NCBI GenBank assembly: GCA_905480645.1
Contig: CAJQRC010000037.1
Span: 1-64,000, forward strand
DNA: 64,000 bases
Source of the DNA: an uncultured Tateyamaria sp.
GTDB lineage: Bacteria > Pseudomonadota > Alphaproteobacteria > Rhodobacterales > Rhodobacteraceae
Direction of reading: 5' to 3'
In this document: one piece after another, positions 1-64,000 of the stretch
How positions within the stretch are numbered: the stretch's first letter is position 1
How the letters are laid out: every line of letters begins with the position of its first letter
Translations under genes and position numbers: made by a program
The notes under the pieces: generated by a model
Told to the model about the DNA's origin: nothing
The model's input: the letters and a program-made list of their open reading frames with translations, nothing else
The model's database searches: none

Positions 1-920
<920 letters not shown>

Positions 921-943
921 ACCACCTTAGGTGTTTTGAATTG

Positions 944-969
944 TCCCCGTCCAGTTATCTGGGTGGGGA
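944..969 (+). promoter_or_regulatory. Intercistronic RNA hairpin between binding-protein and ATPase genes
   Basis: Eleven-base arms (TCCCCGTCCAG and CTGGGTGGGGA, with two G-U pairs) close a TTAT tetraloop. No U-run follows, so it does not look like a full terminator. A hairpin directly after an ABC binding-protein gene often protects the upstream mRNA and raises binding-protein output over the membrane subunits. That role is inferred here. Confidence 0.5.
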
Positions 970-1006
970 TATCTAACAATATCATTAGCCACCTAAAAGG
1001 ATAACC

Positions 1007-2038
1007 ATGTCTATCGATATTCCGGTCATTTCCTGTAAAAACGTTTGGAAAATTTTTGGACCTGACCCCAAAAAGTTTTTGAATAATATGTCGGATGATA
1101 TGACTTTTGAAGAAATCCGTGCGGCTGGCTATATTTCTGGAGTTCGAGACGTCTCTATTGACGTCAATAAAGGTGAAATGCTCGTAATCATGGGCCTGTC
1201 AGGCTCTGGAAAGTCAACTCTTGTACGTTGCTTTTCTCGACTGCATGATGTCACTGGAGGTACAATCGCAGTTGAGGGTCAGGACATCGTTTCTATGTCT
1301 GAAAATGATTTAATCGAACTGCGTCGGTCTAAAATGGGTATGGTTTTTCAATCATTTGGATTACTGCCGCACCGGACTGTTTTGCAAAATGTTGCATTTC
1401 CGTTAGAGATGCGTGGCCAAGATAAACATACGCGTCGTGAACGGGCTTTAGAAGTAGTTAAACTTGTTGGTCTCGAGGGCCGTGAAGATTATTTCCCAAG
1501 AGAATTGTCAGGTGGACAACAACAACGTGTAGGCATCGCACGCAGTTTGGCAATTGAACCAGATATTTGGTTTTTAGATGAACCATTCAGTGCGCTTGAC
1601 CCGCTTATCCGTAAGGAAATGCAGGATGAGTTTTTGCGACTGCAACAAATGCTTAATAAGACCATTGTGTTTATCACACATGACTTTGACGAAGCGCTAA
1701 GGCTGGCGGACCGAATTGCAATTATGAAAGACGGTGCGGTCGAACAATGCGATACTCCGGATCAAATTGTATTGCATCCAGCGACTGATTATGTCCGTAA
1801 ATTTACTGAAGACATTGATAAAGCCCGCGTAGTTCATGCCGGGGTGCTTACGCAAAAAGGCGTAGTTGGAGAGGGTGATGCATTAGATGCTATGACCACT
1901 GTGCACGATATGGCCCGCATGCTTGTAAATGATAGTCGTGAAATGATTCCAGTCAAAAATGGTGACAGCTTAATTGGGGCTATGCCACGAAAAGATGCAT
2001 TAGATATTTTGCTTGGATCTGAAAAAAATGAGTTCTGA
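1007..2038 (+). CDS. Quaternary amine ABC transporter ATP-binding protein (ProV/OpuAA type)
   Basis: 343-residue cytoplasmic ATPase that powers betaine uptake with the neighbouring permease. The Walker A motif GLSGSGKST is at residues 63-71, followed by the Q-loop region (VFQSFGLLPHRTV), the LSGGQQQR signature near 167 and Walker B LDEPFSALD near 190. The N-terminal extension before the nucleotide-binding domain (KNVWKIFGPDPKK) is typical of ProV/OpuAA. After about residue 275 there is only a short CBS-like tail, shorter than the regulatory tail of E. coli ProV (about 400 residues). The start ATG follows AAAGGA at a good spacing. Its 3' end overlaps the permease gene by 11 bases, indicating one operon. 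Confidence 0.92.
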   Translation: MSIDIPVISCKNVWKIFGPDPKKFLNNMSDDMTFEEIRAAGYISGVRDVSIDVNKGEMLVIMGLSGSGKSTLVRCFSRLHDVTGGTIAVEGQDIVSMSENDLIELRRSKMGMVFQSFGLLPHRTVLQNVAFPLEMRGQDKHTRRERALEVVKLVGLEGREDYFPRELSGGQQQRVGIARSLAIEPDIWFLDEPFSALDPLIRKEMQDEFLRLQQMLNKTIVFITHDFDEALRLADRIAIMKDGAVEQCDTPDQIVLHPATDYVRKFTEDIDKARVVHAGVLTQKGVVGEGDALDAMTTVHDMARMLVNDSREMIPVKNGDSLIGAMPRKDALDILLGSEKNEF

Positions 2039-4004
2039 GATTGTAAAAATTCCAGCGGGTAAGGGCTACTATACAGATTTTCAATTAGCCATTGCGATGG
2101 TTTTTATAGCAATTTTCATGATTTTGTTGCAATATTTAGGTTCTCTGCCTGCCTGGCTATACCGAGTTCCAGAAGAAATCATTCCCAATTTTGCGCAATG
2201 GTTAGATGTCATTTTTAACTTTGTAAAAGATGATCTCGGTGTTCTGGTATTTACCCGATTTTTGACTGGTGGACTTGAATGGTTATTAGATTTTTCTGCT
2301 AACGTCTTTTTTGGGAAAAGGCGCTTTCCTAACGTCGGTCCAATGCCTTGGACTGCAGTTGCTGCAGTCGCTGCCGTGATTGGTTATTATTTGGGGGGTT
2401 GGAAGCTCGCATTGCTTGGCGGCGGAACAATGGTTTGGACTGCACTTATCGGGCAGTGGAAAATTGCAATGCAGACAATGTCTGTTCTGACGATTGCGGC
2501 GCCTCTTGCTTTTGCCATCGGTCTGTCACTTGGAGTTGCGGCTTGGAAATACCCGTGGGTGGATCGTGTTATAAAGCCCATTTTATCAGTTCTCCAAACT
2601 TTGCCATTTTTCACTTACCTTTTACCAGCTGTTATATTTTTCAAAGTAGGGCCGACAGCTGGTGCTGTTGCTACAACTATTTATGCTATACCTCCCATGA
2701 TTTTAATGACGACATTAGGCCTCAAGAAAGTATCTTCGGAAGTTATTGAAGCTGGTAAAATGAGTGGCTGTACTCGTGGTCAGATGCTGCGCCATGTTTA
2801 TATTCCTTCGGCCCGTACTGAAATCCTTGTTGGTGTGAACCAAGTTATTATGTTGTGTCTGGCAATGGTGGTTTTGACTGCATTCATTGGAATGCCAGGC
2901 CTTGGTGCAAAACTGCTGGCAATGATGGGTAGTTTTAAGCTTGGTCGCTCATTTGAAATTGGCGTTACCATTGTTTTACTAGCAGTCATGTTGGATAGGA
3001 TGTCAAAAGCATGGGTAATAAAACAACCTGAACATTTCGAACGTGGAACTCCTTTATGGAAACGTCATAGTATGCTGTTGCTCGGTCTTGCGGTTTTTGT
3101 CGGTTTCACACTTCTATCATTAGTAATTCCATTTTTGGCAGAGGTGGGGCGCGGTCAGAACTTTAGCCAAGGTAAAGAGCTTGATAACATTATTAAAGGA
3201 TTTTTGAATATCGAATGGGTAAAGGTAACAACGGGTTTTCTAAGAGCTTTTTTGAACGTCCAAGTTCTGATACCATTCAGGAATTTCCTGCTATCGATTC
3301 CAACTCCAGGTTTTATTTTACTGGTGGTTGCGTTTGCCCTTAGTATTGCAGGAAGAAAAGAAGCAATTTTTGCCCTTATTTTTTTCTCGCTTGTGGCATT
3401 ATCAGGTTGGTGGGATCGCGCCATCATTACGTTATACTCTGTAATATCTGCCGTAATCTTAGCCGCATTAATAGGCTTGCCCGTTGGTATTTTTGCAGCG
3501 CGGTCAGTGAAATGGTCAGAACGTGTTCTGCTTATTTGTGATACGGCGCAAACTTTTCCCAGTTTTGTCTATTTGATCCCAGCTATTATGCTTTTTGGCA
3601 TTACGGATATTGCAGTAATTTTTTCGATTCTTATTTTTGCAATGGTACCGTTGACGCGTTATACGATTGAAGGACTGCGAACAGTCCCCCAAGAGATGAC
3701 TGAGGCGGCAGATATGTCTGGTGCAACACGCATTCAAAAGCTTTGGAGTGTACAGCTACCATTAGCGCTACCAACAATGGCAGTTGGATTCAATCAAGCT
3801 ATCATGTTTGCATTTTTCATGGTGATAATAGCGGCCTTCATTGGAACTCAAGATCTAGGTCAAGAACTACAAAGAACTCTAGCGGGAACAGATTTAGGCA
3901 AAAACTTTGTCCTTGGAATATGCGTCTCTTTGATGGCGTTGACTTTTGATTTTACAATTATGAAGTGGGCTGCAGATAAGAAAAAAATGTTAGGTTTGGC
4001 ATAA
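2028..4004 (+). CDS. Betaine-type ABC transporter permease, two permease domains fused
   Basis: 658-residue inner-membrane protein with two homologous halves. Each carries an OpuAB/ProW-like permease domain with the EAA-loop type sequence: SEVIEAGKMSGCTRGQMLRHV in the first half and QEMTEAADMSGATRIQKLWSV in the second. One chain therefore supplies the whole channel normally made by a permease dimer. I chose the ATG at 2028, which overlaps the end of the ATPase gene; an in-frame TTG at 2013 is possible but adds only DLKK-type residues. The gene closes the operon, and no strong terminator is visible before the convergent gene at 4172. Confidence 0.88.
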   Translation: MSSEIVKIPAGKGYYTDFQLAIAMVFIAIFMILLQYLGSLPAWLYRVPEEIIPNFAQWLDVIFNFVKDDLGVLVFTRFLTGGLEWLLDFSANVFFGKRRFPNVGPMPWTAVAAVAAVIGYYLGGWKLALLGGGTMVWTALIGQWKIAMQTMSVLTIAAPLAFAIGLSLGVAAWKYPWVDRVIKPILSVLQTLPFFTYLLPAVIFFKVGPTAGAVATTIYAIPPMILMTTLGLKKVSSEVIEAGKMSGCTRGQMLRHVYIPSARTEILVGVNQVIMLCLAMVVLTAFIGMPGLGAKLLAMMGSFKLGRSFEIGVTIVLLAVMLDRMSKAWVIKQPEHFERGTPLWKRHSMLLLGLAVFVGFTLLSLVIPFLAEVGRGQNFSQGKELDNIIKGFLNIEWVKVTTGFLRAFLNVQVLIPFRNFLLSIPTPGFILLVVAFALSIAGRKEAIFALIFFSLVALSGWWDRAIITLYSVISAVILAALIGLPVGIFAARSVKWSERVLLICDTAQTFPSFVYLIPAIMLFGITDIAVIFSILIFAMVPLTRYTIEGLRTVPQEMTEAADMSGATRIQKLWSVQLPLALPTMAVGFNQAIMFAFFMVIIAAFIGTQDLGQELQRTLAGTDLGKNFVLGICVSLMALTFDFTIMKWAADKKKMLGLA

Positions 4005-4171
4005 TCTTTCCAGACAGTTAGTGAAGCCTTTAAATGGCAGAGGCTGTAATCATTAGTAGATTAGTCTCCTAGTTAAAAAGTTGTTTCTATTTAAATCTTG
4101 ATTTAAAAGCTGTTAGATAAAATAAAATTTTAGTTTGATTTTTGTCTCGTAGAAGCACCGGACCCAACAGT

Positions 4172-4855
4172 TTATTTTTTATTTTTAAATGCGCATTGTA
4201 AACCATAAAGCGATGCTGCCAGTGATGGACCAATACCGAAAGCAAAAAATAATGTCCCGATGCCTGCTACACCGCCTAGGGACCATCCAATTGCTACAAC
4301 TGACAATTCGATTGTACTTCGTACCCAAGCTATTGGAAAATTTGTCACTTTTTGTATGCCGGTCATTAACCCATCGCGAGGGCCAGGCCCAAGATTTGCA
4401 ATTAAATACAAGGCTCCGCCTAAGCCAGTGATTATTACCCCTATCAAACCCTCAGCAATTTTAAGACTTAGATGATTGAATTTCGGTAGAAAAGGAAGTA
4501 CGAGATCTAGCACTAAAGCAATAATTATTATGTTCATTATTGTTCCAAAGCCAGGCATTTGTCTGAGTGGCACCCAAAGTATCATAACAAAAATGCTTAT
4601 AATAAAAGTTGCGAAACCAATGCTCCAACCGGTTATATTTTTTACCCCCTGTGCAAATACTGTCCAAGGACTGACACCAATACCTGATGAAATTAAAAGT
4701 GCTTCTCCAAGACCAAATAAAAAAAGACCTAAAATCAAAATAAAAACCGAAATCAAAGGCGGGCGAACTGTCGAAGCTGATGGAGAGCTCCAAAATAGTT
4801 TTGGCACTGATTTAACTTTTAAGAATTTGAGTTTTATATTCATATTTTTAAACAT
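4172..4855 (-). CDS. YczE/YitT-family integral membrane protein
   Basis: 227-residue protein with about five hydrophobic membrane segments: two before residue 90, then three between about 95 and 215. It carries the family-type sequence LIANLGPGPRDGLMTGI and a matching early segment, ISSGIGVSPWTVFAQG. YczE-like proteins are widespread inner-membrane proteins of unknown function, sometimes described as transporter-like; no substrate can be assigned. It is transcribed convergently with the betaine operon and stands alone. ATGs at codons 1 and 5 are both possible starts. The N-terminal 25 residues are basic and probably cytoplasmic. Confidence 0.75.
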   Translation of the reverse strand: MFKNMNIKLKFLKVKSVPKLFWSSPSASTVRPPLISVFILILGLFLFGLGEALLISSGIGVSPWTVFAQGVKNITGWSIGFATFIISIFVMILWVPLRQMPGFGTIMNIIIIALVLDLVLPFLPKFNHLSLKIAEGLIGVIITGLGGALYLIANLGPGPRDGLMTGIQKVTNFPIAWVRSTIELSVVAIGWSLGGVAGIGTLFFAFGIGPSLAASLYGLQCAFKNKK

Positions 4856-5157
4856 CTCATAACCCGTAAATTTAGGGTTTTTCTATATATTACCAGTTAC
4901 TTTTGCTTTAGTTATATTACAATATGTCCTTATTGATTATCTGCTACCCTGTTCGTTTCAATCGATATCAGATCGTTGGACTATGTGTCCAAAATTAACG
5001 TCCGCTACTTAGTTTTAATGTAAAATCTCTACGTGAACTTCTGAATTAGATCGGAAGCATATAGATTTTGTTGCTTTAACAATGCAGGTTAGACCTTAGA
5101 TGGGATTTATTTATGGTCCGATTAAGGTAACGTTAGTGTGTATTATTAGGGCAAGGT
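4856..5157. other. Intergenic region between two divergent genes
   Basis: About 300 AT-rich bases that must contain the promoters of the YczE-like gene (leftward) and the amine oxidase (rightward). An AGGG/AAGG ribosome-binding stretch lies just before 5158. I see no convincing operator, repeat or RNA gene here. Confidence 0.5.
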
Positions 5158-6816
5158 ATGGATTATCATTTAACTCGTCGGGCATTTTTAAATGGCATCG
5201 CTTCTGTCGGTGGCATTGGTGCTGCTTATATGGCGTTGACCGCATTTGACATGATGGGACACGGTGCTCTGGCTCAGAGCAAAACAACTGCGGCACTACC
5301 GTCTGATAGTCTAAAGGGTAAATCAATAATAGTAATTGGGGCAGGTCTTGCTGGGCTATGTTCTGCTATGCGTGCCGCGCGCGCCGGCGCAAATGTCCAG
5401 ATTCTGGAGGCTACAAAACGTGCGGGTGGACGCAGTATGACCTTGCGTAACGGTGATAGTTTCCGCGAATTGAATTGGAATTCATCCTCTAAAATGGTTT
5501 TTGAACAGGTTAGTGAGGTGTCTCCTAACGACCCTGATAATTACCTAAATGCTGGGCCTGGCCGAATTCCACAACATCACTCGCGGGTACTTGATTATTG
5601 CAAAGATCTTGGCGTTGCCTTGCAACCATACCTTTATGTGGACAAAGCTAACTTGTTGCAAAATGACGCCTGGAACCAAGGCAGACCTGTTCAGGCTAGG
5701 CGTTTAAAGAACGATCTTCGTGGACATTTGGCAGAGCTGATAGCCAAAGCCAAAAATAAGAACACTTTGGATCTCGATATGAGCCCTTCAGACACAGAAG
5801 CCTTTTTGCAAATGTTGACTCATTTTGGTCAGCTGTCTGAGGAGGGTGCAAAGTTAGTCTACACAGGAGCGTCTTTAAAAAATGATTATATTCGTTCTGG
5901 TTATTCAATCAATGCTGGTAATGTTCGAAATTCGGGTAAGCCGTGGCCGACCCTGACGCTGGATGACATTATGCAATCAGACTTTTGGAATTCTGAGATG
6001 TTTAATGACTTAGAATATTTTTGGCAGACGTCTTTGATGCAGCCTATTGACGGCATGGACATGATTTGGAAAGGTTTTTTGCCTCAAGAAACGCCTAGTG
6101 GCACAGTTGAGAGTATGATTGTCTATGACACACCAGTGGAGTCCATTTCTGTAACCTCCTCTAATGCTCTGGTGACTTCTGTAAATGGTGCACAGTACTC
6201 GGCTGACTTTGTAATTGCCACTTTATCAGCACCTATTTTAGCACGCTTAGACGGAAATTTTATCGATCCTATCATGCGAGATAATCTATCTCGAGTTGAT
6301 ATTGAACCAGCATGTAAGGTGGGTTTTCAGGGTAGGTCACGTTTTTGGGAACAAGAAAACCGTATTTATGGCGGAATCTCTTGGACAAAAGGGATTATCA
6401 GACAAATTTGGTACCCAAATTATTCTTTCAATTCTCCTACTGGTATTTTGACCGGTGCATATAATGAAGGCGAACAGGCTCTTGAGTTTGCAAAGCTTTC
6501 TCGCGATCAACGATTGGAAAGTGCATTGTATTGGGGTGGAAAATTACATGATGATTATAAGGAAAAGGTATTTGCAGATAATGGTGTGTCGATAGCTTGG
6601 GCCGAAATGCCCTATCAAGCAGGTGGGTGGGCAAATGATACTGCCTATAATCAGTCAGAAGTTTTTGAATATATGGCTTCAGCTGTTCCTGTGTATCGCA
6701 AAGTTTATTTTGCTGGTGACTGGTTTAGCTACTGGCCAGGTTGGCAGGTTGGAGCACTTGACTCAGCACACTTTGCAACAGACCAAATTGTTGAAGCGTC
6801 TTTAAAAATTAAATAA
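5158..6816 (+). CDS. Tat-exported flavin-dependent amine oxidase (L-amino-acid/monoamine oxidase family)
   Basis: 552 residues. The N-terminus has a twin-arginine signal (TRRAFLNG, Arg7-Arg8, then a hydrophobic stretch ending in ALA near residue 39), so the enzyme should be exported folded with its cofactor. The FAD-binding motif GAGLAG is at residues 61-66 with the distal acidic residue (ILEATKRAGGRS) typical of this family. The C-terminal FAD motif is visible as VYFAGDWFSYWPGWQVGALDSA. Expected reaction: oxidative deamination of an amine or amino acid to the imine with H2O2 formed in the periplasm. The substrate is unknown. The gene is monocistronic; no partner quinoprotein or ferredoxin gene is nearby. 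Confidence 0.85.
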   Translation: MDYHLTRRAFLNGIASVGGIGAAYMALTAFDMMGHGALAQSKTTAALPSDSLKGKSIIVIGAGLAGLCSAMRAARAGANVQILEATKRAGGRSMTLRNGDSFRELNWNSSSKMVFEQVSEVSPNDPDNYLNAGPGRIPQHHSRVLDYCKDLGVALQPYLYVDKANLLQNDAWNQGRPVQARRLKNDLRGHLAELIAKAKNKNTLDLDMSPSDTEAFLQMLTHFGQLSEEGAKLVYTGASLKNDYIRSGYSINAGNVRNSGKPWPTLTLDDIMQSDFWNSEMFNDLEYFWQTSLMQPIDGMDMIWKGFLPQETPSGTVESMIVYDTPVESISVTSSNALVTSVNGAQYSADFVIATLSAPILARLDGNFIDPIMRDNLSRVDIEPACKVGFQGRSRFWEQENRIYGGISWTKGIIRQIWYPNYSFNSPTGILTGAYNEGEQALEFAKLSRDQRLESALYWGGKLHDDYKEKVFADNGVSIAWAEMPYQAGGWANDTAYNQSEVFEYMASAVPVYRKVYFAGDWFSYWPGWQVGALDSAHFATDQIVEASLKIK

Positions 6817-6840
6817 TTCTGGTGTTGTAACACATATGCC

Positions 6841-6862
6841 TTATGTGAATGGTATCACATAA
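6841..6862. promoter_or_regulatory. CRP/FNR-type palindrome
   Basis: A perfect inverted repeat with 8-base arms (TTATGTGA and TCACATAA) and a 6-base spacer. It contains TGTGA-N6-TCACA, the classic CRP consensus core. It sits 25 bases after the amine oxidase stop and about 100 bases before the cobalamin riboswitch, where it could act on the btu-type operon promoter. No U-run follows, so it is a weaker candidate for a terminator. Confidence 0.45.
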
Positions 6863-6966
6863 ATCTGGCAGTTCCTTTTTATGTATTGATATTAAATCTA
6901 TGATTATAGCTATTGAGACTACTTACTCTCTTGACGCCTTTGACTAATTGATCCACCAATATCTTA

Positions 6967-7155
6967 GATGGTTTCCGGAGGCCGTGAGCTTAAACCGGAA
7001 TGAATAGGGAATACGGTGAGGTTTCGTTATGCGTTTCCAAGGCCGTGACTGCCCCCGCAACTGTGAGCGGTTAGCGAACTCGATAATCAACCACTGAGCA
7101 AATTGCTTGGGAAGGATTGAGTAAGCTTTGACCCGCGAGTCAGGAGACCTGCCAT
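6967..7155 (+). promoter_or_regulatory. Cobalamin (AdoCbl-type) riboswitch
   Basis: The conserved cobalamin-riboswitch blocks occur in the right order: AATAGGGAATACGGTGAG around 7003-7020, CTGCCCCCGCAACTGTGAGC around 7050-7067 and CCACTG at 7091-7096. These are followed by GGGAAGG near 7109-7115 and the B12 box GAGTCAGGAGACCTGCC ending at 7153. Binding of adenosylcobalamin normally shuts off the downstream gene. The first strong ribosome-binding site after it (AGGAGG at 7210-7215) precedes a micro-ORF and then an ABC importer, so the importer is most likely for cobalamin or a corrinoid. End points are approximate. Confidence 0.93.
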
Positions 7156-7220
7156 TGAGAGTGCAACATTGTGTTGTGTAAAACTGCAACCCGGACGGGG
7201 CGTTCGGATAGGAGGCATTG

Positions 7221-7295
7221 ATGGCTTTGCGGTTTACACCGTCTAAAGTGATATCTCTGTGGGCTGCTTGGCTTTATCGTGGAGATAAATATTAA
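7221..7295 (+). CDS. 24-codon ORF directly downstream of the cobalamin riboswitch
   Basis: An ATG preceded by a perfect AGGAGG at 5 bases spacing, the best ribosome-binding site in this operon, opens a 24-residue ORF (MALRFTPSKVISLWAA, then WLYRGDKY). I do not recognise the peptide. Its TAA overlaps the next ATG (TAATG). It may be a leader whose translation the riboswitch gates and passes downstream by coupling, or a remnant of a longer gene. The coding claim rests only on the start signal and position. Confidence 0.4.
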   Translation: MALRFTPSKVISLWAAWLYRGDKY

Positions 7296-7417
7296 TGAAT
7301 CGAAAAAACTATCATGTTCCTCTTGCCTTGCTATTTTGAGTTTATGGTTTGTTTTGTCACCTACGATGCCATGGGCATTTTAGCAGACCAATTGGTAAGA
7401 TAATGAGTAACAAATGA
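7295..7417 (+). other. Chain of overlapping micro-ORFs leading into the ABC ATPase gene
   Basis: ORF B (7295-7339, MNRKNYHVPLALLF) starts on the TAATG of the previous micro-ORF. ORF C (7344-7403, MVCFVTYDAMGILADQLVR) ends in TAATG with the four-codon ORF D (7403-7417, MSNK), whose stop overlaps the ATPase start as ATGA. Removing one T from the TTTT at 7334-7337 would join B and C into one 35-residue hydrophobic peptide. This may therefore be a small membrane-protein gene with a frameshift, or simply decayed sequence. No homology is recognised. Confidence 0.3.
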
Positions 7418-8211
7418 GTGCTGCGAGCCTTAATGTGGAGAATGTGAGCTGGACCCTTGGTAACGGGCACTTACCGATACTCAATCCAACTAGCTTTGTG
7501 GTGGATGCGGGGCAAGTACTAGGGGTTGTTGGCCCCAATGGTGCTGGAAAATCAACACTTTTACGCATGCTTTATCGGTATCAGTCGCCAGTTACTGGTC
7601 GGATCTTGATAAATGGTGAGGATATCTGGGTGATGTCACCGCGAATTGCAGCCCAAAGAGTTGCAGCCGTATTACAGGAGCAACCATCGGCTTTTGGTTT
7701 AACTGTACGCGAAATTATTGCTTTAGGTCGAACACCTCATCATCGTGGCTTTTCGTCTGTGAGTTCTCTCGATGCTGAAATTATCGATGATGTTATCAAT
7801 AGTCTTAATTTACAAGGGTTGGTCCATCGAGATCTGGTTTCGCTTTCTGGGGGTGAGCGCCAGCGCGTGATGATAGCGCGTGCTTTAGTGCAGAAGCCTC
7901 AGGTTCTAATTTTGGATGAACCAACAAATCACTTAGATATTCGTAATCAGCTTGAGATAATAGCTCTAGTTCGTAATCTTGATTTGACTATCATAGTATC
8001 TCTACATGATCTAAATGTTGCCGCTGATATTTGTGATGTTATCTTGATGCTTGACCGCGGCCATGCTGTTGGCTTTGGACCGGCTCAAAAGGTACTTACA
8101 GAGTCTGAGGTATCAAAGACATTTAGGATCGATGCTCGCCTAGAACACCTCAGCATCAGCGATACAAAACATTTTTCTTATCATCTACCTGATCTAAGGC
8201 AAAATTTATGA
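7414..8211 (+). CDS. btuD: Cobalamin/Fe-siderophore-type ABC transporter ATP-binding protein (BtuD-like)
   Basis: 265-residue cytoplasmic ATPase of the FecE/BtuD family. Walker A GPNGAGKST is at residues 40-48, the signature LSGGERQRVMIAR near 145-157, Walker B LILDEPTNHLD near 166-176, and the switch His is in VSLHDLN. It energises uptake through the FecCD-type permease at 9150. The start ATG overlaps an upstream four-codon ORF (ATGA) and has no strong ribosome-binding site of its own, which suggests translational coupling to the riboswitch-controlled leader. Its stop overlaps the binding-protein start by four bases. The family also includes haem and siderophore importers; the riboswitch favours corrinoids. 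Confidence 0.82.
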   Translation: MSAASLNVENVSWTLGNGHLPILNPTSFVVDAGQVLGVVGPNGAGKSTLLRMLYRYQSPVTGRILINGEDIWVMSPRIAAQRVAAVLQEQPSAFGLTVREIIALGRTPHHRGFSSVSSLDAEIIDDVINSLNLQGLVHRDLVSLSGGERQRVMIARALVQKPQVLILDEPTNHLDIRNQLEIIALVRNLDLTIIVSLHDLNVAADICDVILMLDRGHAVGFGPAQKVLTESEVSKTFRIDARLEHLSISDTKHFSYHLPDLRQNL

Positions 8212-9143
8212 AACTCATTTTTTCGACTTTAATAGCCACTGTGATTGCGACTGAAATGCTGGCTCAGACGGTTGTGCAAAGCTGTGATCGCAAGTTGACG
8301 TTTGATGAGCCGCCAACTGCAGCGATTTCAAATGACGTTAATCTTACCGAGATGATGCTTGTGTTGGGATTAGCCGAACGTATGGTTGGCTACACTGGAA
8401 TCTCCGGGTGGAAGACACTTGATCCTGTAATGAGGCTGGGCATTGCAGAGTTGCCTGAATTGTCATCAAAATATCCCAGCAAAGAAGTTTTGATCGGGGC
8501 TGACGCGGACTTTTTCTTTGCAGGATGGAATTACGGTATGAAAGTGGGGGGAGAAGTTACTCCGGATACATTGGCACCGTTTGGGATTCAAGTTTATGAA
8601 CTGACTGAAAGTTGTATTCATGTAGGCAAAAAAGCTGCTGCAAGCATGAACGATATGTATAATGATTTGCGTAACCTCGGTTTGATTTTCGATCTAGGCA
8701 ACAAAGCAGAAAATCTTGTAAGCGCATATGAGAAAGATTTGAATGATTATCTAGCTTCCCTTGAACCATTAAATTTTGTTCCTCGTGTTTTCGTGTATGA
8801 CAGCGGTGAAGACGTTGCATTTACTGCTGGCAGATATGCAATGCCAAATGCACTAATCGAAGCTGCTGGTGGTTCCAATATAATGAAGGACTTTCAAAAA
8901 AGCTGGGCAACTGTGACTTGGGAAGCAGTGATTGAGCGAAACCCAGAGGTAATTGTGATTGTAAATTACGGTGAAGTTTCAGCAGAAGAAAAACGGGCCT
9001 TTATGATTTCTAATCCTGCGTTTTCTAATATTGACGCTGTCAAGAATGACAGATTTGTAACGCTTGAATACGTTGAGGCAACTCCTGGGCCTCGTAATAT
9101 TGGGGCTATTAAAAAACTTGCTGCCGCATTTCGTGAAGAGTAA
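8208..9143 (+). CDS. btuF: Cobalamin-type ABC transporter periplasmic binding protein (BtuF-like)
   Basis: 311 residues with an N-terminal signal peptide (MKLIFSTLIATVIATEMLAQ, cleavage expected near residue 19). The rest fits the class III (BtuF/FepB, PF01497) fold: an N-lobe starting with the ISNDVNLTEMMLVLGLAERMVGYT segment, a linking helix around residues 150-180 and a C-lobe with EAAGGSNIMKD and WEAVIERNPEVIVIVNYG. It should deliver the ligand to the FecCD-type permease. The gene is second in the operon, overlapping the ATPase gene by ATGA and lying 6 bases before the permease gene. The corrinoid ligand is inferred from the upstream riboswitch. Confidence 0.82.
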   Translation: MKLIFSTLIATVIATEMLAQTVVQSCDRKLTFDEPPTAAISNDVNLTEMMLVLGLAERMVGYTGISGWKTLDPVMRLGIAELPELSSKYPSKEVLIGADADFFFAGWNYGMKVGGEVTPDTLAPFGIQVYELTESCIHVGKKAAASMNDMYNDLRNLGLIFDLGNKAENLVSAYEKDLNDYLASLEPLNFVPRVFVYDSGEDVAFTAGRYAMPNALIEAAGGSNIMKDFQKSWATVTWEAVIERNPEVIVIVNYGEVSAEEKRAFMISNPAFSNIDAVKNDRFVTLEYVEATPGPRNIGAIKKLAAAFREE

Positions 9144-9149
9144 GAAATA

Positions 9150-10196
9150 ATGGAGCGGGTGCTTCCAGTAACTTATAAACAAAGATCAATTTTTGTTATG
9201 GCGATGTGCTTTGGTTTCGTTTGTTTAATTTTTTCTATTTCTTTTGCTGTGAGTGTAGGGGCTGTTTCTATACCTTTATCCACTGTATGGGGTGTGGTTT
9301 TAAATAAAATTATTCCAGATTTTGTTGTTGTGGAATGGACTGCTGGTCGAATGTCTATAGTCTGGGATGTTCGGTTCCCACGCGTTCTGCTTGCCTGTCT
9401 TGTTGGAGCAGGCTTGGCTATGGTTGGTGCAAGTTTGCAGGCAGTGACCCGTAACCCCCTTGCAGACCCCCATTTGCTTGGTATTTCTGCCGGTGGAGCA
9501 TTAGGGGCAATTTTAGCTCTGCTTCATACCGGATTATTTTTAGGACTTTTAACTGTCCCTCTTTTCGCATTTTTAGGAGCTTTAATTGCAACATTACTAG
9601 TTTTGCTGGTCTCAAATTTTGCCTCAGCAACCAGTTCTGATAGGCTGATACTCGCAGGAGTTGCGGTGTCTTTCATATTGATGTCGTTAGCAAATGTACT
9701 GATATTTTTGGGGGATCCACGTGCCACGCATACAGTAGTCTTTTGGATGTTGGGGGGACTTGGCCTCGCTCAATGGGACCAGTTGGTCTATCCACTATTT
9801 ATTTTACTGGTGTGTGGATTATACCTTTATTTTAATACAGGTAAACTGAATGCGATGACTATCGGTGATGAGACCGCGAGCACATTAGGTATTTCGGTGG
9901 CTCGTTTTAGGTTGATGGTGTTTGCAGTAGGGGCTCTAATTACTGGAGTTATGGTCGCGTTTTCTGGCATTATTGGTTTTGTTGGGCTTATGGTTCCACA
10001 CGTTATTCGTTTGTTGATTGGCGGTGATTATCGTAGATTATTGCCCGCTTCGGCACTTTTGGGCGCAATATTTCTAGTTTGGGCAGATGTGATAGCTCGC
10101 AACATAATGGCACCGGATGACATGCCTATTGGAATTGTAACAGGCCTAGTAGGTGGTTTATTTTTCATTTGGCTGTTGCGCCGCCGACTTGGTTAA
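9150..10196 (+). CDS. btuC: FecCD-family ABC transporter permease (BtuC-like)
   Basis: 348-residue inner-membrane protein with about ten hydrophobic segments. It has family landmarks: WDVRFPRVLLACLVGAGLAM, ASLQAVTRNPLADPHLLGIS (the conserved NPLADP-LG region), GFVGLMVPHVIRLLIGGDYR and the terminal DDMPIGIVTGLVGGLFFIWL. It forms the homodimeric channel for BtuF-delivered substrate. It is the last gene of the riboswitch operon. No TonB-dependent outer-membrane receptor gene is present beside it, so outer-membrane entry must be encoded elsewhere. Confidence 0.87.
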   Translation: MERVLPVTYKQRSIFVMAMCFGFVCLIFSISFAVSVGAVSIPLSTVWGVVLNKIIPDFVVVEWTAGRMSIVWDVRFPRVLLACLVGAGLAMVGASLQAVTRNPLADPHLLGISAGGALGAILALLHTGLFLGLLTVPLFAFLGALIATLLVLLVSNFASATSSDRLILAGVAVSFILMSLANVLIFLGDPRATHTVVFWMLGGLGLAQWDQLVYPLFILLVCGLYLYFNTGKLNAMTIGDETASTLGISVARFRLMVFAVGALITGVMVAFSGIIGFVGLMVPHVIRLLIGGDYRRLLPASALLGAIFLVWADVIARNIMAPDDMPIGIVTGLVGGLFFIWLLRRRLG

Positions 10197-10642
10197 ATTT
10201 TGCATTGGTTTAAAAGGTTTTGTATCTATCTCATTTCATTGAGTATTAGTTACTGCGTTTATAGTCATTATTTTTGATGCCTAATGGTATGACTTCAGTA
10301 TTTTTTTAAAAAGTTTTTGGCGCTACACTTTATCTTATATTATAAATCTGTGTGTGTCATAAGACTGATATTTATTTTTGCCATCAACCTTTAATTTGAT
10401 GGAAGTTTATTCCAGAAGATTCAACTAGCTGTCATGAATCTGATTCGGTACTTTAATTGTAATTTTTGTGACTTTGGAAACTAAAGATTTTCAATCTAAA
10501 TCCGATTTTTGCGTCTCCTCAAGCGAAATAAACTAAATTACTCAGGAATTTAAATAATTCCTGACAAAAACAATCAGAAAGCTTGATTTGTTTCTGATAA
10601 TAGTATCTGACTGTTTTAGTAAACAAATATTAAGGAGATTTT
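10197..10642. other. 446-base regulatory intergenic region before the ferric-iron binding protein
   Basis: AT-rich and non-coding. It holds three inverted repeats: 10381-10402 (CCATCAA/TTGATGG, loop 8; possibly the end of the btu transcript), 10542-10564 and 10573-10598 (see separate entry). An AAGGAG ribosome-binding site precedes the ATG at 10643. Confidence 0.5.
10542..10598. promoter_or_regulatory. Two adjacent inverted repeats, candidate iron-responsive operators
   Basis: Repeat 1 (10542-10564) is TCAGGAATT-N5-AATTCCTGA with perfect 9-base arms. Repeat 2 (10573-10598) is ATCAGAAA-N10-TTTCTGAT with perfect 8-base arms. The half-sites resemble each other (TCAGGAA and TCAGAAA). They end 45 bases before the start codon of an iron-uptake gene, where a Fur-, Irr- or RirA-type repressor could bind. 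I do not match them to a defined consensus. Confidence 0.4.
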
Positions 10643-11677
10643 ATGTCACGTTTTTTGACAATTTTGACAGTATCTACAACAGCAACTGCACTTGTTGCTC
10701 TTGCCTCAGTAGCTATTGCTGCTGAAGGCGAGCTTAATCTTTATTCATCACGACACTACGATACAGATGAACGGTTATACTCAGAATTTACGGATGCCAC
10801 AGGCATTACGATTAATAGAATTGAAGGCAAAGGTGATGAGCTGATTGCAAGAATGGAGGCGGAGGGGGCTAATTCGCCTGCTGATATTTTACTCACTGTA
10901 GATACTTCACGCTTGGAGCGTGCAAAAAACGCTGGAGTTCTACAATCGATCAATAGTGATGTGCTAGAAGTTCGTATTCCTGCAGGTCTGCAGGACAATG
11001 ATAACCAATGGTTTGGGTTTAGCCAGCGGGCTAGAATAATTTTCTACGATAAGGCAGATGTGACAAATCCACCTCAAACCTACGTCGATCTAGCTGACCC
11101 TGCTTTTAAAGGCATGATTTGTCATCGGTCCTCCAGTAATGTTTATTCGCAAACACTGTTAGCATCTATAATAGAAAACCATGGTGCAGAAGCTGCAAAG
11201 GCATGGGCAGTGGGCGTGGTTAATAATTTTGCCCGTGACCCACAAGGCGGTGATACGGATCAATTGCGCGGACTAGTCTCTGGTGAATGTGATATTTCAA
11301 TCTCAAATACTTACTATTTTGCCCGCGCTATTCGCAAAGATGTAAAAGGTTTGCCTGCGGATGCGCTCGCAAACATTGGCTGGGTATTTCCGGCACAAAA
11401 CGCTGAGGGAGCTCACATGAACTTGTCTGGTGGTGGCGTCGCAGCAAATGCACCAAATAAAAACAATGCAATTAAGTTCATGGAGTACTTGGCGTCTGAT
11501 CAAGCTCAGCAGTACTTTTCAGCTGGGAACGATGAATATCCAGCAGTTCCTGGTGTTGCACTCAGTCCGTCCGTAGCAACCCTAGGCTTGTTTCGCCCTG
11601 ATTCAGTTGATCTTAGTGCTGTAGCAAAAAATGTATCTATGGCTCAGCAAATCTTTAATGAGGTCGGCTGGAGGTAA
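10643..11677 (+). CDS. Ferric-iron ABC transporter periplasmic binding protein (FutA/FbpA type)
   Basis: 344 residues with a signal peptide (cleavage expected near residue 27, after VAIAA). The mature protein starts in the family-typical way (LNLYSSRHYDTDERLY). It carries the tandem tyrosines that coordinate Fe(III) in this family (SNTYYFAR, Tyr224-Tyr225), and SGGGVAANAPNK late in the chain. It binds free ferric iron in the periplasm. It is followed by a strong terminator and no permease or ATPase gene, so it must work with FutB/FutC-type subunits encoded elsewhere. Two inverted repeats upstream may serve iron regulation. Confidence 0.9.
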   Translation: MSRFLTILTVSTTATALVALASVAIAAEGELNLYSSRHYDTDERLYSEFTDATGITINRIEGKGDELIARMEAEGANSPADILLTVDTSRLERAKNAGVLQSINSDVLEVRIPAGLQDNDNQWFGFSQRARIIFYDKADVTNPPQTYVDLADPAFKGMICHRSSSNVYSQTLLASIIENHGAEAAKAWAVGVVNNFARDPQGGDTDQLRGLVSGECDISISNTYYFARAIRKDVKGLPADALANIGWVFPAQNAEGAHMNLSGGGVAANAPNKNNAIKFMEYLASDQAQQYFSAGNDEYPAVPGVALSPSVATLGLFRPDSVDLSAVAKNVSMAQQIFNEVGWR

Positions 11678-11684
11678 TTTCGTT

Positions 11685-11719
11685 ATACAACGGGCGATAT
11701 TTATCGTCCGTTGTATTTT
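11685..11719 (+). terminator. Rho-independent terminator after the ferric-iron binding protein
   Basis: Thirteen-base arms (ATACAACGGGCGA and TCGTCCGTTGTAT, one G-U pair) with a 6-base loop, followed by TTT. It begins 8 bases after the stop codon and ends this transcript as a single-gene unit. Confidence 0.85.
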
Positions 11720-12649
11720 GGCTGTTATCCTTTGGCATGAATTTCCAACAAGTGAACTTAAATCACTCTGGAGCTCTTGATTTATATTGAGGCAATTTAT
11801 CCTTTGAAATATCCTACATTCTGCTTAAACGAAATTTTGCACTACATCTCCGAAGGCTCTGATGCACCCGACGTATCAATTGAATATTTACTGTACTGTT
11901 TAGAAAGAAGTAATTATAGAAAATGAATGTATTTTTAACTTTTAAGCCCTTTTAAAACTAGAGAATATCTCTGCCGACTTATTGTTCCAGTGGCCCTACT
12001 TCGCTCTGGCAGTGGGCTTCGTTTAATCATTAATGTTAACTTCTTTTTATACATATTGCGCGTTTTGTACCTTACTGACGCAAAATTACTACGAAATGAA
12101 ACTCAACTGATTAAGATAATTTTGCCAGCATTTCTTTTTGAAAAATTAATAAGCAAAGGCATCAATTGTCTCGAAGAGGGGGGTACTTTTTGGAACACTT
12201 GAAGTTTTGATCATAACCAGTTCCTATGTGAGGCTTTTATAAATTACGATCTTTCAGTTACTTTGAAGCGTTTTCTTGATGATCCTGAGTTTGTTCTTGC
12301 ATTCAATTTTTTATTATAACGAAACTGCGAATACGTAATTATGTGTGTTTTTCTTCAGATAAATAACACGCAATTTGTGCAGTAGTTGATTTTTAAATTA
12401 TCATGCATTCATAAAATTATCTGTGTGTGGTATTATCAAACCTACATCTAAGCTTATCTATCCGAAAAACTTGCACCTAAATTTTTATCTTTAAATACGA
12501 AGTATACTATTCCAACCAAAAAAGATACAAAACTTGACGTGAAACAAAAGAGTAATTGGCATAAAATCCTATAGTTTGTGTTTTTGTGCTATGGAGTGCT
12601 GTATTCAATGTCATAAGGGTTTTGCTAGTGTATTTTGGAAGGTGTATGA
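11720..12649. other. Long AT-rich stretch without a convincing gene (about 930 bases)
   Basis: No ORF here has a good start signal. The best, a GTG-started 70-codon frame at 11990-12202, lacks a ribosome-binding site. Around 11987-12023 an imperfect direct repeat (CAGTGGCCC...CTTCG / CAGTGGGCTTCG) can be seen. Nothing resembling a tRNA or a known RNA was recognised. It is the longest non-coding gap in the window. Confidence 0.5.
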
Positions 12650-14080
12650 GTGCTTATAGTTATTTTACACATAACGTGTGTTGGGTTATGCATTTTAAGA
12701 ATTTTGCTACGTCGGAACCGTCAACCGGAGTCTAGATTGACATGGTTGGTAGTAGTGCTTGTTCTACCAATTATTGGCATTTTGGCTTACTGCTTATTAG
12801 GCGAAACAAATATTGGTCGCAAACGCGCGGGACGGCTAGCACAAGTTTTTGATCGCCTGCCGCGGCCAGAAGAATCATTGGATGTGGCGCAAATAGTAGA
12901 ACCTTCTGAAATAGATGGCCGGTTTAAAGCTTTGTTTAGGGTCGGGCAGGCTGTCAGCGGTTACAAGCCTGTAAGCTGTAATCGTGCTAACCTTCTTGCG
13001 AGCACTGATGCGACTATTGAATCGATTGTCGCCGATATTGGCGCAGCAAAACAAAATGTGCATATCATGTTTTATATTTGGTTGACGGACCATAATGGAA
13101 TGGAAGTAGTCCAAGCTTTGAAAAATGCTGCTGCCCGTGGCGTGGTTTGTCGCGTTATGGTGGACGACCTCGGATCGCGTGCAATGATTAAAAGCCAAGC
13201 TTGGCAAGATTTAATAGTGGCGGGTGTTTATGTTGCGCGAGCTCTTAAAATCGGAAATCCACTTTTGCGCATTTTTAATGGGAGAATTGACTTACGAAAT
13301 CATCGCAAGATTGTGGTGATTGATAACTTTATAACCTACTGTGGTAGTCAGAACTGTGCTGATGCTGCTTTCCTGCCTAAACAAAAATATGCTCCTTGGG
13401 TCGATTCAGTCATGCGGTTTGAAGGGCCTGTAGCCCGTCAAAACCAACATCTTTTCGCAAGTGATTGGATGGCGTGCGTAAATGAAGACATAAGTGACCT
13501 GTTGCTACAACCTATGCCGAATGCAGTGCCTGGTTTTATCGCACAGGTGATAGGAACTGGTCCAACAATCCGCAATTCTGCAATGCCAGAAATGTTTCAA
13601 ACATTGATGTATGCTGCACAGCACGAAATCATTATAACTACACCATATTATGTGCCTAATGCAGCATTACAAGCGGCTCTTTGCGGAGCAGCAAATCGGG
13701 GCGTGAATACCACAATTATATTTCCTAAGTTAAATGATGACTTTGCAGTTGGGGCTACAGCCAAAAGTTATTATGAAGAGTTGTTAACTGCTGGAGTTAA
13801 AATTTTTGAATTTCGGCATGGTATTTTACACGCAAAAACAATGACTATAGATTCAGAAGTTACTCTAATTGGATCTGCCAATATGGACCGTCGCAGTTTT
13901 GATCTGAACTATGAAAACAATATTTTGCTGCATGATAGAGTGACGACTATCAATATGCGAGCTCGCCAATTCGAGTATGTTGCCAACAGCGATGCAGTTT
14001 CATTTGATGATGTATACTCGTGGAATTGGCGCCAACGGATTTTGAATAATAGCATGGCAATATTGGGACCAGTTTTATAG
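12650..14080 (+). CDS. cls: Cardiolipin synthase (phospholipase D superfamily)
   Basis: 476 residues, the usual length for bacterial ClsA-type enzymes. Two N-terminal membrane segments (residues 1-20 and 31-50, with the PLDc_N sequence WLVVVLVLPIIGILAYCLLGE) precede two PLD catalytic motifs: HRKIVVID starting at His218 and HAKTMTID starting at His394, each followed by the GS-N element (GSQN, GSANMDRRS). It joins two phosphatidylglycerols to cardiolipin and glycerol at the inner membrane. The start is a GTG immediately after an in-frame stop (TGA at 12647), with GGAAGG about 7 bases upstream. It is transcribed alone. Confidence 0.92.
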   Translation: MLIVILHITCVGLCILRILLRRNRQPESRLTWLVVVLVLPIIGILAYCLLGETNIGRKRAGRLAQVFDRLPRPEESLDVAQIVEPSEIDGRFKALFRVGQAVSGYKPVSCNRANLLASTDATIESIVADIGAAKQNVHIMFYIWLTDHNGMEVVQALKNAAARGVVCRVMVDDLGSRAMIKSQAWQDLIVAGVYVARALKIGNPLLRIFNGRIDLRNHRKIVVIDNFITYCGSQNCADAAFLPKQKYAPWVDSVMRFEGPVARQNQHLFASDWMACVNEDISDLLLQPMPNAVPGFIAQVIGTGPTIRNSAMPEMFQTLMYAAQHEIIITTPYYVPNAALQAALCGAANRGVNTTIIFPKLNDDFAVGATAKSYYEELLTAGVKIFEFRHGILHAKTMTIDSEVTLIGSANMDRRSFDLNYENNILLHDRVTTINMRARQFEYVANSDAVSFDDVYSWNWRQRILNNSMAILGPVL

Positions 14081-14388
14081 TAATTTTGTTCGTGTTTATA
14101 TGAACTTGTCTATTATCTGCAGTAAGAGCGATAAAATCGTCAATACGCTGTGAGGATCAATTTTTTACTTGATGCTTTTGTTAGTCTCTTTGACCACGTA
14201 TATATCGAATAGATAAATTATATTAAAAGTGGAGTGGTAACGGATCAAAACCGTGATTTAGATAGTGTTAATTTGCAAGCTAGTATTGGATAATTTGAAA
14301 TTTTCTTTTACTTCTAAGCTTGCGAAGCCCGCTTTTGGTAAAATCCTAAAACTTTTGATGGAAATCTATAATCACTTGTGAGAGTCTG
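14081..14388. other. Intergenic region between cls and the MscS-type channel gene
   Basis: About 300 AT-rich bases. No clear terminator for cls and no obvious operator. A GAGAG just before 14389 can serve as the ribosome-binding site of the next gene. Confidence 0.4.
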
Positions 14389-16698
14389 ATGACCATGAAA
14401 CTAATAAAAATAACCATCCTTTTATCTGTATTAACCGTCTTTTTCCCCACACTTCCAGTTATGGCGCAAGCTTTAACTTTGATTGGGGGGAAAAATACTC
14501 CTGGATCAACCGTACAGGAGCTACCGGTCCCACTGACGGAACAAGCCGTACGTAATCTTGTATCCCGCTTGTCTGACGATCAGGTCAGAGCGATGTTGCT
14601 AGAGCGGCTAGACGCTGTAGCAAAAGAACAGGCAGTTAAACCAGAGCCAACTGAAAATATAATTATTAAGTTTACTGTGGTTGGAACTGGTGTTTTGACG
14701 CGTTGGCGAAACACTATTCGCGATCTGCCAACAGCTTTGAACACGCAAGCAAATATTTTTCTGAATTTTCGTAGTAAATTTTCAAATGGTGCTATTTGGA
14801 CTTTATTTGGGCTTATCGCATTAACTCTTATATCAGGATTAATCCTTGAGAAGGGAGCTGTTTTTACTCTTAGGCGCTGGCAGACAGAAAAATCATACAC
14901 AAGAGAGCCTGATCTCAAATCGGCTATAGGGTTTCTACTAGGTCGTTTTGGACGAGAATTTTTAGGGTTATTGGTTTTTCTTATAACGATCCGTTCGGTT
15001 GGTAATTATCTATTAGACAGTCATCAAATAGAGTTTGCAAAACCATTAGTATTTTATTTGATTTGGGTGCCGCGTTTGGGTACTGCCGTGTCTCGCATGC
15101 TACTTGCGCCCAAGAAGCCTGAAATGCGAATTGTCAATATTGACGATCGATGGGCTGTATATCTGCATCAAAATCTAATTGGCCTTTTCTTATTGATAGG
15201 CTTCCTTTTGTTTATGGTTAATTTCGACATACAATATGGGGTTGAAGGAACGAAATTACCTTTAGTTTTTTGGTTAAATGTTAGCATTCACTTGTACATC
15301 GCATATATTGCATGGACTGTTCGGGCAGGGCTGACCGAAATGATGCGAGGTTCAGATCCTGATATTACTAAATTTGACCAAAAAATTGCTTATGCATTTC
15401 CATATTTTGCTATATTTGTATCATTGGCTACGTGGCTTACAGTAGAATTTATGCTTGTTGTTGCAAATCCAGCAACAACAAAAATGCTTATTGGTGGCGC
15501 GCACTACAAAACTATGTTCTTATTATTAGCTGCGCCGATAATCGATACAACTATCCGTGGCGTTGTTGGTTATTTGCAACCACCGATGAGCGGAGATGGT
15601 GCGATTGCAAAAGCTGCTTACGTGTCAACCAAGCGTAGTTATATTCGCATTGGTAGAATGGTAGCAGTAGTATGTGTTGCGCTGATGCTTGCCAATATTT
15701 GGGACATAAGTTTTCTTGGTCTTGTTTCATCACAAGTTGGAGAAACTTTTAGTGCACATCTTCTTCAGTTTGTTTTGACGTTGGGCCTTGGGTACGTCTT
15801 GTACGAACTCACTTCAGTTTGGGTTAACCGCCGTTTAGCGCGTGAACACACGCAAGATTCTGGTGAAGATGTGGAAAAAGGGGGAGAGGGTGGTGGTGCT
15901 GGCCAATCAAGAATGGCAACTGTCCTTCCATTGCTCTTGATTACTACACAGGCTGCAATTTGTGTAATATTTGGGCTACTAGCTATCGGGGCACTAGGCA
16001 TTGACATAACGCCGCTTTTGGCTGGGGCTGGTATACTGGGATTGGCTATTGGTTTTGGTGCACAGAAGTTGGTTGCGGATATTGTGTCTGGAGCTTTTTT
16101 CTTGATTGATGATGCTTTCCGTGCAGGTGAATATCTAGATGTAGGTGGAACAATGGGAACGGTTGAAAAAATATCGATCCGTTCAATGCAGCTGCGGCAC
16201 CATCGTGGGTTAGTAAATACAGTTCCCTATGGGAGTATTGAAAAGGTTACTAACTTTAGTCGTGACTGGGTCATCATGAAGCTAATCTTTACTGTGCCTT
16301 TCGACACAGATCCGAATAAGGTAAAAAAGATTTTTAAAAAAATTGGTGCTGAAATGCTAGAGGACCCACTTTACAAAGACGATTTTCTTGAGCCGTTTAA
16401 AAGCCAGGGTGTTTTCCAGTTTGACGATGTTGGTATCGTAATGCGGGGGAAATTTATGGCAAAACCTGGCACGCAATTCACTATCCGAAAGGAAATTTAT
16501 AATCGAGTTCGTAAAGAATTTGATGCAAATGGTATTGAATTCGCCAGGCGCGAGGTCCGCGTTGCTATCCCAAGCCTAGACGGTAACGACGAGCTGTCTT
16601 CCGAGCAGAAAGCTGCCGTTGCAGGCGCAGTTAGTGGAGCAGTGCAAGCGCATGTCGAAGAACAAAAAATTGCAGATGTTACTAAGAGTAAAAAGTGA
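14389..16698 (+). CDS. Large MscS-family mechanosensitive channel (YbiO/YnaI-like)
   Basis: 769 residues: a signal peptide (residues 1-28, ending in VMAQA), a periplasmic segment to about 120, then a series of hydrophobic helices from about 140 to 470. The pore and MscS beta domain lie at roughly 510-620, with ITPLLAGAGILGLAIGFGAQKLVADIVSGAFFLIDD and the downstream VNTVPYGSIEKVTNFSR. It should open under membrane tension and release solutes in hypo-osmotic shock. A Gly/Glu-rich linker (EDVEKGGEGGGAG) precedes the pore helix. The start may be codon 1 or codon 3 (both ATG). It is much longer than E. coli MscS (286 residues), as in YbiO-type channels. Confidence 0.88.
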   Translation: MTMKLIKITILLSVLTVFFPTLPVMAQALTLIGGKNTPGSTVQELPVPLTEQAVRNLVSRLSDDQVRAMLLERLDAVAKEQAVKPEPTENIIIKFTVVGTGVLTRWRNTIRDLPTALNTQANIFLNFRSKFSNGAIWTLFGLIALTLISGLILEKGAVFTLRRWQTEKSYTREPDLKSAIGFLLGRFGREFLGLLVFLITIRSVGNYLLDSHQIEFAKPLVFYLIWVPRLGTAVSRMLLAPKKPEMRIVNIDDRWAVYLHQNLIGLFLLIGFLLFMVNFDIQYGVEGTKLPLVFWLNVSIHLYIAYIAWTVRAGLTEMMRGSDPDITKFDQKIAYAFPYFAIFVSLATWLTVEFMLVVANPATTKMLIGGAHYKTMFLLLAAPIIDTTIRGVVGYLQPPMSGDGAIAKAAYVSTKRSYIRIGRMVAVVCVALMLANIWDISFLGLVSSQVGETFSAHLLQFVLTLGLGYVLYELTSVWVNRRLAREHTQDSGEDVEKGGEGGGAGQSRMATVLPLLLITTQAAICVIFGLLAIGALGIDITPLLAGAGILGLAIGFGAQKLVADIVSGAFFLIDDAFRAGEYLDVGGTMGTVEKISIRSMQLRHHRGLVNTVPYGSIEKVTNFSRDWVIMKLIFTVPFDTDPNKVKKIFKKIGAEMLEDPLYKDDFLEPFKSQGVFQFDDVGIVMRGKFMAKPGTQFTIRKEIYNRVRKEFDANGIEFARREVRVAIPSLDGNDELSSEQKAAVAGAVSGAVQAHVEEQKIADVTKSKK

Positions 16699-17114
16699 TC
16701 AGAACGACATCTGTAATAAGCCATAAATAACAAATTAAATATTTTGTCGAAATCTCAATCAACTCGCAGCACTGCTTTTTAAAAGTGTTTCACAATAGAT
16801 TAGTTCATATGTCATCTGATTATATTGGAATAAGCTTTCTTGCGAGTGCTGTATTTTTCTAAATGATAGGACTGTAATGATAAAGTAGTAAATTATTTAA
16901 GATCACTAATAGTGTTCTGAAAATATAGTGTCTTTTTACTGAAAATTATGTGAATTTCATGAAAATTTAATAGAGATAAAATGATTAATTTGTTATTAAT
17001 TTTGTGATCACATATTTCAAAACTTATTTATAGTTCGCTTTGGTACCGATTGTGAAGTGGACTCTTTGGTTGTGAATGGTTACGTGCCTCTCAAACGAAA
17101 AAAGGTTTTTTAGA
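16699..17114. other. Intergenic region upstream of isocitrate dehydrogenase
   Basis: About 415 very AT-rich bases that should hold the icd promoter. It contains TTAA-N7-TTAA at 16985-16999 (the CtrA-type spacing, but easily expected by chance here) and TGTGATCACA at 17003-17012. No gene or terminator was identified. Confidence 0.4.
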
Positions 17115-19364
17115 ATGGCTAGCGAAACGGCTCCCGACATTATTTACACTAAGGTTGATGAAGCACCGCAACTTGCTTCGGCGTCACTGTTACCCATTAT
17201 TCGTGTGTTTACCGAGAAGGCGGGAATTTCAATTGGGGTGAAAGACATTTCTTTGGCTGGTCGTATTATAGCAGCTTTCCCTGAACGTCTAACTCCCGTT
17301 CAAAAACTACCTGATGACTTGGCAGAGCTTGGTGAATTGGTTAAAAATTCTAGGGCAAATGTGATAAAACTGCCCAATATTTCAGCATCAGTGCCACAGT
17401 TAGTTGCTGCAATTACCGAATTAAAATCTCAAGGCTTTGATTTACCAGATTATCCAGAAGAACCTGTTTCAGATACTGAAAAAAGTGTTCGTAGTAAGTA
17501 TGATGCAATTAAGGGTTCAGCGGTTAACCCAGTCTTGAGAGAAGGTAACTCAGATCGACGTGCAGCTGTTGCGGTTAAAAAATTTGCTGCTGCAAACCCT
17601 CATTCTATGGGAGTGTGGTCGAAGGACTCCAAAACCCGCGTGTCTACGATGACAAGTGACGATTTTCGTTCAAATGAGACCTCAGTAACTCTTAGTGGAT
17701 CACAGGCAGGATTTTTACGGATTGAGCATGTTTCGATTGATGAACAGGTAACCGTATTAAAAGACAGTATGGAACTGCCGACGGGTACGGTTGTAGATGC
17801 AACATTTATGTCTGCTAAAGCTCTTGATGCTTTTTTGGTTCAGCAAATTGAGGAAACAAAAGCTGACGGCACTCTATTTTCATTACACCTTAAAGCCACA
17901 ATGATGAAAATTTCTGATCCAATCTTGTTTGGACATGCTGTGACTGTTTATCTTAAACCTATCTTCGAGAAATATATGAGTGCGTTTGATAAGGCGGGGG
18001 TAGATCCGAATTCAGGCCTAGGGTCCCTTTACTCAGTTATAGAAGCTATGCCAAACAGTGGTTCCATTAGGGCTGAAATTGATGCTCTAATGGAGACCCG
18101 ACCACCTCTTTATATGGTAAATTCAGACAAAGGAATTACCAACTTACATGTGCCTTCCGATGTAATAATTGACGCCTCTATGCCTGCTTTAATCCGAGCG
18201 GGGGGCAAGGGCTGGGGGCCTGACGGTAGAGAATCTGACGCTAACTGCGTGATACCAGATAGCTCTTATGCAGCTATTTATGATGAGGCAATCAAATTTT
18301 GTAAGGAAAATGGTGCTGTTAACCCAACCTCTGTTGGTACAGTGCAAAACGTTGGTCTAATGGCTCAAAAAGCTGAAGAATATGGCTCGCACCCCACAAC
18401 ATTTGAAGTTCCTTCTAATGGAAAAATGCGAGTGATTGGCGCCAACGGTGATATACTACATGAGCATTCAGTTGAGTCTGGTGATATTTGGCGAATGGCT
18501 AGTACTCGTAAAGCGGCAATAGAAAATTGGGTTCAGTTGGCAATTGAACGTCAAGATTTAGAAGGCTGTGAAGCAATCTTCTGGTTAGATGAATGCCGAG
18601 CGCATGATTTAGAATTAATTAAAGTTGTGACACCTATGCTGGACGTAGCTGGTTGTGCCGACAATTTTAGCATCATGGCACCTCGAGAAGCTACGCGCGT
18701 TACTTTTGAGACCACTCACTCTGGCCACAACAGTATTGCGATCACCGGAAATGTTTTACGTGATTATTTGACAGACTTATTTCCAATTCTTGAACTTGGA
18801 ACGTCTGCGAAGATGCTCTCCATAGTAAAACTAATGAATGGTGGTGGATTGTTTGAGACAGGGGCAGGAGGTTCTGCCCCTAAACACGTAGAGCAACTAC
18901 TAGAGAAAAACCATCTTCGTTGGGATTCACTGGGCGAATTCTGCGCATTGGGGGAAAGTTTGAAATATTTTGGTCTTGTCAATAATAACCCTAAAGCTAC
19001 CACTTTAGGAGCCGCAGTTGATGCCGCTACTCAGGGAATACTCGACCATAATAAATCGCCAGGCCGTAAAGTCGGTCAGCTAGATAATCGTGACAGTCAT
19101 TTTTTCTTTGCGTTGTACTGGGCCCAAGCTATTGCTGAACAGAACCGAGATTTTGAATTAGCAACATACTTTGCTCCACTAGCAGAGGCGTTACTAAGCA
19201 ACCAAGATACGATTATTGATGAACTTAGAGCTGGTCGTGGCACGGCTGTTGATTTGGGAGGTTATTACCATTCCGACGTGTCCAAAACAGTGGCAGTTAT
19301 GGCCCCATCGGAAACTCTTAATAATATCTTATTAAAATCTCTAGAATTTAAAAGTTCAATATAA
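17115..19364 (+). CDS. icd: NADP-dependent isocitrate dehydrogenase, monomeric type
   Basis: 749 residues, the length of the monomeric IDH family (about 740) and not the homodimeric 400-residue type. It oxidises isocitrate to 2-oxoglutarate with CO2 and NADPH in the TCA cycle. Family stretches include PNISASVPQLVAAITELKSQG, the active-site region KATMMKISDPILFGH, MVNSDKGITNLHVPSDVI and GGLFETGAGGSAPKH. I chose the ATG at 17115 (MASETAPDIIYTKVDEAP), which matches the usual start; the frame extends back to 17076 without family similarity. It is transcribed alone, convergent with the L,D-transpeptidase gene only 58 bases away. Confidence 0.95.
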   Translation: MASETAPDIIYTKVDEAPQLASASLLPIIRVFTEKAGISIGVKDISLAGRIIAAFPERLTPVQKLPDDLAELGELVKNSRANVIKLPNISASVPQLVAAITELKSQGFDLPDYPEEPVSDTEKSVRSKYDAIKGSAVNPVLREGNSDRRAAVAVKKFAAANPHSMGVWSKDSKTRVSTMTSDDFRSNETSVTLSGSQAGFLRIEHVSIDEQVTVLKDSMELPTGTVVDATFMSAKALDAFLVQQIEETKADGTLFSLHLKATMMKISDPILFGHAVTVYLKPIFEKYMSAFDKAGVDPNSGLGSLYSVIEAMPNSGSIRAEIDALMETRPPLYMVNSDKGITNLHVPSDVIIDASMPALIRAGGKGWGPDGRESDANCVIPDSSYAAIYDEAIKFCKENGAVNPTSVGTVQNVGLMAQKAEEYGSHPTTFEVPSNGKMRVIGANGDILHEHSVESGDIWRMASTRKAAIENWVQLAIERQDLEGCEAIFWLDECRAHDLELIKVVTPMLDVAGCADNFSIMAPREATRVTFETTHSGHNSIAITGNVLRDYLTDLFPILELGTSAKMLSIVKLMNGGGLFETGAGGSAPKHVEQLLEKNHLRWDSLGEFCALGESLKYFGLVNNNPKATTLGAAVDAATQGILDHNKSPGRKVGQLDNRDSHFFFALYWAQAIAEQNRDFELATYFAPLAEALLSNQDTIIDELRAGRGTAVDLGGYYHSDVSKTVAVMAPSETLNNILLKSLEFKSSI

Positions 19365-19422
19365 AATTTATAAATTTAACAAGTTTTGAAAATTTAATGG
19401 CAACAATAAATTCATGACATGA

Positions 19423-21057
19423 TTATTTATTTTTGAGAGCATTGAGAATGACAGTGTCACGGTCATAGATATCCTCCCGGAAATGTACTTGGTTTTCTTC
19501 AACCCAAGAAGTCCAATAAGTCAACAAAACTGGAATCGGTTTTAAGAGATTTATCCGAGTTGTTTTTTTGCTGTCTAAAATAGCTTGCATTCTTTTAAAA
19601 CTCCAATCAGGATCATCTTCCATCAACAACATGGCAAGCTCAAATGGATACTCCAACCGTACGCAACCGGAACTCAAATTTCGTTGATTACGATTAAACA
19701 GTGACTTATCGTTCGTATCGTGTAGATAGACCGCATACTGATTTGGAAACATGAACTTGACGAGGCCAAGAGCATTGTTGGGACCTGGTTTTTGCATGAG
19801 CGTTACATTAGGGTTCGGTGAAGACCAGTTGACAAGTTTTGGGGAAATTAAATCACCGTTGCTTTGCTTGACAACATAGTTGTTACGTTCAAGGTATACT
19901 GGGTCTTGTCGAATTTTAGCCAATTTATCTTTTAGAAATATTGACCTTGGAACTGTCCAAGTTGGGTTAAACTCCATATATTTTATCTTATCACGAAATA
20001 CTGGAGTTTTCCGATATTGAGAACCAGTGATTGATCTAGTCGTCCACAAGGTACCATCGGCACGTACAAGATATGCTCGGGCTCCTGCGATATTAACTAA
20101 AATAAAATCTTCATTAAGGTCTCGCATTAGCCAACGACCGCGCTCAAGACTTAACTTAAGTTGATCCACACGATGTTCGGCAGTACGATTAAGGGCCTGA
20201 AAACTTCTTTTTCCTATAACTCCATCAGCCTCCAAACCATGCCTAGCTTGAAAGGTCCGAATATCATTTTCTAAATAAATATCGTAAATTTGGCTTGGTT
20301 CTACACTAATATTTGGCGCTTTTGGTAATGTTTTCCCCAAATAAAGACTACCTTCCGCGTCCAGTCTATCGCGTAAACGGGAAACAGTGGGAGAAATCAT
20401 TCCGGGTTTAATTACTTCGTGGTCTGGTATTTTTACCCAGCCACCATTTTGGGCAATTATTTTATATCGGGCTAACGCATCTATAAGCTGTTTATATTGC
20501 TTATTTTTTATTTCGATTTGTCTCATTAACGTTGAAAAGCCCTCACCATCGAGATATTCTGATAAAAGTTTTACGGGATTAGACTTGATAATAGGTCGTT
20601 CAAAATTCCAGGCTTGGTCTAATCCTGCTGGATCTACTTTGCCAAAATAACTGTATTTTATAAGACGTGCGGCGGCGTCGCTCGCTAGTACTTCATATTG
20701 GGCAATATCAGAAGGGTTTCCCTGTTCCGCCATGGCGCGAACTTCTTGCAGAGCATTTAAGTGAAAGTCACCAGGTGAAAAGCCATTTGCTATACCCAAC
20801 CTTAACTCTGAAATAAGCTCTCTTTCGGCGTCAGTATTATACCAAACTGGTGAGTAATATCTGTGGGTGTAGAAGTTAATTATGAAATCTGTGGCTAATA
20901 GAGGCTGGCCAGCAATTGTTTTAGTTTTTTGTTCTTTAATTTGAACTGTTAGAGATTGAATTGCACTCTCTGTTAAACCAGCACCAACTTGAAATGGATA
21001 AAGTGCAACAGCCACAGATATAATGAAGTACTGAACAGCTTGGAGTTTTTGAATCAA
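19423..21057 (-). CDS. Murein L,D-transpeptidase (YcbB/LdtD-like)
   Basis: 544-residue periplasmic cell-wall enzyme that makes 3-3 crosslinks in peptidoglycan. A signal peptide (residues 1-27) is followed by a YcbB-type scaffold region. A peptidoglycan-binding repeat comes next (IYDIYLENDIRTFQARHGLEADGVIGKRS, about 255-285), then a YkuD catalytic domain. The catalytic motif reads HDTNDKSLF...SSGCVRLE, with the nucleophile Cys465. The length and an insert between the His and Cys motifs match LdtD. It is a single-gene unit, convergent with icd. Confidence 0.9.
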   Translation of the reverse strand: MIQKLQAVQYFIISVAVALYPFQVGAGLTESAIQSLTVQIKEQKTKTIAGQPLLATDFIINFYTHRYYSPVWYNTDAERELISELRLGIANGFSPGDFHLNALQEVRAMAEQGNPSDIAQYEVLASDAAARLIKYSYFGKVDPAGLDQAWNFERPIIKSNPVKLLSEYLDGEGFSTLMRQIEIKNKQYKQLIDALARYKIIAQNGGWVKIPDHEVIKPGMISPTVSRLRDRLDAEGSLYLGKTLPKAPNISVEPSQIYDIYLENDIRTFQARHGLEADGVIGKRSFQALNRTAEHRVDQLKLSLERGRWLMRDLNEDFILVNIAGARAYLVRADGTLWTTRSITGSQYRKTPVFRDKIKYMEFNPTWTVPRSIFLKDKLAKIRQDPVYLERNNYVVKQSNGDLISPKLVNWSSPNPNVTLMQKPGPNNALGLVKFMFPNQYAVYLHDTNDKSLFNRNQRNLSSGCVRLEYPFELAMLLMEDDPDWSFKRMQAILDSKKTTRINLLKPIPVLLTYWTSWVEENQVHFREDIYDRDTVILNALKNK

Positions 21058-21267
21058 AGGTTATTCCTATTTATTAATATAATCTATGTAATCTGCACCG
21101 TGTCCAATGTAATCATCAAAAAGTTAAAGTAGACTAGGTAACAGCCGGTCTTCGAAGCTGTAAGCGTCATGCTTCATTGCTAGAAATGTAAGATTTACTC
21201 AGTCATACATAAATTATCATGCATATAACTATTAATATTTTTATTTCTTAAAAATGAATGCTTTTAG

Positions 21268-22257
21268 TCAGGTTATAGTAATGGCTCTGCCAGTTGAAAG
21301 AGATTCCGCGGCACAATCTGCTAAGATTTGTGCTCTCAGACCATCTGTAATGTCCGGGCTCAGGGTCGATCCTGTGGCCACTGCATTGACAAAGTGCGTC
21401 AGCTCTAACCTGTATGCTTCAGAGTAGCGCTCAAGAAAAAAATGTTTGGTCGGTGCTGAGCAAAATCCACGTTCATTGGCAACTTCAATATTGTTCTCAA
21501 TGATGTTCCCAGCGCGCAGCATACCATGAGATCCATGCACTTCAACACGTTGATCATAGCCATAAGTGGCCCTCCGAGAGTTAGTAATTTGGCAAATTGC
21601 ACCACTTTTGGTCGTTAAGGTGACTGCTGCAGTATCGACATCACCAGCGGCACCAATTGCTGTATCCACCAAAACTGATCCTACAGCATATACTTGCACT
21701 GGGTCTTCGCCTAGCAAGAAACGCGCCATATCAAAGTCATGGATCATCATGTCGCGAAAAATCCCACCTGAACTTTCAATATAGCTTAATGGAGGTGGGG
21801 ACGGATCACGAGAAATGATGGTGACTAATTCAATTGCTCCGATCTCTCCTCTTAATAAACGGTCTTGTAAGTCGGTAAAATTAGGATCAAAGCGACGATT
21901 AAAAGCGGTTAAAAATGGTACACCAGTATCTTCGATGACATTTATGCATTCGCGAATGCGTTTTGAAGACAAATCAACCGGTTTTTCGCAAAATATGGCT
22001 TTACCAGCTTTAGCAGCAGCATGGATCAGATCAAAGTGCGTGTCTGTTGGTGTGGCTATAATCACGGCATCTACATTTGCGCTTGTGACAATCGTGGTGG
22101 GATCCATGATTAAGGCCGTAGTTTGCTTTGCGACAAGCTCCGCGGCTTCCCTGAATGGGTCTGCCACCGCGGTGAGCCGCACATCGTTCATACGCGCGAT
22201 TGTGTTTGCGTGCACCTGACCAATACGTCCGCAGCCTAATATTCCAATATTAAGCAT
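21268..22257 (-). CDS. iolG: Inositol 2-dehydrogenase (Gfo/Idh/MocA family)
   Basis: 329 residues. The N-terminal NAD-binding motif is GILGCGRIGQVHA (residues 4-16) and the catalytic Lys lies in the family motif FCEKPVDLS; the C-terminal half has the DMMIHDFDMARFLLGE helix region. It oxidises myo-inositol to 2-keto-myo-inositol (scyllo-inosose), the first step of the pathway. I placed the start at 22257 (MLNIGILGCGR), one base after the iolJ stop and behind AAGGAAG; the open frame continues upstream inside iolJ without family similarity. It is the last gene of the leftward operon iolD-C-B-J-G. Confidence 0.88.
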   Translation of the reverse strand: MLNIGILGCGRIGQVHANTIARMNDVRLTAVADPFREAAELVAKQTTALIMDPTTIVTSANVDAVIIATPTDTHFDLIHAAAKAGKAIFCEKPVDLSSKRIRECINVIEDTGVPFLTAFNRRFDPNFTDLQDRLLRGEIGAIELVTIISRDPSPPPLSYIESSGGIFRDMMIHDFDMARFLLGEDPVQVYAVGSVLVDTAIGAAGDVDTAAVTLTTKSGAICQITNSRRATYGYDQRVEVHGSHGMLRAGNIIENNIEVANERGFCSAPTKHFFLERYSEAYRLELTHFVNAVATGSTLSPDITDGLRAQILADCAAESLSTGRAITIT

Positions 22258-22258
22258 T

Positions 22259-23089
22259 CTATGCTTCCTTGAAAGCGGCCAAAACGCGCTGAGCTGCCAC
22301 AACAACTGGATCGTGGGTTTGTTTGAGTATTGTCACCCTATCAAATTCTGACGCGTCTGCATTGATAGCCCTTCGTAAAGCATTCCCAAAAGCCATGCGC
22401 AGTTCTGTCCCAATGTTAAATTTACAAATTCGAGATTCTCGGGCGAGTTCAGTCCTCTGTTCGATTGGCACACCAGATCCACCATGAATGACCAATGGAA
22501 CTGTTGTCATAGCTTCAATTGCACGAATACGCTCATGGTCTAACCCACCCTCTTTCTCTTGTTGCAAATGTACATTCCCAACAGAGATTGCCATAGCATC
22601 AATACCTGTTTCGTAAGCAAACTGTTGAGCTTCAGCAGGGTCTGTGCCGGCAGATTTTTCGCCTCCCGAATAGCCAACAAAACCAATTTCACCTTCACAG
22701 CTGATCCCAGCGTCATGCGCCATTTCGGCAATCGCCGCTGTTTCGTCTATGTTTTGCTTGAGTGGTTTGCGCGAACCATCGAACATCAGTGATGTAAACC
22801 CCGCTTCCAATGCTTCTTTGCATTCTTCAAATGTATATCCATGATCAAGATGTGCAACGACAGGAACACTTGAATTTTCAGCTAAAAAGCGAAACATTTT
22901 TCCTAAAATAGGTAGAGGGGTATGGGCTCTACAAGAAGGTCCAGCCTGCAAAATTAAAGGTACGTCTTCGGCTTCTGCCGCGCTTACATAAGCCCGCATA
23001 TCTTCCCAGCCTAGCGTAACCAAGCCAGCAACAGCATAGCCATTCTTTAGTGCGGGCTGCAGTACCTCTCGAAGTGTCACAAGTGTCAT
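22259..23089 (-). CDS. iolJ: Class II aldolase of inositol catabolism (DKGP aldolase, IolJ-like)
   Basis: 276-residue class II fructose-bisphosphate aldolase family protein. Zn ligands are visible in AHLDHGYTFEE (His80, His83) and in VIHGGSGVP, and the GEIGFVGYSGGE loop matches this family. In the inositol pathway it would cleave 6-phospho-5-dehydro-2-deoxy-D-gluconate to DHAP and malonate semialdehyde. In many proteobacteria this aldolase activity is a C-terminal domain of a long IolC; here it is a separate gene next to a short IolC. It overlaps iolB by four bases and lies one base before iolG. Confidence 0.82.
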   Translation of the reverse strand: MTLVTLREVLQPALKNGYAVAGLVTLGWEDMRAYVSAAEAEDVPLILQAGPSCRAHTPLPILGKMFRFLAENSSVPVVAHLDHGYTFEECKEALEAGFTSLMFDGSRKPLKQNIDETAAIAEMAHDAGISCEGEIGFVGYSGGEKSAGTDPAEAQQFAYETGIDAMAISVGNVHLQQEKEGGLDHERIRAIEAMTTVPLVIHGGSGVPIEQRTELARESRICKFNIGTELRMAFGNALRRAINADASEFDRVTILKQTHDPVVVAAQRVLAAFKEA

Positions 23090-23928
23090 TTAAACTTCGC
23101 AATCATGTCCTTAATGCCAGGTATAGTTTCGAGCTGTGCGGCATGTGTGGGTTGGAAATATTGTATAAGTGATCTTTGGCTCAAACCACCTAAAATAGTG
23201 AAGTAATACATTTCATATCCCGGTAATACTGCGCAGGGATGATAGCCTTTATCCAAGCAAATTGTCGATCCATCCATAATGTGGTAAGCCTCTCCAGGTT
23301 TGTTATCTTCGCGTTGAAGCATTTGCACACCTGAACCATATTCAGGTTTGAACCTGAAATTATAAGTTTCATCATGTCGTGTCTCGTTAGGCATGCGGTC
23401 AGTATCGTGTTTATGACTTGGGAACCCAGACCAGCCACCTTGCCCAACAGTAAACAATTCACTGACAAGCAAACGTCCAACTTTATCGTGATGTCTGGCG
23501 CCTAAGATATGTTTTATTTTGCGATGCGTTTTAGTATCGTCTGATCCGTACTGTACTAAATCGATGCCGTTGCCGCGCACATCGAACGGTTCTAATACTT
23601 TGTCATATTTGGCTCCAGCTATAAAAGTTTCTGTGCTAGTTGACTTGCATATAATAGTAACTTTAGCGCCAACAGGAACGTAGATACCCTCTGGCTCGCC
23701 GTCCCAAACGTCAACGGTTCGATTGCCCAATTCAGTAAAAGAAATTCCTTCAATTTCTACGTCGACTGTACCAGTGGCCGGTACAATACAGGTTTCATAC
23801 CCTGGCACTTGGTAATTAAATGCTTCACCCATCTTAAGTTTGACAATGTTAAAATAGTTTAAAGGAACCAGCTCATCATCTGTGTCAACTATAGGATTGT
23901 TCTGGTTGTCGTGCGGCGCAATATGCAT
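23086..23928 (-). CDS. iolB: 5-deoxy-glucuronate isomerase
   Basis: 280 residues, standard length for IolB. Cupin-type metal-binding region PSHKHDTDRMPNETRHDETYNFRF-type sequence around residues 160-185 (His, His, Glu ligands). The C-terminal PCAVLPGYEMYYFTILGG is a family hallmark. It isomerises 5-deoxy-D-glucuronate to 2-deoxy-5-keto-D-gluconate, the substrate of IolC. The gene sits between iolC (13-base gap) and iolJ (4-base overlap), consistent with one mRNA. Confidence 0.93.
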   Translation of the reverse strand: MHIAPHDNQNNPIVDTDDELVPLNYFNIVKLKMGEAFNYQVPGYETCIVPATGTVDVEIEGISFTELGNRTVDVWDGEPEGIYVPVGAKVTIICKSTSTETFIAGAKYDKVLEPFDVRGNGIDLVQYGSDDTKTHRKIKHILGARHHDKVGRLLVSELFTVGQGGWSGFPSHKHDTDRMPNETRHDETYNFRFKPEYGSGVQMLQREDNKPGEAYHIMDGSTICLDKGYHPCAVLPGYEMYYFTILGGLSQRSLIQYFQPTHAAQLETIPGIKDMIAKFK

Positions 23929-23941
23929 AGCATGGTCCTTT

Positions 23942-24925
23942 TTAGGAATGGGTTGGGCCGGCGTGGCTGGCCAAAAATTCTTCTAATTTTTCTGTTGTTG
24001 GCATGGCTGGAGCGCAGCCTGGGTTAGCCACAACTATCGATGCACAAGCAGAACCTCGGAGTACCGCTTCACGCAGCCCATGCTCTTTGGCGATTCCAGT
24101 TAGTAAACCCGCCATAAAACTGTCACCGGCTCCATTTGGTTTTAATGCCTTCACAGGATAGATTCCGGTATGTATTTCCTGCCCGTCTGAAAAAGTAATC
24201 GCACCTTTTTCACCCATTTTGTAAATTACTGTCCGCCCTGGCCTTGCAGCTAAATCCCGAGCTTTGTTAATGCCTTTTTCGATACCACCAGCCATAAAGC
24301 CGAATTCTTCCTCATTACCGACGATTAAATCGCTTTGCTCACCTGCGCATGAAAGCACTTCTGCTGCCACTTCAGGCGAAGGCCAAGAGTAAGGACGATA
24401 GTCGATATCAAAAATAATCGGTATTTTTGCTGCGCGTGCGTTCTCAAATGCTCGAAATGTCGATCCTCTTGACGGTTCAGCTGCAAAAACTGTACCGGCA
24501 GTAATTAAAGCACCAAAATTAGAATACTTGACCCGGTCAACATCTTCGTTGGTCACTTGAAAATCAACTGCGTTATTTCGATAAATTACTAGCTGAAAGT
24601 CTTCAATTACACTTTCGTAGACGGCAAGGGATATTCTATATTCTCCACTGAGAATTTTTAAATACTGAGTATCAACACCATAGTATTTGAGCCTATTCGT
24701 ACAAAACCTACCAACAGCATCATCAGAAACCGATGTGACGAGAGCAGATTGTGCACCAAGTTTGCAAAGCCCTGCACAGATATTGGCTGAAGAACCACCA
24801 AGATCTGAGCGGAATGTTTCTGCAGTGTCGGCTCTGGCACCAACTGGGTCGGCAAACATGTCCATTCCCGCGCGACCCAGCACGACAAAGCTATTTTTAC
24901 GAATTCCTTCTATCAGAAAGTCCAT
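23942..24925 (-). CDS. iolC: 5-dehydro-2-deoxygluconokinase
   Basis: 327-residue PfkB-family sugar kinase. The N-terminal DLGGSSANICAGLCKLG element and the C-terminal PNGAGDSFMAGLLTG motif (catalytic Asp and anion hole) are clear. It phosphorylates 2-deoxy-5-keto-D-gluconate for the aldolase step. The start at 24925 (MDFLIEGIRKNSF) overlaps the iolD stop as TGATG; the upstream extension of the frame lies inside iolD and is unlikely. There is no C-terminal aldolase-like domain as seen in the long IolC proteins, which explains the separate iolJ. Confidence 0.92.
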   Translation of the reverse strand: MDFLIEGIRKNSFVVLGRAGMDMFADPVGARADTAETFRSDLGGSSANICAGLCKLGAQSALVTSVSDDAVGRFCTNRLKYYGVDTQYLKILSGEYRISLAVYESVIEDFQLVIYRNNAVDFQVTNEDVDRVKYSNFGALITAGTVFAAEPSRGSTFRAFENARAAKIPIIFDIDYRPYSWPSPEVAAEVLSCAGEQSDLIVGNEEEFGFMAGGIEKGINKARDLAARPGRTVIYKMGEKGAITFSDGQEIHTGIYPVKALKPNGAGDSFMAGLLTGIAKEHGLREAVLRGSACASIVVANPGCAPAMPTTEKLEEFLASHAGPTHS

Positions 24926-26796
24926 CAGACGCCCTTTCTTTGCTTTATGCGCCCGGCTTCCCACTCAGAATGAGCTGTTTGAACATGTTTATTTTCAGAT
25001 ACATGAGGTGTTCCGCATTCCCACCAGGTGTGACCTTCTGCTGTCCAGCCCTCATAAGCGTCGACCTTCATGCATATCACAGTCGTTTTTGTGGCTGCCT
25101 TTGCCCGCTTAAATGCAGCGGCCAATTCGGCAGGGTTGAAGACTGTTTCTGCAACAGCTCCCTGTGCTCGTGCGTGGGCTTCAAAGTTAATCGGTAGTGG
25201 ATCAGTGACAGTCGGACAATCTATGATGAGATTATTAAAACTTTCGTTTCCAGAGCTATTTTGTAGTTTATTGATGACGGCAAACCCACCATTATCTAAA
25301 ACTAAAATGATTAACTTTTTCTGGCTTATGACTGACGAATAAATATCCGAATTCATCATCATGTAGGATCCGTCGCCAATAAAAACGATAGTGTCCTGAT
25401 CTGGTTCACGCTCAATTTGTGCTATACGAGCACCCCAAGCTCCGGAAATTTCATAACCCATGCAGGAAAAGCCAAATTCCACATCTACAGTGCCTTGATC
25501 CAGAGTTCGCCAGTTGGCAGTGACTTCGGCGGGTAACCCTCCTGCTGCTGCAACAATACGATCACGCCTATCACAAAGTTGATTCACTACGCCGATGGCC
25601 ATAGCATATGAGTTGGGCCGATTGCCTGATGCGACATTCTTAGTAACGTATTTATTCCATTCTGTGCGATATTTCTGTGCTTTTAGCACCCATTCGTGGG
25701 GGGCTACGTATCCATTCAGAAATTTTTCTAAGTTGAGAATTGATAATTTGGCGTCACCTACAATTGGGAAAGACTTATGTTTGCCAGCGTCGTGACGACC
25801 CGCGTTAATTGATATGAATTTTGCTTCTTTCGAGAAAGCGGTCCATGACCCTGTTGTAAAGTCCTGCAAGCGGGTTCCTACGGCAATAATTATGTCAGCT
25901 TGCTCTGCAATTGCATTGGCCGAATTTGATCCGGTGACACCAATTGGGCCTATATTCATTGGGTGATTATCCAGCAGGTTTGCTCGTCCAGCAATGGTTT
26001 CGACAACGGGAATTTGGTGATTTTCTGCAAAGTTGGTAAGCTCGATCACTGCACGAGAATATTGCACTCCACCACCAGCGATAATCATTGGTTTTTTTGC
26101 AGTCATCAAAAGTGAAACAGCATCTGTGATTTCAGCGATATCTGGAGTTTGACGACGGATACGATGCACTTTCTTTTCAAACATCGATAAGGGGTAATCA
26201 TAAGCCCAACCCTGAACATCTTGTGGCAGGCTGATGAATGCTGGACCGCAGTCGGCTGGGTCAAGAAGTACTGCGATTGCATTTGGTAACGATTGGATGA
26301 TCTGTGCAGGATGGCAAATCCTATCCCAGTATCGAACTACAGGCTTAAATGCGTCATTTACACCAGCAGTTGGATCTCCGAAGTTCTCAATTTGTTGCAA
26401 GACTGGATCGGGTAGGCGGGTTAAATAAGTATCACCGCACAAAAGTAACATGGGCAAGCGGTTGGCGTTTGCCAGTGCAGCGCTGGTCAAAAGGTTAGAA
26501 GTACCTGGGCCAGCGCTGGCTGTGCAGAACATAAAACGCTGACGTAACCATTGTTTGGCGTAGCCGGCAGCTGCGAACCCCATGCTTTGTTCGTTTTGTC
26601 CACGATAAAGGGGTATTTTCTCGCGTGTATCGTATAGGGCCTCCCCAAGACAGGTTACATTACCATGCCCAAAAATGCCAAAACCACCGCCACATAAAAG
26701 CAATTCCTTTCCATCAATCTCTATAGCTTGATTAGAAAGCCATCGGATGATTGCCTGCGCTGTTGTTAGCCGGATCGTATCATTTATTGTGCTCAT
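24925..26796 (-). CDS. iolD: 3D-(3,5/4)-trihydroxycyclohexane-1,2-dione hydrolase (thiamine diphosphate enzyme)
   Basis: About 623 residues with the three-domain acetolactate-synthase-like architecture. The N-terminal domain has TAQAIIRWLSNQ and RGQNEQSMGFAAAGYAK (with the catalytic Glu). The C-terminal thiamine diphosphate motif runs GDGSYMMMNSDIYSS to LVLDNGGFAVINKLQ. It opens the cyclic diketone ring to give 5-deoxy-glucuronate. It is the first gene of the leftward operon. I favour the ATG at 26796 (MSTINDTIRL); an in-frame ATG at 26811 adds five residues, and neither has a strong ribosome-binding site. Confidence 0.93.
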   Translation of the reverse strand: MSTINDTIRLTTAQAIIRWLSNQAIEIDGKELLLCGGGFGIFGHGNVTCLGEALYDTREKIPLYRGQNEQSMGFAAAGYAKQWLRQRFMFCTASAGPGTSNLLTSAALANANRLPMLLLCGDTYLTRLPDPVLQQIENFGDPTAGVNDAFKPVVRYWDRICHPAQIIQSLPNAIAVLLDPADCGPAFISLPQDVQGWAYDYPLSMFEKKVHRIRRQTPDIAEITDAVSLLMTAKKPMIIAGGGVQYSRAVIELTNFAENHQIPVVETIAGRANLLDNHPMNIGPIGVTGSNSANAIAEQADIIIAVGTRLQDFTTGSWTAFSKEAKFISINAGRHDAGKHKSFPIVGDAKLSILNLEKFLNGYVAPHEWVLKAQKYRTEWNKYVTKNVASGNRPNSYAMAIGVVNQLCDRRDRIVAAAGGLPAEVTANWRTLDQGTVDVEFGFSCMGYEISGAWGARIAQIEREPDQDTIVFIGDGSYMMMNSDIYSSVISQKKLIILVLDNGGFAVINKLQNSSGNESFNNLIIDCPTVTDPLPINFEAHARAQGAVAETVFNPAELAAAFKRAKAATKTTVICMKVDAYEGWTAEGHTWWECGTPHVSENKHVQTAHSEWEAGRIKQRKGV

Positions 26797-26873
26797 TATT
26801 TTGGCTTTCATAGAAACAGCTTGCTCGGAACTGTAACCAGCTTGCGAGTATTTGGATTCCTAGATACAATTTT

Positions 26874-26891
26874 TTTGCAACCGGTTGCAAA
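26874..26891. promoter_or_regulatory. LacI-family operator in the divergent iol promoter
   Basis: TTTGCAACCGGTTGCAAA is an 18-base perfect palindrome with the central CCGG typical of LacI-family operators. It lies 28 bases before the rightward dehydrogenase gene (26920) and about 80 bases before iolD, so one repressor could control both inositol operons. A weaker look-alike half-site (TGTAACCAG) is at 26832-26840. No LacI-type gene is in the window. Confidence 0.8.
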
Positions 26892-26919
26892 GCAAATTTC
26901 ACTTAGAATTGGACAACAT

Positions 26920-28023
26920 ATGAATGAGGTTGGGATCGGTATCCTTGGTGGCGGCTACATGGGTAAAGCGCATGCAGTTGGCATGTCAGCCGTAGGTGCG
27001 GTATTCAATACTAGCTTACGTCCAAAGCTTGAAATGGTGTGTGCTAGGTCTAAAGAAAGCGCAGAGCGGTATCGATCTCAATTTGGATTTTCACGTGCTA
27101 CTGCCGATTGGCAGACTTTAGTTACAAATCCGAAAGTTGATGCGATAATAATAGCGACACCTCAGGAGACCCATCGAGTAATTGCAGAGGCAGCTTTTGC
27201 GTTGGGTAAGCATGTCTTTTGTGAAAAGCCGTTGGGCGCATCGCTTGAAGACAGTAGGGCTATGGTAGCTGCAGCTGAAAAAAGCGGATGCGTAAATATG
27301 GTGGGATTCAACTATATAAGAACGCCGGCAAGCCAGTTTGCGCGTGATTTGATCGCCTCCGGTACGATTGGAGATATCACTTGGTTTAGAGGAGAGCATA
27401 CTGAAGATTTTCTTGCTGATCCGCAGTCTCCTGTAAGTTGGCGGACTACTGGAATGGCGAATGGAACATTAGGAGATTTAGCACCCCATATGATCAATGG
27501 CGCGCTTGCATTGATTGGGCCAATTCATAGGTTAAATGCTGATGTGCAAACGGTGCATGCCGCTCGTCCTGGTGGTACAGTTACCAATGACGACCACGCG
27601 CAAATGATGTGTCGGTTCGAAAATGGCGCAATGGGACAAATGTATTTCAGCCGTATTTCAAGTGGTCGTAAAATGGGCTATGCTTATGAAATTACTGGAA
27701 CAAAAGGTGCGCTTCGTTTTGATCAAGAAGACCAAAATGCACTGTGGCTGTATCGGATGGAAGGGCCAGAATCCAAACGTGGCTTTACTAAAATTCTTAC
27801 AGGCCCTGCACACCCTGATTATGAACCCTTCTGTCAAGGCCCTGGTCACGGTACTGGGTATCAGGATCAGATTATAATTGAGGCGAAAGATTTTTTGACT
27901 GCAATTGCATTGAATAAATCAATTTGGCCAACATTCCGTGATGGTATGGAAGTCAGCAAAGTCGTTGCATGTGCCCTCGCATCAGCAACTTCAAAGACTT
28001 GGCAAGATGTAGCGAATTTTTAA
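26920..28023 (+). CDS. Gfo/Idh/MocA-family oxidoreductase, inositol cluster
   Basis: 367 residues. NAD(P)-binding motif GILGGGYMGKAHA near the N-terminus and the catalytic-Lys motif FCEKPLGAS near residue 110. The C-terminal half (LGDLAPHMINGALALIGPIHR) fits the larger Gfo/Idh/MocA enzymes acting on inositols or inositol-like sugars. It opens the rightward operon with iolE and a second dehydrogenase, so it probably oxidises an inositol isomer (myo, scyllo or chiro) or an inositol glycoside. I chose ATG 26920, behind GGA and after the operator; the frame runs back to 26821, but that would put the operator inside the gene. Confidence 0.8.
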   Translation: MNEVGIGILGGGYMGKAHAVGMSAVGAVFNTSLRPKLEMVCARSKESAERYRSQFGFSRATADWQTLVTNPKVDAIIIATPQETHRVIAEAAFALGKHVFCEKPLGASLEDSRAMVAAAEKSGCVNMVGFNYIRTPASQFARDLIASGTIGDITWFRGEHTEDFLADPQSPVSWRTTGMANGTLGDLAPHMINGALALIGPIHRLNADVQTVHAARPGGTVTNDDHAQMMCRFENGAMGQMYFSRISSGRKMGYAYEITGTKGALRFDQEDQNALWLYRMEGPESKRGFTKILTGPAHPDYEPFCQGPGHGTGYQDQIIIEAKDFLTAIALNKSIWPTFRDGMEVSKVVACALASATSKTWQDVANF

Positions 28024-28042
28024 AACGGAAAGTTAAATTATA

Positions 28043-28933
28043 ATGACTATAAAGATCGGTAATGCGCCCTGTTCATGGGGTATTGAGTTTCCTAGCGATC
28101 CTTCTTATCCACGCTGGTGGTCCGTTTTGGACCAGTGTGCTGATGCAGGATATAAGGGGATTGAGCTTGGCCCTATTGGCTATATGCCTGAAGATCCTGC
28201 AATCTTATCTCCAGCTTTGGCCGAACGAAATCTTGAAATGATTGGCGGAGTAGTTTTCCGAGCGTTCCATGACAAAGAAATGTGGGATGATGTAATGGAT
28301 GCTAGTACGCGCACTTGCAAAGCACTAACGGCGCATGGCGCACAACATCTTGTTTTAATTGATAGTATTTCTGCAAGACGCGCGCCAACTGCGGGTCGCG
28401 TAAAAGAAGCCGAGCAAATGGAAAAGGCCGAATGGATTGCTTACCGCGATCGAATTTCTACAGTGGCTAAAATGGGAGTTGAAGAATATGGCCTAACCGT
28501 AGGCATCCATGCCCATGCCGGTGGATTTATGGACTTTGAGCCTGAGCTTGAGCGTTTACTGTCTGAAATAGACGAAAATATTCTGAAAATTTGTTTTGAT
28601 ACAGGCCACCATAGTTATGCTGGTTTTGACCCATTGAGCTTCTTAGATCGTTATCTATCGCGTATTTCGTACATTCACTTTAAAGATATTAACCCAGTAG
28701 TGAAGGCTCACGTCATTAACAATCGAACTGATTTTTACAAGGCTTGTGGGCAGGGTATCTTCTGTAATCTTGGGCAGGGAGACGTGAATTTTCCAGAAAT
28801 TCGCAAACGCTTGATTGAAAAGAATTTTGACGGCTGGTGTACTGTTGAACAAGACTGTGACCCCTCTATGAAGGGAACATCGTTCGAGGATGCTTTGGCG
28901 AACCGTAAATATCTTCAGTCTATTGGCTTTTAG
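28043..28933 (+). CDS. iolE: Inosose dehydratase-like sugar phosphate isomerase/epimerase (IolE-like)
   Basis: 296-residue TIM-barrel protein of the xylose-isomerase-like (AP endonuclease 2) family. It opens with KIGNAPCSWGIEFPSDPSYPRW, characteristic of IolE, and contains metal-site regions LTVGIHAHAGGFMDFEPELE, CFDTGHHSYAGFDP and ISYIHFKDINP. IolE dehydrates 2-keto-myo-inositol to the diketone used by IolD, the one step missing from the leftward operon. It lies 19 bases after one dehydrogenase gene and 10 before the next. Confidence 0.85.
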   Translation: MTIKIGNAPCSWGIEFPSDPSYPRWWSVLDQCADAGYKGIELGPIGYMPEDPAILSPALAERNLEMIGGVVFRAFHDKEMWDDVMDASTRTCKALTAHGAQHLVLIDSISARRAPTAGRVKEAEQMEKAEWIAYRDRISTVAKMGVEEYGLTVGIHAHAGGFMDFEPELERLLSEIDENILKICFDTGHHSYAGFDPLSFLDRYLSRISYIHFKDINPVVKAHVINNRTDFYKACGQGIFCNLGQGDVNFPEIRKRLIEKNFDGWCTVEQDCDPSMKGTSFEDALANRKYLQSIGF

Positions 28934-28943
28934 GAATTTTTAG

Positions 28944-30080
28944 ATGGCAAAATTAAAGTGGGGTATGGTTGGTGGTGGTGAAGGTAGCCAAATTGGGCCA
29001 GCGCATCGTCTAGGCTCACAAGCAGATGGTTTATTTCAATTCACTGCTGGAGCGTTAGACCATAGGGCAGAAGTGGGGCGCGAATACGCAATACGTCTTG
29101 GTTTGGATAAAGATAGGGCGTATGGAAGTTGGCAAGAGATGCTTGCAGGAGAAAAGTGTCGTGATGATCGAATTGATTTAGTTACTATAGCAACTCCAAA
29201 TTCAACTCATTTTGAGATAACGAAGGCCTTTCTGGAGGCTGGAATTAATGTGCTCTGTGAAAAGCCCATGACAATGACTGTAGACGAAGGAGAGCAAATC
29301 GTTCGGGTGGTGAATTCAACAGGTAAAATTTGTGCAGTAAATTACTGTTACTCAGCTTATCCAATGGTTCGCCAAGCTCGTGCAATGGTGCGTGCTGGCG
29401 AAATTGGTAAGGTACGCCTTGTAGTGTCCAATTTCAGCCATGGCCATCATGGTGATGCTATGGATGCTGATAACCCTCGGGTACGCTGGCGGTATGATCC
29501 TGCGATGGCTGGCATATCAGGGCAGTTTGCAGACTGCGGTATACATGCTCTGCACATGGCCAGTTTTCTTAGTAATGATCAAGTTGAAACTCTAAGTGCT
29601 GATTTTGTTTCCACCATTCCAAGCCGTAAATTAGAAGATGATGCGATGGTTAACTTTCGCATGGAGGGTGGAGCGGTAGGTAGGCTTTGGACATCCTCGG
29701 TGGCCATTGGTCGGCAGCATGGTTTTGATATACAGGTGTTTGGCGAAACAGGTGGTTTGAGGTGGGCTTCAGAGCAACCAAATCAATTGGTTTTCACACC
29801 TGTTAGTGGACGCACTCAGATTATTGAAAAGGGTGAAAATGGTTTGCATGCTGATGCCACGCGGCTGTCACGAGTATCTATAGCGCACCCTGAAGGTTTC
29901 CCGCTTGCGGTAGCTAATATTTATTGCGATTTAGCTGATTCAATTAAAGGCAAAACTCGCGATGGACTGCCGGACGCTTCTGATGGGGTCCGCTCAATTG
30001 CAGCGATTTATGCAGCTGTGGCATCAGCTAAGGAAAATGGTGCATGGATTGATGCGCGCCCACCAATTTTTGTAAAATAA
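28944..30080 (+). CDS. Second Gfo/Idh/MocA-family oxidoreductase, inositol cluster
   Basis: 378 residues. The N-terminus reads KWGMVGGGEGSQIGPAHR, the variant nucleotide-binding loop of the long Gfo/Idh/MocA subgroup. The catalytic-Lys motif is LCEKPMTMT near 113, followed by SGQFADCGIHALHMASFLS with the conserved Asp/His pair. Such enzymes in inositol loci often handle scyllo-inositol or keto-inositol interconversion; the actual substrate cannot be told. It closes the rightward operon. With iolG this makes three paralogous dehydrogenases in the cluster. Confidence 0.8.
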   Translation: MAKLKWGMVGGGEGSQIGPAHRLGSQADGLFQFTAGALDHRAEVGREYAIRLGLDKDRAYGSWQEMLAGEKCRDDRIDLVTIATPNSTHFEITKAFLEAGINVLCEKPMTMTVDEGEQIVRVVNSTGKICAVNYCYSAYPMVRQARAMVRAGEIGKVRLVVSNFSHGHHGDAMDADNPRVRWRYDPAMAGISGQFADCGIHALHMASFLSNDQVETLSADFVSTIPSRKLEDDAMVNFRMEGGAVGRLWTSSVAIGRQHGFDIQVFGETGGLRWASEQPNQLVFTPVSGRTQIIEKGENGLHADATRLSRVSIAHPEGFPLAVANIYCDLADSIKGKTRDGLPDASDGVRSIAAIYAAVASAKENGAWIDARPPIFVK

Positions 30081-30217
30081 AACGCTACTTTTGATCATAG
30101 ATATGTTGAGTTTTTTACGATCATGTTCCAATCCGCTTGCACATGGCGTTTACCCTTAATAGAAGAGCGCGAATTTAAAATCGCTCCGCAGGGGGCTAAA
30201 ACCCTATAGGAGCTCAC

Positions 30218-31549
30218 ATGCAGGTCACTGAGACACTTAAAGAAGGTCTGAAACGCGGTTACGCTATCACTGTGACCGCGGCAGAATTAGATGCCAAAGT
30301 TAACGAGAAGTTGGTGGAAGCACAGCCAGAAGTTGAGATGAAAGGTTTTCGAAAAGGCAAAGTGCCAATGGCCCTTTTGAAAAAACAGTACGGTCAACGT
30401 TTGATGGGTGAAGCGATGCAGGAAAGCATCGATGGTGCTATGTCCGATCACTTTGACACCTCTGGTGACCGTCCGGCTATGCAACCGGACGTAAAAATGA
30501 CTAATGATGATTGGAAAGAGGGTGATGACGTTGCCGTGAATCTTTCTTATGAAGCATTACCCGACGTTCCAGAACTTGATATGTCAAAGCTGTCCTTGGA
30601 ACGATTGGTAGTAAAAGCAGACGATGCTGCAATCGACGAAACACTCGCATCACTTGCTGAAAATGCTCAGGATTTTAAAGGCCGAAAAAAAGGCTCCAAA
30701 GCTAAGAATGGTGATCAAGTTGTGATCGACTTTACTGGCAAAGTAGACGGAGAGGCTTTTGAAGGGGGTACCGCGGAGGATTATCCTTTAGTTTTAGGCT
30801 CAAATTCATTTATTCCTGGCTTTGAAGAGCAACTGATTGGAGGAAAAGCTGATGAGGAAAAAACAGTAAAAGTGTCTTTTCCTTCTGATTATCAGGCGGA
30901 GCACTTGGCTGGAAAAGAAGCTCTTTTCGATTGCACTATCAAAGAGGTGAAAGAACCTGTTGCAGCTAAAATAAATGATGATTTAGCAACTAAATACGGT
31001 GCGGATGATCTCGCATCTTTAAAGTCCCGTATTGGTGAACAACTAGAGGGTGAGTATGCAGGCGCCGCCCGCGCTATAATGAAACGATCTCTTCTGGATC
31101 AGTTGGACACTGCTGTAAGTTTTGAATTGCCACCTTCACTTGTTGAGGCAGAGGCAAAGCAAATTGCAGACCAACTATGGCACGAAGAAAATCCAGATGT
31201 TAAAGATCACGACCATCCAGATATTGAGATCACTGATGAACATAATGAATTAGCCGAACGTCGCGTTCGCTTGGGTCTACTGCTGGCGGAGATAGGCCAA
31301 AAGGCGGAAGTGGAAATTACAGACGCCGAAATGAGTCAAGCGATTATGGCTCAGGCGCGCCAGTACCCGGGTCAGGAGAAGCAGTTCTTTGAATTTGTTC
31401 AAAAGAACCAACAAATGCAACAGCAACTGCGTGCACCCTTGTTCGAGGACAAGGTTGTGGACCATATAGTTGAAAAATCGAACGTATCTGATAAAAGTGT
31501 TAGTAAAGATGATCTCCAAAAAGCGGTTGAGGCTCTCGAAGACGAATAA
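30218..31549 (+). CDS. tig: Trigger factor, ribosome-associated chaperone
   Basis: 443 residues, normal length. The N-terminal ribosome-docking motif GFRKGKVP is at residues 42-49. An FKBP-type peptidyl-prolyl isomerase domain covers about 150-240 ([21 protein letters not shown]), and a helical C-terminal chaperone domain follows. It holds nascent chains at the ribosome exit. The start has TAGGAG about 7 bases upstream. It is a single-gene unit ended by a hairpin at 31570. Confidence 0.96.
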
Positions 31550-31569
31550 ATGAAATTTATGTTTAGTTC

Positions 31570-31597
31570 TTGGACTAGTTCAAACTGGCTAGTCCAA
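31570..31597 (+). terminator. Terminator hairpin after tig
   Basis: Nine-base perfect arms (TTGGACTAG and CTAGTCCAA) with a 10-base loop, followed by TTT. It lies 20 bases after the tig stop and between convergent genes, so it may serve both strands. Confidence 0.7.
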
Positions 31598-31633
31598 TTT
31601 CGTTAGCCATTGCATCGAAAGAAATATTTGCAA

Positions 31634-32176
31634 TTAAAATTTAGACAATTCTTTTAATGTGTATGATTTTTGTAATTTAATATCTGGGTCGTCTACATAA
31701 GCAGGGTCTGCTATCAGGCAGCCCACTCCGCAAAGCTCTCTAGCAATACGTGCGTGGGCATCGACATACCAAAGCCTTCCACCTGGAGTTGCAATATATC
31801 CGTCGGTATTATCCTCGATGTCAGTTCTCATATCATCAAATGACGGAATTTCAGTAAAATATGCTAAATCTGCGGCACCGTGTGTATGGTAAGATGCAAT
31901 CACGTGCATTTTTTGCCATTCTGGCGAGGGTGGTAGGCAGGAATCGGAATTGCCCATACGCGGAGTTGTGGCAATAAGCTGCCCGTTACTTCCTACCCCT
32001 ATCAACCCACAATATTCACTTTTAGAATTAATAGAACTCGCTTGAATTCGATTGAATAAGTTAGAAACGAATGTAATTTCATTAGAAGTCTGTGGAACAA
32101 AGCGGTCCTTCATTTCCAGTGTTTGTAGGTTTGGAGAACAAGCTATGAGTGTAAAACAAAGGATAAGTGAGCGCAT
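31634..32176 (-). CDS. DUF4329-like lipoprotein with JAMM-like residue pattern
   Basis: 180 residues. The first 13 residues form a lipoprotein signal (LIAC, lipid-acceptor Cys13), so the protein should be anchored in the envelope. I relate it to DUF4329 by the EYCGLIGVGSNGQLIATTP start and VIASYHTHG. The arrangement Glu54...His97-x-His99...Ser112-x2-Asp115 resembles the metal site of JAMM/Mov34 peptidases (Glu, H-x-H, S-x2-D), with a spacer slightly longer than in classic JAMM (11 residues where 7 are usual). A zinc-dependent peptidase or a catalytically dead relative is possible; the function is unknown. It is a monocistronic gene convergent with tig. Confidence 0.7.
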   Translation of the reverse strand: MRSLILCFTLIACSPNLQTLEMKDRFVPQTSNEITFVSNLFNRIQASSINSKSEYCGLIGVGSNGQLIATTPRMGNSDSCLPPSPEWQKMHVIASYHTHGAADLAYFTEIPSFDDMRTDIEDNTDGYIATPGGRLWYVDAHARIARELCGVGCLIADPAYVDDPDIKLQKSYTLKELSKF

Positions 32177-32345
32177 GGTTGATAATTATTCTGTCATAAG
32201 GCTGTTCAGCGCTTTAAGTAACTAAGTGAGCTCTAAATTACAAATATCCAACTAACTTTTTCTTAGTTAATAGGTTGGAGCAACTTTAAGACAGCCTATA
32301 AAGTAAGTTGGGCAGCGAAACACGGGAACAATTACATTTTGGTAC

Positions 32346-32378
32346 GAAACAGGCCACAACTGAAGCACAGCCTGTTTC
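32346..32378 (-). terminator. Hairpin downstream of rplI
   Basis: Perfect 9-base arms (GAAACAGGC and GCCTGTTTC) with a 15-base loop, about 20 bases beyond the rplI stop on the leftward strand. No long U-run follows, so termination strength is uncertain. Confidence 0.5.
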
Positions 32379-32396
32379 TATGGTTATAAATCATCG

Positions 32397-33026
32397 TCAG
32401 GTCTGTGGCTGCTCTTCATTTTCAGGAAGAACATCCTCTACCGTTTCCGCCAAGTCATTGTCTTCCGATGCCGCAGCGCCTATGTCGTCAAACAGTTCGG
32501 CAATCTCAAAGTCTGCTGCTGCTTCTTCTTCAGCGGCCAGTTCCTGTATAGACTTACCGGAAGCTTGTAATTCTGCTTCTTCAGGTGATCTGGCGACATT
32601 AAGTTGAATAGTGACGTCAACCTCGGGGTGAAGAACGACATGGATATCATGCACGCCCAGTTCTTTAATAGGCAGCCTGATGACAATTTGCTTGCGATCG
32701 ATGGTAAATCCATTTTCAGCAGCGGCTTCTGACGCATCACGAGGTGTGACAGATCCATACAGGTTGCCCCCATCTGAAGCTTGCCGAATGATTACAAATT
32801 TTTGTCCATCAAGTTTGGCACCCATTGCCTCTGCTTCTTTGCGAGTCTCTAGGTTTTGCGCTTCAAGATGTACTTTTTGGGCTTCAAAAGAGGCTACATT
32901 TTCTTTTGAAGCGCTGAGCGCTTTTTTCTGTGGCAGTAAGAAATTGCGAGCGTAGCCGGATTTGACGTCTACGACATCACCCATTTGACCTAATTTCGCA
33001 ACTCGTTGGAGAAGTATTACTTGCAT
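32397..33026 (-). CDS. rplI: 50S ribosomal protein L9 (bL9) with acidic C-terminal extension
   Basis: 209 residues. The N-terminal rRNA-binding domain is textbook ([36 protein letters not shown]), followed by the long helix and the C-terminal domain ending near residue 150. Beyond that is a roughly 50-residue tail that is almost entirely acidic and Ala-rich ([16 protein letters not shown] and onward); E. coli L9 has 149 residues and no such tail. It is the third gene of the rpsF-rpsR-rplI operon, 12 bases after rpsR. Confidence 0.96.
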
Positions 33027-33038
33027 TTAAAAAACTCC

Positions 33039-33266
33039 TTACTTCACAGCGTATGGCAACAGGGCAAGGAACCGGGCGCGTTTTATGGCGCGTGCCAGCT
33101 CACGTTGCTTTTTTGCTGAAACTGCTGTGATTCGGGATGGTACAATTTTGCCTCGCTCGGATATGTAACGTTGCAGCAGGCGAGTGTCCTTGTAATCAAT
33201 TGCAGGTGCATTTTCACCTGAGAAAGGACAAACTTTACGCCGCCGGAAAAATGGTTTTGTGGCCAT
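33039..33266 (-). CDS. rpsR: 30S ribosomal protein S18 (bS18)
   Basis: 75 residues with the family pattern [24 protein letters not shown] and the basic C-terminus [14 protein letters not shown]. It binds the small-subunit platform together with S6, whose gene lies 21 bases upstream. Standard length. Confidence 0.97.
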
Positions 33267-33287
33267 GATTAAGCTCCTATATCAAGA

Positions 33288-33650
33288 TCAACGGCGTTCG
33301 CGGCGTTCGCCACGGTCACTGCGTTCATCACGTTTTTGCATCTGAACCGATGGTCCCTCCGCGTGTTTGTCTACTTTGATTGTCAGCACGCGCATGACGT
33401 CTTCGTGTAAACGCATCAGGCGCTCCATTTCCTGGATTGCTGGTGCGGGAGCATCTGTGCGTAAAAAGGCGTAGTGGCCTTTTCTGTTTTTGTTGATCTT
33501 GTAGGCCATGGTTTTAACGCCCCAATACTCATTTTCAACGAGTGTTCCGCCATTGTCGGCGAGGACGGTACCAAAATGTTCGATGAGTCCTTCAGCCTGT
33601 GTGTTAGACAGGTCCTGACGAGAAATCATCACATGCTCATATAGCGGCAT
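33288..33650 (-). CDS. rpsF: 30S ribosomal protein S6 (bS6)
   Basis: 120 residues: MPLYEHVMISRQDLSNTQ at the start, the WGVKTMAYKINKNRKGHYAFL core strand, and a basic Arg-rich tail after residue 100 (RDERSDRGERRERR). It is the first gene of the leftward ribosomal operon. It forms the S6:S18 heterodimer on the 30S platform. The promoter should lie in the 250-base divergent gap shared with fabD. Confidence 0.97.
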   Translation of the reverse strand: MPLYEHVMISRQDLSNTQAEGLIEHFGTVLADNGGTLVENEYWGVKTMAYKINKNRKGHYAFLRTDAPAPAIQEMERLMRLHEDVMRVLTIKVDKHAEGPSVQMQKRDERSDRGERRERR

Positions 33651-33902
33651 GGACTTGTTCCACTTCTATCAAGGCGCATTTCATAGACCGGTCCATTTAT
33701 GTCCTGCGGATGGTCACGAGAGACTGCGCGGTAAAAGGATTAGCAGGATAGATGGCGTATACACGGGTGAGCGTTGAGAGCAATAGCTAAGCTGCACCTC
33801 CAGATTGCAATCTAAAAAGGACGACTACTTTTATTCGTCATCTTGCTTGAGTGAGATAGGCGCTTTACACGTTGTGATAATATCAAATCAAAAGGATCAC
33901 GC

Positions 33903-34835
33903 ATGAGCTTGGCATTAGTATTTCCAGGGCAAGGGGCGCAAACTGTTGGCATGGGGCGTGATTTGGCTGAATCCTACCCATCGGCGCGGGCTATTTTTGA
34001 TGAGGTAGACGACGCTCTAGATGAACACCTGAGCGCATTAATTTGGGGGGGTGATCTAGAAACCTTGACCCTTACCCAGAATGCACAGCCTGCGCTTATG
34101 GCTACATCGTTAGCCGCATTGAGCGCGTTGCAATCTGAAGGGTTGAGCTTGGAAAGCATTTCTTTTGTTGCTGGCCACTCTTTAGGAGAATATTCGGCTC
34201 ATTGTGCAGCGGGCACACTGTCTATTGCTGATACCGCTCGATTGCTGCGTATTCGCGGCAAGGCGATGCAAGAAGCGGTGCCGGTCGGCCATGGTGCAAT
34301 GGCAGCTTTATTGGGCTTGAATTTCGAAACTGTAATTGAAGTGGCTCATGAAGCTGCGCAAGGTGAAGTATGTCAGGCGGCTAATGATAATGACCCGGGG
34401 CAGGTCGTAGTTTCAGGTCACAAGGCAGCCGTTGAAAGGGCAATTAAGATAGCAGATCGCAGGGGGGCTAAGCGTGCTGTGATGCTGCCCGTTTCTGCCC
34501 CATTTCATTGCGCTTTAATGGAGCCTGCAGCAAGCATTATGGCGAATGCTTTGAGTTCTGTTAAAATGGCAAACCCTGAAGTAAGCATCGTTCCAAATGT
34601 GAATGCTGAGGGTTGTATCAGTCCCGCTGTTTTGAAAAAATTGTTAGTGCAGCAGGTCACAAGCCCGGTACGGTGGCGAGAAAGCATTATGTGGATGACG
34701 GAGCAAGGGGTAACTGAAATATGGGAGGTAGGTGCGGGTAAAGCGTTGTCGGGAATGGTTAGGAGAATAGATAAAACAATCTCGACGCGTGCAATCGGCA
34801 GTTCTAATGATGTTGAGGCTGCTCTCAGCGTATAG
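33903..34835 (+). CDS. fabD: Malonyl-CoA:ACP transacylase
   Basis: 310 residues, standard length. N-terminal VFPGQGAQTVGMG, the nucleophile motif GHSLGEYSAH (Ser93) and the catalytic His in SAPFHCALM near residue 201 are all present. It charges ACP with malonate for chain elongation. It starts the rightward fabD-fabG-acpP-fabF-mltG block, divergent from rpsF. AAAGGA lies about 7 bases upstream of the ATG. Confidence 0.96.
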   Translation: MSLALVFPGQGAQTVGMGRDLAESYPSARAIFDEVDDALDEHLSALIWGGDLETLTLTQNAQPALMATSLAALSALQSEGLSLESISFVAGHSLGEYSAHCAAGTLSIADTARLLRIRGKAMQEAVPVGHGAMAALLGLNFETVIEVAHEAAQGEVCQAANDNDPGQVVVSGHKAAVERAIKIADRRGAKRAVMLPVSAPFHCALMEPAASIMANALSSVKMANPEVSIVPNVNAEGCISPAVLKKLLVQQVTSPVRWRESIMWMTEQGVTEIWEVGAGKALSGMVRRIDKTISTRAIGSSNDVEAALSV

Positions 34836-34929
34836 ATAATGCTCGTCTATTCGGTTTAGAGCGCGACTGCGTGCTCAAAATACATTATTTAGGGATTTGA
34901 TTAAAAAATACTATATCGAGGATGTTATA

Positions 34930-35667
34930 ATGTTTGATTTGAGCGAAAAATCGGCTCTAATTACTGGAGCTTCAGGTGGTATTGGAGCAGAAGTGGCGCG
35001 TGTTCTACATAGTGCAGGTGCTAAAGTCGGAATAAGCGGCACACGAATAGAACCACTGCAGGCTTTGGCTGACGAACTTGGTGACAGGTCTTTTGTGTTG
35101 CCATGCAATCTAAGTGACATGCAAGCAGTTGAGGAGTTGCCAAAACAGGCAGTTGAGGCAATGGGTTCTGTTGACATTTTAATTAATAACGCAGGCATCA
35201 CAAAAGATAATCTTTTTATGCGCATGTCAGATGATGACTGGCAGTCAGTTTTAGACATTAATCTGACAGCAACTTTTAAGCTCTGCAAAGGTGCGATACG
35301 AGGCATGATGAAGGCCCGTTGGGGGCGTATTGTTAACGTAAGTTCCATTGTTGGGGCAACAGGAAATCCAGGACAATCCAACTACGCAGCTTCTAAGGCA
35401 GGTATGATTGGCATGTCCAAAAGCTTAGCTTACGAGGTTTCAGGGCGTGGCATTACTGTTAATGTGGTGGCACCCGGCTTTATCTCTACGGCGATGACTG
35501 ACAAGTTGAACGACGATCAAAAAAATTCACTATTAGAGCAGATTCCTGTAGGCCGGATGGGAGAGGCTCACGAAATTGCGACTGCTATACTCTATCTTTC
35601 CAGCCGTGAGGCTGCCTATGTGACTGGAGCAACCTTGCACGTAAATGGTGGCATGGCTATGATATAG
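34930..35667 (+). CDS. fabG: 3-oxoacyl-ACP reductase
   Basis: 245-residue short-chain dehydrogenase. The cofactor motif TGASGGIG is near residue 13, NNAG near 86, and the catalytic Ser...Tyr-x3-Lys (SSIVGATG...SNYAASKAG) at about 138-155. It reduces 3-oxoacyl-ACP with NADPH. I chose the ATG at 34930 (MFDLSEKSALITG) because GAGG lies about 8 bases upstream; the frame opens 33 bases earlier with no family similarity. Confidence 0.96.
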   Translation: MFDLSEKSALITGASGGIGAEVARVLHSAGAKVGISGTRIEPLQALADELGDRSFVLPCNLSDMQAVEELPKQAVEAMGSVDILINNAGITKDNLFMRMSDDDWQSVLDINLTATFKLCKGAIRGMMKARWGRIVNVSSIVGATGNPGQSNYAASKAGMIGMSKSLAYEVSGRGITVNVVAPGFISTAMTDKLNDDQKNSLLEQIPVGRMGEAHEIATAILYLSSREAAYVTGATLHVNGGMAMI

Positions 35668-35783
35668 ATGCTGTTAAGATTGTATCTGCATGTGGTCTTG
35701 CGATCCGTATTGGATATGCTATAGGCGAAAAATAATTTTGCTTTAGATCGTAAAGCCAGTGGCTTCCGCTCTAAAGCTTCACC

Positions 35784-35851
35784 GCCCCGAGGGGGCAAGA
35801 CCTGAGCCCTTTTTTAAAAGGGACACCACTTGGGGGCGTCACATTTGCCCC
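35784..35851 (+). promoter_or_regulatory. Structured leader with three hairpins upstream of acpP
   Basis: Three inverted repeats in 70 bases: GCCCC-GAG-GGGGC (35784-35796), CCCTTTT-TT-AAAAGGG (35807-35822) and GGGGC-N9-GCCCC (35833-35851). The first and third can also pair with each other (GCCCC with GGGGC), giving alternative folds. They end 20 bases before the acpP start, close to its GAGGA ribosome-binding site. They may set the high acpP expression level or attenuate read-through from fabG. Confidence 0.5.
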
Positions 35852-35871
35852 GGTATAATGAGGACAGTTAA

Positions 35872-36105
35872 ATGAGCGACATCGCGGAACGCGTGCAAAA
35901 GATCGTGGTAGAACATCTTGGAGTTGAGGAAGCAAAAGTGACGGAGAGTGCATCGTTTATCGACGATCTTGGTGCGGATAGCTTGGACACCGTTGAGCTT
36001 GTCATGGCTTTCGAAGAAGAGTTTGGTATCGAAATTCCTGACGATGCAGCAGAAACAATCCAAACATTTGGCGATGCAGTTGGCTTCATTTCGAAAGCAT
36101 CTTAA
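35872..36105 (+). CDS. acpP: Acyl carrier protein
   Basis: 77-residue acidic protein with the phosphopantetheine attachment motif GADSLD (Ser37). It carries acyl intermediates through fatty acid synthesis. GAGGA is 7 bases upstream of the ATG. The gene is followed by a strong terminator, so acpP ends its own transcript although fabF lies downstream. Confidence 0.98.
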
Positions 36106-36129
36106 CTTTTTATCTGTCAATTACAGTTA

Positions 36130-36161
36130 ACGGTACTCTTTGCTTTTGAGTGCCGTTTTTT
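36130..36161 (+). terminator. Rho-independent terminator after acpP
   Basis: ACGGTACTC and GAGTGCCGT (9 base pairs, one G-U) around a 9-base loop, directly followed by TTTTT. It lies 24 bases after the acpP stop. Confidence 0.9.
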
Positions 36162-36653
36162 ATCAGGTGCACTTCAAGTGGATTATTTGAAAAACCTGCG
36201 TAAACCGGTCTTCTGATATCCTAGTTATTATAAGGCTGGTATCATAAAAGCTTGCGTGTTTAACAAAAGAAATTGTGTTGATGATTTCTTTTTCAAGCTT
36301 CTCTAAAGCCTGCATATTTAAACGTTTGTCTGCGAATAATTTACCTATCAACTTAGTCAATTTTTGTTGAAATTACAAAAATGTTCATGTCGGGAATTGA
36401 TTATGCAAATAGAATATTCTTATCGATCAATTTAAATGGTGTTAATCTTCCGAAAAGATGACAAATAAATGATCAATATGCTGCGCATTAACTTGCATCT
36501 ACATATAAAAGAAAACTCAGATATGAGTTTATCATTTCATATTTTAGTAGCTCTCAATAGATACTTGCTTAGGAATCTTGTTTTGTTGGGGCTTGAACAG
36601 GATGATATGGGCGCGGTATGAGACTTAAAGATAACTAGAAGGGGCATAGGCAC
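36162..36653. other. Intergenic region between acpP and fabF
   Basis: Nearly 500 AT-rich bases after the acpP terminator. They must contain a separate fabF-mltG promoter. No convincing ORF; a TTG-started 65-codon frame on the minus strand (36163-36360) lacks a ribosome-binding site. AGAAGGGG precedes the fabF start. Confidence 0.5.
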
Positions 36654-37913
36654 ATGCGCAGAGTTGTTGTGACTGGTTTAGGTCTTGTGACCCCGCTAGC
36701 TGATGGGGTTGAAGAAAGCTGGAATAGAATTTTAGCTGGGCAGTCTGGTGCTGGTGCCATCACCGGTTTTGATACTACTGGTCTTGTGACAACTTATGCT
36801 TGTGAAGTTCCTTTAGGCGACGGTTCCAACGGTACCTTCTGTGCTGAAAATTACATGGAACCTAAGGAGCAGCGTAAGGTTGATACTTTTATTATGTTTG
36901 GTGTTGCTGCAGCTCAACAAGCCGTGGAAGACGCCGGCTGGATGCCACAAGATCGAGTAAGTTTAGAACGTACTGGGGTTCTGATAGGTTCGGGCATTGG
37001 AGGTTTGAATTCTATTGCGAATACCGCAGTCATGATGGAGGAAAAAGGACCACGGCGAGTTTCCCCTTTTTTTGTTCCAGGAGCTTTAATTAATCTAATA
37101 TCGGGACATGTCTCGATAAAGTACGGTTTCAGAGGTCCTAACCATTCAGTGGTAACCGCTTGTTCCACGGGGGCTCATGCGATTGGAGATGCAAGCCGTT
37201 TGATAATGCATGGTGACGCTGATGTGATGGTTGCGGGTGGTGCTGAGGCTGCTATTTGTAAAATCGGGATGGCCGGATTTAACGCGTGTAAAGCATTATC
37301 GACTAAGCGTACTGATGAACCGCAAAAGGCTAGTCGTCCCTATGATAGTGATCGTGATGGTTTTGTAATGGGAGAGGGGGCCGGTATAGTGGTTCTCGAA
37401 GAATATGAACATGCCATGGCGCGGGGTGCAAAAATATACGCTGAAGTTTTGGGGTACGGCATGTCTGGTGACGCCTATCATATTACGGCACCGTCTGAAG
37501 ATGGTGAAGGGGCGGAACGCTCAATGCGTGCTGCTTTACGGAACGCTTGCTTGGAGCCCAAAGATATCGATTATATCAATGCACACGGTACATCAACTAA
37601 AGCTGATACGATTGAACTAGCTGCTGTTGAACGCTTAATGGGTGATCATGCAAGCAATGTTACCATGTCATCAACTAAATCTGCCACCGGTCATTTATTG
37701 GGTGCGGCAGGTGCCATTGAAGCAATTTTCTCCATTCTTGCCATTCGGGATCAGGTTTGTCCGCCAACTATAAATTTGGATAATCCGGAAATTACGTCGG
37801 CTATTGATTTAGCGCCCAACGCCAAACGTGAACGACAGGTTGATCGAGCGCTTTCAAATAGCTTTGGCTTTGGTGGGACAAATGCTAGCGTTATTTTTGG
37901 GAAAATTAGTTAA
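36654..37913 (+). CDS. fabF: 3-oxoacyl-ACP synthase II
   Basis: 419 residues. The condensing-enzyme triad is visible: Cys170 in VVTACSTGAHA, His in NAHGTSTKADT near 310, and His in KSATGHLLGAAGA near 345. It elongates acyl-ACP with malonyl-ACP. Its stop overlaps the mltG start by one base (TAATG), so the two are translationally coupled. Confidence 0.96.
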   Translation: MRRVVVTGLGLVTPLADGVEESWNRILAGQSGAGAITGFDTTGLVTTYACEVPLGDGSNGTFCAENYMEPKEQRKVDTFIMFGVAAAQQAVEDAGWMPQDRVSLERTGVLIGSGIGGLNSIANTAVMMEEKGPRRVSPFFVPGALINLISGHVSIKYGFRGPNHSVVTACSTGAHAIGDASRLIMHGDADVMVAGGAEAAICKIGMAGFNACKALSTKRTDEPQKASRPYDSDRDGFVMGEGAGIVVLEEYEHAMARGAKIYAEVLGYGMSGDAYHITAPSEDGEGAERSMRAALRNACLEPKDIDYINAHGTSTKADTIELAAVERLMGDHASNVTMSSTKSATGHLLGAAGAIEAIFSILAIRDQVCPPTINLDNPEITSAIDLAPNAKRERQVDRALSNSFGFGGTNASVIFGKIS

Positions 37914-39070
37914 TGTGGCGCTCTGTTGCCTCTAACGCGGTAAATTTTCTTATGGTGGCGCTATTTTTGATGGCTGGTATCATTATTTGGGGCAAGGCGC
38001 AGTATACTTCCCCTGGACCGGCGGCTCAAGCCTTTTGCCTTCAAGTCGAACGTGGGTCAAATTGGCGTCGAGTGAGTGAAAGTCTTGAAAAAATTGATGC
38101 TGTAACAGATGGAAAGATATTTCGTCTTGGGGCTGATTATGCTGGGAAAAGTGATCAACTTAAAGCAGGAAATTTTCTTGTAGAAGTAAACGCTTCTATG
38201 GAAAGCATAGTAGAAATTATTACTCGTAGTGGTGCGAGTACGTGTGGTGTAGAAGTGGTTTTTCGCGTTGGGGTGAACCGTATTATGGTCCAAGTTAGAG
38301 AAATGGACCCAGCAAATAACCGTTTTGTAGAGCGCGCTGAGTTTGAGCTTGCCGCTAAAGACCAACCTGAAATTTATACTACAGTTAAGTCTGAAGGAGA
38401 TACGCGTTATCGAATTGCTTTCGCTGAAGGTGTGACTAGTTGGCAAGTCGTTTATGCCTTGCGGTCGCTGGATTTTCTTAGTGGTGAGATTTTAGAAATT
38501 CCACCTGAGGGCGCATTGGCCCCTGATAGTTATGAAATGCAATTGGGTGACAAACGTTCAGACATCTTGGAAGCAATGATTGAAAAGCAGGAACTTTGGG
38601 TGTCTGCTGCTTGGGCAGCCCGAAACCCTTTAGTGCCACTTGAAAGTCCAGAAGAACTTTTAACTCTGGCGTCGATCATTGAAAAAGAAACTGGTGTTGC
38701 AGAAGAACTTGGTAAAGTTGCCTCGGTCTTCATAAATCGGTTAAACCGTGGTATGCGGCTTCAGACAGACCCAACAGTGATTTACGGTATTACAAAGGGT
38801 CAGGCCGTTCTCGGGCGTGGCTTGAAAAGGTCAGAATTAGATGCTGTTACACCCTGGAATACCTATTTAATAAATGGTCTTCCCCCGACTCCAATAGCAA
38901 ACCCTGGGCGGGCTAGTTTGATGGCAGCAGGGCAACCGGACGAAACAAACTTTGTGTATTTCGTAGCAGATGGCACAGGGGGGCATGCATTTGCCGAAAC
39001 TCTAGATGAACATAATCGTAATGTAGCCATCTGGCGAAAAATTGAGGCAGAAAAAACAATAGATAATTAA
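37913..39070 (+). CDS. mltG: Endolytic murein transglycosylase (YceG-like)
   Basis: 385 residues. One N-terminal membrane segment (about 12-28) anchors it facing the periplasm. The LysM-like and catalytic regions follow, with the catalytic Glu in LASIIEKETGVAEE near residue 260 and the C-terminal NTYLINGLPPTPIANPGRAS typical of MltG. It cuts nascent glycan strands and so ends peptidoglycan polymerisation. Coupling to fabF is the usual arrangement in Rhodobacterales. Confidence 0.93.
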   Translation: MWRSVASNAVNFLMVALFLMAGIIIWGKAQYTSPGPAAQAFCLQVERGSNWRRVSESLEKIDAVTDGKIFRLGADYAGKSDQLKAGNFLVEVNASMESIVEIITRSGASTCGVEVVFRVGVNRIMVQVREMDPANNRFVERAEFELAAKDQPEIYTTVKSEGDTRYRIAFAEGVTSWQVVYALRSLDFLSGEILEIPPEGALAPDSYEMQLGDKRSDILEAMIEKQELWVSAAWAARNPLVPLESPEELLTLASIIEKETGVAEELGKVASVFINRLNRGMRLQTDPTVIYGITKGQAVLGRGLKRSELDAVTPWNTYLINGLPPTPIANPGRASLMAAGQPDETNFVYFVADGTGGHAFAETLDEHNRNVAIWRKIEAEKTIDN

Positions 39071-39342
39071 TTAAAATAAAGTGGTGCCCTCTGAAAAAAA
39101 ATTGAAATTAACACTCTAAAAATTTTGATAATATTTAGAAATCGCCGACGACACCATTATAATTATGGCATCGGACTTTTAAAATTTGGTATACTATATC
39201 AAAAAAGTGTGTATCGATCCTAAGCTCCTGATAGGAAGGTGCGGTATCTGACATCAATCAATCGTCAGTTGAATGACTACTGCTGCATGGTTAATTCAGC
39301 TTGACGTACTAAGTAGCAGTGTCTCGCATGGAGTATTTTTTA

Positions 39343-40152
39343 ATGACTGAATTCAGAACAAATATTACGTCCATTGATCCAATTTGGGATCAAATTTCAG
39401 AAGAGGCGAAGCGAGCTGTTGCCGAGGAGCCTCTCATTGGAGGTTTTGTTCATGCTTGTATTTTACACCATAAATCTATTGAAAAAGCACTTTCTTACAG
39501 AATTGCTGCTAAGCTTGCATCAAATGAGATGTCGATGGTTGTGGTGCGTGAAATTGTAGAAGAAGCATATCTAAAATCGCCAGATTTGATTGATGCGGCC
39601 CGTGCAGATTTAAGTGCAGTTTATGATCGTGATCCTTCTTGCCATAGACTTGTCCAACCGATTTTATATTTCAAAGGCTATCAGGCCGTTCAGTCTTATC
39701 GCGTTGCGCATTTTTTATGGATTGAGGGGCACAAAGATCTTGCATCATTCTTTCAAATGCGGGTCTCTGAAATTTTTGGTGTAGATATCCATCCAGCTGC
39801 GACTATTGGAAAGGGCATTATGATAGATCATGCACATTCTATTGTAATCGGGGAAACTTCTGTGGTGGGGGACAACGTATCGATGCTGCATTCTGTAACT
39901 TTAGGTGGAACTGGAAAAGAAGAAGAGGACCGGCACCCAAAAATTGGAAACGGGGTTTTGATAGGCGCCGGTGCCAAAGTCTTGGGTAATATTCGAATTG
40001 GAGACTGTAGTCGAATTGCTGCTGGATCCGTAGTCCTTGATGAAGTTCCTGCTTGCAAAACTGTCGCTGGAATACCTGCACAAATTGTTGGAGAGGCCGG
40101 ATGTGATCAGCCGGCTGTTTCTATGAATCATATGCTTGGTAAAGATTATTAA
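39343..40152 (+). CDS. cysE: Serine O-acetyltransferase
   Basis: 269 residues. The N-terminal helical domain (DPIWDQISEEAKRAVAEEP, ILHHKSIEKALSYRIA) is followed by a left-handed beta-helix of hexapeptide repeats (GKGIMIDHAHSIVIGETSVVGDNVSMLHSVTLGGTG region, about 160-200). It makes O-acetylserine from serine and acetyl-CoA for cysteine synthesis. I chose the ATG at 39343, with GGAG 9 bases upstream; ATG 39328 and GTG 39319 are in frame but have no such site. It is transcribed alone, convergent with pdhC. Confidence 0.93.
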   Translation: MTEFRTNITSIDPIWDQISEEAKRAVAEEPLIGGFVHACILHHKSIEKALSYRIAAKLASNEMSMVVVREIVEEAYLKSPDLIDAARADLSAVYDRDPSCHRLVQPILYFKGYQAVQSYRVAHFLWIEGHKDLASFFQMRVSEIFGVDIHPAATIGKGIMIDHAHSIVIGETSVVGDNVSMLHSVTLGGTGKEEEDRHPKIGNGVLIGAGAKVLGNIRIGDCSRIAAGSVVLDEVPACKTVAGIPAQIVGEAGCDQPAVSMNHMLGKDY

Positions 40153-40360
40153 TCAAATTATAGAAAAATTGAGTTTTTAAGGAAGATGATACTATCTAAG
40201 ACCGTGTGGTATGAATTAATTAGAATTCTGTCACTTTAGCAGGGTTTTATTAATAAAGCACGTTATTTCCAACAATTGAACCACCCTTAGATCTTTCTAC
40301 ATTTTTCATAAGACACGCAGCATAAAAATTATATATTTTAATTTTTATAATGAAGCAATC

Positions 40361-41668
40361 TTACCAGGCTAACATTGCTATTGGGTTTTCTAGATTATCA
40401 ACGATAGCAGTTAATAGTTTAGAGCCAAGAGTGCCGTCTATTGTTCTATGGTCAACTGAAAGTGTCACGGACATTACTGTTGCAACACCCAATGTTCCAT
40501 CATCCCGGACAATAGGTCTCTTTGTACCAGCGCCTATGGCTAAGATTGCTCCATGAGGTGGGTTAATAACAGCGTCGAAGCTGTCTATACCAAACATTCC
40601 TAAATTGGATATTGCAAAACTACCGCCTTGATATTCATGTGGCGCAAGCTTTCGATTTCGTGCGCGTGCAGCTAGGTCCTTCATTTGAGAAGATAAGGTG
40701 GACAATGATTTTTTATCTGCATCTTGCAAAACTGGTGTGAATAGCCCTCCTTCTATTGCAACAGCGACTGCTACGTCTGAGGATTTAAGCTTCAATATCT
40801 TGTCACCAGCCCATACCGCATTGGCGTCTGGCACTTGTTGTAATGCTAAAGCGCAAGCTTTGATTATGAAATCGTTAACTGAAATTTTCACACCGCTATC
40901 TGCCAGTTGCCTGTTTAATTTACCTTTTAGATCTAATATTTCGTCCAGCATGATGTCACGACGAAGATAGAAATGTGGTACAGTTTGCTTTGCTTCTGTA
41001 AGGCGCGCAGCAATTGTCTTACGCATACCGTCGAGCTTGATGATTTCGTATTCACGTTTTTCATAGATTTTGGTTACGTTATCGTCTGATAATCTGGAGG
41101 GTGATAAAACCGTTTCACGCACTGCGTCGGCATTGGCATCGTATAAGGGTGGGTTATTTATGGTTGTGATGGCTTTTTCTACGTCGGATTTTATAATACG
41201 ACCATGAGGAGCAGTTCCTTTTATTGTATTTAAATCTAGCCCTTTATGAGCAGCTATACGGCGAGCGAGGGGGGATGCAAAAATACGCTGCTCACTCTTG
41301 TTGATACTATTGTCTGTCGTAACCACCTTTTTTGGATCAGACTCTTTTGTTAATAAAATTTTGGACTCTTGCTGCGCCGGGGGCGTTTTTCGGGCATCGG
41401 TCAAATTCATATCATCAGTACTTTCACCGTCTTCTAACAATATAGCAATTACGGTTTTGACTTTTATACCCTCTGAACCCTCTGGAACCAATATTTTGGC
41501 GATTACACCTTCATCAACAGCTTCAAACTCCATTGTAGCTTTGTCTGTTTCAATTTCGGCTAAAAGATCACCAGATGAAACAGTATCGCCTTCTTTTATA
41601 AACCATTTAGTCAGCGTGCCTTCTTCCATTGTTGGTGACAGTGCCGGCATGAGAATTTCTATAGGCAT
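40361..41668 (-). CDS. pdhC: Pyruvate dehydrogenase E2, dihydrolipoamide acetyltransferase
   Basis: 435 residues: one lipoyl domain ([12 protein letters not shown], lipoyl Lys43), a peripheral-subunit-binding domain at about 135-170 ([29 protein letters not shown]) and a C-terminal catalytic domain. The catalytic motif is [12 protein letters not shown] near 405. The usual DHRxxDG-A/G is conserved. It transfers acetyl groups to CoA and forms the core of the complex. It is third in the leftward pdhA-pdhB-pdhC operon, 10 bases after pdhB. The E3 gene (lpd) is at 57220. Confidence 0.95.
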
Positions 41669-41678
41669 GTCCGGATCC

Positions 41679-43043
41679 TTAACGATAAGTTACTTGTTTT
41701 ACGGCCGTAATAACTTCTTCTGTCGTAATTAAAGCATGTTTTTCGAGATTTGCTGCATATGGCATTGGCACGTCTTTACCGGTGCAATTAATCACAGGTG
41801 CATCGAGATAATCGAAGGCTTCTTGCATTACTACCGAGCTAATATAATTGCCAACACAGCCCTGCGGCCAGCCTTCTTCGACCGTTACACAGCGGTTAGT
41901 TTTCATTACTGATTGCAAAATCGCTGGGGTATCCATCGGACGCAATGTACGCAGGTCAAGGACTTCGGCTTTGATGCCGTCTTCTAACAGCTTGTCTGCT
42001 GCTTCAATTGCATATTTCATACCAATACCGAATGAAACGATTGTAACATCTGAACCTTCACGCCAAATTCGCGCCTTACCAAATGGAATGGTAAAATCAT
42101 CAATTTCGGGAACATCAAAAGCTTGCCCATATAGGATTTCATTTTCAAGGAAAATCACTGGGTTGTCGTCACGGATAGCCGTTTTCATCAACCCTTTAGC
42201 GTCTGATGCTGAATAAGGCATGACGACTTTTAGGCCTGGCACTTGCATAAACCAAGCTGCGTAATCTTGACTGTGTTGAGCACCCACGCGAGCTGCTGCT
42301 CCATTTGGGCCACGGAAAACCATTGAGGCGCCCATTTGGCCTCCAGACATATAAAGGGTCTTTGCCGCGGAGTTTATTATGTGGTCCATTGCTTGCATGG
42401 CAAAATTGAATGTCATGAATTCAACAATTGGGCGTAATCCACCAAATGCAGCGCCTACACCGATTCCAGCAAAACCATGTTCAGTAATTGGCGTATCAAT
42501 AATGCGTTTATCGCCAAACTCATCCAACATCCCTTGTGAGATTTTGTACGCACCTTGGTACTCAGCAACTTCTTCGCCCATCAGAAAAACGCTTTCATCC
42601 CGTCGCATTTCTTCTGACATTCCATCACGCAAGGCCTCGCGTACAGTTTTTTTCTGCACTGGAGTGCCTTCAGGGTAATCAGGACTTTGGCTTATTTTAT
42701 GAACTGCTGGTTTAGAGTTTAGAGCGGAAGACTTGGTAGATTGTACCGTTGGTACGTTCTCCACTATTGGGGAAAAAGATTGAACTGTGTCAATTTTTTC
42801 TCCAACTTCAACTATAACCGCGATCACGGTATTAACTTTGACAGCCTCGGTACCCTCTTTGATAAGAATTTTGCCAATGATGCCCTCATCAACGGACTCA
42901 AATTCCATTGTGGCTTTATCTGTTTCAATCTCTGCGATAATATCTCCCGACGTGACAGTATCGCCTTCTTTAACTAACCATTTAGTTAATGTGCCTTCTT
43001 CCATTGTGGGAGACAGTGCAGGCATGAGAATTTCCGTTGCCAT
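41679..43043 (-). CDS. pdhB: Pyruvate dehydrogenase E1 beta with N-terminal lipoyl domain
   Basis: 454 residues. An N-terminal lipoyl domain (lipoyl Lys43 in [12 protein letters not shown]) almost identical to that of PdhC is joined by a Ser/Val-rich linker (about 80-130) to the E1 beta transketolase domain, starting [14 protein letters not shown]. This lipoyl-E1beta fusion is a known alphaproteobacterial variant. With PdhA it decarboxylates pyruvate and reductively acetylates lipoyl groups. It lies 16 bases after pdhA and 10 before pdhC. Confidence 0.95.
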
Positions 43044-43059
43044 GATTTAGATTTTTTCC

Positions 43060-44049
43060 TTAAGCATAGATGTCTGTCCAAAGCTCACCCAACGCTGGTT
43101 CGGGACTATCTTTAGCAAACTCGGCACTTGCATTAACAACTTCTTTTATTTCTTTATCTATTGATTTTAAATCATCTTCGGAGGCATATTTGCCAGTCAG
43201 TAGTATTGATCGAACTGCTTCGATTGGATCACGTTCATCGCGCATTTTTTGAACTTCTTCACGTGTGCGATACTTGGCCGGGTCCGACATTGAATGACCC
43301 CGATAACGATATGTTTTGATTTCTAAAATATATGGACCTTTACCTGCCCTGCAGTGGTCAACCGCTTTTTGACCCGCCGCCTTTACCGCTAGAACATCCA
43401 TACCGTCAACTTCTTCACCAGGGATACCGTAGGAAGCACCTCGCTCCCAATAACTAATCGATTTTGTTGATCTTTTAGTCGAAGTACCCATCGCGTATTG
43501 GTTATTTTCAATTACAAATATAACAGGAAGCATCCACAGCTCAGCCATATTATAGGCTTCATAAACTTGACCTTGATTTGCTGCACCGTCACCAAAATAT
43601 GTGAAAGTTACATGATCATTTCCTTTGTATCTGTCAGCAAAAGCAAGGCCAGCACCAATCGGAACTTGCGCTGCAACAATACCGTGACCACCGTAAAAAT
43701 CTTTTTCTTTGGAAAACATGTGCATTGAGCCACCTTTTCCTTTGGAGTAACCGCCTTCTCTACCAGTTAGTTCGGCCATTACTCCATTAGGGTCCATGCC
43801 ACATGCCAGCATGTGACCATGGTCTCGGTAGGAAGTAACACGTTTGTCCCCATCTTTAGCAGCGGCCTCAAGGCCCACCACCACTGCCTCTTGTCCTATA
43901 TATAGATGGCAGAATCCACCAATTAATCCCATACCGTATAGTTGCCCCGCTTTTTCTTCAAAGCGACGGATCAGTAACATGTCTCTGTAATAAGTAATAA
44001 GTTCTTCAGCCGAGACATTGGGCTTTGTTTTGGCTTTACGCGCTGCCAT
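43060..44049 (-). CDS. pdhA: Pyruvate dehydrogenase E1 alpha
   Basis: 329 residues. The thiamine diphosphate motif runs from GDGAANQGQVYEAYNMAELW to IENNQYAMGTS, and the phosphorylation-loop-like segment YRYRGHSMSDPAKYR is present. It catalyses pyruvate decarboxylation with PdhB. It is the first gene of the operon, with a strong AAGGAGG ribosome-binding site. A palindrome at 44074-44092, shared with the lpd promoter, lies 25 bases upstream. Confidence 0.96.
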   Translation of the reverse strand: MAARKAKTKPNVSAEELITYYRDMLLIRRFEEKAGQLYGMGLIGGFCHLYIGQEAVVVGLEAAAKDGDKRVTSYRDHGHMLACGMDPNGVMAELTGREGGYSKGKGGSMHMFSKEKDFYGGHGIVAAQVPIGAGLAFADRYKGNDHVTFTYFGDGAANQGQVYEAYNMAELWMLPVIFVIENNQYAMGTSTKRSTKSISYWERGASYGIPGEEVDGMDVLAVKAAGQKAVDHCRAGKGPYILEIKTYRYRGHSMSDPAKYRTREEVQKMRDERDPIEAVRSILLTGKYASEDDLKSIDKEIKEVVNASAEFAKDSPEPALGELWTDIYA

Positions 44050-44073
44050 GTTGGCAGACCTCCTTTTTATAAG

Positions 44074-44092
44074 TAGTTTAGCGTTAAACTAT
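44074..44092 (-). promoter_or_regulatory. Palindromic operator upstream of pdhA (same as at lpd)
   Basis: Read on the leftward strand this is ATAGTTTAACGCTAAACTA, with arms AGTTTA/TAAACT. It lies 25 bases before the pdhA start, just after a TATTAT that could be the -10 box, a repressor-like position. The same 19 bases in the same orientation occur 33 bases upstream of lpd (57169-57187). A shared regulator of the pyruvate dehydrogenase genes is inferred. Confidence 0.75.
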
Positions 44093-44175
44093 ATATAATA
44101 CAATTGCCTTAAAACGTGCGAGTTGCTTTTGCTCGAAAGAGCAAATTTTGTTTATTCCATTAATTTTATATACTA

Positions 44176-44475
44176 TTAGCGAATAACAATCTCGTTTGCA
44201 CGTAACATACCAAGGATAGAACGAGATTGTTCATCTAAAAGATCCAGGTCCAAGTAATCGTCGGATAGTCGTTTTGTAAGGTTTTCCATCTTTGCCACAT
44301 CAGTTTGAACGGCTACAAGCTGCGCAGCTAAGTCGCTTGCCTCTGCATCAATTTCTGCACGCATAAATAACCCAAAATCACCTTGCACAGCGGCAAAAGT
44401 AAAATAAATCCCTAAAGCGAATGCTGTAACGAAATAAATAATCATTCCCAATGTTGGGCGGGTTTTGCTGGTCAT
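44176..44475 (-). CDS. FtsB/DivIC-family septum formation initiator protein
   Basis: 99 residues: a short cytoplasmic N-terminus, one membrane helix (about 10-30) and a coiled coil from about 38 to 72, then LRANEIVIR. The size, topology and position just upstream of pdhA match the alphaproteobacterial DivIC/FtsB proteins of the division complex (partners FtsL and FtsQ). AAGGCAGAG serves as the ribosome-binding site, preceded by a small hairpin at 44490-44509. It is probably transcribed apart from pdhA, since a promoter-like region and operator separate them. Confidence 0.82.
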   Translation of the reverse strand: MTSKTRPTLGMIIYFVTAFALGIYFTFAAVQGDFGLFMRAEIDAEASDLAAQLVAVQTDVAKMENLTKRLSDDYLDLDLLDEQSRSILGMLRANEIVIR

Positions 44476-44591
44476 GTGCTCTGCCTTGTGCCGTTTTACT
44501 TTGAACGGCTTTTTTCATTATTGCACATGTGATTCGCTCTGTGAATCCCCTTTCTACAATTTTTTACCAGCTAAAAAATTAGAATAAAATA

Positions 44592-45776
44592 TTATAGCAA
44601 GGCCGCAATACCTGGTAGTTTTTTACCTTCCATCCATTCAAGAAACGCGCCGCCTGCTGTAGAAACGTAACTGAATTCGTCGACCACTCCAGCTTGATTT
44701 AACGCTGCTACGGTATCTCCACCGCCCGCAACGGTGATCAGACTTCCTGATAAAGTGAAAGCGGCGGCGGCTTTTGATGCTTTCATAGTTGCTGTATTAA
44801 ATGGCTCAATCTCAAAGGCTCCGAGTGGACCATTCCAAATTAAAGTTTTGAGAGATCGAAATTCTGTTATGATGTCTTCCGTTGTCTTATCACCAGCGTC
44901 AAGAACCATTTCATCTGGTTTCAATTGAGTTTGAGTGTTCAGTGAAATAATTTTATTGGGTGCGTGAGCGGCGAATATGGTTGAAATACGACCGTCTCTG
45001 GGCAGAATAATGCGGCAGTTTTCAGCATCGGCGGTGGCAAGAATACTTCGTGCAATATTATGTAAATCAGGTTCTTGCAATGAAGAGCCAAGTTCTGCAC
45101 CTTGAGCGGCCAGAAATGTATTAGCCATGCCTCCGCCAATAACCAATGTGTCAATTTTTTTGACAAGATTCTGCAATAATTCTAATTTACTAGATACTTT
45201 AGCACCGCCAACCACAGCACCAACTGGACGGAGGGGATTGGATAAAGCGCTTTTTAATGCGTTCAATTCAATTTGCATTAAGTGGCCTGCGCAGGACGGT
45301 AAAAGTTTTGCGACCCCCACAGTTGAGGCATGGGATCTATGACAGGTTGAAAATGCGTCATTGCAAAAAATGTCCCCTAGTGTCGCTAAAAATTGTGCCA
45401 GCGCTGGAGTGTTCTGTTCTTCCATTTCGTTAAATCGCATATTTTCAAGTAATATTACTGCATCTGAGGGTTTCTCATTTATCCAGTCACGTGACGGATT
45501 ATCGGTGAAGAAAACTGGACATTTAAAAGTTATTTCTAAAGTTGGAACTAACTGTTGGAGAGACAACTTAGGATTTACTTTGCCATTGGGGCGGCCTAGA
45601 TGGGCTAGAAGGATGGGACTGCCGCCCTTTGATTTTATATCATTAATTGTTGTGGCAATCCGCTCAATCCTTGTTGCATCGGTTATGTGACCGTTTTCCA
45701 TCGGAACGTTGATATCGACGCGCGTTAGAACGCGTTTGCCATTCAATTCCATATCATCCAGTGTTTTCCAATTCAT
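44592..45776 (-). CDS. pgk: Phosphoglycerate kinase
   Basis: 394 residues, standard length. The N-terminal substrate region is [22 protein letters not shown] (the usual D-N-VP), followed by [20 protein letters not shown] and the C-terminal nucleotide-binding [13 protein letters not shown]. It interconverts 1,3-bisphosphoglycerate and 3-phosphoglycerate with ADP/ATP. I placed the start at 45776 ([11 protein letters not shown]) behind AAGGAG; the frame extends 20 codons upstream without family similarity. It is transcribed alone, divergent from the cyclophilin pair. Confidence 0.96.
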
Positions 45777-45903
45777 CGTTGACACTCCTTGATTTGAATT
45801 TGGACTATGCATCGCTACAATTTCCCCGCAGGTCAATGCATCACTTGTTCCTTAGCCACTCAAGGCTTAGATACTAGAAAAACCATAAATCAGAAAGAAA
45901 GCT

Positions 45904-46410
45904 ATGTCCGAGATCAAAGACCCAGAAAACACTATCCTTATGGAACTTAAGGGTGGAACAGTTACAATTGAACTAATGCCCGATGTAGCGCCTCTCCATA
46001 CTGCGCGTATGAAAGAACTCGTTAGGTCAGGTGAATATGATAATGTCGCTTTTCACAGGGTGATTGACAGCTTTATGGCACAAACGGGCGATGTTCAACA
46101 TGGCGACATGGAGGACGGATTTAACATTCGAATGGCTGGTACTGGTGGCTCTGATAAACCAGATTTGCCCGCTGAGTTTTCAAAATTACCGCATGACCGA
46201 GGTTCAATTGGTGCGGCCCGCTCTGCCAGCCCTGACAGTGCTAACAGTCAGTTTTTTATCAATTTTGCAGATAATAACTTCCTCAACGGTCAATATACTG
46301 TGTACGGCCGAGTTACGGCAGGTATGGAGCACGTTGATGCTATTTCTCGCGGTGAACCACCTGCGGAGCCTGACCGTATGATAAGCGTTAAGGTAGCAGC
46401 GGATGTATAA
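45904..46410 (+). CDS. ppiB: Cyclophilin-type peptidyl-prolyl isomerase (cytoplasmic)
   Basis: 168 residues with no signal peptide. Active-site elements are FHRVIDSFMAQTGD (catalytic Arg), ANSQFFINFADN and LNGQYTVYGRV. It catalyses cis-trans isomerisation of Xaa-Pro bonds. It overlaps the next gene, a secreted paralogue, by 8 bases. Confidence 0.93.
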   Translation: MSEIKDPENTILMELKGGTVTIELMPDVAPLHTARMKELVRSGEYDNVAFHRVIDSFMAQTGDVQHGDMEDGFNIRMAGTGGSDKPDLPAEFSKLPHDRGSIGAARSASPDSANSQFFINFADNNFLNGQYTVYGRVTAGMEHVDAISRGEPPAEPDRMISVKVAADV

Positions 46411-46957
46411 AGCTCTACTTACCGTGCTCGCTTTAGCCGCAACACCAGTTTTGGCGACAGGCATAGAGATAAATGTGGAGGGCGAGGGTGCAAATGGCGT
46501 CATTGTCATTGATCTTTTTGAGGATGTTGCGCCTGCTCATGTGAAGAGAATTGCTAACCTAGCTGCTGAGGGCAAATATGATGGTGTGGCGTTTCATCGG
46601 GTAATTGACGGATTTATGGCGCAAACTGGAGATGTTCAATTTGCAAATATAACAGATTATGATTCCAATGCTGCAGGCCGGGGTGGCTCTGAATACCCTG
46701 ACATTAAAGCAGAATTTTCTGAGAAACCATTTGTGCGTGGAACCGTAGGAATGGCCCGTAGCCAAGATGTGAATTCGGCTAACAGCCAGTTCTTTATTAT
46801 GTTTGATCGGGGTGATTTTTTGAATGGACAATATACTGTGGTCGGAGAAGTAACCTCAGGATTGGAGGTGCTTGATCAAATTAAGCGAGGACAGTCTCAG
46901 TCAGGAGCGATAGATGGTGCTCCAGACGTGATGAAGTCAGTAGTCGTAACGAACTAA
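46403..46957 (+). CDS. Cyclophilin-type peptidyl-prolyl isomerase (exported paralogue)
   Basis: 184 residues with a clear signal peptide (MYKALLTVLALAATPVLA), so it should act in the periplasm. The cyclophilin core is intact: FHRVIDGFMAQTGDVQF, ANSQFFIMFDRG, LNGQYTVVGEV. It is a tandem paralogue of the gene in front and is coupled to it by an 8-base overlap, giving one isomerase for each compartment from one mRNA. A strong bidirectional terminator follows 3 bases after the stop. Confidence 0.93.
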   Translation: MYKALLTVLALAATPVLATGIEINVEGEGANGVIVIDLFEDVAPAHVKRIANLAAEGKYDGVAFHRVIDGFMAQTGDVQFANITDYDSNAAGRGGSEYPDIKAEFSEKPFVRGTVGMARSQDVNSANSQFFIMFDRGDFLNGQYTVVGEVTSGLEVLDQIKRGQSQSGAIDGAPDVMKSVVVTN

Positions 46958-46959
46958 AA

Positions 46960-46995
46960 AAGCTTCGGCACTTGAAAGTGCCGAAGCTTAATTTT
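46960..46995. terminator. Bidirectional terminator between cyclophilin and bactofilin genes
   Basis: Thirteen-base perfect arms (AAGCTTCGGCACT and AGTGCCGAAGCTT) around a TGAA tetraloop, with an A-run to the left and AATTTTAT to the right. It separates convergent genes and can end transcripts from both sides. Confidence 0.93.
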
Positions 46996-47016
46996 ATCTC
47001 AGGGAATAGAATAACG

Positions 47017-47517
47017 TCACCCAGCAACAGGCGGTGGAGTTGTGGGGATAGCGCCTTTCGGCTTGCTACCAGAATTGAGAGGGTCATCTTGTCTCTGAAC
47101 AGATCCCTCAAAGTGAGCACCGCTCTCGATTGCTATTGTTTTGTGAATAATATCCCCCTCAACACGGGCTGTAGATGTCAGCCGCACTTTGAGACCACGA
47201 ACACGCCCAACGATTCGGCCGTTTACGATTACATCGTCAGCTACTACTTCACCTTTGATTGTAGCACTTTCTCCGATCGTTAACAGATGAGCGCGTATGT
47301 CACCTTCCACAGTGCCCTCAACTTGGATATCACCAGTAGTCTTCATATTGCCAGTCACATGTAAATCAGCAGACAAAATAGACGCTGGTGGTTTTGTTTT
47401 CGGTGGGTTTGACTTGTATTCGGACGATTTTGGTGCCGTCGGTGCTGCTCCTACTCCTGCAGGGGATGCTGCATCCAAACTTGGACTTGGTTCGTTAATT
47501 TTATTTTTAGAAAACAT
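47017..47517 (-). CDS. Bactofilin (polymer-forming cytoskeletal protein)
   Basis: 166 residues. A central beta-helix of short repeats (about 45-140: LHVTGNMKTTGDIQVEG, VEGDIRAHLLTIGESATIKGEV, and so on) lies between disordered Pro/Ser-rich ends, the bactofilin/DUF583 architecture. Bactofilins assemble into membrane-associated filaments that place cell-wall enzymes. It overlaps the upstream M23 peptidase gene by 11 bases, a coupling that suggests the two act together in shaping the wall. Confidence 0.9.
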   Translation of the reverse strand: MFSKNKINEPSPSLDAASPAGVGAAPTAPKSSEYKSNPPKTKPPASILSADLHVTGNMKTTGDIQVEGTVEGDIRAHLLTIGESATIKGEVVADDVIVNGRIVGRVRGLKVRLTSTARVEGDIIHKTIAIESGAHFEGSVQRQDDPLNSGSKPKGAIPTTPPPVAG

Positions 47518-48841
47518 CGTTTGCTGCCTTGATATAGATCATCGGGTTAACCGCTTTATCGCCGACGCGAACTTCATAATGCAAATGCACTCCAGTTGCT
47601 CGACCTGAAGAACCCATAGCACCAATTCTATCTCCACGCGAGACCCTTTGCCCAACTTTTACTTTAAGCCTGGATAAGTGGGCATATCTCGTTTCGATAC
47701 CGAATTCATGTTGGATCTTAATCAGACGACCATAACCCGAATGCCAGCCCGAATGCGTTACCACGCCATCTGCAGTTGCATAAATTGGCGTTCCACTTGA
47801 CGCAGCAAAGTCAACACCACGATGCATCCTACGCCCACCAGTTTTAGGATCTCGTCGTAGTCCGAATTGGGAGGTGAAGCGGAATGCGGATTTAACAGGT
47901 GTTGCAAAGGGTGCTTTTTGCGCCGCAATACGGTAAAGGTTTAGCTGATCCATTTGATTTAAAATTTTGTTTGCTCGTAAGTTGTCAGGGGATGGTTTGA
48001 GGTCACCTTGGATCGAGAAAACAAGTGGTGTTAACGGTCCGCCTTGGCCGGAATATCTTCCTCGAACTTGTTCTATGATACGCTCTGTAGACATCCCTGC
48101 GGAGCGAAACATTTTATCAAGTGGTGCGACAGAGATAGTCATAGCCTCCTCAAGTTGCCGAAAAATTTGGTCATTTTCTTCCTGCATTAAAGCTATTTCT
48201 AATTTTAAATCCTCTGCGGTTATAAGTGCTGTTTGCATGTCATCGGTTGTCTGGTCACGCTCGGCAGCCGTACGTGTCAAGGCACCGGCCACAAAGTCTA
48301 TCAAACCATTGGGAGCTACTACTTTATTAACTTTTTGTGTTTCACCGTTTGGGGATTGTTTATCAAATTGAGCCAATTGATTTCTAACTGTTTCGCGATC
48401 TTTCATCGTACTGCGTAACGTATTTTGAATGACCTCGATACCGGATTCCAATTCCCGGCGGCGAGTTTCAGAAGACAGCAATTGGGATTGCATTATCGAA
48501 ATTTGTGTTAACGCTGAAGTGAAGCGTTCCTGTGCTGCAAGAGCTTCCTCGGCACGTTTGTCTCGTTGGAGCGACAAATCGTTTAATCTTTGTTTGTATG
48601 TAGTTTGATCACGCTTGGCCTGCTCACGAAAGTTACCTGCACCAATACTATCCATAAGTATTATAGCTGTCGCGACAATCGTCCAAGCAACAATAAGTGA
48701 GCTACCAGCTAAAGCAATTAGTTGAGTTCCAGAGCGCAGCCGGATGAAACGAGTATCGTTATCGGACTTTAGAAATACCCTGCGTTCTGGAAAAAAACTC
48801 TCCAGTAGCTTATGCAACTTTATTTTAAGATTTGTTCGCAA
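47507..48841 (-). CDS. M23 (LytM-type) metallopeptidase, membrane anchored
   Basis: 444 residues. A basic N-terminus and one membrane helix (about 38-62) are followed by a long coiled coil (about 75-160) and a C-terminal M23 domain. The metal ligands are in MHRGVDFAASSGTPIYA (His, Asp) and VHLHYEVRVG (His-x-His). It should cleave peptide crosslinks of peptidoglycan, or act as an amidase activator if inactive. The domain layout matches the rhodobacterial M23 proteins found with bactofilins. It is co-transcribed with the bactofilin gene downstream. Confidence 0.9.
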   Translation of the reverse strand: MRTNLKIKLHKLLESFFPERRVFLKSDNDTRFIRLRSGTQLIALAGSSLIVAWTIVATAIILMDSIGAGNFREQAKRDQTTYKQRLNDLSLQRDKRAEEALAAQERFTSALTQISIMQSQLLSSETRRRELESGIEVIQNTLRSTMKDRETVRNQLAQFDKQSPNGETQKVNKVVAPNGLIDFVAGALTRTAAERDQTTDDMQTALITAEDLKLEIALMQEENDQIFRQLEEAMTISVAPLDKMFRSAGMSTERIIEQVRGRYSGQGGPLTPLVFSIQGDLKPSPDNLRANKILNQMDQLNLYRIAAQKAPFATPVKSAFRFTSQFGLRRDPKTGGRRMHRGVDFAASSGTPIYATADGVVTHSGWHSGYGRLIKIQHEFGIETRYAHLSRLKVKVGQRVSRGDRIGAMGSSGRATGVHLHYEVRVGDKAVNPMIYIKAANDVF

Positions 48842-49011
48842 ATAAATGTCCTTAGTATCAGACGAGTTGGAAAATCGAGAATGATGTTATTGAGCCCAAT
48901 TTTATAATAAAGTGTACATTAAATCGGGGCAAGCCTAGCTGATTATTTAGCATATTTCAGGTATGAAATAGTGTAAATTTGGCGGAAAACCGCGCATATT
49001 AATATCGTCGT

Positions 49012-49821
49012 TTAGTCTGCGACGGCAAGTGGCCAGTAAAAATCTGGTGGCAGGCCAGCTTCAGCTCGTTTTTCCTCATTGAACGGTGGCTTAAGAGGGC
49101 TGTGAAAATAGGTCTGAACTAAGTCGTGAAAAACAGTTTTTGGGTCAAGATTTTCTCTACCGCAAAGAAAATGGAACCATTTTGAACCGTAAGCAACGTG
49201 AGCTACTTCCTCTGCGTATATAGTTTCCAAAGCATCTACTACATCATCAACTTTTGCCTTGCGAAAGACCTCTATCATACCGGGTGTAACATCAAGGCCA
49301 CGGGCTTCGAGAACCATGGGAACAACTGCAAGTCTACCCATAAAATCGTTTGCTGTATCTTCAGCTGCACGCCACATACCGGCATGCGCAGGCAGTGCTC
49401 CATAATGGCTTCCCATTTTTTCAAGGCAATCACACATTAAATTAAAATGTTTTGACTCTTCGTCGGCGGCTTTTACCCAATCATCAAAAAAACCAATAGG
49501 CATTGGTATGTGAGAAAACCGTGCGATGATGTCCCAATGTAGGTCTACTGCGTTGAGTTCTATGTGAGCAACAGCATGCAATAACGCAATGCGGCCCTGA
49601 GGTGAGCCGGAGCGACGCCGCGGCACGTCACGCGGGCTGAGCAATTGTGGTGTGGCGGGTCTTGCTGGGTGATTTGGTGGATTGGCCGTGCCAACATCTG
49701 GTTTGTTTTCGTTTTTCCTTGCCATATGCCATTTTTTGGCGAATCCACGTGAAAGAGCTGTTTTTTCACGCCCGCCTGCGGTTCGAAGAACTTCTTCCGC
49801 CATTTGTGCCAGCGATTGCAT
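49012..49821 (-). CDS. DUF455 family ferritin-like protein
   Basis: 269 residues, helical. Ferritin-like diiron residues can be seen in HAVAHIELNAVDLHWD, AADEESKHFNL and YAEEVAHVAYGSKWF (E-x2-H patterns). DUF455 proteins have no settled function; a diiron oxygenase or hydroxylase activity is a family-based guess. I chose the start at 49821, where ATG overlaps the bcp stop (TAATG); the longer frame would run into bcp. It is second in the bcp operon. Confidence 0.8.
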   Translation of the reverse strand: MQSLAQMAEEVLRTAGGREKTALSRGFAKKWHMARKNENKPDVGTANPPNHPARPATPQLLSPRDVPRRRSGSPQGRIALLHAVAHIELNAVDLHWDIIARFSHIPMPIGFFDDWVKAADEESKHFNLMCDCLEKMGSHYGALPAHAGMWRAAEDTANDFMGRLAVVPMVLEARGLDVTPGMIEVFRKAKVDDVVDALETIYAEEVAHVAYGSKWFHFLCGRENLDPKTVFHDLVQTYFHSPLKPPFNEEKRAEAGLPPDFYWPLAVAD

Positions 49822-50285
49822 TATAGTTTTTCTATTAATGCTAAAACTTCCTCTGCATGGCCTGCAACTTTTACTTTCTGCCATACCATTGCAATATGTC
49901 CATTTCCATCAATGAGATATGTGGTCCTTTCAATACCCATGTACTTTTTCCCATACATATTTTTCTCTTTCCAAACTCCATAATCTTCGCAAACGCTTCC
50001 TTTCTCATCAGATAATAATGGTACTTTTAGATTATGTTTAGTTGTGAATTTTACGTGACTACTGATGCCGTCTTTTGAAATGCCAAAAACCTTTGCGCCT
50101 TTTGCAACAAATGCTTCTATTTTAGCGGAAAACGCTATAGATTCAGTTGTGCACCCAGGAGTGTCATCCCTTGGATAAAAAAACAAAACAACTGGATTAC
50201 CTTTTAGTGACGATAGGGTAATCATAGTGCCATCAGTCTGTGGTAGTGTGAAGTTTGGTGCTTGGTCCATAACATTTAACATCAT
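49821..50285 (-). CDS. bcp: Thiol peroxidase, Bcp/PrxQ type
   Basis: 154 residues. The peroxidatic Cys45 lies in DDTPGCTTES. Position 50, where E. coli Bcp has its resolving Cys, is Ile here, while Cys99 (GSVCEDYGVW) is retained. The enzyme therefore either works as a one-Cys peroxidase or uses Cys99 or an outside thiol. It reduces H2O2 and organic hydroperoxides. It is divergent from the YhdP-like gene, with only 67 bases between them. Confidence 0.93.
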   Translation of the reverse strand: MMLNVMDQAPNFTLPQTDGTMITLSSLKGNPVVLFFYPRDDTPGCTTESIAFSAKIEAFVAKGAKVFGISKDGISSHVKFTTKHNLKVPLLSDEKGSVCEDYGVWKEKNMYGKKYMGIERTTYLIDGNGHIAMVWQKVKVAGHAEEVLALIEKL

Positions 50286-50352
50286 CTGGCCTTTTTCAGA
50301 TTTATAGTGAATTTAGTAGGGGATTATAGGGCATACCAGTAAGAATACAGTA

Positions 50353-53300
50353 ATGAATGATAATGAAAATAATAAACCTTTGAAACAACCTAAACCTGTG
50401 TACAAAAGCTTTTGGCAACGTGTTGCAATTGTCAGTTTTGTTTTTCTGCTTTTCGTGATGATTACTTTGAGTTTGATTTACTATCATGTAATAGGTTGGA
50501 ACTTTAAAGCTCCAGATTGGGTTCGTAATAGTATTGAAATTCGTTCAGCGGAAGCTTTAGGCTCGGCAGAATTAAATTTTGATGCGTTGGATTTGTTAAT
50601 TGATTCTAGCTTAAAACCGCAAGTTTTAATGACAAATGTTAAGTTAACCACAAAAACTGGAATTGAGATTATAGCATTTTCTGAGGTCCGTGCAGAGCTA
50701 TCACTTAGTCATCTAATTCAAGGTCAATTACAACTTACCAACATGAGTGTAAGCGGCGTTTTCGTCAGTTTGCGACGCTTGCCAAACGGGTCAATTGTCG
50801 TGTCAGGCGGTCTGGACCTTACTGCGCCGCACCAGCAGGCCGCAACAGTTGCTCAGTTGATCAACCGATTTGATAGATTATTGAATTTGCCAATTCTGGC
50901 TGATCTGACTAGCGCTGAGATTCAAGCGCTAAATTTACAGATAGAAGATCAATCTTTGGAACGGATATGGACTATTGATGGTGGCCGCTTGAGCTTCAAA
51001 CGTGATGGTAACACCATACAGGCAAAAACGGACCTTGCTTTGCTTAATGGAGGTCAAGGTGTTGCGACCTTAGAGGCAAATTACAAAAGTATAATTGGCG
51101 CTACCGCAGCAGATTTTGGTTTAAATATAAAGGATATTGAGGCTGGTGACCTTGCTGCTTTAGCGCCTCCATTCGCTTGGCTGAACGTGCTTCATGCTCC
51201 AATTTCAGGTTCATTAATAGGCGGAATTACCGATGAAGGTTCGTTGCTTCCTGTGAACGCTACGCTGGCCATAGGAGAGGGAGTATTGCAACCAATCGAT
51301 GAAACGCGTCCCATCCCGTTTTCCTCGGCGCGAAGTTATTTTCGTTATGATCCAGCGCTCAGTATTTTGACTTTTGACGAGCTGTCTGTGGTTAGCCCAT
51401 GGATTACCGGCGAAATGATTGGGCAAGCTTTCTTGGATGTAAGCGACATTGGAGGTTTTGAAAATCTTGTAGGCCGATTTAAATCCAATACAGTTCAGGT
51501 CAACCCGGACGATTTATATCCTGAAGCTATCTCAATAGAGTCTGTTGAGATGGATTTTAAACTTTTGCTCAACCCTTTCCGTCTGCACATTGGTCAGTTG
51601 CTGCTTCATGACAACGGACAGACTTTACAAGTTGAAGCAAATTTGGAAACTGAGCCAGACGGTTGGAGTTATAATTTCGATGCGCATTTGGATGGTCTAT
51701 CATCTGAAAGGTTACTGGCAATTTGGCCTTCAGGCTTAAAACCGCGTACTCGTAGATGGATTAGTGAAAATATTATAGCTGGCAGCCTAAGCAACATAGA
51801 CGCAGTGCTGCGCGGACAACCAGGTTTGAAGCCCAACTTGTTTTTGGGATTTACCTACGAAAAAGGTGTGGTGCGGTATGCAAAAAACCTGCCTTTTATA
51901 ACCGATGCAAATGGTACGGCTACCCTTCTTAATGACCGTTTTGTCGCAACTTTAAACAAAGGGAAAGTTAAGGCTAAGAAAGGAGGAATTGTCGATGTTT
52001 CTGGAACATCGTTTATTATTCCAGATGTTACGTTTGGGCCTGGGGCGCCTGGTGTAGTGCGATTAAAAACAAGTAGCTATGTAACTGGGATGCTCTCTCT
52101 TTTAGATCAGCCACCGTTATCAATTATGAAAAAAGCTGGTCGTGACCCCACGATTGCAGATGGACGCCTGAAGGTAGCTGGTACACTCTCGATGCCGCTT
52201 AGACGTGGGTTAAAGCCAGAAGATTTTACTTTTAGTATGCTCGGTACCGCTTCCGATATTGTTAGCACAAAAGTGGTTGAAGGCAGACTTCTTGAATCTA
52301 AGACTTTACAGATCTCAGCCGACAACCTTGGAGTTACAATTTCTGGAAAAGGAATGCTGGACAAAGTAGCATTTGATGTAGTTTGGAACCAACCGCTTGG
52401 TAATAAGTCTATGCCAAGCAAGCTGGAGGGCTCATTAGAATTATCTGAACATATGTTAAAAGCATTTAGTATCGGTCTGCCGTCCAAAATGGTGTCAGGT
52501 GAAGGTTCTGCGAATATTGAGCTTGCCATGCCTTTACGGGGTGGGGCGCCAAGTTTCCGGCTCGATAGTAATTTGACGGGTCTGCAAATTTCTGCACCAT
52601 GGATCAATTGGAGCAAGCCAGCCGCTACGTATGGAAAACTATCTATTGCCGGCGTTCTTAGTAACCCCCCGCGTGTGGAAAATATTGATATTGATGTGCC
52701 AGGTTTGAAAGCAAATGGAAGTATTACTTTATTAGAGGCTGATGGTGGACTGAATTTGGCCCGCTTTGACGCAGTGCAAGTGGGTGAATGGATAAAAGGG
52801 CCCGTTGATTTGGTTGGGCGTGGTGCTGGGGTGCCGCCAGCTATTGTTGTTCGCGCTGGAATATTAGACTTGAGAAAAGCAAATTTTGGTGGCGATAATA
52901 CGAAGGGTGGTGTGAAAAAAAATGACGAATTAATAGCTGATCAACCTATAAGCGTATCGCTGGAACTTCTTCAGGTTACGGACACTATATCTCTTACAGA
53001 TTTGAATGGTGAATTTGATTTATCTGGCGGACTTAATGGAAAGTTCAAAGCCAAAGTTAATAATGGTGCGACTGTCAATGGTCACGTTTTACCGCAGAAT
53101 GGACGTAGTGCTGTTCTGATAACATCCGAAGAAGCGGGTGGTGTGGCTGCTTCGTTAGGAATCTTTAAAAAAGCCCGCGGTGGTACGCTTTCACTCACTT
53201 TATTACCGATTGGAGATGCGTCTTTTGATGGAGTTTTGAACGTGACTGATACAAGCATTCAGGACGCTCCTTTCATTGGTGCTTTACTTAATGCAATAAG

Positions 53301-53790
53301 CATTGTTGGTTTATTTGATCAACTGGACGGCAGTGGCATTCGCTTCCAAGATGTCGAAGCAAAGTTTCGTCTCAATCCATCAAACTTAGTGTTAACACAG
53401 GCCAGCGCGGTTGGCCCGTCTATAGGTTTGTCAATGGATGGCACTCTTGATGCTGCTAACTCAATTTTGGATATGCGCGGGGTAATTTCACCAATTTATT
53501 TGTTAAACGGAATTGGAAGTTTTCTTACTCGTAAAGGTGAAGGCCTGATTGGTTTTAATTATACTCTAAGTGGGCAAACAAGTGAGCCCAAGGTTACAGT
53601 AAATCCCATGTCAGCATTGACACCTGGTGTATTTCGCGATTTGTTTCGTGCCGCTTCTCCGAATTTGTCAACTATAGATGGTGATGCTGCTGTGCCAGAG
53701 TTACCAAAAGCGTTCGTGCTAGATGCAGTCCCGAATTTTTCATCTGAAGAAATGCTGGAAGAACGCCAGCAACGGCTTGATGACCGCTGA
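50353..53790 (+). CDS. YhdP/AsmA-like large envelope protein (DUF3971/AsmA_2)
   Basis: 1145 residues. One N-terminal membrane helix (about 26-46) and then a very long periplasmic part rich in beta-strand repeats. The C-terminal AsmA-like region (from about 940: [46 protein letters not shown]) is typical of the family. Such proteins form bridge-like grooves that help move phospholipids between the inner and outer membranes. The role here is by family. Its 3' end meets queA, which starts 23 bases after the stop or overlaps it, depending on the start chosen. Confidence 0.83.
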
Positions 53791-53812
53791 AAGCGTAGCT
53801 AAAGCCAGTCGG

Positions 53813-54883
53813 ATGAAGCTGAATGATTTTGATTTTTTTCTGCCTGCTGATTTGATAGCTACTCGACCAGCTAAGCCTCGGTCCTCCGCGCGGCTATTAA
53901 TTGCTCAAGGTGATAGTATCCATGATGCATCGGTAACTGACTTGGTGGCTTGGCTTAAACCGGGTGATCTTCTAGTGTTGAACGATACTCGGGTTATCCC
54001 TGCAAGATTAAATGGTTTTCGTTATCGTAAAGGCGATAAAGAAATAACCAAGGCTAAAATTGAAGTAACATTGCTACAACTGGAGCCTGACGGAACATGG
54101 TCTGCTTTGATTAAGCCTTTAAAAAGGATCAATGCTGGTGAAACCCTCGTATTTTCGGAAAAATTGTCTGCAACATTGATGGCTAAAAGTCGTGGTCAGG
54201 GTTTTTTTAGTTTTAATTTACAGGGCGATGATTTTGATGTGGCACTAGGCGAGGCGGGTGCTATGCCCTTGCCGCCATATATCGCCGCGAAACGGCCTGC
54301 AGATTTGCAGGATAAAGAAGATTACCAAACAGTTTGGGCGCGCAACAATGGTGCTGTCGCAGCACCAACGGCGTCTCTACATTTTGATGATTTATTACTT
54401 ACTGCACTTAAAAAACGAGGCGTTCTATTCACCTATGTAACTTTGCATGTCGGAGCAGGAACATTTTTGCCTGTAAAAGTAGATGACGTGAAGTCTCATA
54501 AAATGCATGCTGAATGGGGGCAAGTAAACCAAACTGCTGCCGCAAAAATTGCACAAACAAAGGCTCGGGGTGGTCGTGTCATCCCAGTTGGGACTACGTC
54601 ACTCCGCTTAATTGAAACGATGGCACGGGAATCTGGGCTTGCGCCTTGGGAAGGTTATACAGAGATTTTCATTTATCCAAGCTTTCAGTTTATTGTTTCT
54701 GATGGGCTAATCACTAATTTTCACTTACCCAAATCGACACTTATGATGCTGGTGTCAGCACTCATGGGATCGGATAGAATTATCAGTATTTATCAGCATG
54801 CAGTGGAAAAAAAATATAGATTTTTTTCATATGGCGACGCATCACTGCTGCTGCCAAGCTATAAAATTTCAAAACCGACATAA
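53813..54883 (+). CDS. queA: tRNA preQ1(34) S-adenosylmethionine ribosyltransferase-isomerase
   Basis: 356 residues, the same length as E. coli Que[21 protein letters not shown] opens the protein in the usual way, followed by [17 protein letters not shown], the APTASLHFD motif, TLHVGAGTF and [16 protein letters not shown]. It transfers and rearranges ribose from SAM onto preQ1 in tRNA, giving epoxyqueuosine. I chose the start by family alignment; an in-frame ATG at 53780 adds 11 residues and would overlap the upstream gene. A tgt gene does not follow. Confidence 0.94.
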
Positions 54884-54961
54884 ATAGGTCGCAACTGCTT
54901 GCGAACAATATGTTTAACCTGTGGCAATGGGCTAATGTACATTGTCAAAAGGATGTGTGAC

Positions 54962-56230
54962 ATGCTTCAGGTTCTATCAAGCGCATGGGCGCTTTTGCTA
55001 GGCATGTGTCTGCTTATGGTCGGAAACGGTATGCAGGGCACATTGTTGGGTATTCGAGGAGAAATTGAAGGTTTTTCGACTCTTGAGATGTCCATTGTTA
55101 TGTCGGCTTATTTTGCTGGATTTTTAGGAGGCAGTCGAATGGCCCCTAGTATGATCCGGCGTGTTGGTCATGTGAGAGTTTTTGCCGCCCTCGCATCTTT
55201 AATTTCAGCAGTTATGATACTTTACCCAACTTTTGCTGATCCATGGATATGGACTGTCGGGCGTGTAATTATTGGTTTTTGTTTTTCAGCTGTTTATGTC
55301 ACGGCCGAAAGCTGGTTGAACGAGGCGGCTGATAACTCTAATCGAGGGAAAGCTCTGTCACTCTATATGATGGTTCAGACTTTTGGTATTGTTGCCAGTC
55401 AAGCGCTATTACTGACTGCTGATCCGTCTGGTTTTGTTTTATTTGTCATTCCGTCAGTTTTGGTTTCGATTGCAATAACGCCAATACTTTTGTCGATAAG
55501 CCCTACGCCTGCGTTTGACACCACCAAACCAATGACATTGAGACAGTTGTCTAAATTTTCTCCGTTAGGTTGTTTTGGAATGCTGATCCTAGGCGGTGTG
55601 TTTTCGGCTCAGTTTGGTATGTCTTCAGTTTACGCAGCTCAGGCAGGCTTAAGTATCGGGCAAATCTCTACTTTCGTAGCAACATTCTTTGTTGGAGCAG
55701 TTTTGCTTCAATATCCAATAGGTTGGATCTCGGATCGGATGGATCGCAGAACATTAATAATCTATGTGGCAATGGTTGGTACTGTTGGATCTTTAATTGG
55801 GGTAGCTTTTGGTCATCAATTCGCATTTTTATTAATATCAGCTTTTATAATCGGGGGTACGTCGCATCCATTATATTCCTTGCTGTTAGCGCATACAAAT
55901 GATTTTCTTGAACATGGTGACATGACCGCAGCCTCTGGGGGCCTGGTTTTTATCAATGGGCTTGGGGCGGTTTGTGGTCCTTTGATTGTTGGTGTGTTGA
56001 TGGAAAACATTGGTCCACCTGGATTCTACCTGTATATTGGAGTTCTATTTATTATTCTTGTCGGCTACGCCGCTTATCGTTCTACGCAACGAAATTCAAT
56101 TCCTATTGATGAAACAGGAGCATATGTTGTGATGTCGCAAGCTTCTACAACGCCAGTTTCTATGGAAATTGCACAAGAATATGCCATTGAGGCTGATCTG
56201 GAGGGAGAAGACGACAGCCAAAGTGAGTAA
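54962..56230 (+). CDS. Major facilitator superfamily transporter
   Basis: 422 residues with about 12 hydrophobic segments and a central loop near residue 190-200. MFS landmarks are visible: GGSRMAPSMIRRVGHVRVF between helices 2 and 3 and GWISDRMDRRTLI in the second half. Its substrate is unknown. The C-terminal 40 residues are acidic and cytoplasmic. The start at 54962 (MLQVLSSAWALLLGM) has AAAGG 9 bases upstream; the frame extends 21 codons further without membrane character. Confidence 0.82.
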   Translation: MLQVLSSAWALLLGMCLLMVGNGMQGTLLGIRGEIEGFSTLEMSIVMSAYFAGFLGGSRMAPSMIRRVGHVRVFAALASLISAVMILYPTFADPWIWTVGRVIIGFCFSAVYVTAESWLNEAADNSNRGKALSLYMMVQTFGIVASQALLLTADPSGFVLFVIPSVLVSIAITPILLSISPTPAFDTTKPMTLRQLSKFSPLGCFGMLILGGVFSAQFGMSSVYAAQAGLSIGQISTFVATFFVGAVLLQYPIGWISDRMDRRTLIIYVAMVGTVGSLIGVAFGHQFAFLLISAFIIGGTSHPLYSLLLAHTNDFLEHGDMTAASGGLVFINGLGAVCGPLIVGVLMENIGPPGFYLYIGVLFIILVGYAAYRSTQRNSIPIDETGAYVVMSQASTTPVSMEIAQEYAIEADLEGEDDSQSE

Positions 56231-56320
56231 AGTGTCGCCACTGTCGTATTTCGTGATTAGGTCTACCGATAAAATAGTTGTATCGATTCGTAGGGATTGC
56301 ATGGAAACAGGAGTAAAACC

Positions 56321-56902
56321 ATGGTGGGTCCGGACGACATACTGCGCTTTTGGTTAGATGAGTGTAAACCAGAACAATGGTTTATTGAGGATCAAAATTT
56401 TGATACCCAAATACGGAATAATTTTGTAGAGACATGGCAAAAGGTGGCCGAAGGACAGTTTTCCCTTTGGCTAACATATCCTAACGGGGTGTTAGCGTAT
56501 ATTATTTTAACAGATCAGTTGCCTCGGAACATGTTTAGAAGTGACTCTCGTGCTTTTTCTACTGACAGAGCGGCTTTAGCTGCGGCAAAATCTGCTATCT
56601 CCAAAGGCTGGGATCTTAGAGTTGATCCCCACATACGGCATTTTTTCTATATGCCTTTGGAGCATTCTGAAAATCTTTACGATCAAGATCGGGCTGTACG
56701 GCTTATTCACGAACGCTTAGATAATCCTAAATATTTATTGCACGCACGAGCTCATCGAGAAATTATCCGCCAGTTTGGCCGTTTTCCGCATAGAAATTTG
56801 ATAATGAAGCGCAAGACAACCAGTGTTGAACAGGTACATATCGATGCAGGAGGTTATCAAAGCGTTGTGCGTAGTCTGGAAAAGAAGGATAAAGCTGCGT
56901 AA
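56321..56902 (+). CDS. DUF924 family protein
   Basis: 193 residues. The DUF924 pattern is clear: ILRFWLDECKPEQWF at the start, LAYIILTDQLPRNMFR, HFFYMPLEHSENLYDQ and FGRFPHRN. It is helical (TPR-like fold in the family) and of unknown function. The ATG at 56321 has AGGAG 7 bases upstream, so I prefer it to the ATG at 56297. It follows the MFS gene and may be co-transcribed. Confidence 0.87.
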   Translation: MVGPDDILRFWLDECKPEQWFIEDQNFDTQIRNNFVETWQKVAEGQFSLWLTYPNGVLAYIILTDQLPRNMFRSDSRAFSTDRAALAAAKSAISKGWDLRVDPHIRHFFYMPLEHSENLYDQDRAVRLIHERLDNPKYLLHARAHREIIRQFGRFPHRNLIMKRKTTSVEQVHIDAGGYQSVVRSLEKKDKAA

Positions 56903-57219
56903 AATTGTAATTTATATTTAATCTTTACAAGTTTGAGCTTATCAGCGAAGCGCTTAAGATAAATTTAATTATCAAATCTACTAGTTAGAGTATATCCTAT
57001 TTAATATATTTTAAATGAAACTATTCTACTTTGAAGCTGCAAAGATAAACTGCTATTATTGGAAATTACAAGAAATTAACTCATTTTATTTATCTAATTT
57101 GAGGCGACATTGCGTTGTTTTCTGATATGTTGTTGCTTCGCATGCTTAATATTGAGAAGTCAAAAAAAATAGTTTAACGCTAAACTATATGTACAACAGC
57201 AATCTGTGAGGACTATACG
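56903..57219. other. Regulatory intergenic region upstream of lpd
   Basis: About 315 AT-rich bases. A small hairpin at 56937-56970 (TTATC-AGCG...CGCT-TAA-GATAA) may end the DUF924 transcript. The shared pdh/lpd palindrome lies at 57169-57188. No ORF. Confidence 0.5.
57169..57188 (+). promoter_or_regulatory. Palindromic operator upstream of lpd (same as at pdhA)
   Basis: ATAGTTTAACGCTAAACTAT, with 8-base perfect arms ATAGTTTA/TAAACTAT around ACGC, ends 31 bases before the lpd start. The first 19 bases match the pdhA-upstream site in the same orientation relative to its gene. It is probably the binding site of a regulator common to both transcription units. Confidence 0.75.
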
Positions 57220-58617
57220 ATGGCGGCAAAATCTTTTGATGTGGTAGTTATTGGCTCTGGTCCTGGAGGTTATGTCGCTGCAATAAGATCTGCACAATTG
57301 GGTTTAAGTGTGGCGATAGTGGAACGTGAGAATCTTGGCGGGATTTGTCTCAATTGGGGCTGTATTCCAACAAAAGCGATGCTGCGTTCTGCTGAAGTTT
57401 TGCACCTCATGCACCGTGCCAAAGAGTTTGGCCTAAAAGCTGATAATATCGATTACGATTTAGATGCTGTAGTGAAGCGTTCCCGAAAAGTTGCTGGGCA
57501 ACTATCGAGCGGAATCGGCCATCTAATCAAAAAAAATAAAATTTCACTTTTTAAAGGTGAAGGAATGATTCCCGCTAAGGGTCAAGTTTCCATTAAAACG
57601 GGCAAGCAAATAGAAGAGTTAACCGCTAAATCCATTATTTTAGCAACTGGAGCTCGGGCTCGTGAATTGCCCGGCTTGGAAGCGGATGATGAGTTGGTTT
57701 GGACTTATCGCTCCGCACTTACTCCTAAACGGATGCCCAAGAAACTATTGGTGATTGGTTCTGGAGCAATAGGCATTGAGTTTGCAAGTTTTTATAACAC
57801 GCTTGGAGCAGATACTACTGTTGTGGAGGTGTTGGATCGAATTCTGCCAATTGAGGACGCAGAGATTAGTGCCTTTGCAAAAAAAGCCTTTGAAAAACAA
57901 GGTATGAAGATAATAGAAAATGCTACAGTAAAAAAGTTGGACCGTGAAAAAGGTCTGGCAACTGCCCACATTGAAATTTGTGGTAAAGTTGAGCAGCAAA
58001 CATTTGATACCGTTATTTCTGCAGTAGGAATTGTCGGGAATACCGAAAACCTTGGTTTGGAGGCGCTCGGCGTTCGAATTGATAGGAACCATGTTGTTAC
58101 TGACGAATATTGTCGCACTGATATTGCTGGCATCTATGCAATCGGTGATATAGCTGGTGCTCCTTGGCTTGCACACAAAGCCAGTCATGAAGGTGTGATG
58201 GTAGCTGAGCTGATCGCTAATAAGACACCAGTGCATCCGATAAAACCTAATTCAATAGCTGGTTGTACTTACTGCTATCCACAGATCGCAAGTGTGGGGC
58301 TGACCGAAGCTAATGCTCTACAGGAAGGCTATAATATTAAAGTCGGTAAGTTTCCCTTTATTGGTAACGGCAAGGCTATTGCGTTGGGGGAGCCTGAGGG
58401 CATGATTAAAACTGTTTTTAATGAAAAAACGGGCGAGTTATTGGGTGCGCACATGATTGGGGCTGAAGTTACAGAACTTATCCACGGTTACATTATTGGA
58501 CAAGCACTTGAAACTACAGAGGAAGACTTAATGCATGCAGTCTTTCCACACCCAACATTATCGGAAATGATGCATGAATCAGTTCTCGATGCTTATGACC
58601 GAGTAATTCACATGTAA
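57220..58617 (+). CDS. lpd: Dihydrolipoyl dehydrogenase (E3)
   Basis: 465 residues. FAD motif GSGPGGY (12-18), redox disulfide GGICLNWGC (Cys43/Cys48), NAD motif GSGAIGIEFASF near 184 and the C-terminal catalytic HPHPTLSE near 447 are all present. It reoxidises dihydrolipoyl groups of 2-oxoacid dehydrogenases with NAD+. The palindrome it shares with pdhA argues that this copy serves the pyruvate dehydrogenase complex. It is transcribed alone. Confidence 0.95.
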   Translation: MAAKSFDVVVIGSGPGGYVAAIRSAQLGLSVAIVERENLGGICLNWGCIPTKAMLRSAEVLHLMHRAKEFGLKADNIDYDLDAVVKRSRKVAGQLSSGIGHLIKKNKISLFKGEGMIPAKGQVSIKTGKQIEELTAKSIILATGARARELPGLEADDELVWTYRSALTPKRMPKKLLVIGSGAIGIEFASFYNTLGADTTVVEVLDRILPIEDAEISAFAKKAFEKQGMKIIENATVKKLDREKGLATAHIEICGKVEQQTFDTVISAVGIVGNTENLGLEALGVRIDRNHVVTDEYCRTDIAGIYAIGDIAGAPWLAHKASHEGVMVAELIANKTPVHPIKPNSIAGCTYCYPQIASVGLTEANALQEGYNIKVGKFPFIGNGKAIALGEPEGMIKTVFNEKTGELLGAHMIGAEVTELIHGYIIGQALETTEEDLMHAVFPHPTLSEMMHESVLDAYDRVIHM

Positions 58618-58939
58618 GTTTTTTAAAATAATAAATGATTAGGGAATTTATGCCCAACTCTGCTATCCCTTGCTCGTGATGTAACAGCCCCAAGCTGCTA
58701 AAATTTGATATGAAAAGAAGCCCGGTCGAACCTTCCATAGATCTAGGCATTTCAGCCCATTTAGTTTGCTATGGACGGTAGTTGTTATATTAACGTAAGG
58801 CTTTATGAATTTGTTGGATGCCAAAGGGTATTATTGTATTAATAATATTGAAAAAATTTAGTTAAGCCAGTGAATAGATTTTTCATTGGCTGTTTAATTG
58901 CGCTGACCTATGTAAAGAGGATGATTGGTGGGGGCGGAA
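58618..58939. other. Intergenic region between lpd and uvrA
   Basis: About 320 bases. A hairpin at 58865-58891 (AGCCAGTGAA/TTCATTGGCT, 10 pairs with one G-U) followed by GTTTAATT may act as a weak terminator or a leader structure 50 bases before uvrA. I looked for a GTTC-N7-GTTC type SOS box and saw none. Confidence 0.4.
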
Positions 58940-61798
58940 ATGGCTGAACAAAAAAATATCGAAGTTCGCGGTGCACGTGAACACAATCTTAAATCCATAG
59001 ATGTTGATATTCCCCGAGATCAATTGGTTGTGATTACTGGATTATCGGGTTCGGGTAAATCATCCTTAGCCTTCGATACCATTTATGCTGAGGGACAACG
59101 TCGATATGTTGAATCCCTTTCGGCTTATGCTCGCCAATTTTTAGATATGATGCAAAAGCCAGACGTAGACCACATCTCAGGATTAAGCCCGGCCATATCG
59201 ATAGAACAAAAAACGACATCAAAAAACCCGCGTTCTACAGTGGGAACCGTGACTGAAATATATGATTATATGCGGCTTTTATTTGCTAGAGTTGGAACGC
59301 CTTTTTCACCAGCCACAGGCAAGCCTATCGAAGCTCAGCAAATTCAAGATATGGTCGACCGCATAATGAAGTTGGACGTGGGTACACGTGCTTATCTTCT
59401 TGCGCCTATGGTACGTGATCGTAAAGGCGAATATCGCAAAGAATTTGTTGAGCTTCGAAAGCAGGGTTTTCAGCGAGTAAAGGTTGATGGTCAGTTTTAT
59501 GAACTGGATGAACCTCCTGTTCTTGATAAAAAATTTCGCCATGATATTGACGTTATTGTTGATCGAATTGTGGTTCGAGAAGGCCTCGAAACGCGGTTGG
59601 CAGACAGCCTGAGAACAGCGTTAGATCTTGCTGACGGTATATCAATTCTAGAAACGGCACCTAAAGAGGGTGACCCAGAACGGATCACTTTTTCCGAAAA
59701 GTTTGCCTGCCCAGTTAGTGGTTTTACTATTGCAGAAATAGAACCGCGTCTTTTTTCTTTTAACGCTCCCTTTGGTGCATGCCCAACTTGTGATGGTTTG
59801 GGTCAAGAATTGTTCTTTGACGAACGGCTTATTGTGCCAGATCAAAGTTTAAAAGTTTACGACGGCGCATTGGCACCATGGCGCAAAGGGAAATCTCCTT
59901 ACTTTTTACAAACGATTGAGGCGATTGCCGCACACTATGATTTCAATCAACAAACCAAATGGAAAGAACTGCCAGATAATGTAAAAAGCGTTTTTTTATA
60001 TGGATCAGGCAAAGATGAAATCTCGTTCCGTTACGATGAGGGAGGCCGAGTTTATCAAGTTCTACGGACATTTGAAGGTGTTATTCCAAACATGGAGCGC
60101 CGATATCGTGAAACAGATTCAAATTGGATTCGTGAAGAATTTGAGCGATATCAGAATAATAGACCTTGTGGGACCTGTAATGGCTACCGTTTACGTGCTG
60201 AGGCTTTGGCAGTTAAAATTGCTGGCCTTCATGCGGGTGAAGTTGTTCAAATGTCTATTCGTGAGGCTTTCGATTGGTGCAGCACCGTACCCAAATACTT
60301 GACACAGCAAAAAATCGAAATTTCGCGGGCTATTTTGAAAGAGATTCAAGAGCGTCTCGGGTTTTTAAATAATGTAGGTTTAGAATACCTTACCTTATCA
60401 CGCGCAAGTGGCACTTTGAGTGGTGGTGAAAGTCAACGTATCCGTTTGGCCAGTCAAATTGGTTCGGGGCTGACTGGCGTGTTGTATGTTTTGGATGAAC
60501 CTTCAATAGGATTGCACCAGCGCGACAATGACAGATTACTGGGTACTCTTAAGAATTTACGTGATCAGGGTAATACAGTGATTGTAGTAGAGCATGACGA
60601 AGAGGCTATACGTGAAGCGGATTATGTCTTTGATATTGGTCCGGGTGCTGGAGTACACGGTGGGCGAGTTGTTAGTCATGGCACACCGGAGCACGTGGCT
60701 AATGACCCAGAATCGTTGACGGGTCAGTACCTAACTGGCGTACGAAAGATTGATATTCCGAAAAAACGCCGCAAGGGAAAGAAAAAATCAATTAAAGTTG
60801 TGAAGGCTACGGGTAATAATCTGCAAAATGTTACAGTAGATTTCCCACTTGGCAAATTTGTTTGTGTAACGGGCGTTTCTGGTGGAGGAAAATCGACGCT
60901 AACAATCGAAACTCTTTTTAAGACGGCCTCAATGCGTTTGAATGGGGCCCGTCAGACACCAGCGCCTTGTGAAACAATAAAAGGGCTAGAGCATTTGGAC
61001 AAAGTCATTGATATTGACCAAAGAGCGATTGGGCGAACGCCGCGCTCTAATCCTGCCACTTACACAGGCGCTTTCACACCCATCCGAGAATGGTTCGCAG
61101 GCATGCCTGAGGCTAAAGCGCGTGGCTATAAACCTGGCCGTTTCAGTTTCAACGTAAAAGGTGGGCGGTGTGAGGCCTGCCAAGGTGACGGTCTTATAAA
61201 AATTGAGATGCACTTTTTGCCTGATGTATATGTCCAATGCGAAACCTGTAAGGGAGCACGCTACAATCGTGAAACGCTGGAGATCAAATTCAAAGGGAAA
61301 TCGATTGCGAATGTTTTAGATATGACTGTTGAAGATGCCCAAGGCTTCTTTCAAGCAGTTCCCAGCATCCGTGAAAAGATGGATGCTCTTGTGCGAGTAG
61401 GGCTCGGTTACATTAAAGTGGGACAACAAGCTACAACCTTGTCAGGCGGTGAGGCACAGAGGGTTAAACTTTCGAAGGAATTAAGTAAGCGTTCTACTGG
61501 TAGAACACTTTACATTCTGGATGAACCTACAACTGGCTTGCATTTTGAGGACGTTCGTAAACTTTTGGCAGTTTTGCACGAATTAGTGGATCAAGGGAAT
61601 TCAGTTATTGTCATTGAACACAACCTTGACGTAGTCAAAACAGCTGACCACATCATAGACATTGGTCCTGAAGGTGGTGATGGTGGTGGATTAGTGGTCG
61701 CTATCGGTACTCCTGAGGAGATCGCTGGTGCCTCAAACAGTCACACAGGTCAGTATCTAAAAGCATTGCTGATTGCGCGCGATCTTGCTGCTGAATAA
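58940..61798 (+). CDS. uvrA: Excinuclease ABC subunit A
   Basis: 952 residues. Two ABC modules: Walker [10 protein letters not shown] near 31 and GVSGGGKST near 650, signatures [14 protein letters not shown] and [15 protein letters not shown]. Two zinc modules follow the Cys pattern ([10 protein letters not shown]...CPTCDGLG and CEACQGDG...CETCKGARY). It finds helix-distorting DNA damage and loads UvrB. I chose the ATG at 58940 ([18 protein letters not shown]); GTG 58928 and TTG 58925 are in-frame alternatives closer to an AGAGG. Confidence 0.96.
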
Positions 61799-61859
61799 CT
61801 AAGCGTATTTTAACTCAGTGTAGGCTTTGTAATAATTTTTTGGGACATTTTTGATGTTC

Positions 61860-63773
61860 TTAGCTGCGGCTACGCTTTGAAAAACGCGGTAACATTGCGC
61901 TAAAGTCCATACCTTTTCCCCCTTCATCTTCCACAAACTGGCGGTACAATTCGAGTGCTCGGGCACCCATCGGAGTGTCTGCGTCGACTGTTTCTGCCGC
62001 TTTTTGGCTTAGGCCAAGGTCTTTAAGCATCAGTTCGGCGGCGAAGCCGGGTTTATATTCGTTATCTGCTGGGCTGACAGGCCCTATGCCTGGGGCAGGG
62101 CAATAAGAATTCATTGTCCAACTGTTGCCAGATGATGTGCTAACTACATCAAACATTTTTTGTCTATTAAGGCCTAACTTATCAGCCAGCGCAAAGGCTT
62201 CACAGGTGGCAATCATAGTGGTACCTAAGATCATATTGTTGCAGATTTTAGCAGCCTGTCCGGCACCTGAATCACCGCAGTGTACTGCTTTTTGTCCCAT
62301 TATTTCAAACAACGGATTTGCTATATCAAAGGCATTTGCACTACCGCCGGCCATAAAGGTTAACGTTCCTGCTGAGGCGCCACTAATACCTCCAGATACT
62401 GGAGCATCAACAAACAAAATTTTTCCTATTATTGCATCTGCTGCTACAGCTCGAGCACTTTCTACGTCTACTGTGGAACAATCAATAAGGGTCGCACCCT
62501 TGCGCATTACGGGAATAATCTTTGCTGCCACGTTGCGCAAGATTGCTCCATCGGGAAGCATGGTGATTACAATGTCTTGGCCTTTTGAAGCCTCTATTGC
62601 GTTCGTGGCTATTGTCACACCTGCTGCAATCGTGCCCGCAATATCAAACCCGGTGACGACATGGCCTGCATTGGCTAGGTTTGAAGCCATAGGCGCACCC
62701 ATATTCCCTAATCCTATAAAGCCAATCTTCATACCTTTCCCTCTCAATTTTAATCTTAATTTACCAAGTGGCATTAACATTTTGCTTACGGCAGTAGAAG
62801 GCACATTTCCATTAGAGAATTGCCATTTTGGTTTGCGATCTTTGTCGATAATAGCCGCACGGATACCTTCTAAAAAATCACCGTGTTCCATTGAACGGGC
62901 TGTGAAACGGTATTCCAAATCTAGCGCTTTTTCCAGAGTTAAGGAAGGCCCGCGCAAGCGATTTAAGGTTTCAATGGTACAAGCCATTGATAACGGGCTA
63001 TTGAGGTGCATGCGCATGAGTGTAGTGCGAGCAAACTCACTATTTTCAGCTTTAAGTGTAATAAGTATGTCGCCTAAAGAAGCACCATTAAAATGCCGAT
63101 CAATGTCTTGCATCAAGCCTTGCAGAGGGCCTGATGGTGGTGATGTTTCCCATTGTGTCAGCTGATCGGCATCACCAGATATTTCAAGTTGCTCAATAAG
63201 TTGTGGCCACTTTGATTCTGAGATGTATTTATCGGCAAAGCCTGCAAAAATTGCATCACTTGCATTCATCCTTGCCGCTGTAACACCTAAATATTCACCG
63301 AGTCGTCCAGGTGACAGTGCCAGCATGAATGACCCACCCACATCTGGTATCAAACCAATGCCACATTCAGGCATCGCAATCTGACTACTATCGCCAACAA
63401 TTCTGTGTGATCCATGGCAGCCGATGCCAACGCCACCACCCATAGTAAATCCCTGCAAAAAGCTGATTATTGGTTTGGAGTAATTGAAGATTTTATAATT
63501 GAGACGGTATTCGTCAGCCCAGAAAGTTTGACCGTATGCATAATCACCCCTAGTTCCAGTTTCATAGAGTTCTGCTATGTCTCCCCCTGAACAAAATGCA
63601 CGATCTCCAAGCGCATCAAAGATAATTAGCTTAACTGCAGGTTCATTAGTCCATCCTTCAAGTGCCGCTTCAATTCTACAGGCCATTTCATATGTCATTG
63701 CGTTTAACGATTGTGGGCGTTGCAATGTTATCCTGCCAGCATTTCCAACCTTGCGAATTGATATATCATTCAT
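61860..63773 (-). CDS. Fused 3-hydroxyisobutyryl-CoA hydrolase / 3-hydroxyisobutyrate dehydrogenase
   Basis: 637 residues in one frame. Residues 1-347 are a crotonase-family HIBYL-CoA hydrolase (AFCSGGDIAEL, GFTMGGGVGIGCHG, MPECGIGLIPDVGGS), a normal full length. From Met348 the protein is a complete 290-residue MmsB-type dehydrogenase (KIGFIGLGNMGAPM, DAPVSGGISGASAG, KICNNMILG). These are consecutive steps of valine breakdown, normally separate adjacent genes. The internal ATG at 62732 has a very good ribosome-binding site (GAGGGAAAGG), so MmsB may also be made alone. A one-base insertion near AAATTGAGA would explain loss of a TGA stop. It overlaps the upstream acyl-CoA dehydrogenase by 4 bases. 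Confidence 0.88.
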   Translation of the reverse strand: MNDISIRKVGNAGRITLQRPQSLNAMTYEMACRIEAALEGWTNEPAVKLIIFDALGDRAFCSGGDIAELYETGTRGDYAYGQTFWADEYRLNYKIFNYSKPIISFLQGFTMGGGVGIGCHGSHRIVGDSSQIAMPECGIGLIPDVGGSFMLALSPGRLGEYLGVTAARMNASDAIFAGFADKYISESKWPQLIEQLEISGDADQLTQWETSPPSGPLQGLMQDIDRHFNGASLGDILITLKAENSEFARTTLMRMHLNSPLSMACTIETLNRLRGPSLTLEKALDLEYRFTARSMEHGDFLEGIRAAIIDKDRKPKWQFSNGNVPSTAVSKMLMPLGKLRLKLRGKGMKIGFIGLGNMGAPMASNLANAGHVVTGFDIAGTIAAGVTIATNAIEASKGQDIVITMLPDGAILRNVAAKIIPVMRKGATLIDCSTVDVESARAVAADAIIGKILFVDAPVSGGISGASAGTLTFMAGGSANAFDIANPLFEIMGQKAVHCGDSGAGQAAKICNNMILGTTMIATCEAFALADKLGLNRQKMFDVVSTSSGNSWTMNSYCPAPGIGPVSPADNEYKPGFAAELMLKDLGLSQKAAETVDADTPMGARALELYRQFVEDEGGKGMDFSAMLPRFSKRSRS

Positions 63774-64000
63774 CTGTTTTTTAGCAGATCGCGTGCTACA
63801 ATCACTCTCATTATTTCATTCGTACCTTCAAGGATTTGATGCACACGCAAATCCCGAACGAGTTTTTCAATTCCATAGTGTGTCAGGTATCCATAACCAC
63901 CATGTAACTGAAGGCATTGATCAACAACTTTACTTCCTGCCTCGGTAACAAATTTCTTAGCCATAGCGCAAAATTTTGTAGCATCGGATGTTCCATGATC
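63770..64000 (-). CDS. Acyl-CoA dehydrogenase, C-terminal part (5' end outside the window)
   Basis: The frame is open to the window edge. The visible 76 codons include DATKFCAMAKKFVTEAG, the family-typical LQLHGGYGYLTHYGIEKLVRDLR and ILEGTNEIMRVIVARDLL near the C-terminus. With the hydrolase and MmsB downstream it is most likely isobutyryl-CoA dehydrogenase of valine catabolism; the substrate is inferred from the neighbours. Its TGA overlaps the next start (ATGA). An ATG at 63964 is internal, not the start. Confidence 0.9.
   Translation of the reverse strand, partial: DHGTSDATKFCAMAKKFVTEAGSKVVDQCLQLHGGYGYLTHYGIEKLVRDLRVHQILEGTNEIMRVIVARDLLKNR

Follow-up and report, generated by a model that had tools for sequence, protein, structure and literature searches.

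In gammaproteobacteria, the GntR-family protein PdhR is a repressor, and its operator presumably differs from the 19-base site described here. Pyruvate-responsive control of the pyruvate dehydrogenase operon, lpd included, has been attributed to PdhR, with malic enzyme absent from the targets mentioned in the text consulted (PMC5343134). By analogy, the system reported here would work like PdhR and would not be a member of that group: its candidate regulator is a MarR-family protein, and the malic enzyme gene maeB is among its predicted targets.

The MarR repressors HpaR, OhrR, MarR and MftR have in common with this candidate a winged-helix domain, the fold and a palindromic promoter site. Catabolic, efflux or stress genes are the usual targets of the family, whereas the candidate would control central carbon genes. 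Rhodobacter sphaeroides, which we take to fall in the same broad group as the present bacterium, has a LacI-family central carbon regulator, RSP_1663, presumably identical with CceR. In the accessible text of Imam et al. (2015; PMC4344238), RSP_1663 is predicted to bind DGTT-N6-8-AACH, two spacer classes are noted for this motif, and the predicted regulon is broad (pdhAB, malic enzyme, mdh, pckA, zwf, pgi and others). In Pseudomonas, RccR regulates primary carbon metabolism according to the carbon source (PMC5489143, available portion), and it is in such carbon-source-responsive regulation that it would resemble the present system. Paper listings from literature searches showed no MarR protein or other dedicated regulator of pyruvate dehydrogenase in Rhodobacteraceae.

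A 19-base sequence is repeated upstream of pdhA and lpd

In the window, that is, the whole 64-kb stretch of DNA that was analysed, the 19-mer ATAGTTTAACGCTAAACTA lies upstream of both pdhA and lpd (Table 1). The first-pass annotation had described two identical palindromes, in the same orientation relative to each gene, with no further copy in the window. Coordinates, strands and relative orientation were as it had given them, and no third copy was found in the window. The 19-mer is palindromic as claimed, yet imperfectly so, one of the nine pairs of its 18-base core being mismatched, and the gaps to the ATG, put at 25 and 33 bases, are close to this but measure 24 and 32 bases. The identities assigned to pdhA and lpd were confirmed by their family models.

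The two 19-mers are the sole exact repeat of at least 19 bases, direct or inverted, in the whole window. When up to 3 mismatches were allowed, 4 matches were obtained, which are the pdhA and lpd sites each read on both strands, versus a mean of 0.02 in the shuffled window.

Table 1. Positions of the features discussed (window coordinates unless a contig is named)
Feature	Position	Strand	Basis or remark
E2 gene, presumably dihydrolipoamide acetyltransferase; downstream of pdhB, same strand	40361..41668	-	ORF and translation; identity from family features
pdhB, presumably E1 beta with N-terminal lipoyl-like domain; downstream of pdhA, same strand	41679..43043	-	ORF and translation; identity from family features
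pdhA, pyruvate dehydrogenase E1 alpha	43060..44049	-	TIGR03182, 510 bits
Operator-like 19-mer, pdhA	44074..44092	-	ends 24 bases before pdhA ATG
Operator-like 19-mer, lpd	57169..57187	+	identical to pdhA copy; ends 32 bases before lpd ATG
lpd, E3 dihydrolipoyl dehydrogenase	57220..58617	+	TIGR01350, 553 bits
Candidate MarR-family protein (L034), 150 residues	G000:C9:57180-57629		between nitrilase-like gene and ubiG; outside the window

The site is rare in the genome and conserved at a few genes

The first-pass annotation proposed that a single regulator, probably a repressor and given no name there, serves both promoters. This proposal would have been refuted by a motif common in the genome or lost upstream of pdhA and lpd in relatives. 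In the genome, only three places carry the motif with at most 2 mismatches, those at pdhA and lpd and a perfect palindrome located 19 bases before maeB. Two further sites on contig C27, at 3 mismatches, were set aside as weak. All 20 genomes of the genus have 3-4 sites each at up to 2 mismatches; with a backwards pattern as the control, two of these genomes gave 1 match each and the other 18 none. The pdhA 19-mer is invariant in the 19 aligned rows of the genus and its flanks vary; these rows were picked by best motif match, and one of the 20 (L030) was lost to the start-codon filter.

At the level of the family, sites were found in 115 of 149 genera. Targets were classified for 75 of the 261 sites (the two of G020 having been retrieved separately from the other 73), and 72 of these 75 precede pdhA, lpd, maeB or lipA. 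The lpd sites, that of the present genome included, make up 22 of the assigned sites, and the lipA site is found in most of the genus. The median distance from site to start was 16-28 bases depending on the gene (90 assigned sites). The motif is thus rare in the genome and kept upstream of pdhA and lpd in relatives, which supports a single regulator, and the regulon is wider than first described, since maeB belongs to it, as does lipA in the majority of the genus.

That the sequence might be a chance match or a non-regulatory repeat element was also considered, as sites are few in each genome and three of the 75 listed, two of them exact, lack an assigned target. With the rest of the list falling at four functionally linked genes, and with the near absence of matches in the shuffled window, this explanation has a negligible probability and was rejected on the target list. 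Sites without an assigned target were recorded at L042, L202, L205 and L218; the last had been given to lpd at 451 bases and 30% identity, an assignment that was discarded.

A candidate regulator of the MarR family

In two genomes from other families of the class (G027 and G033), the motif occurs with 2 mismatches upstream of an oxidoreductase gene, and a marR gene comes directly after that gene. Among the seven MarR-domain matches of the present genome, the protein encoded on contig C9 was chosen for the similarity of its translation to the MarR of this motif-bearing operon, and later comparisons confirmed the choice. The two operon-encoded MarR proteins are 38-40% identical to the C9 protein, and the predicted recognition helix is near-identical in all three (T-K/R-G-A-M/I-T-N-T-L). 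The winged-helix domain of the C9 protein (Pfam MarR_2) scored 39.6 bits with PF12802 (cut-off 27) and 30.3 bits with PF01047 (cut-off 24.6). The predicted model of the Tateyamaria omphalii orthologue has a MarR fold (mean pLDDT 91.3) and gave 276 matches in the PDB at E <= 0.001; the best ones include E. coli MarR, HpaR and MftR with DNA, and we take all of the best 50 of the 276 to be MarR-family proteins. No named MarR subfamily model of NCBIfam was matched above its cut-off (best 31 bits, cut-off 230), which sets the candidate apart from the named subfamilies. The 18-base length of the palindrome presumably fits the norm for the operator of a MarR dimer. A scan of 80 named marR loci, each at most about 10 kb long, found no site when 3 mismatches were allowed, and autoregulation in this family is therefore not indicated.

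The site and the protein occur in the same genomes

Co-occurrence was computed in 132 near-complete genomes (149 minus 17 that are under 90% complete), from manually entered tables of sites and proteins. Site and protein were both present in 103 genomes and both absent from 16; 13 had the protein only, and none had the site only (Fisher p 4e-13, kinship ignored). Two genomes with a weak paralogue only (G043 and G118) were scored as lacking the protein, and one with a contig-end fragment (G182) as having it. Genomes with the protein carried 2.06 sites each compared with 0.26 for the control pattern, and genomes without it 0 compared with 0.375. Sites with no protein found were observed in G068, G103, G113 and G131, all of which are 74-83% complete.

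The pdhA and lpd promoters were also scored with a matrix built from 90 sites, the null distribution for pdhA including real sites. A diverged palindrome was present at pdhA (score 13.6-24.6) in 10 of the 12 genomes that have pdhA and the protein, yet no match within 2 mismatches; the protein-positive exceptions were G055 (score 2.3) and G136 (score -22.6). In G058, the pdhA palindrome lies 104 bases from the inferred start. In protein-negative genomes, the palindrome was absent from all seven readable pdhA promoters (best score -3.0) and from all eight lpd orthologues (best score -8.6). Three phylogenetically independent pairs were available on well-supported branches, with a mean of 2.8 concordant and 0 opposite (median sign-test p 0.25); this test omits L204, L240 and the G120 row, and the tree draws L204 and L240, incomplete genomes in which the protein was not found, as protein-bearing.

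A single gene cannot be identified by co-occurrence among related genomes, and only two regulators were compared, so that the site could belong to another regulator distributed like the MarR protein. The motif-bearing oxidoreductase-marR operon of the two distant genomes provides a lead to MarR independent of co-occurrence, and the recognition helix is nearly unchanged there; a third regulator of this kind is highly improbable. The 19-mer is very probably the operator of a MarR-family repressor, the C9 protein, which would jointly control genes of the pyruvate node.

Comparison with a LacI/CceR-type regulator

LacI operators usually have a central CG step. The present site is a GTT-N8-AAC sequence, the N8 form of the published GTT-N6-8-AAC inverted repeat, and pdhAB and malic enzyme are among the targets predicted for RSP_1663 in the available text (PMC4344238). 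Loss of CceR in Paracoccus denitrificans reportedly lowers MaeB (PMC11323563), and CceR was reported from six Rhodobacteraceae, with a broad central-carbon regulon (PMC5507952). A LacI-family regulator of the CceR type was therefore considered as the protein that binds the site. The LacI homologue tested, a putative CceR orthologue found at E 1e-60, does correlate with the sites (Fisher p 5e-6). However, it is absent from five near-complete genomes that have sites, and it is present in 9 of the 16 near-complete genomes without the MarR protein, all 16 of which are without sites; it thus tracks the sites worse than the MarR protein does. In addition, the presumed N6 CceR motif gave 6 matches with at most 1 mismatch in this genome, compared with 23 for the backwards control. 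The distribution and the lack of excess of this motif make LacI/CceR quite unlikely as the binder. The present sites, in which GTT and AAC are 8 bases apart, follow the MarR protein, and the 75 classified are confined almost entirely to the four target genes, in contrast to the broad predicted regulon of RSP_1663.

Rhodobacteraceae, and especially the roseobacters, are marine heterotrophs of high abundance. The chances appear evenly balanced that, in this family, a dedicated MarR repressor serves as a non-orthologous counterpart of PdhR and governs a compact pdhABC/lpd/maeB regulon to which lipA was recruited in one genus, and that the 8-base-spaced pdhAB and malic enzyme sites credited to the Rhodobacter LacI protein belong to MarR. 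If so, the earlier network model had combined two overlapping motifs into one, and the regulon that it credited to LacI would be split. Rhodobacteraceae would then have their counterpart of PdhR, and the pyruvate node (pdh, E3, malic enzyme and, in some cases, lipoyl synthase) a single testable control point.

Position of the sites and proposed mode of control

We infer that a homodimer of the C9 MarR protein would bind the 18-base palindrome TAGTTTAnCGnTAAACTA and block RNA polymerase at the promoters of lpd, maeB and pdhA-pdhB-pdhC, the last presumably a single transcript, and also at lipA in most sister species. A putative small-molecule effector would release MarR from DNA, whereupon the enzymes leading from malate and pyruvate to acetyl-CoA would be switched on as one set, together, in some species, with synthesis of the lipoyl cofactor that they need.

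Judged by the position of the site, the regulator would be a repressor. At maeB, TTGACA and TAAATT, a consensus match, are separated by an 18-base spacer that the site occupies completely, extending over the initial 2 bases of TAAATT; the scan of this promoter gave 3 promoter-like matches versus 0.7 in shuffles. This location contrasts with the role described for CceR as an activator of gluconeogenic enzymes including MaeB (PMC11323563). Scanning for the sigma-70 consensus in the promoter regions of pdhA and lpd yielded no match, and the repressor position is therefore visible only at maeB. With the core promoters of pdhA and lpd not recognised, the regulator might instead bind as an activator; this is unlikely, given the occupied spacer at maeB and the median of 24-28 bases between site and start at pdhA, lpd and maeB, a distance in which a promoter downstream of the site would hardly fit.

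Sites in the window and in the genome

The first-pass annotation had reported the same 19-base palindromic site before pdhA (pyruvate dehydrogenase E1 alpha) and lpd (E3), and had proposed that both are read by one regulator. The observation was right: both copies were found at the reported places (see table), and they form the only exact repeat of at least 19 bases within the window, direct and inverted repeats included. The spacing to the gene starts is 24 and 32 bases respectively, close to the 25 and about 33 bases first given. Of the nine base pairs that make up the 18-base palindromic core, one is mismatched.

The window comes from contig C36 of G000, a genome of 3.07 Mb in 67 contigs. 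A genome scan allowing two mismatches, as the annotation had suggested, found one place on contig C38 besides the pair in the window, three in total; at three mismatches two further places were found, both on C27. The palindrome of the C38 site is perfect; 19 bases separate its end from the malic enzyme gene (maeB), whose product has a phosphotransacetylase-like C-terminal part. The site occupies the whole 18-base spacer that separates the consensus matches TTGACA and TAAATT, and it extends over the first two bases of TAAATT; the maeB region contains three such promoter-like matches, compared with 0.7 in shuffled sequences. A promoter scan at pdhA and lpd recognised no core promoter.

A stem-loop with a T-rich tail lies upstream of pdhA, and several sister species carry an inverted repeat of different letters near that place. 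Within about 45 bases upstream of the pdhA site, the blocks CTCGC and GAATCCTGTA are kept in most genomes of the genus, the latter being largely gone from G000; they may be a promoter or a second binding site.

Coordinates of the sites and associated features
Feature	Sequence	Start	End	Strand
Site before pdhA	window	44074	44092	-
Site before lpd	window	57169	57187	+
Stem-loop with T-rich tail	window	44128	44145	+
Candidate marR gene	G000, contig C9	57180	57629	
Exact site, locus L202	G125 (locus positions)	1501	1518	
Exact site, locus L218	G063 (locus positions)	1501	1518	

Conservation and targets

All 20 genomes of the genus contain three or four sites at two mismatches or fewer, while the backwards pattern used as a control occurs once in each of two genomes and in none of the others. 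Conservation before pdhA in close relatives, another check proposed at first pass, was borne out: in 19 aligned rows, chosen by the motif, the 19-mer is invariant and its flanks vary. Within the genus, lpd sites were read in G000 only; in 18 of the 19 other genomes a second site lies 13.7–19.6 kb from the pdhA site, a match in position.

In a family-wide draw of one genome per genus (n = 149), sites were present in 115 genomes (261 sites, versus 38 for the control). Among the 75 sites listed, 72 precede pdhA, lpd, maeB or lipA (lipoyl synthase); the three others are at L202, L205 and L218, those at L202 and L218 being exact. The L202 site lies upstream of a gene that we take to be threonine-dehydratase-like, a possible further target, in a 2.5 Mb genome; the L218 site lies where two facing reading frames end (3' ends). 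In six genomes (L193, L196, L203, L205, L207 and L238) AT replaces CG at the centre, giving TAGTTTAATATTAAACTA. Overall, 90 of the 97 sites in the loci examined were assigned to the four genes, three to an oxidoreductase gene of G027 and G033, and four to none.

The median distance from site to gene start is 28 bases for pdhA (33 sites), 24.5 for lpd (22 sites), 24 for maeB (29 sites) and 16 for lipA (6 sites). Because of the 24–28 bases at the first three genes and the spacer position at maeB, the site appears, from its placement in the sequence, to suit a repressor.

A candidate MarR-family regulator

In G033 and G027, which belong to other families of the class, the motif (two mismatches) is followed on the same strand by the oxidoreductase gene and a marR gene; one of the two loci (L040) has two sites 21 bases apart before the oxidoreductase gene. 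The G027 oxidoreductase (L041) passes the score threshold for the Acg-type FMN family, and its G033 counterpart shares 55% identity with it. The two MarR proteins are 38–40% identical to a 150-residue protein of G000, the candidate regulator, encoded outside the window. Its gene is flanked by what we take to be a nitrilase-like gene and ubiG, each of which was found in 79 of 80 named loci. Its closest relatives occur, where the carrier is named, in Tateyamaria, Sulfitobacter, Ruegeria and Roseobacter.

In Pfam the candidate scores above the thresholds of both MarR_2 and MarR; it reached the cut-off of none of the NCBIfam models. The predicted structure of its Tateyamaria omphalii orthologue has a mean pLDDT of 91.3, and among the PDB entries that match it best are MarR, HpaR and MftR with operator DNA; from the usual MarR layout, we take the helix at residues 66–78 to be the recognition helix. 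The candidate has no cysteine, which argues against a putative thiol switch. A second MarR protein, 28–34% identical to the candidate, was found in the 19 other genomes of the genus (G001–G019) and not in G000.

Co-occurrence of site and candidate regulator

In the first 41 genomes, homologues above 100 bits were found in 26, and sites in those 26 and in G037, whose single site has two mismatches and no assigned gene. When the family draw is restricted to the 132 genomes with a completeness of at least 90%, both are present in 103, while 13 have the MarR protein without a site (at two mismatches or fewer), 16 have neither and none has the site only. In all 149 genomes the numbers are 111, 16, 18 and 4, and the four site-only genomes (G068, G103, G113 and G131) are 74–83% complete.

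PdhA was searched for in the 13 protein-only and 16 MarR-less genomes and in G000. It was found in 12 of the 13, and a diverged palindrome precedes pdhA in 10 of these 12 (scores against the 90-site matrix, 13.6–24.6), the exceptions being G055 (2.3) and G136 (-22.6). Eight of the 16 MarR-less genomes have PdhA, which was not found in the other eight at E 1e-80. In the eight with PdhA, a contig end truncates one pdhA promoter; no site was present in the seven readable ones (best score -3.0), nor at the lpd orthologues of the same eight genomes (best -8.6).

A tree built from 53 PdhA proteins requires six changes to account for regulator absence, at least three of them forced by well-supported branches, and well-supported branches provide three independent pairs (mean 2.8 concordant, 0 opposite; median sign-test p 0.25). 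Therefore, the co-occurrence is strong by count and modest by independent events.

A LacI-family regulator might bind the site instead. The LacI protein RSP_1663 of Rhodobacter sphaeroides is predicted to act through a motif DGTT-N6-8-AACH, with two spacer classes, on a large set of genes that includes pdhAB and malic enzyme, according to Imam et al. (2015; PMC4344238). The present site is of the eight-base spacer class. In Paracoccus denitrificans, MaeB is reported to be lowered on loss of CceR (PMC11323563). As a candidate stand-in for RSP_1663/CceR, a LacI homologue of G000 was searched for in the 149 genomes. It does correlate with sites (98 genomes with both, 17 with the protein only, 5 with sites only, 12 with neither; p 5e-6), but less strongly than the MarR protein in the same test (p 4e-13, not corrected for kinship); moreover, five near-complete genomes that carry sites lack it, and 9 of the 16 MarR-less genomes, all 16 of them site-free, have it. 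On this distribution, binding by a regulator of the RSP_1663/CceR type is unlikely. The LacI protein tested presumably resembles a gluconate-type regulator.

These results support the one-regulator reading and extend it beyond the two original promoters, to a compact regulon with the MarR protein as its predicted regulator. Malic enzyme and pyruvate dehydrogenase together convert malate to acetyl-CoA, while the cofactor that pyruvate dehydrogenase requires is made by lipoyl synthase; the putative MarR repressor would likely answer to an effector near the pyruvate node. It would resemble PdhR, the GntR-family counterpart in gammaproteobacteria, as a local repressor of pyruvate metabolism, but it belongs to a different protein family.

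The site at lipA

No lipA match was found at E 1e-80 in G000 (99.85% complete, 3.07 Mb), possibly reflecting lipoate dependence or an assembly gap; all 19 other genomes of the genus (4.1–5.6 Mb) have one. In 16 of these 19, a site scoring at least 13 lies 13–16 bases before lipA. Outside the genus, no site was present in 11 lipA promoters from 10 genomes, and one further genus has it (G174). Because the site at lipA is nearly confined to the genus, lipA seems to have joined the regulon later and locally.
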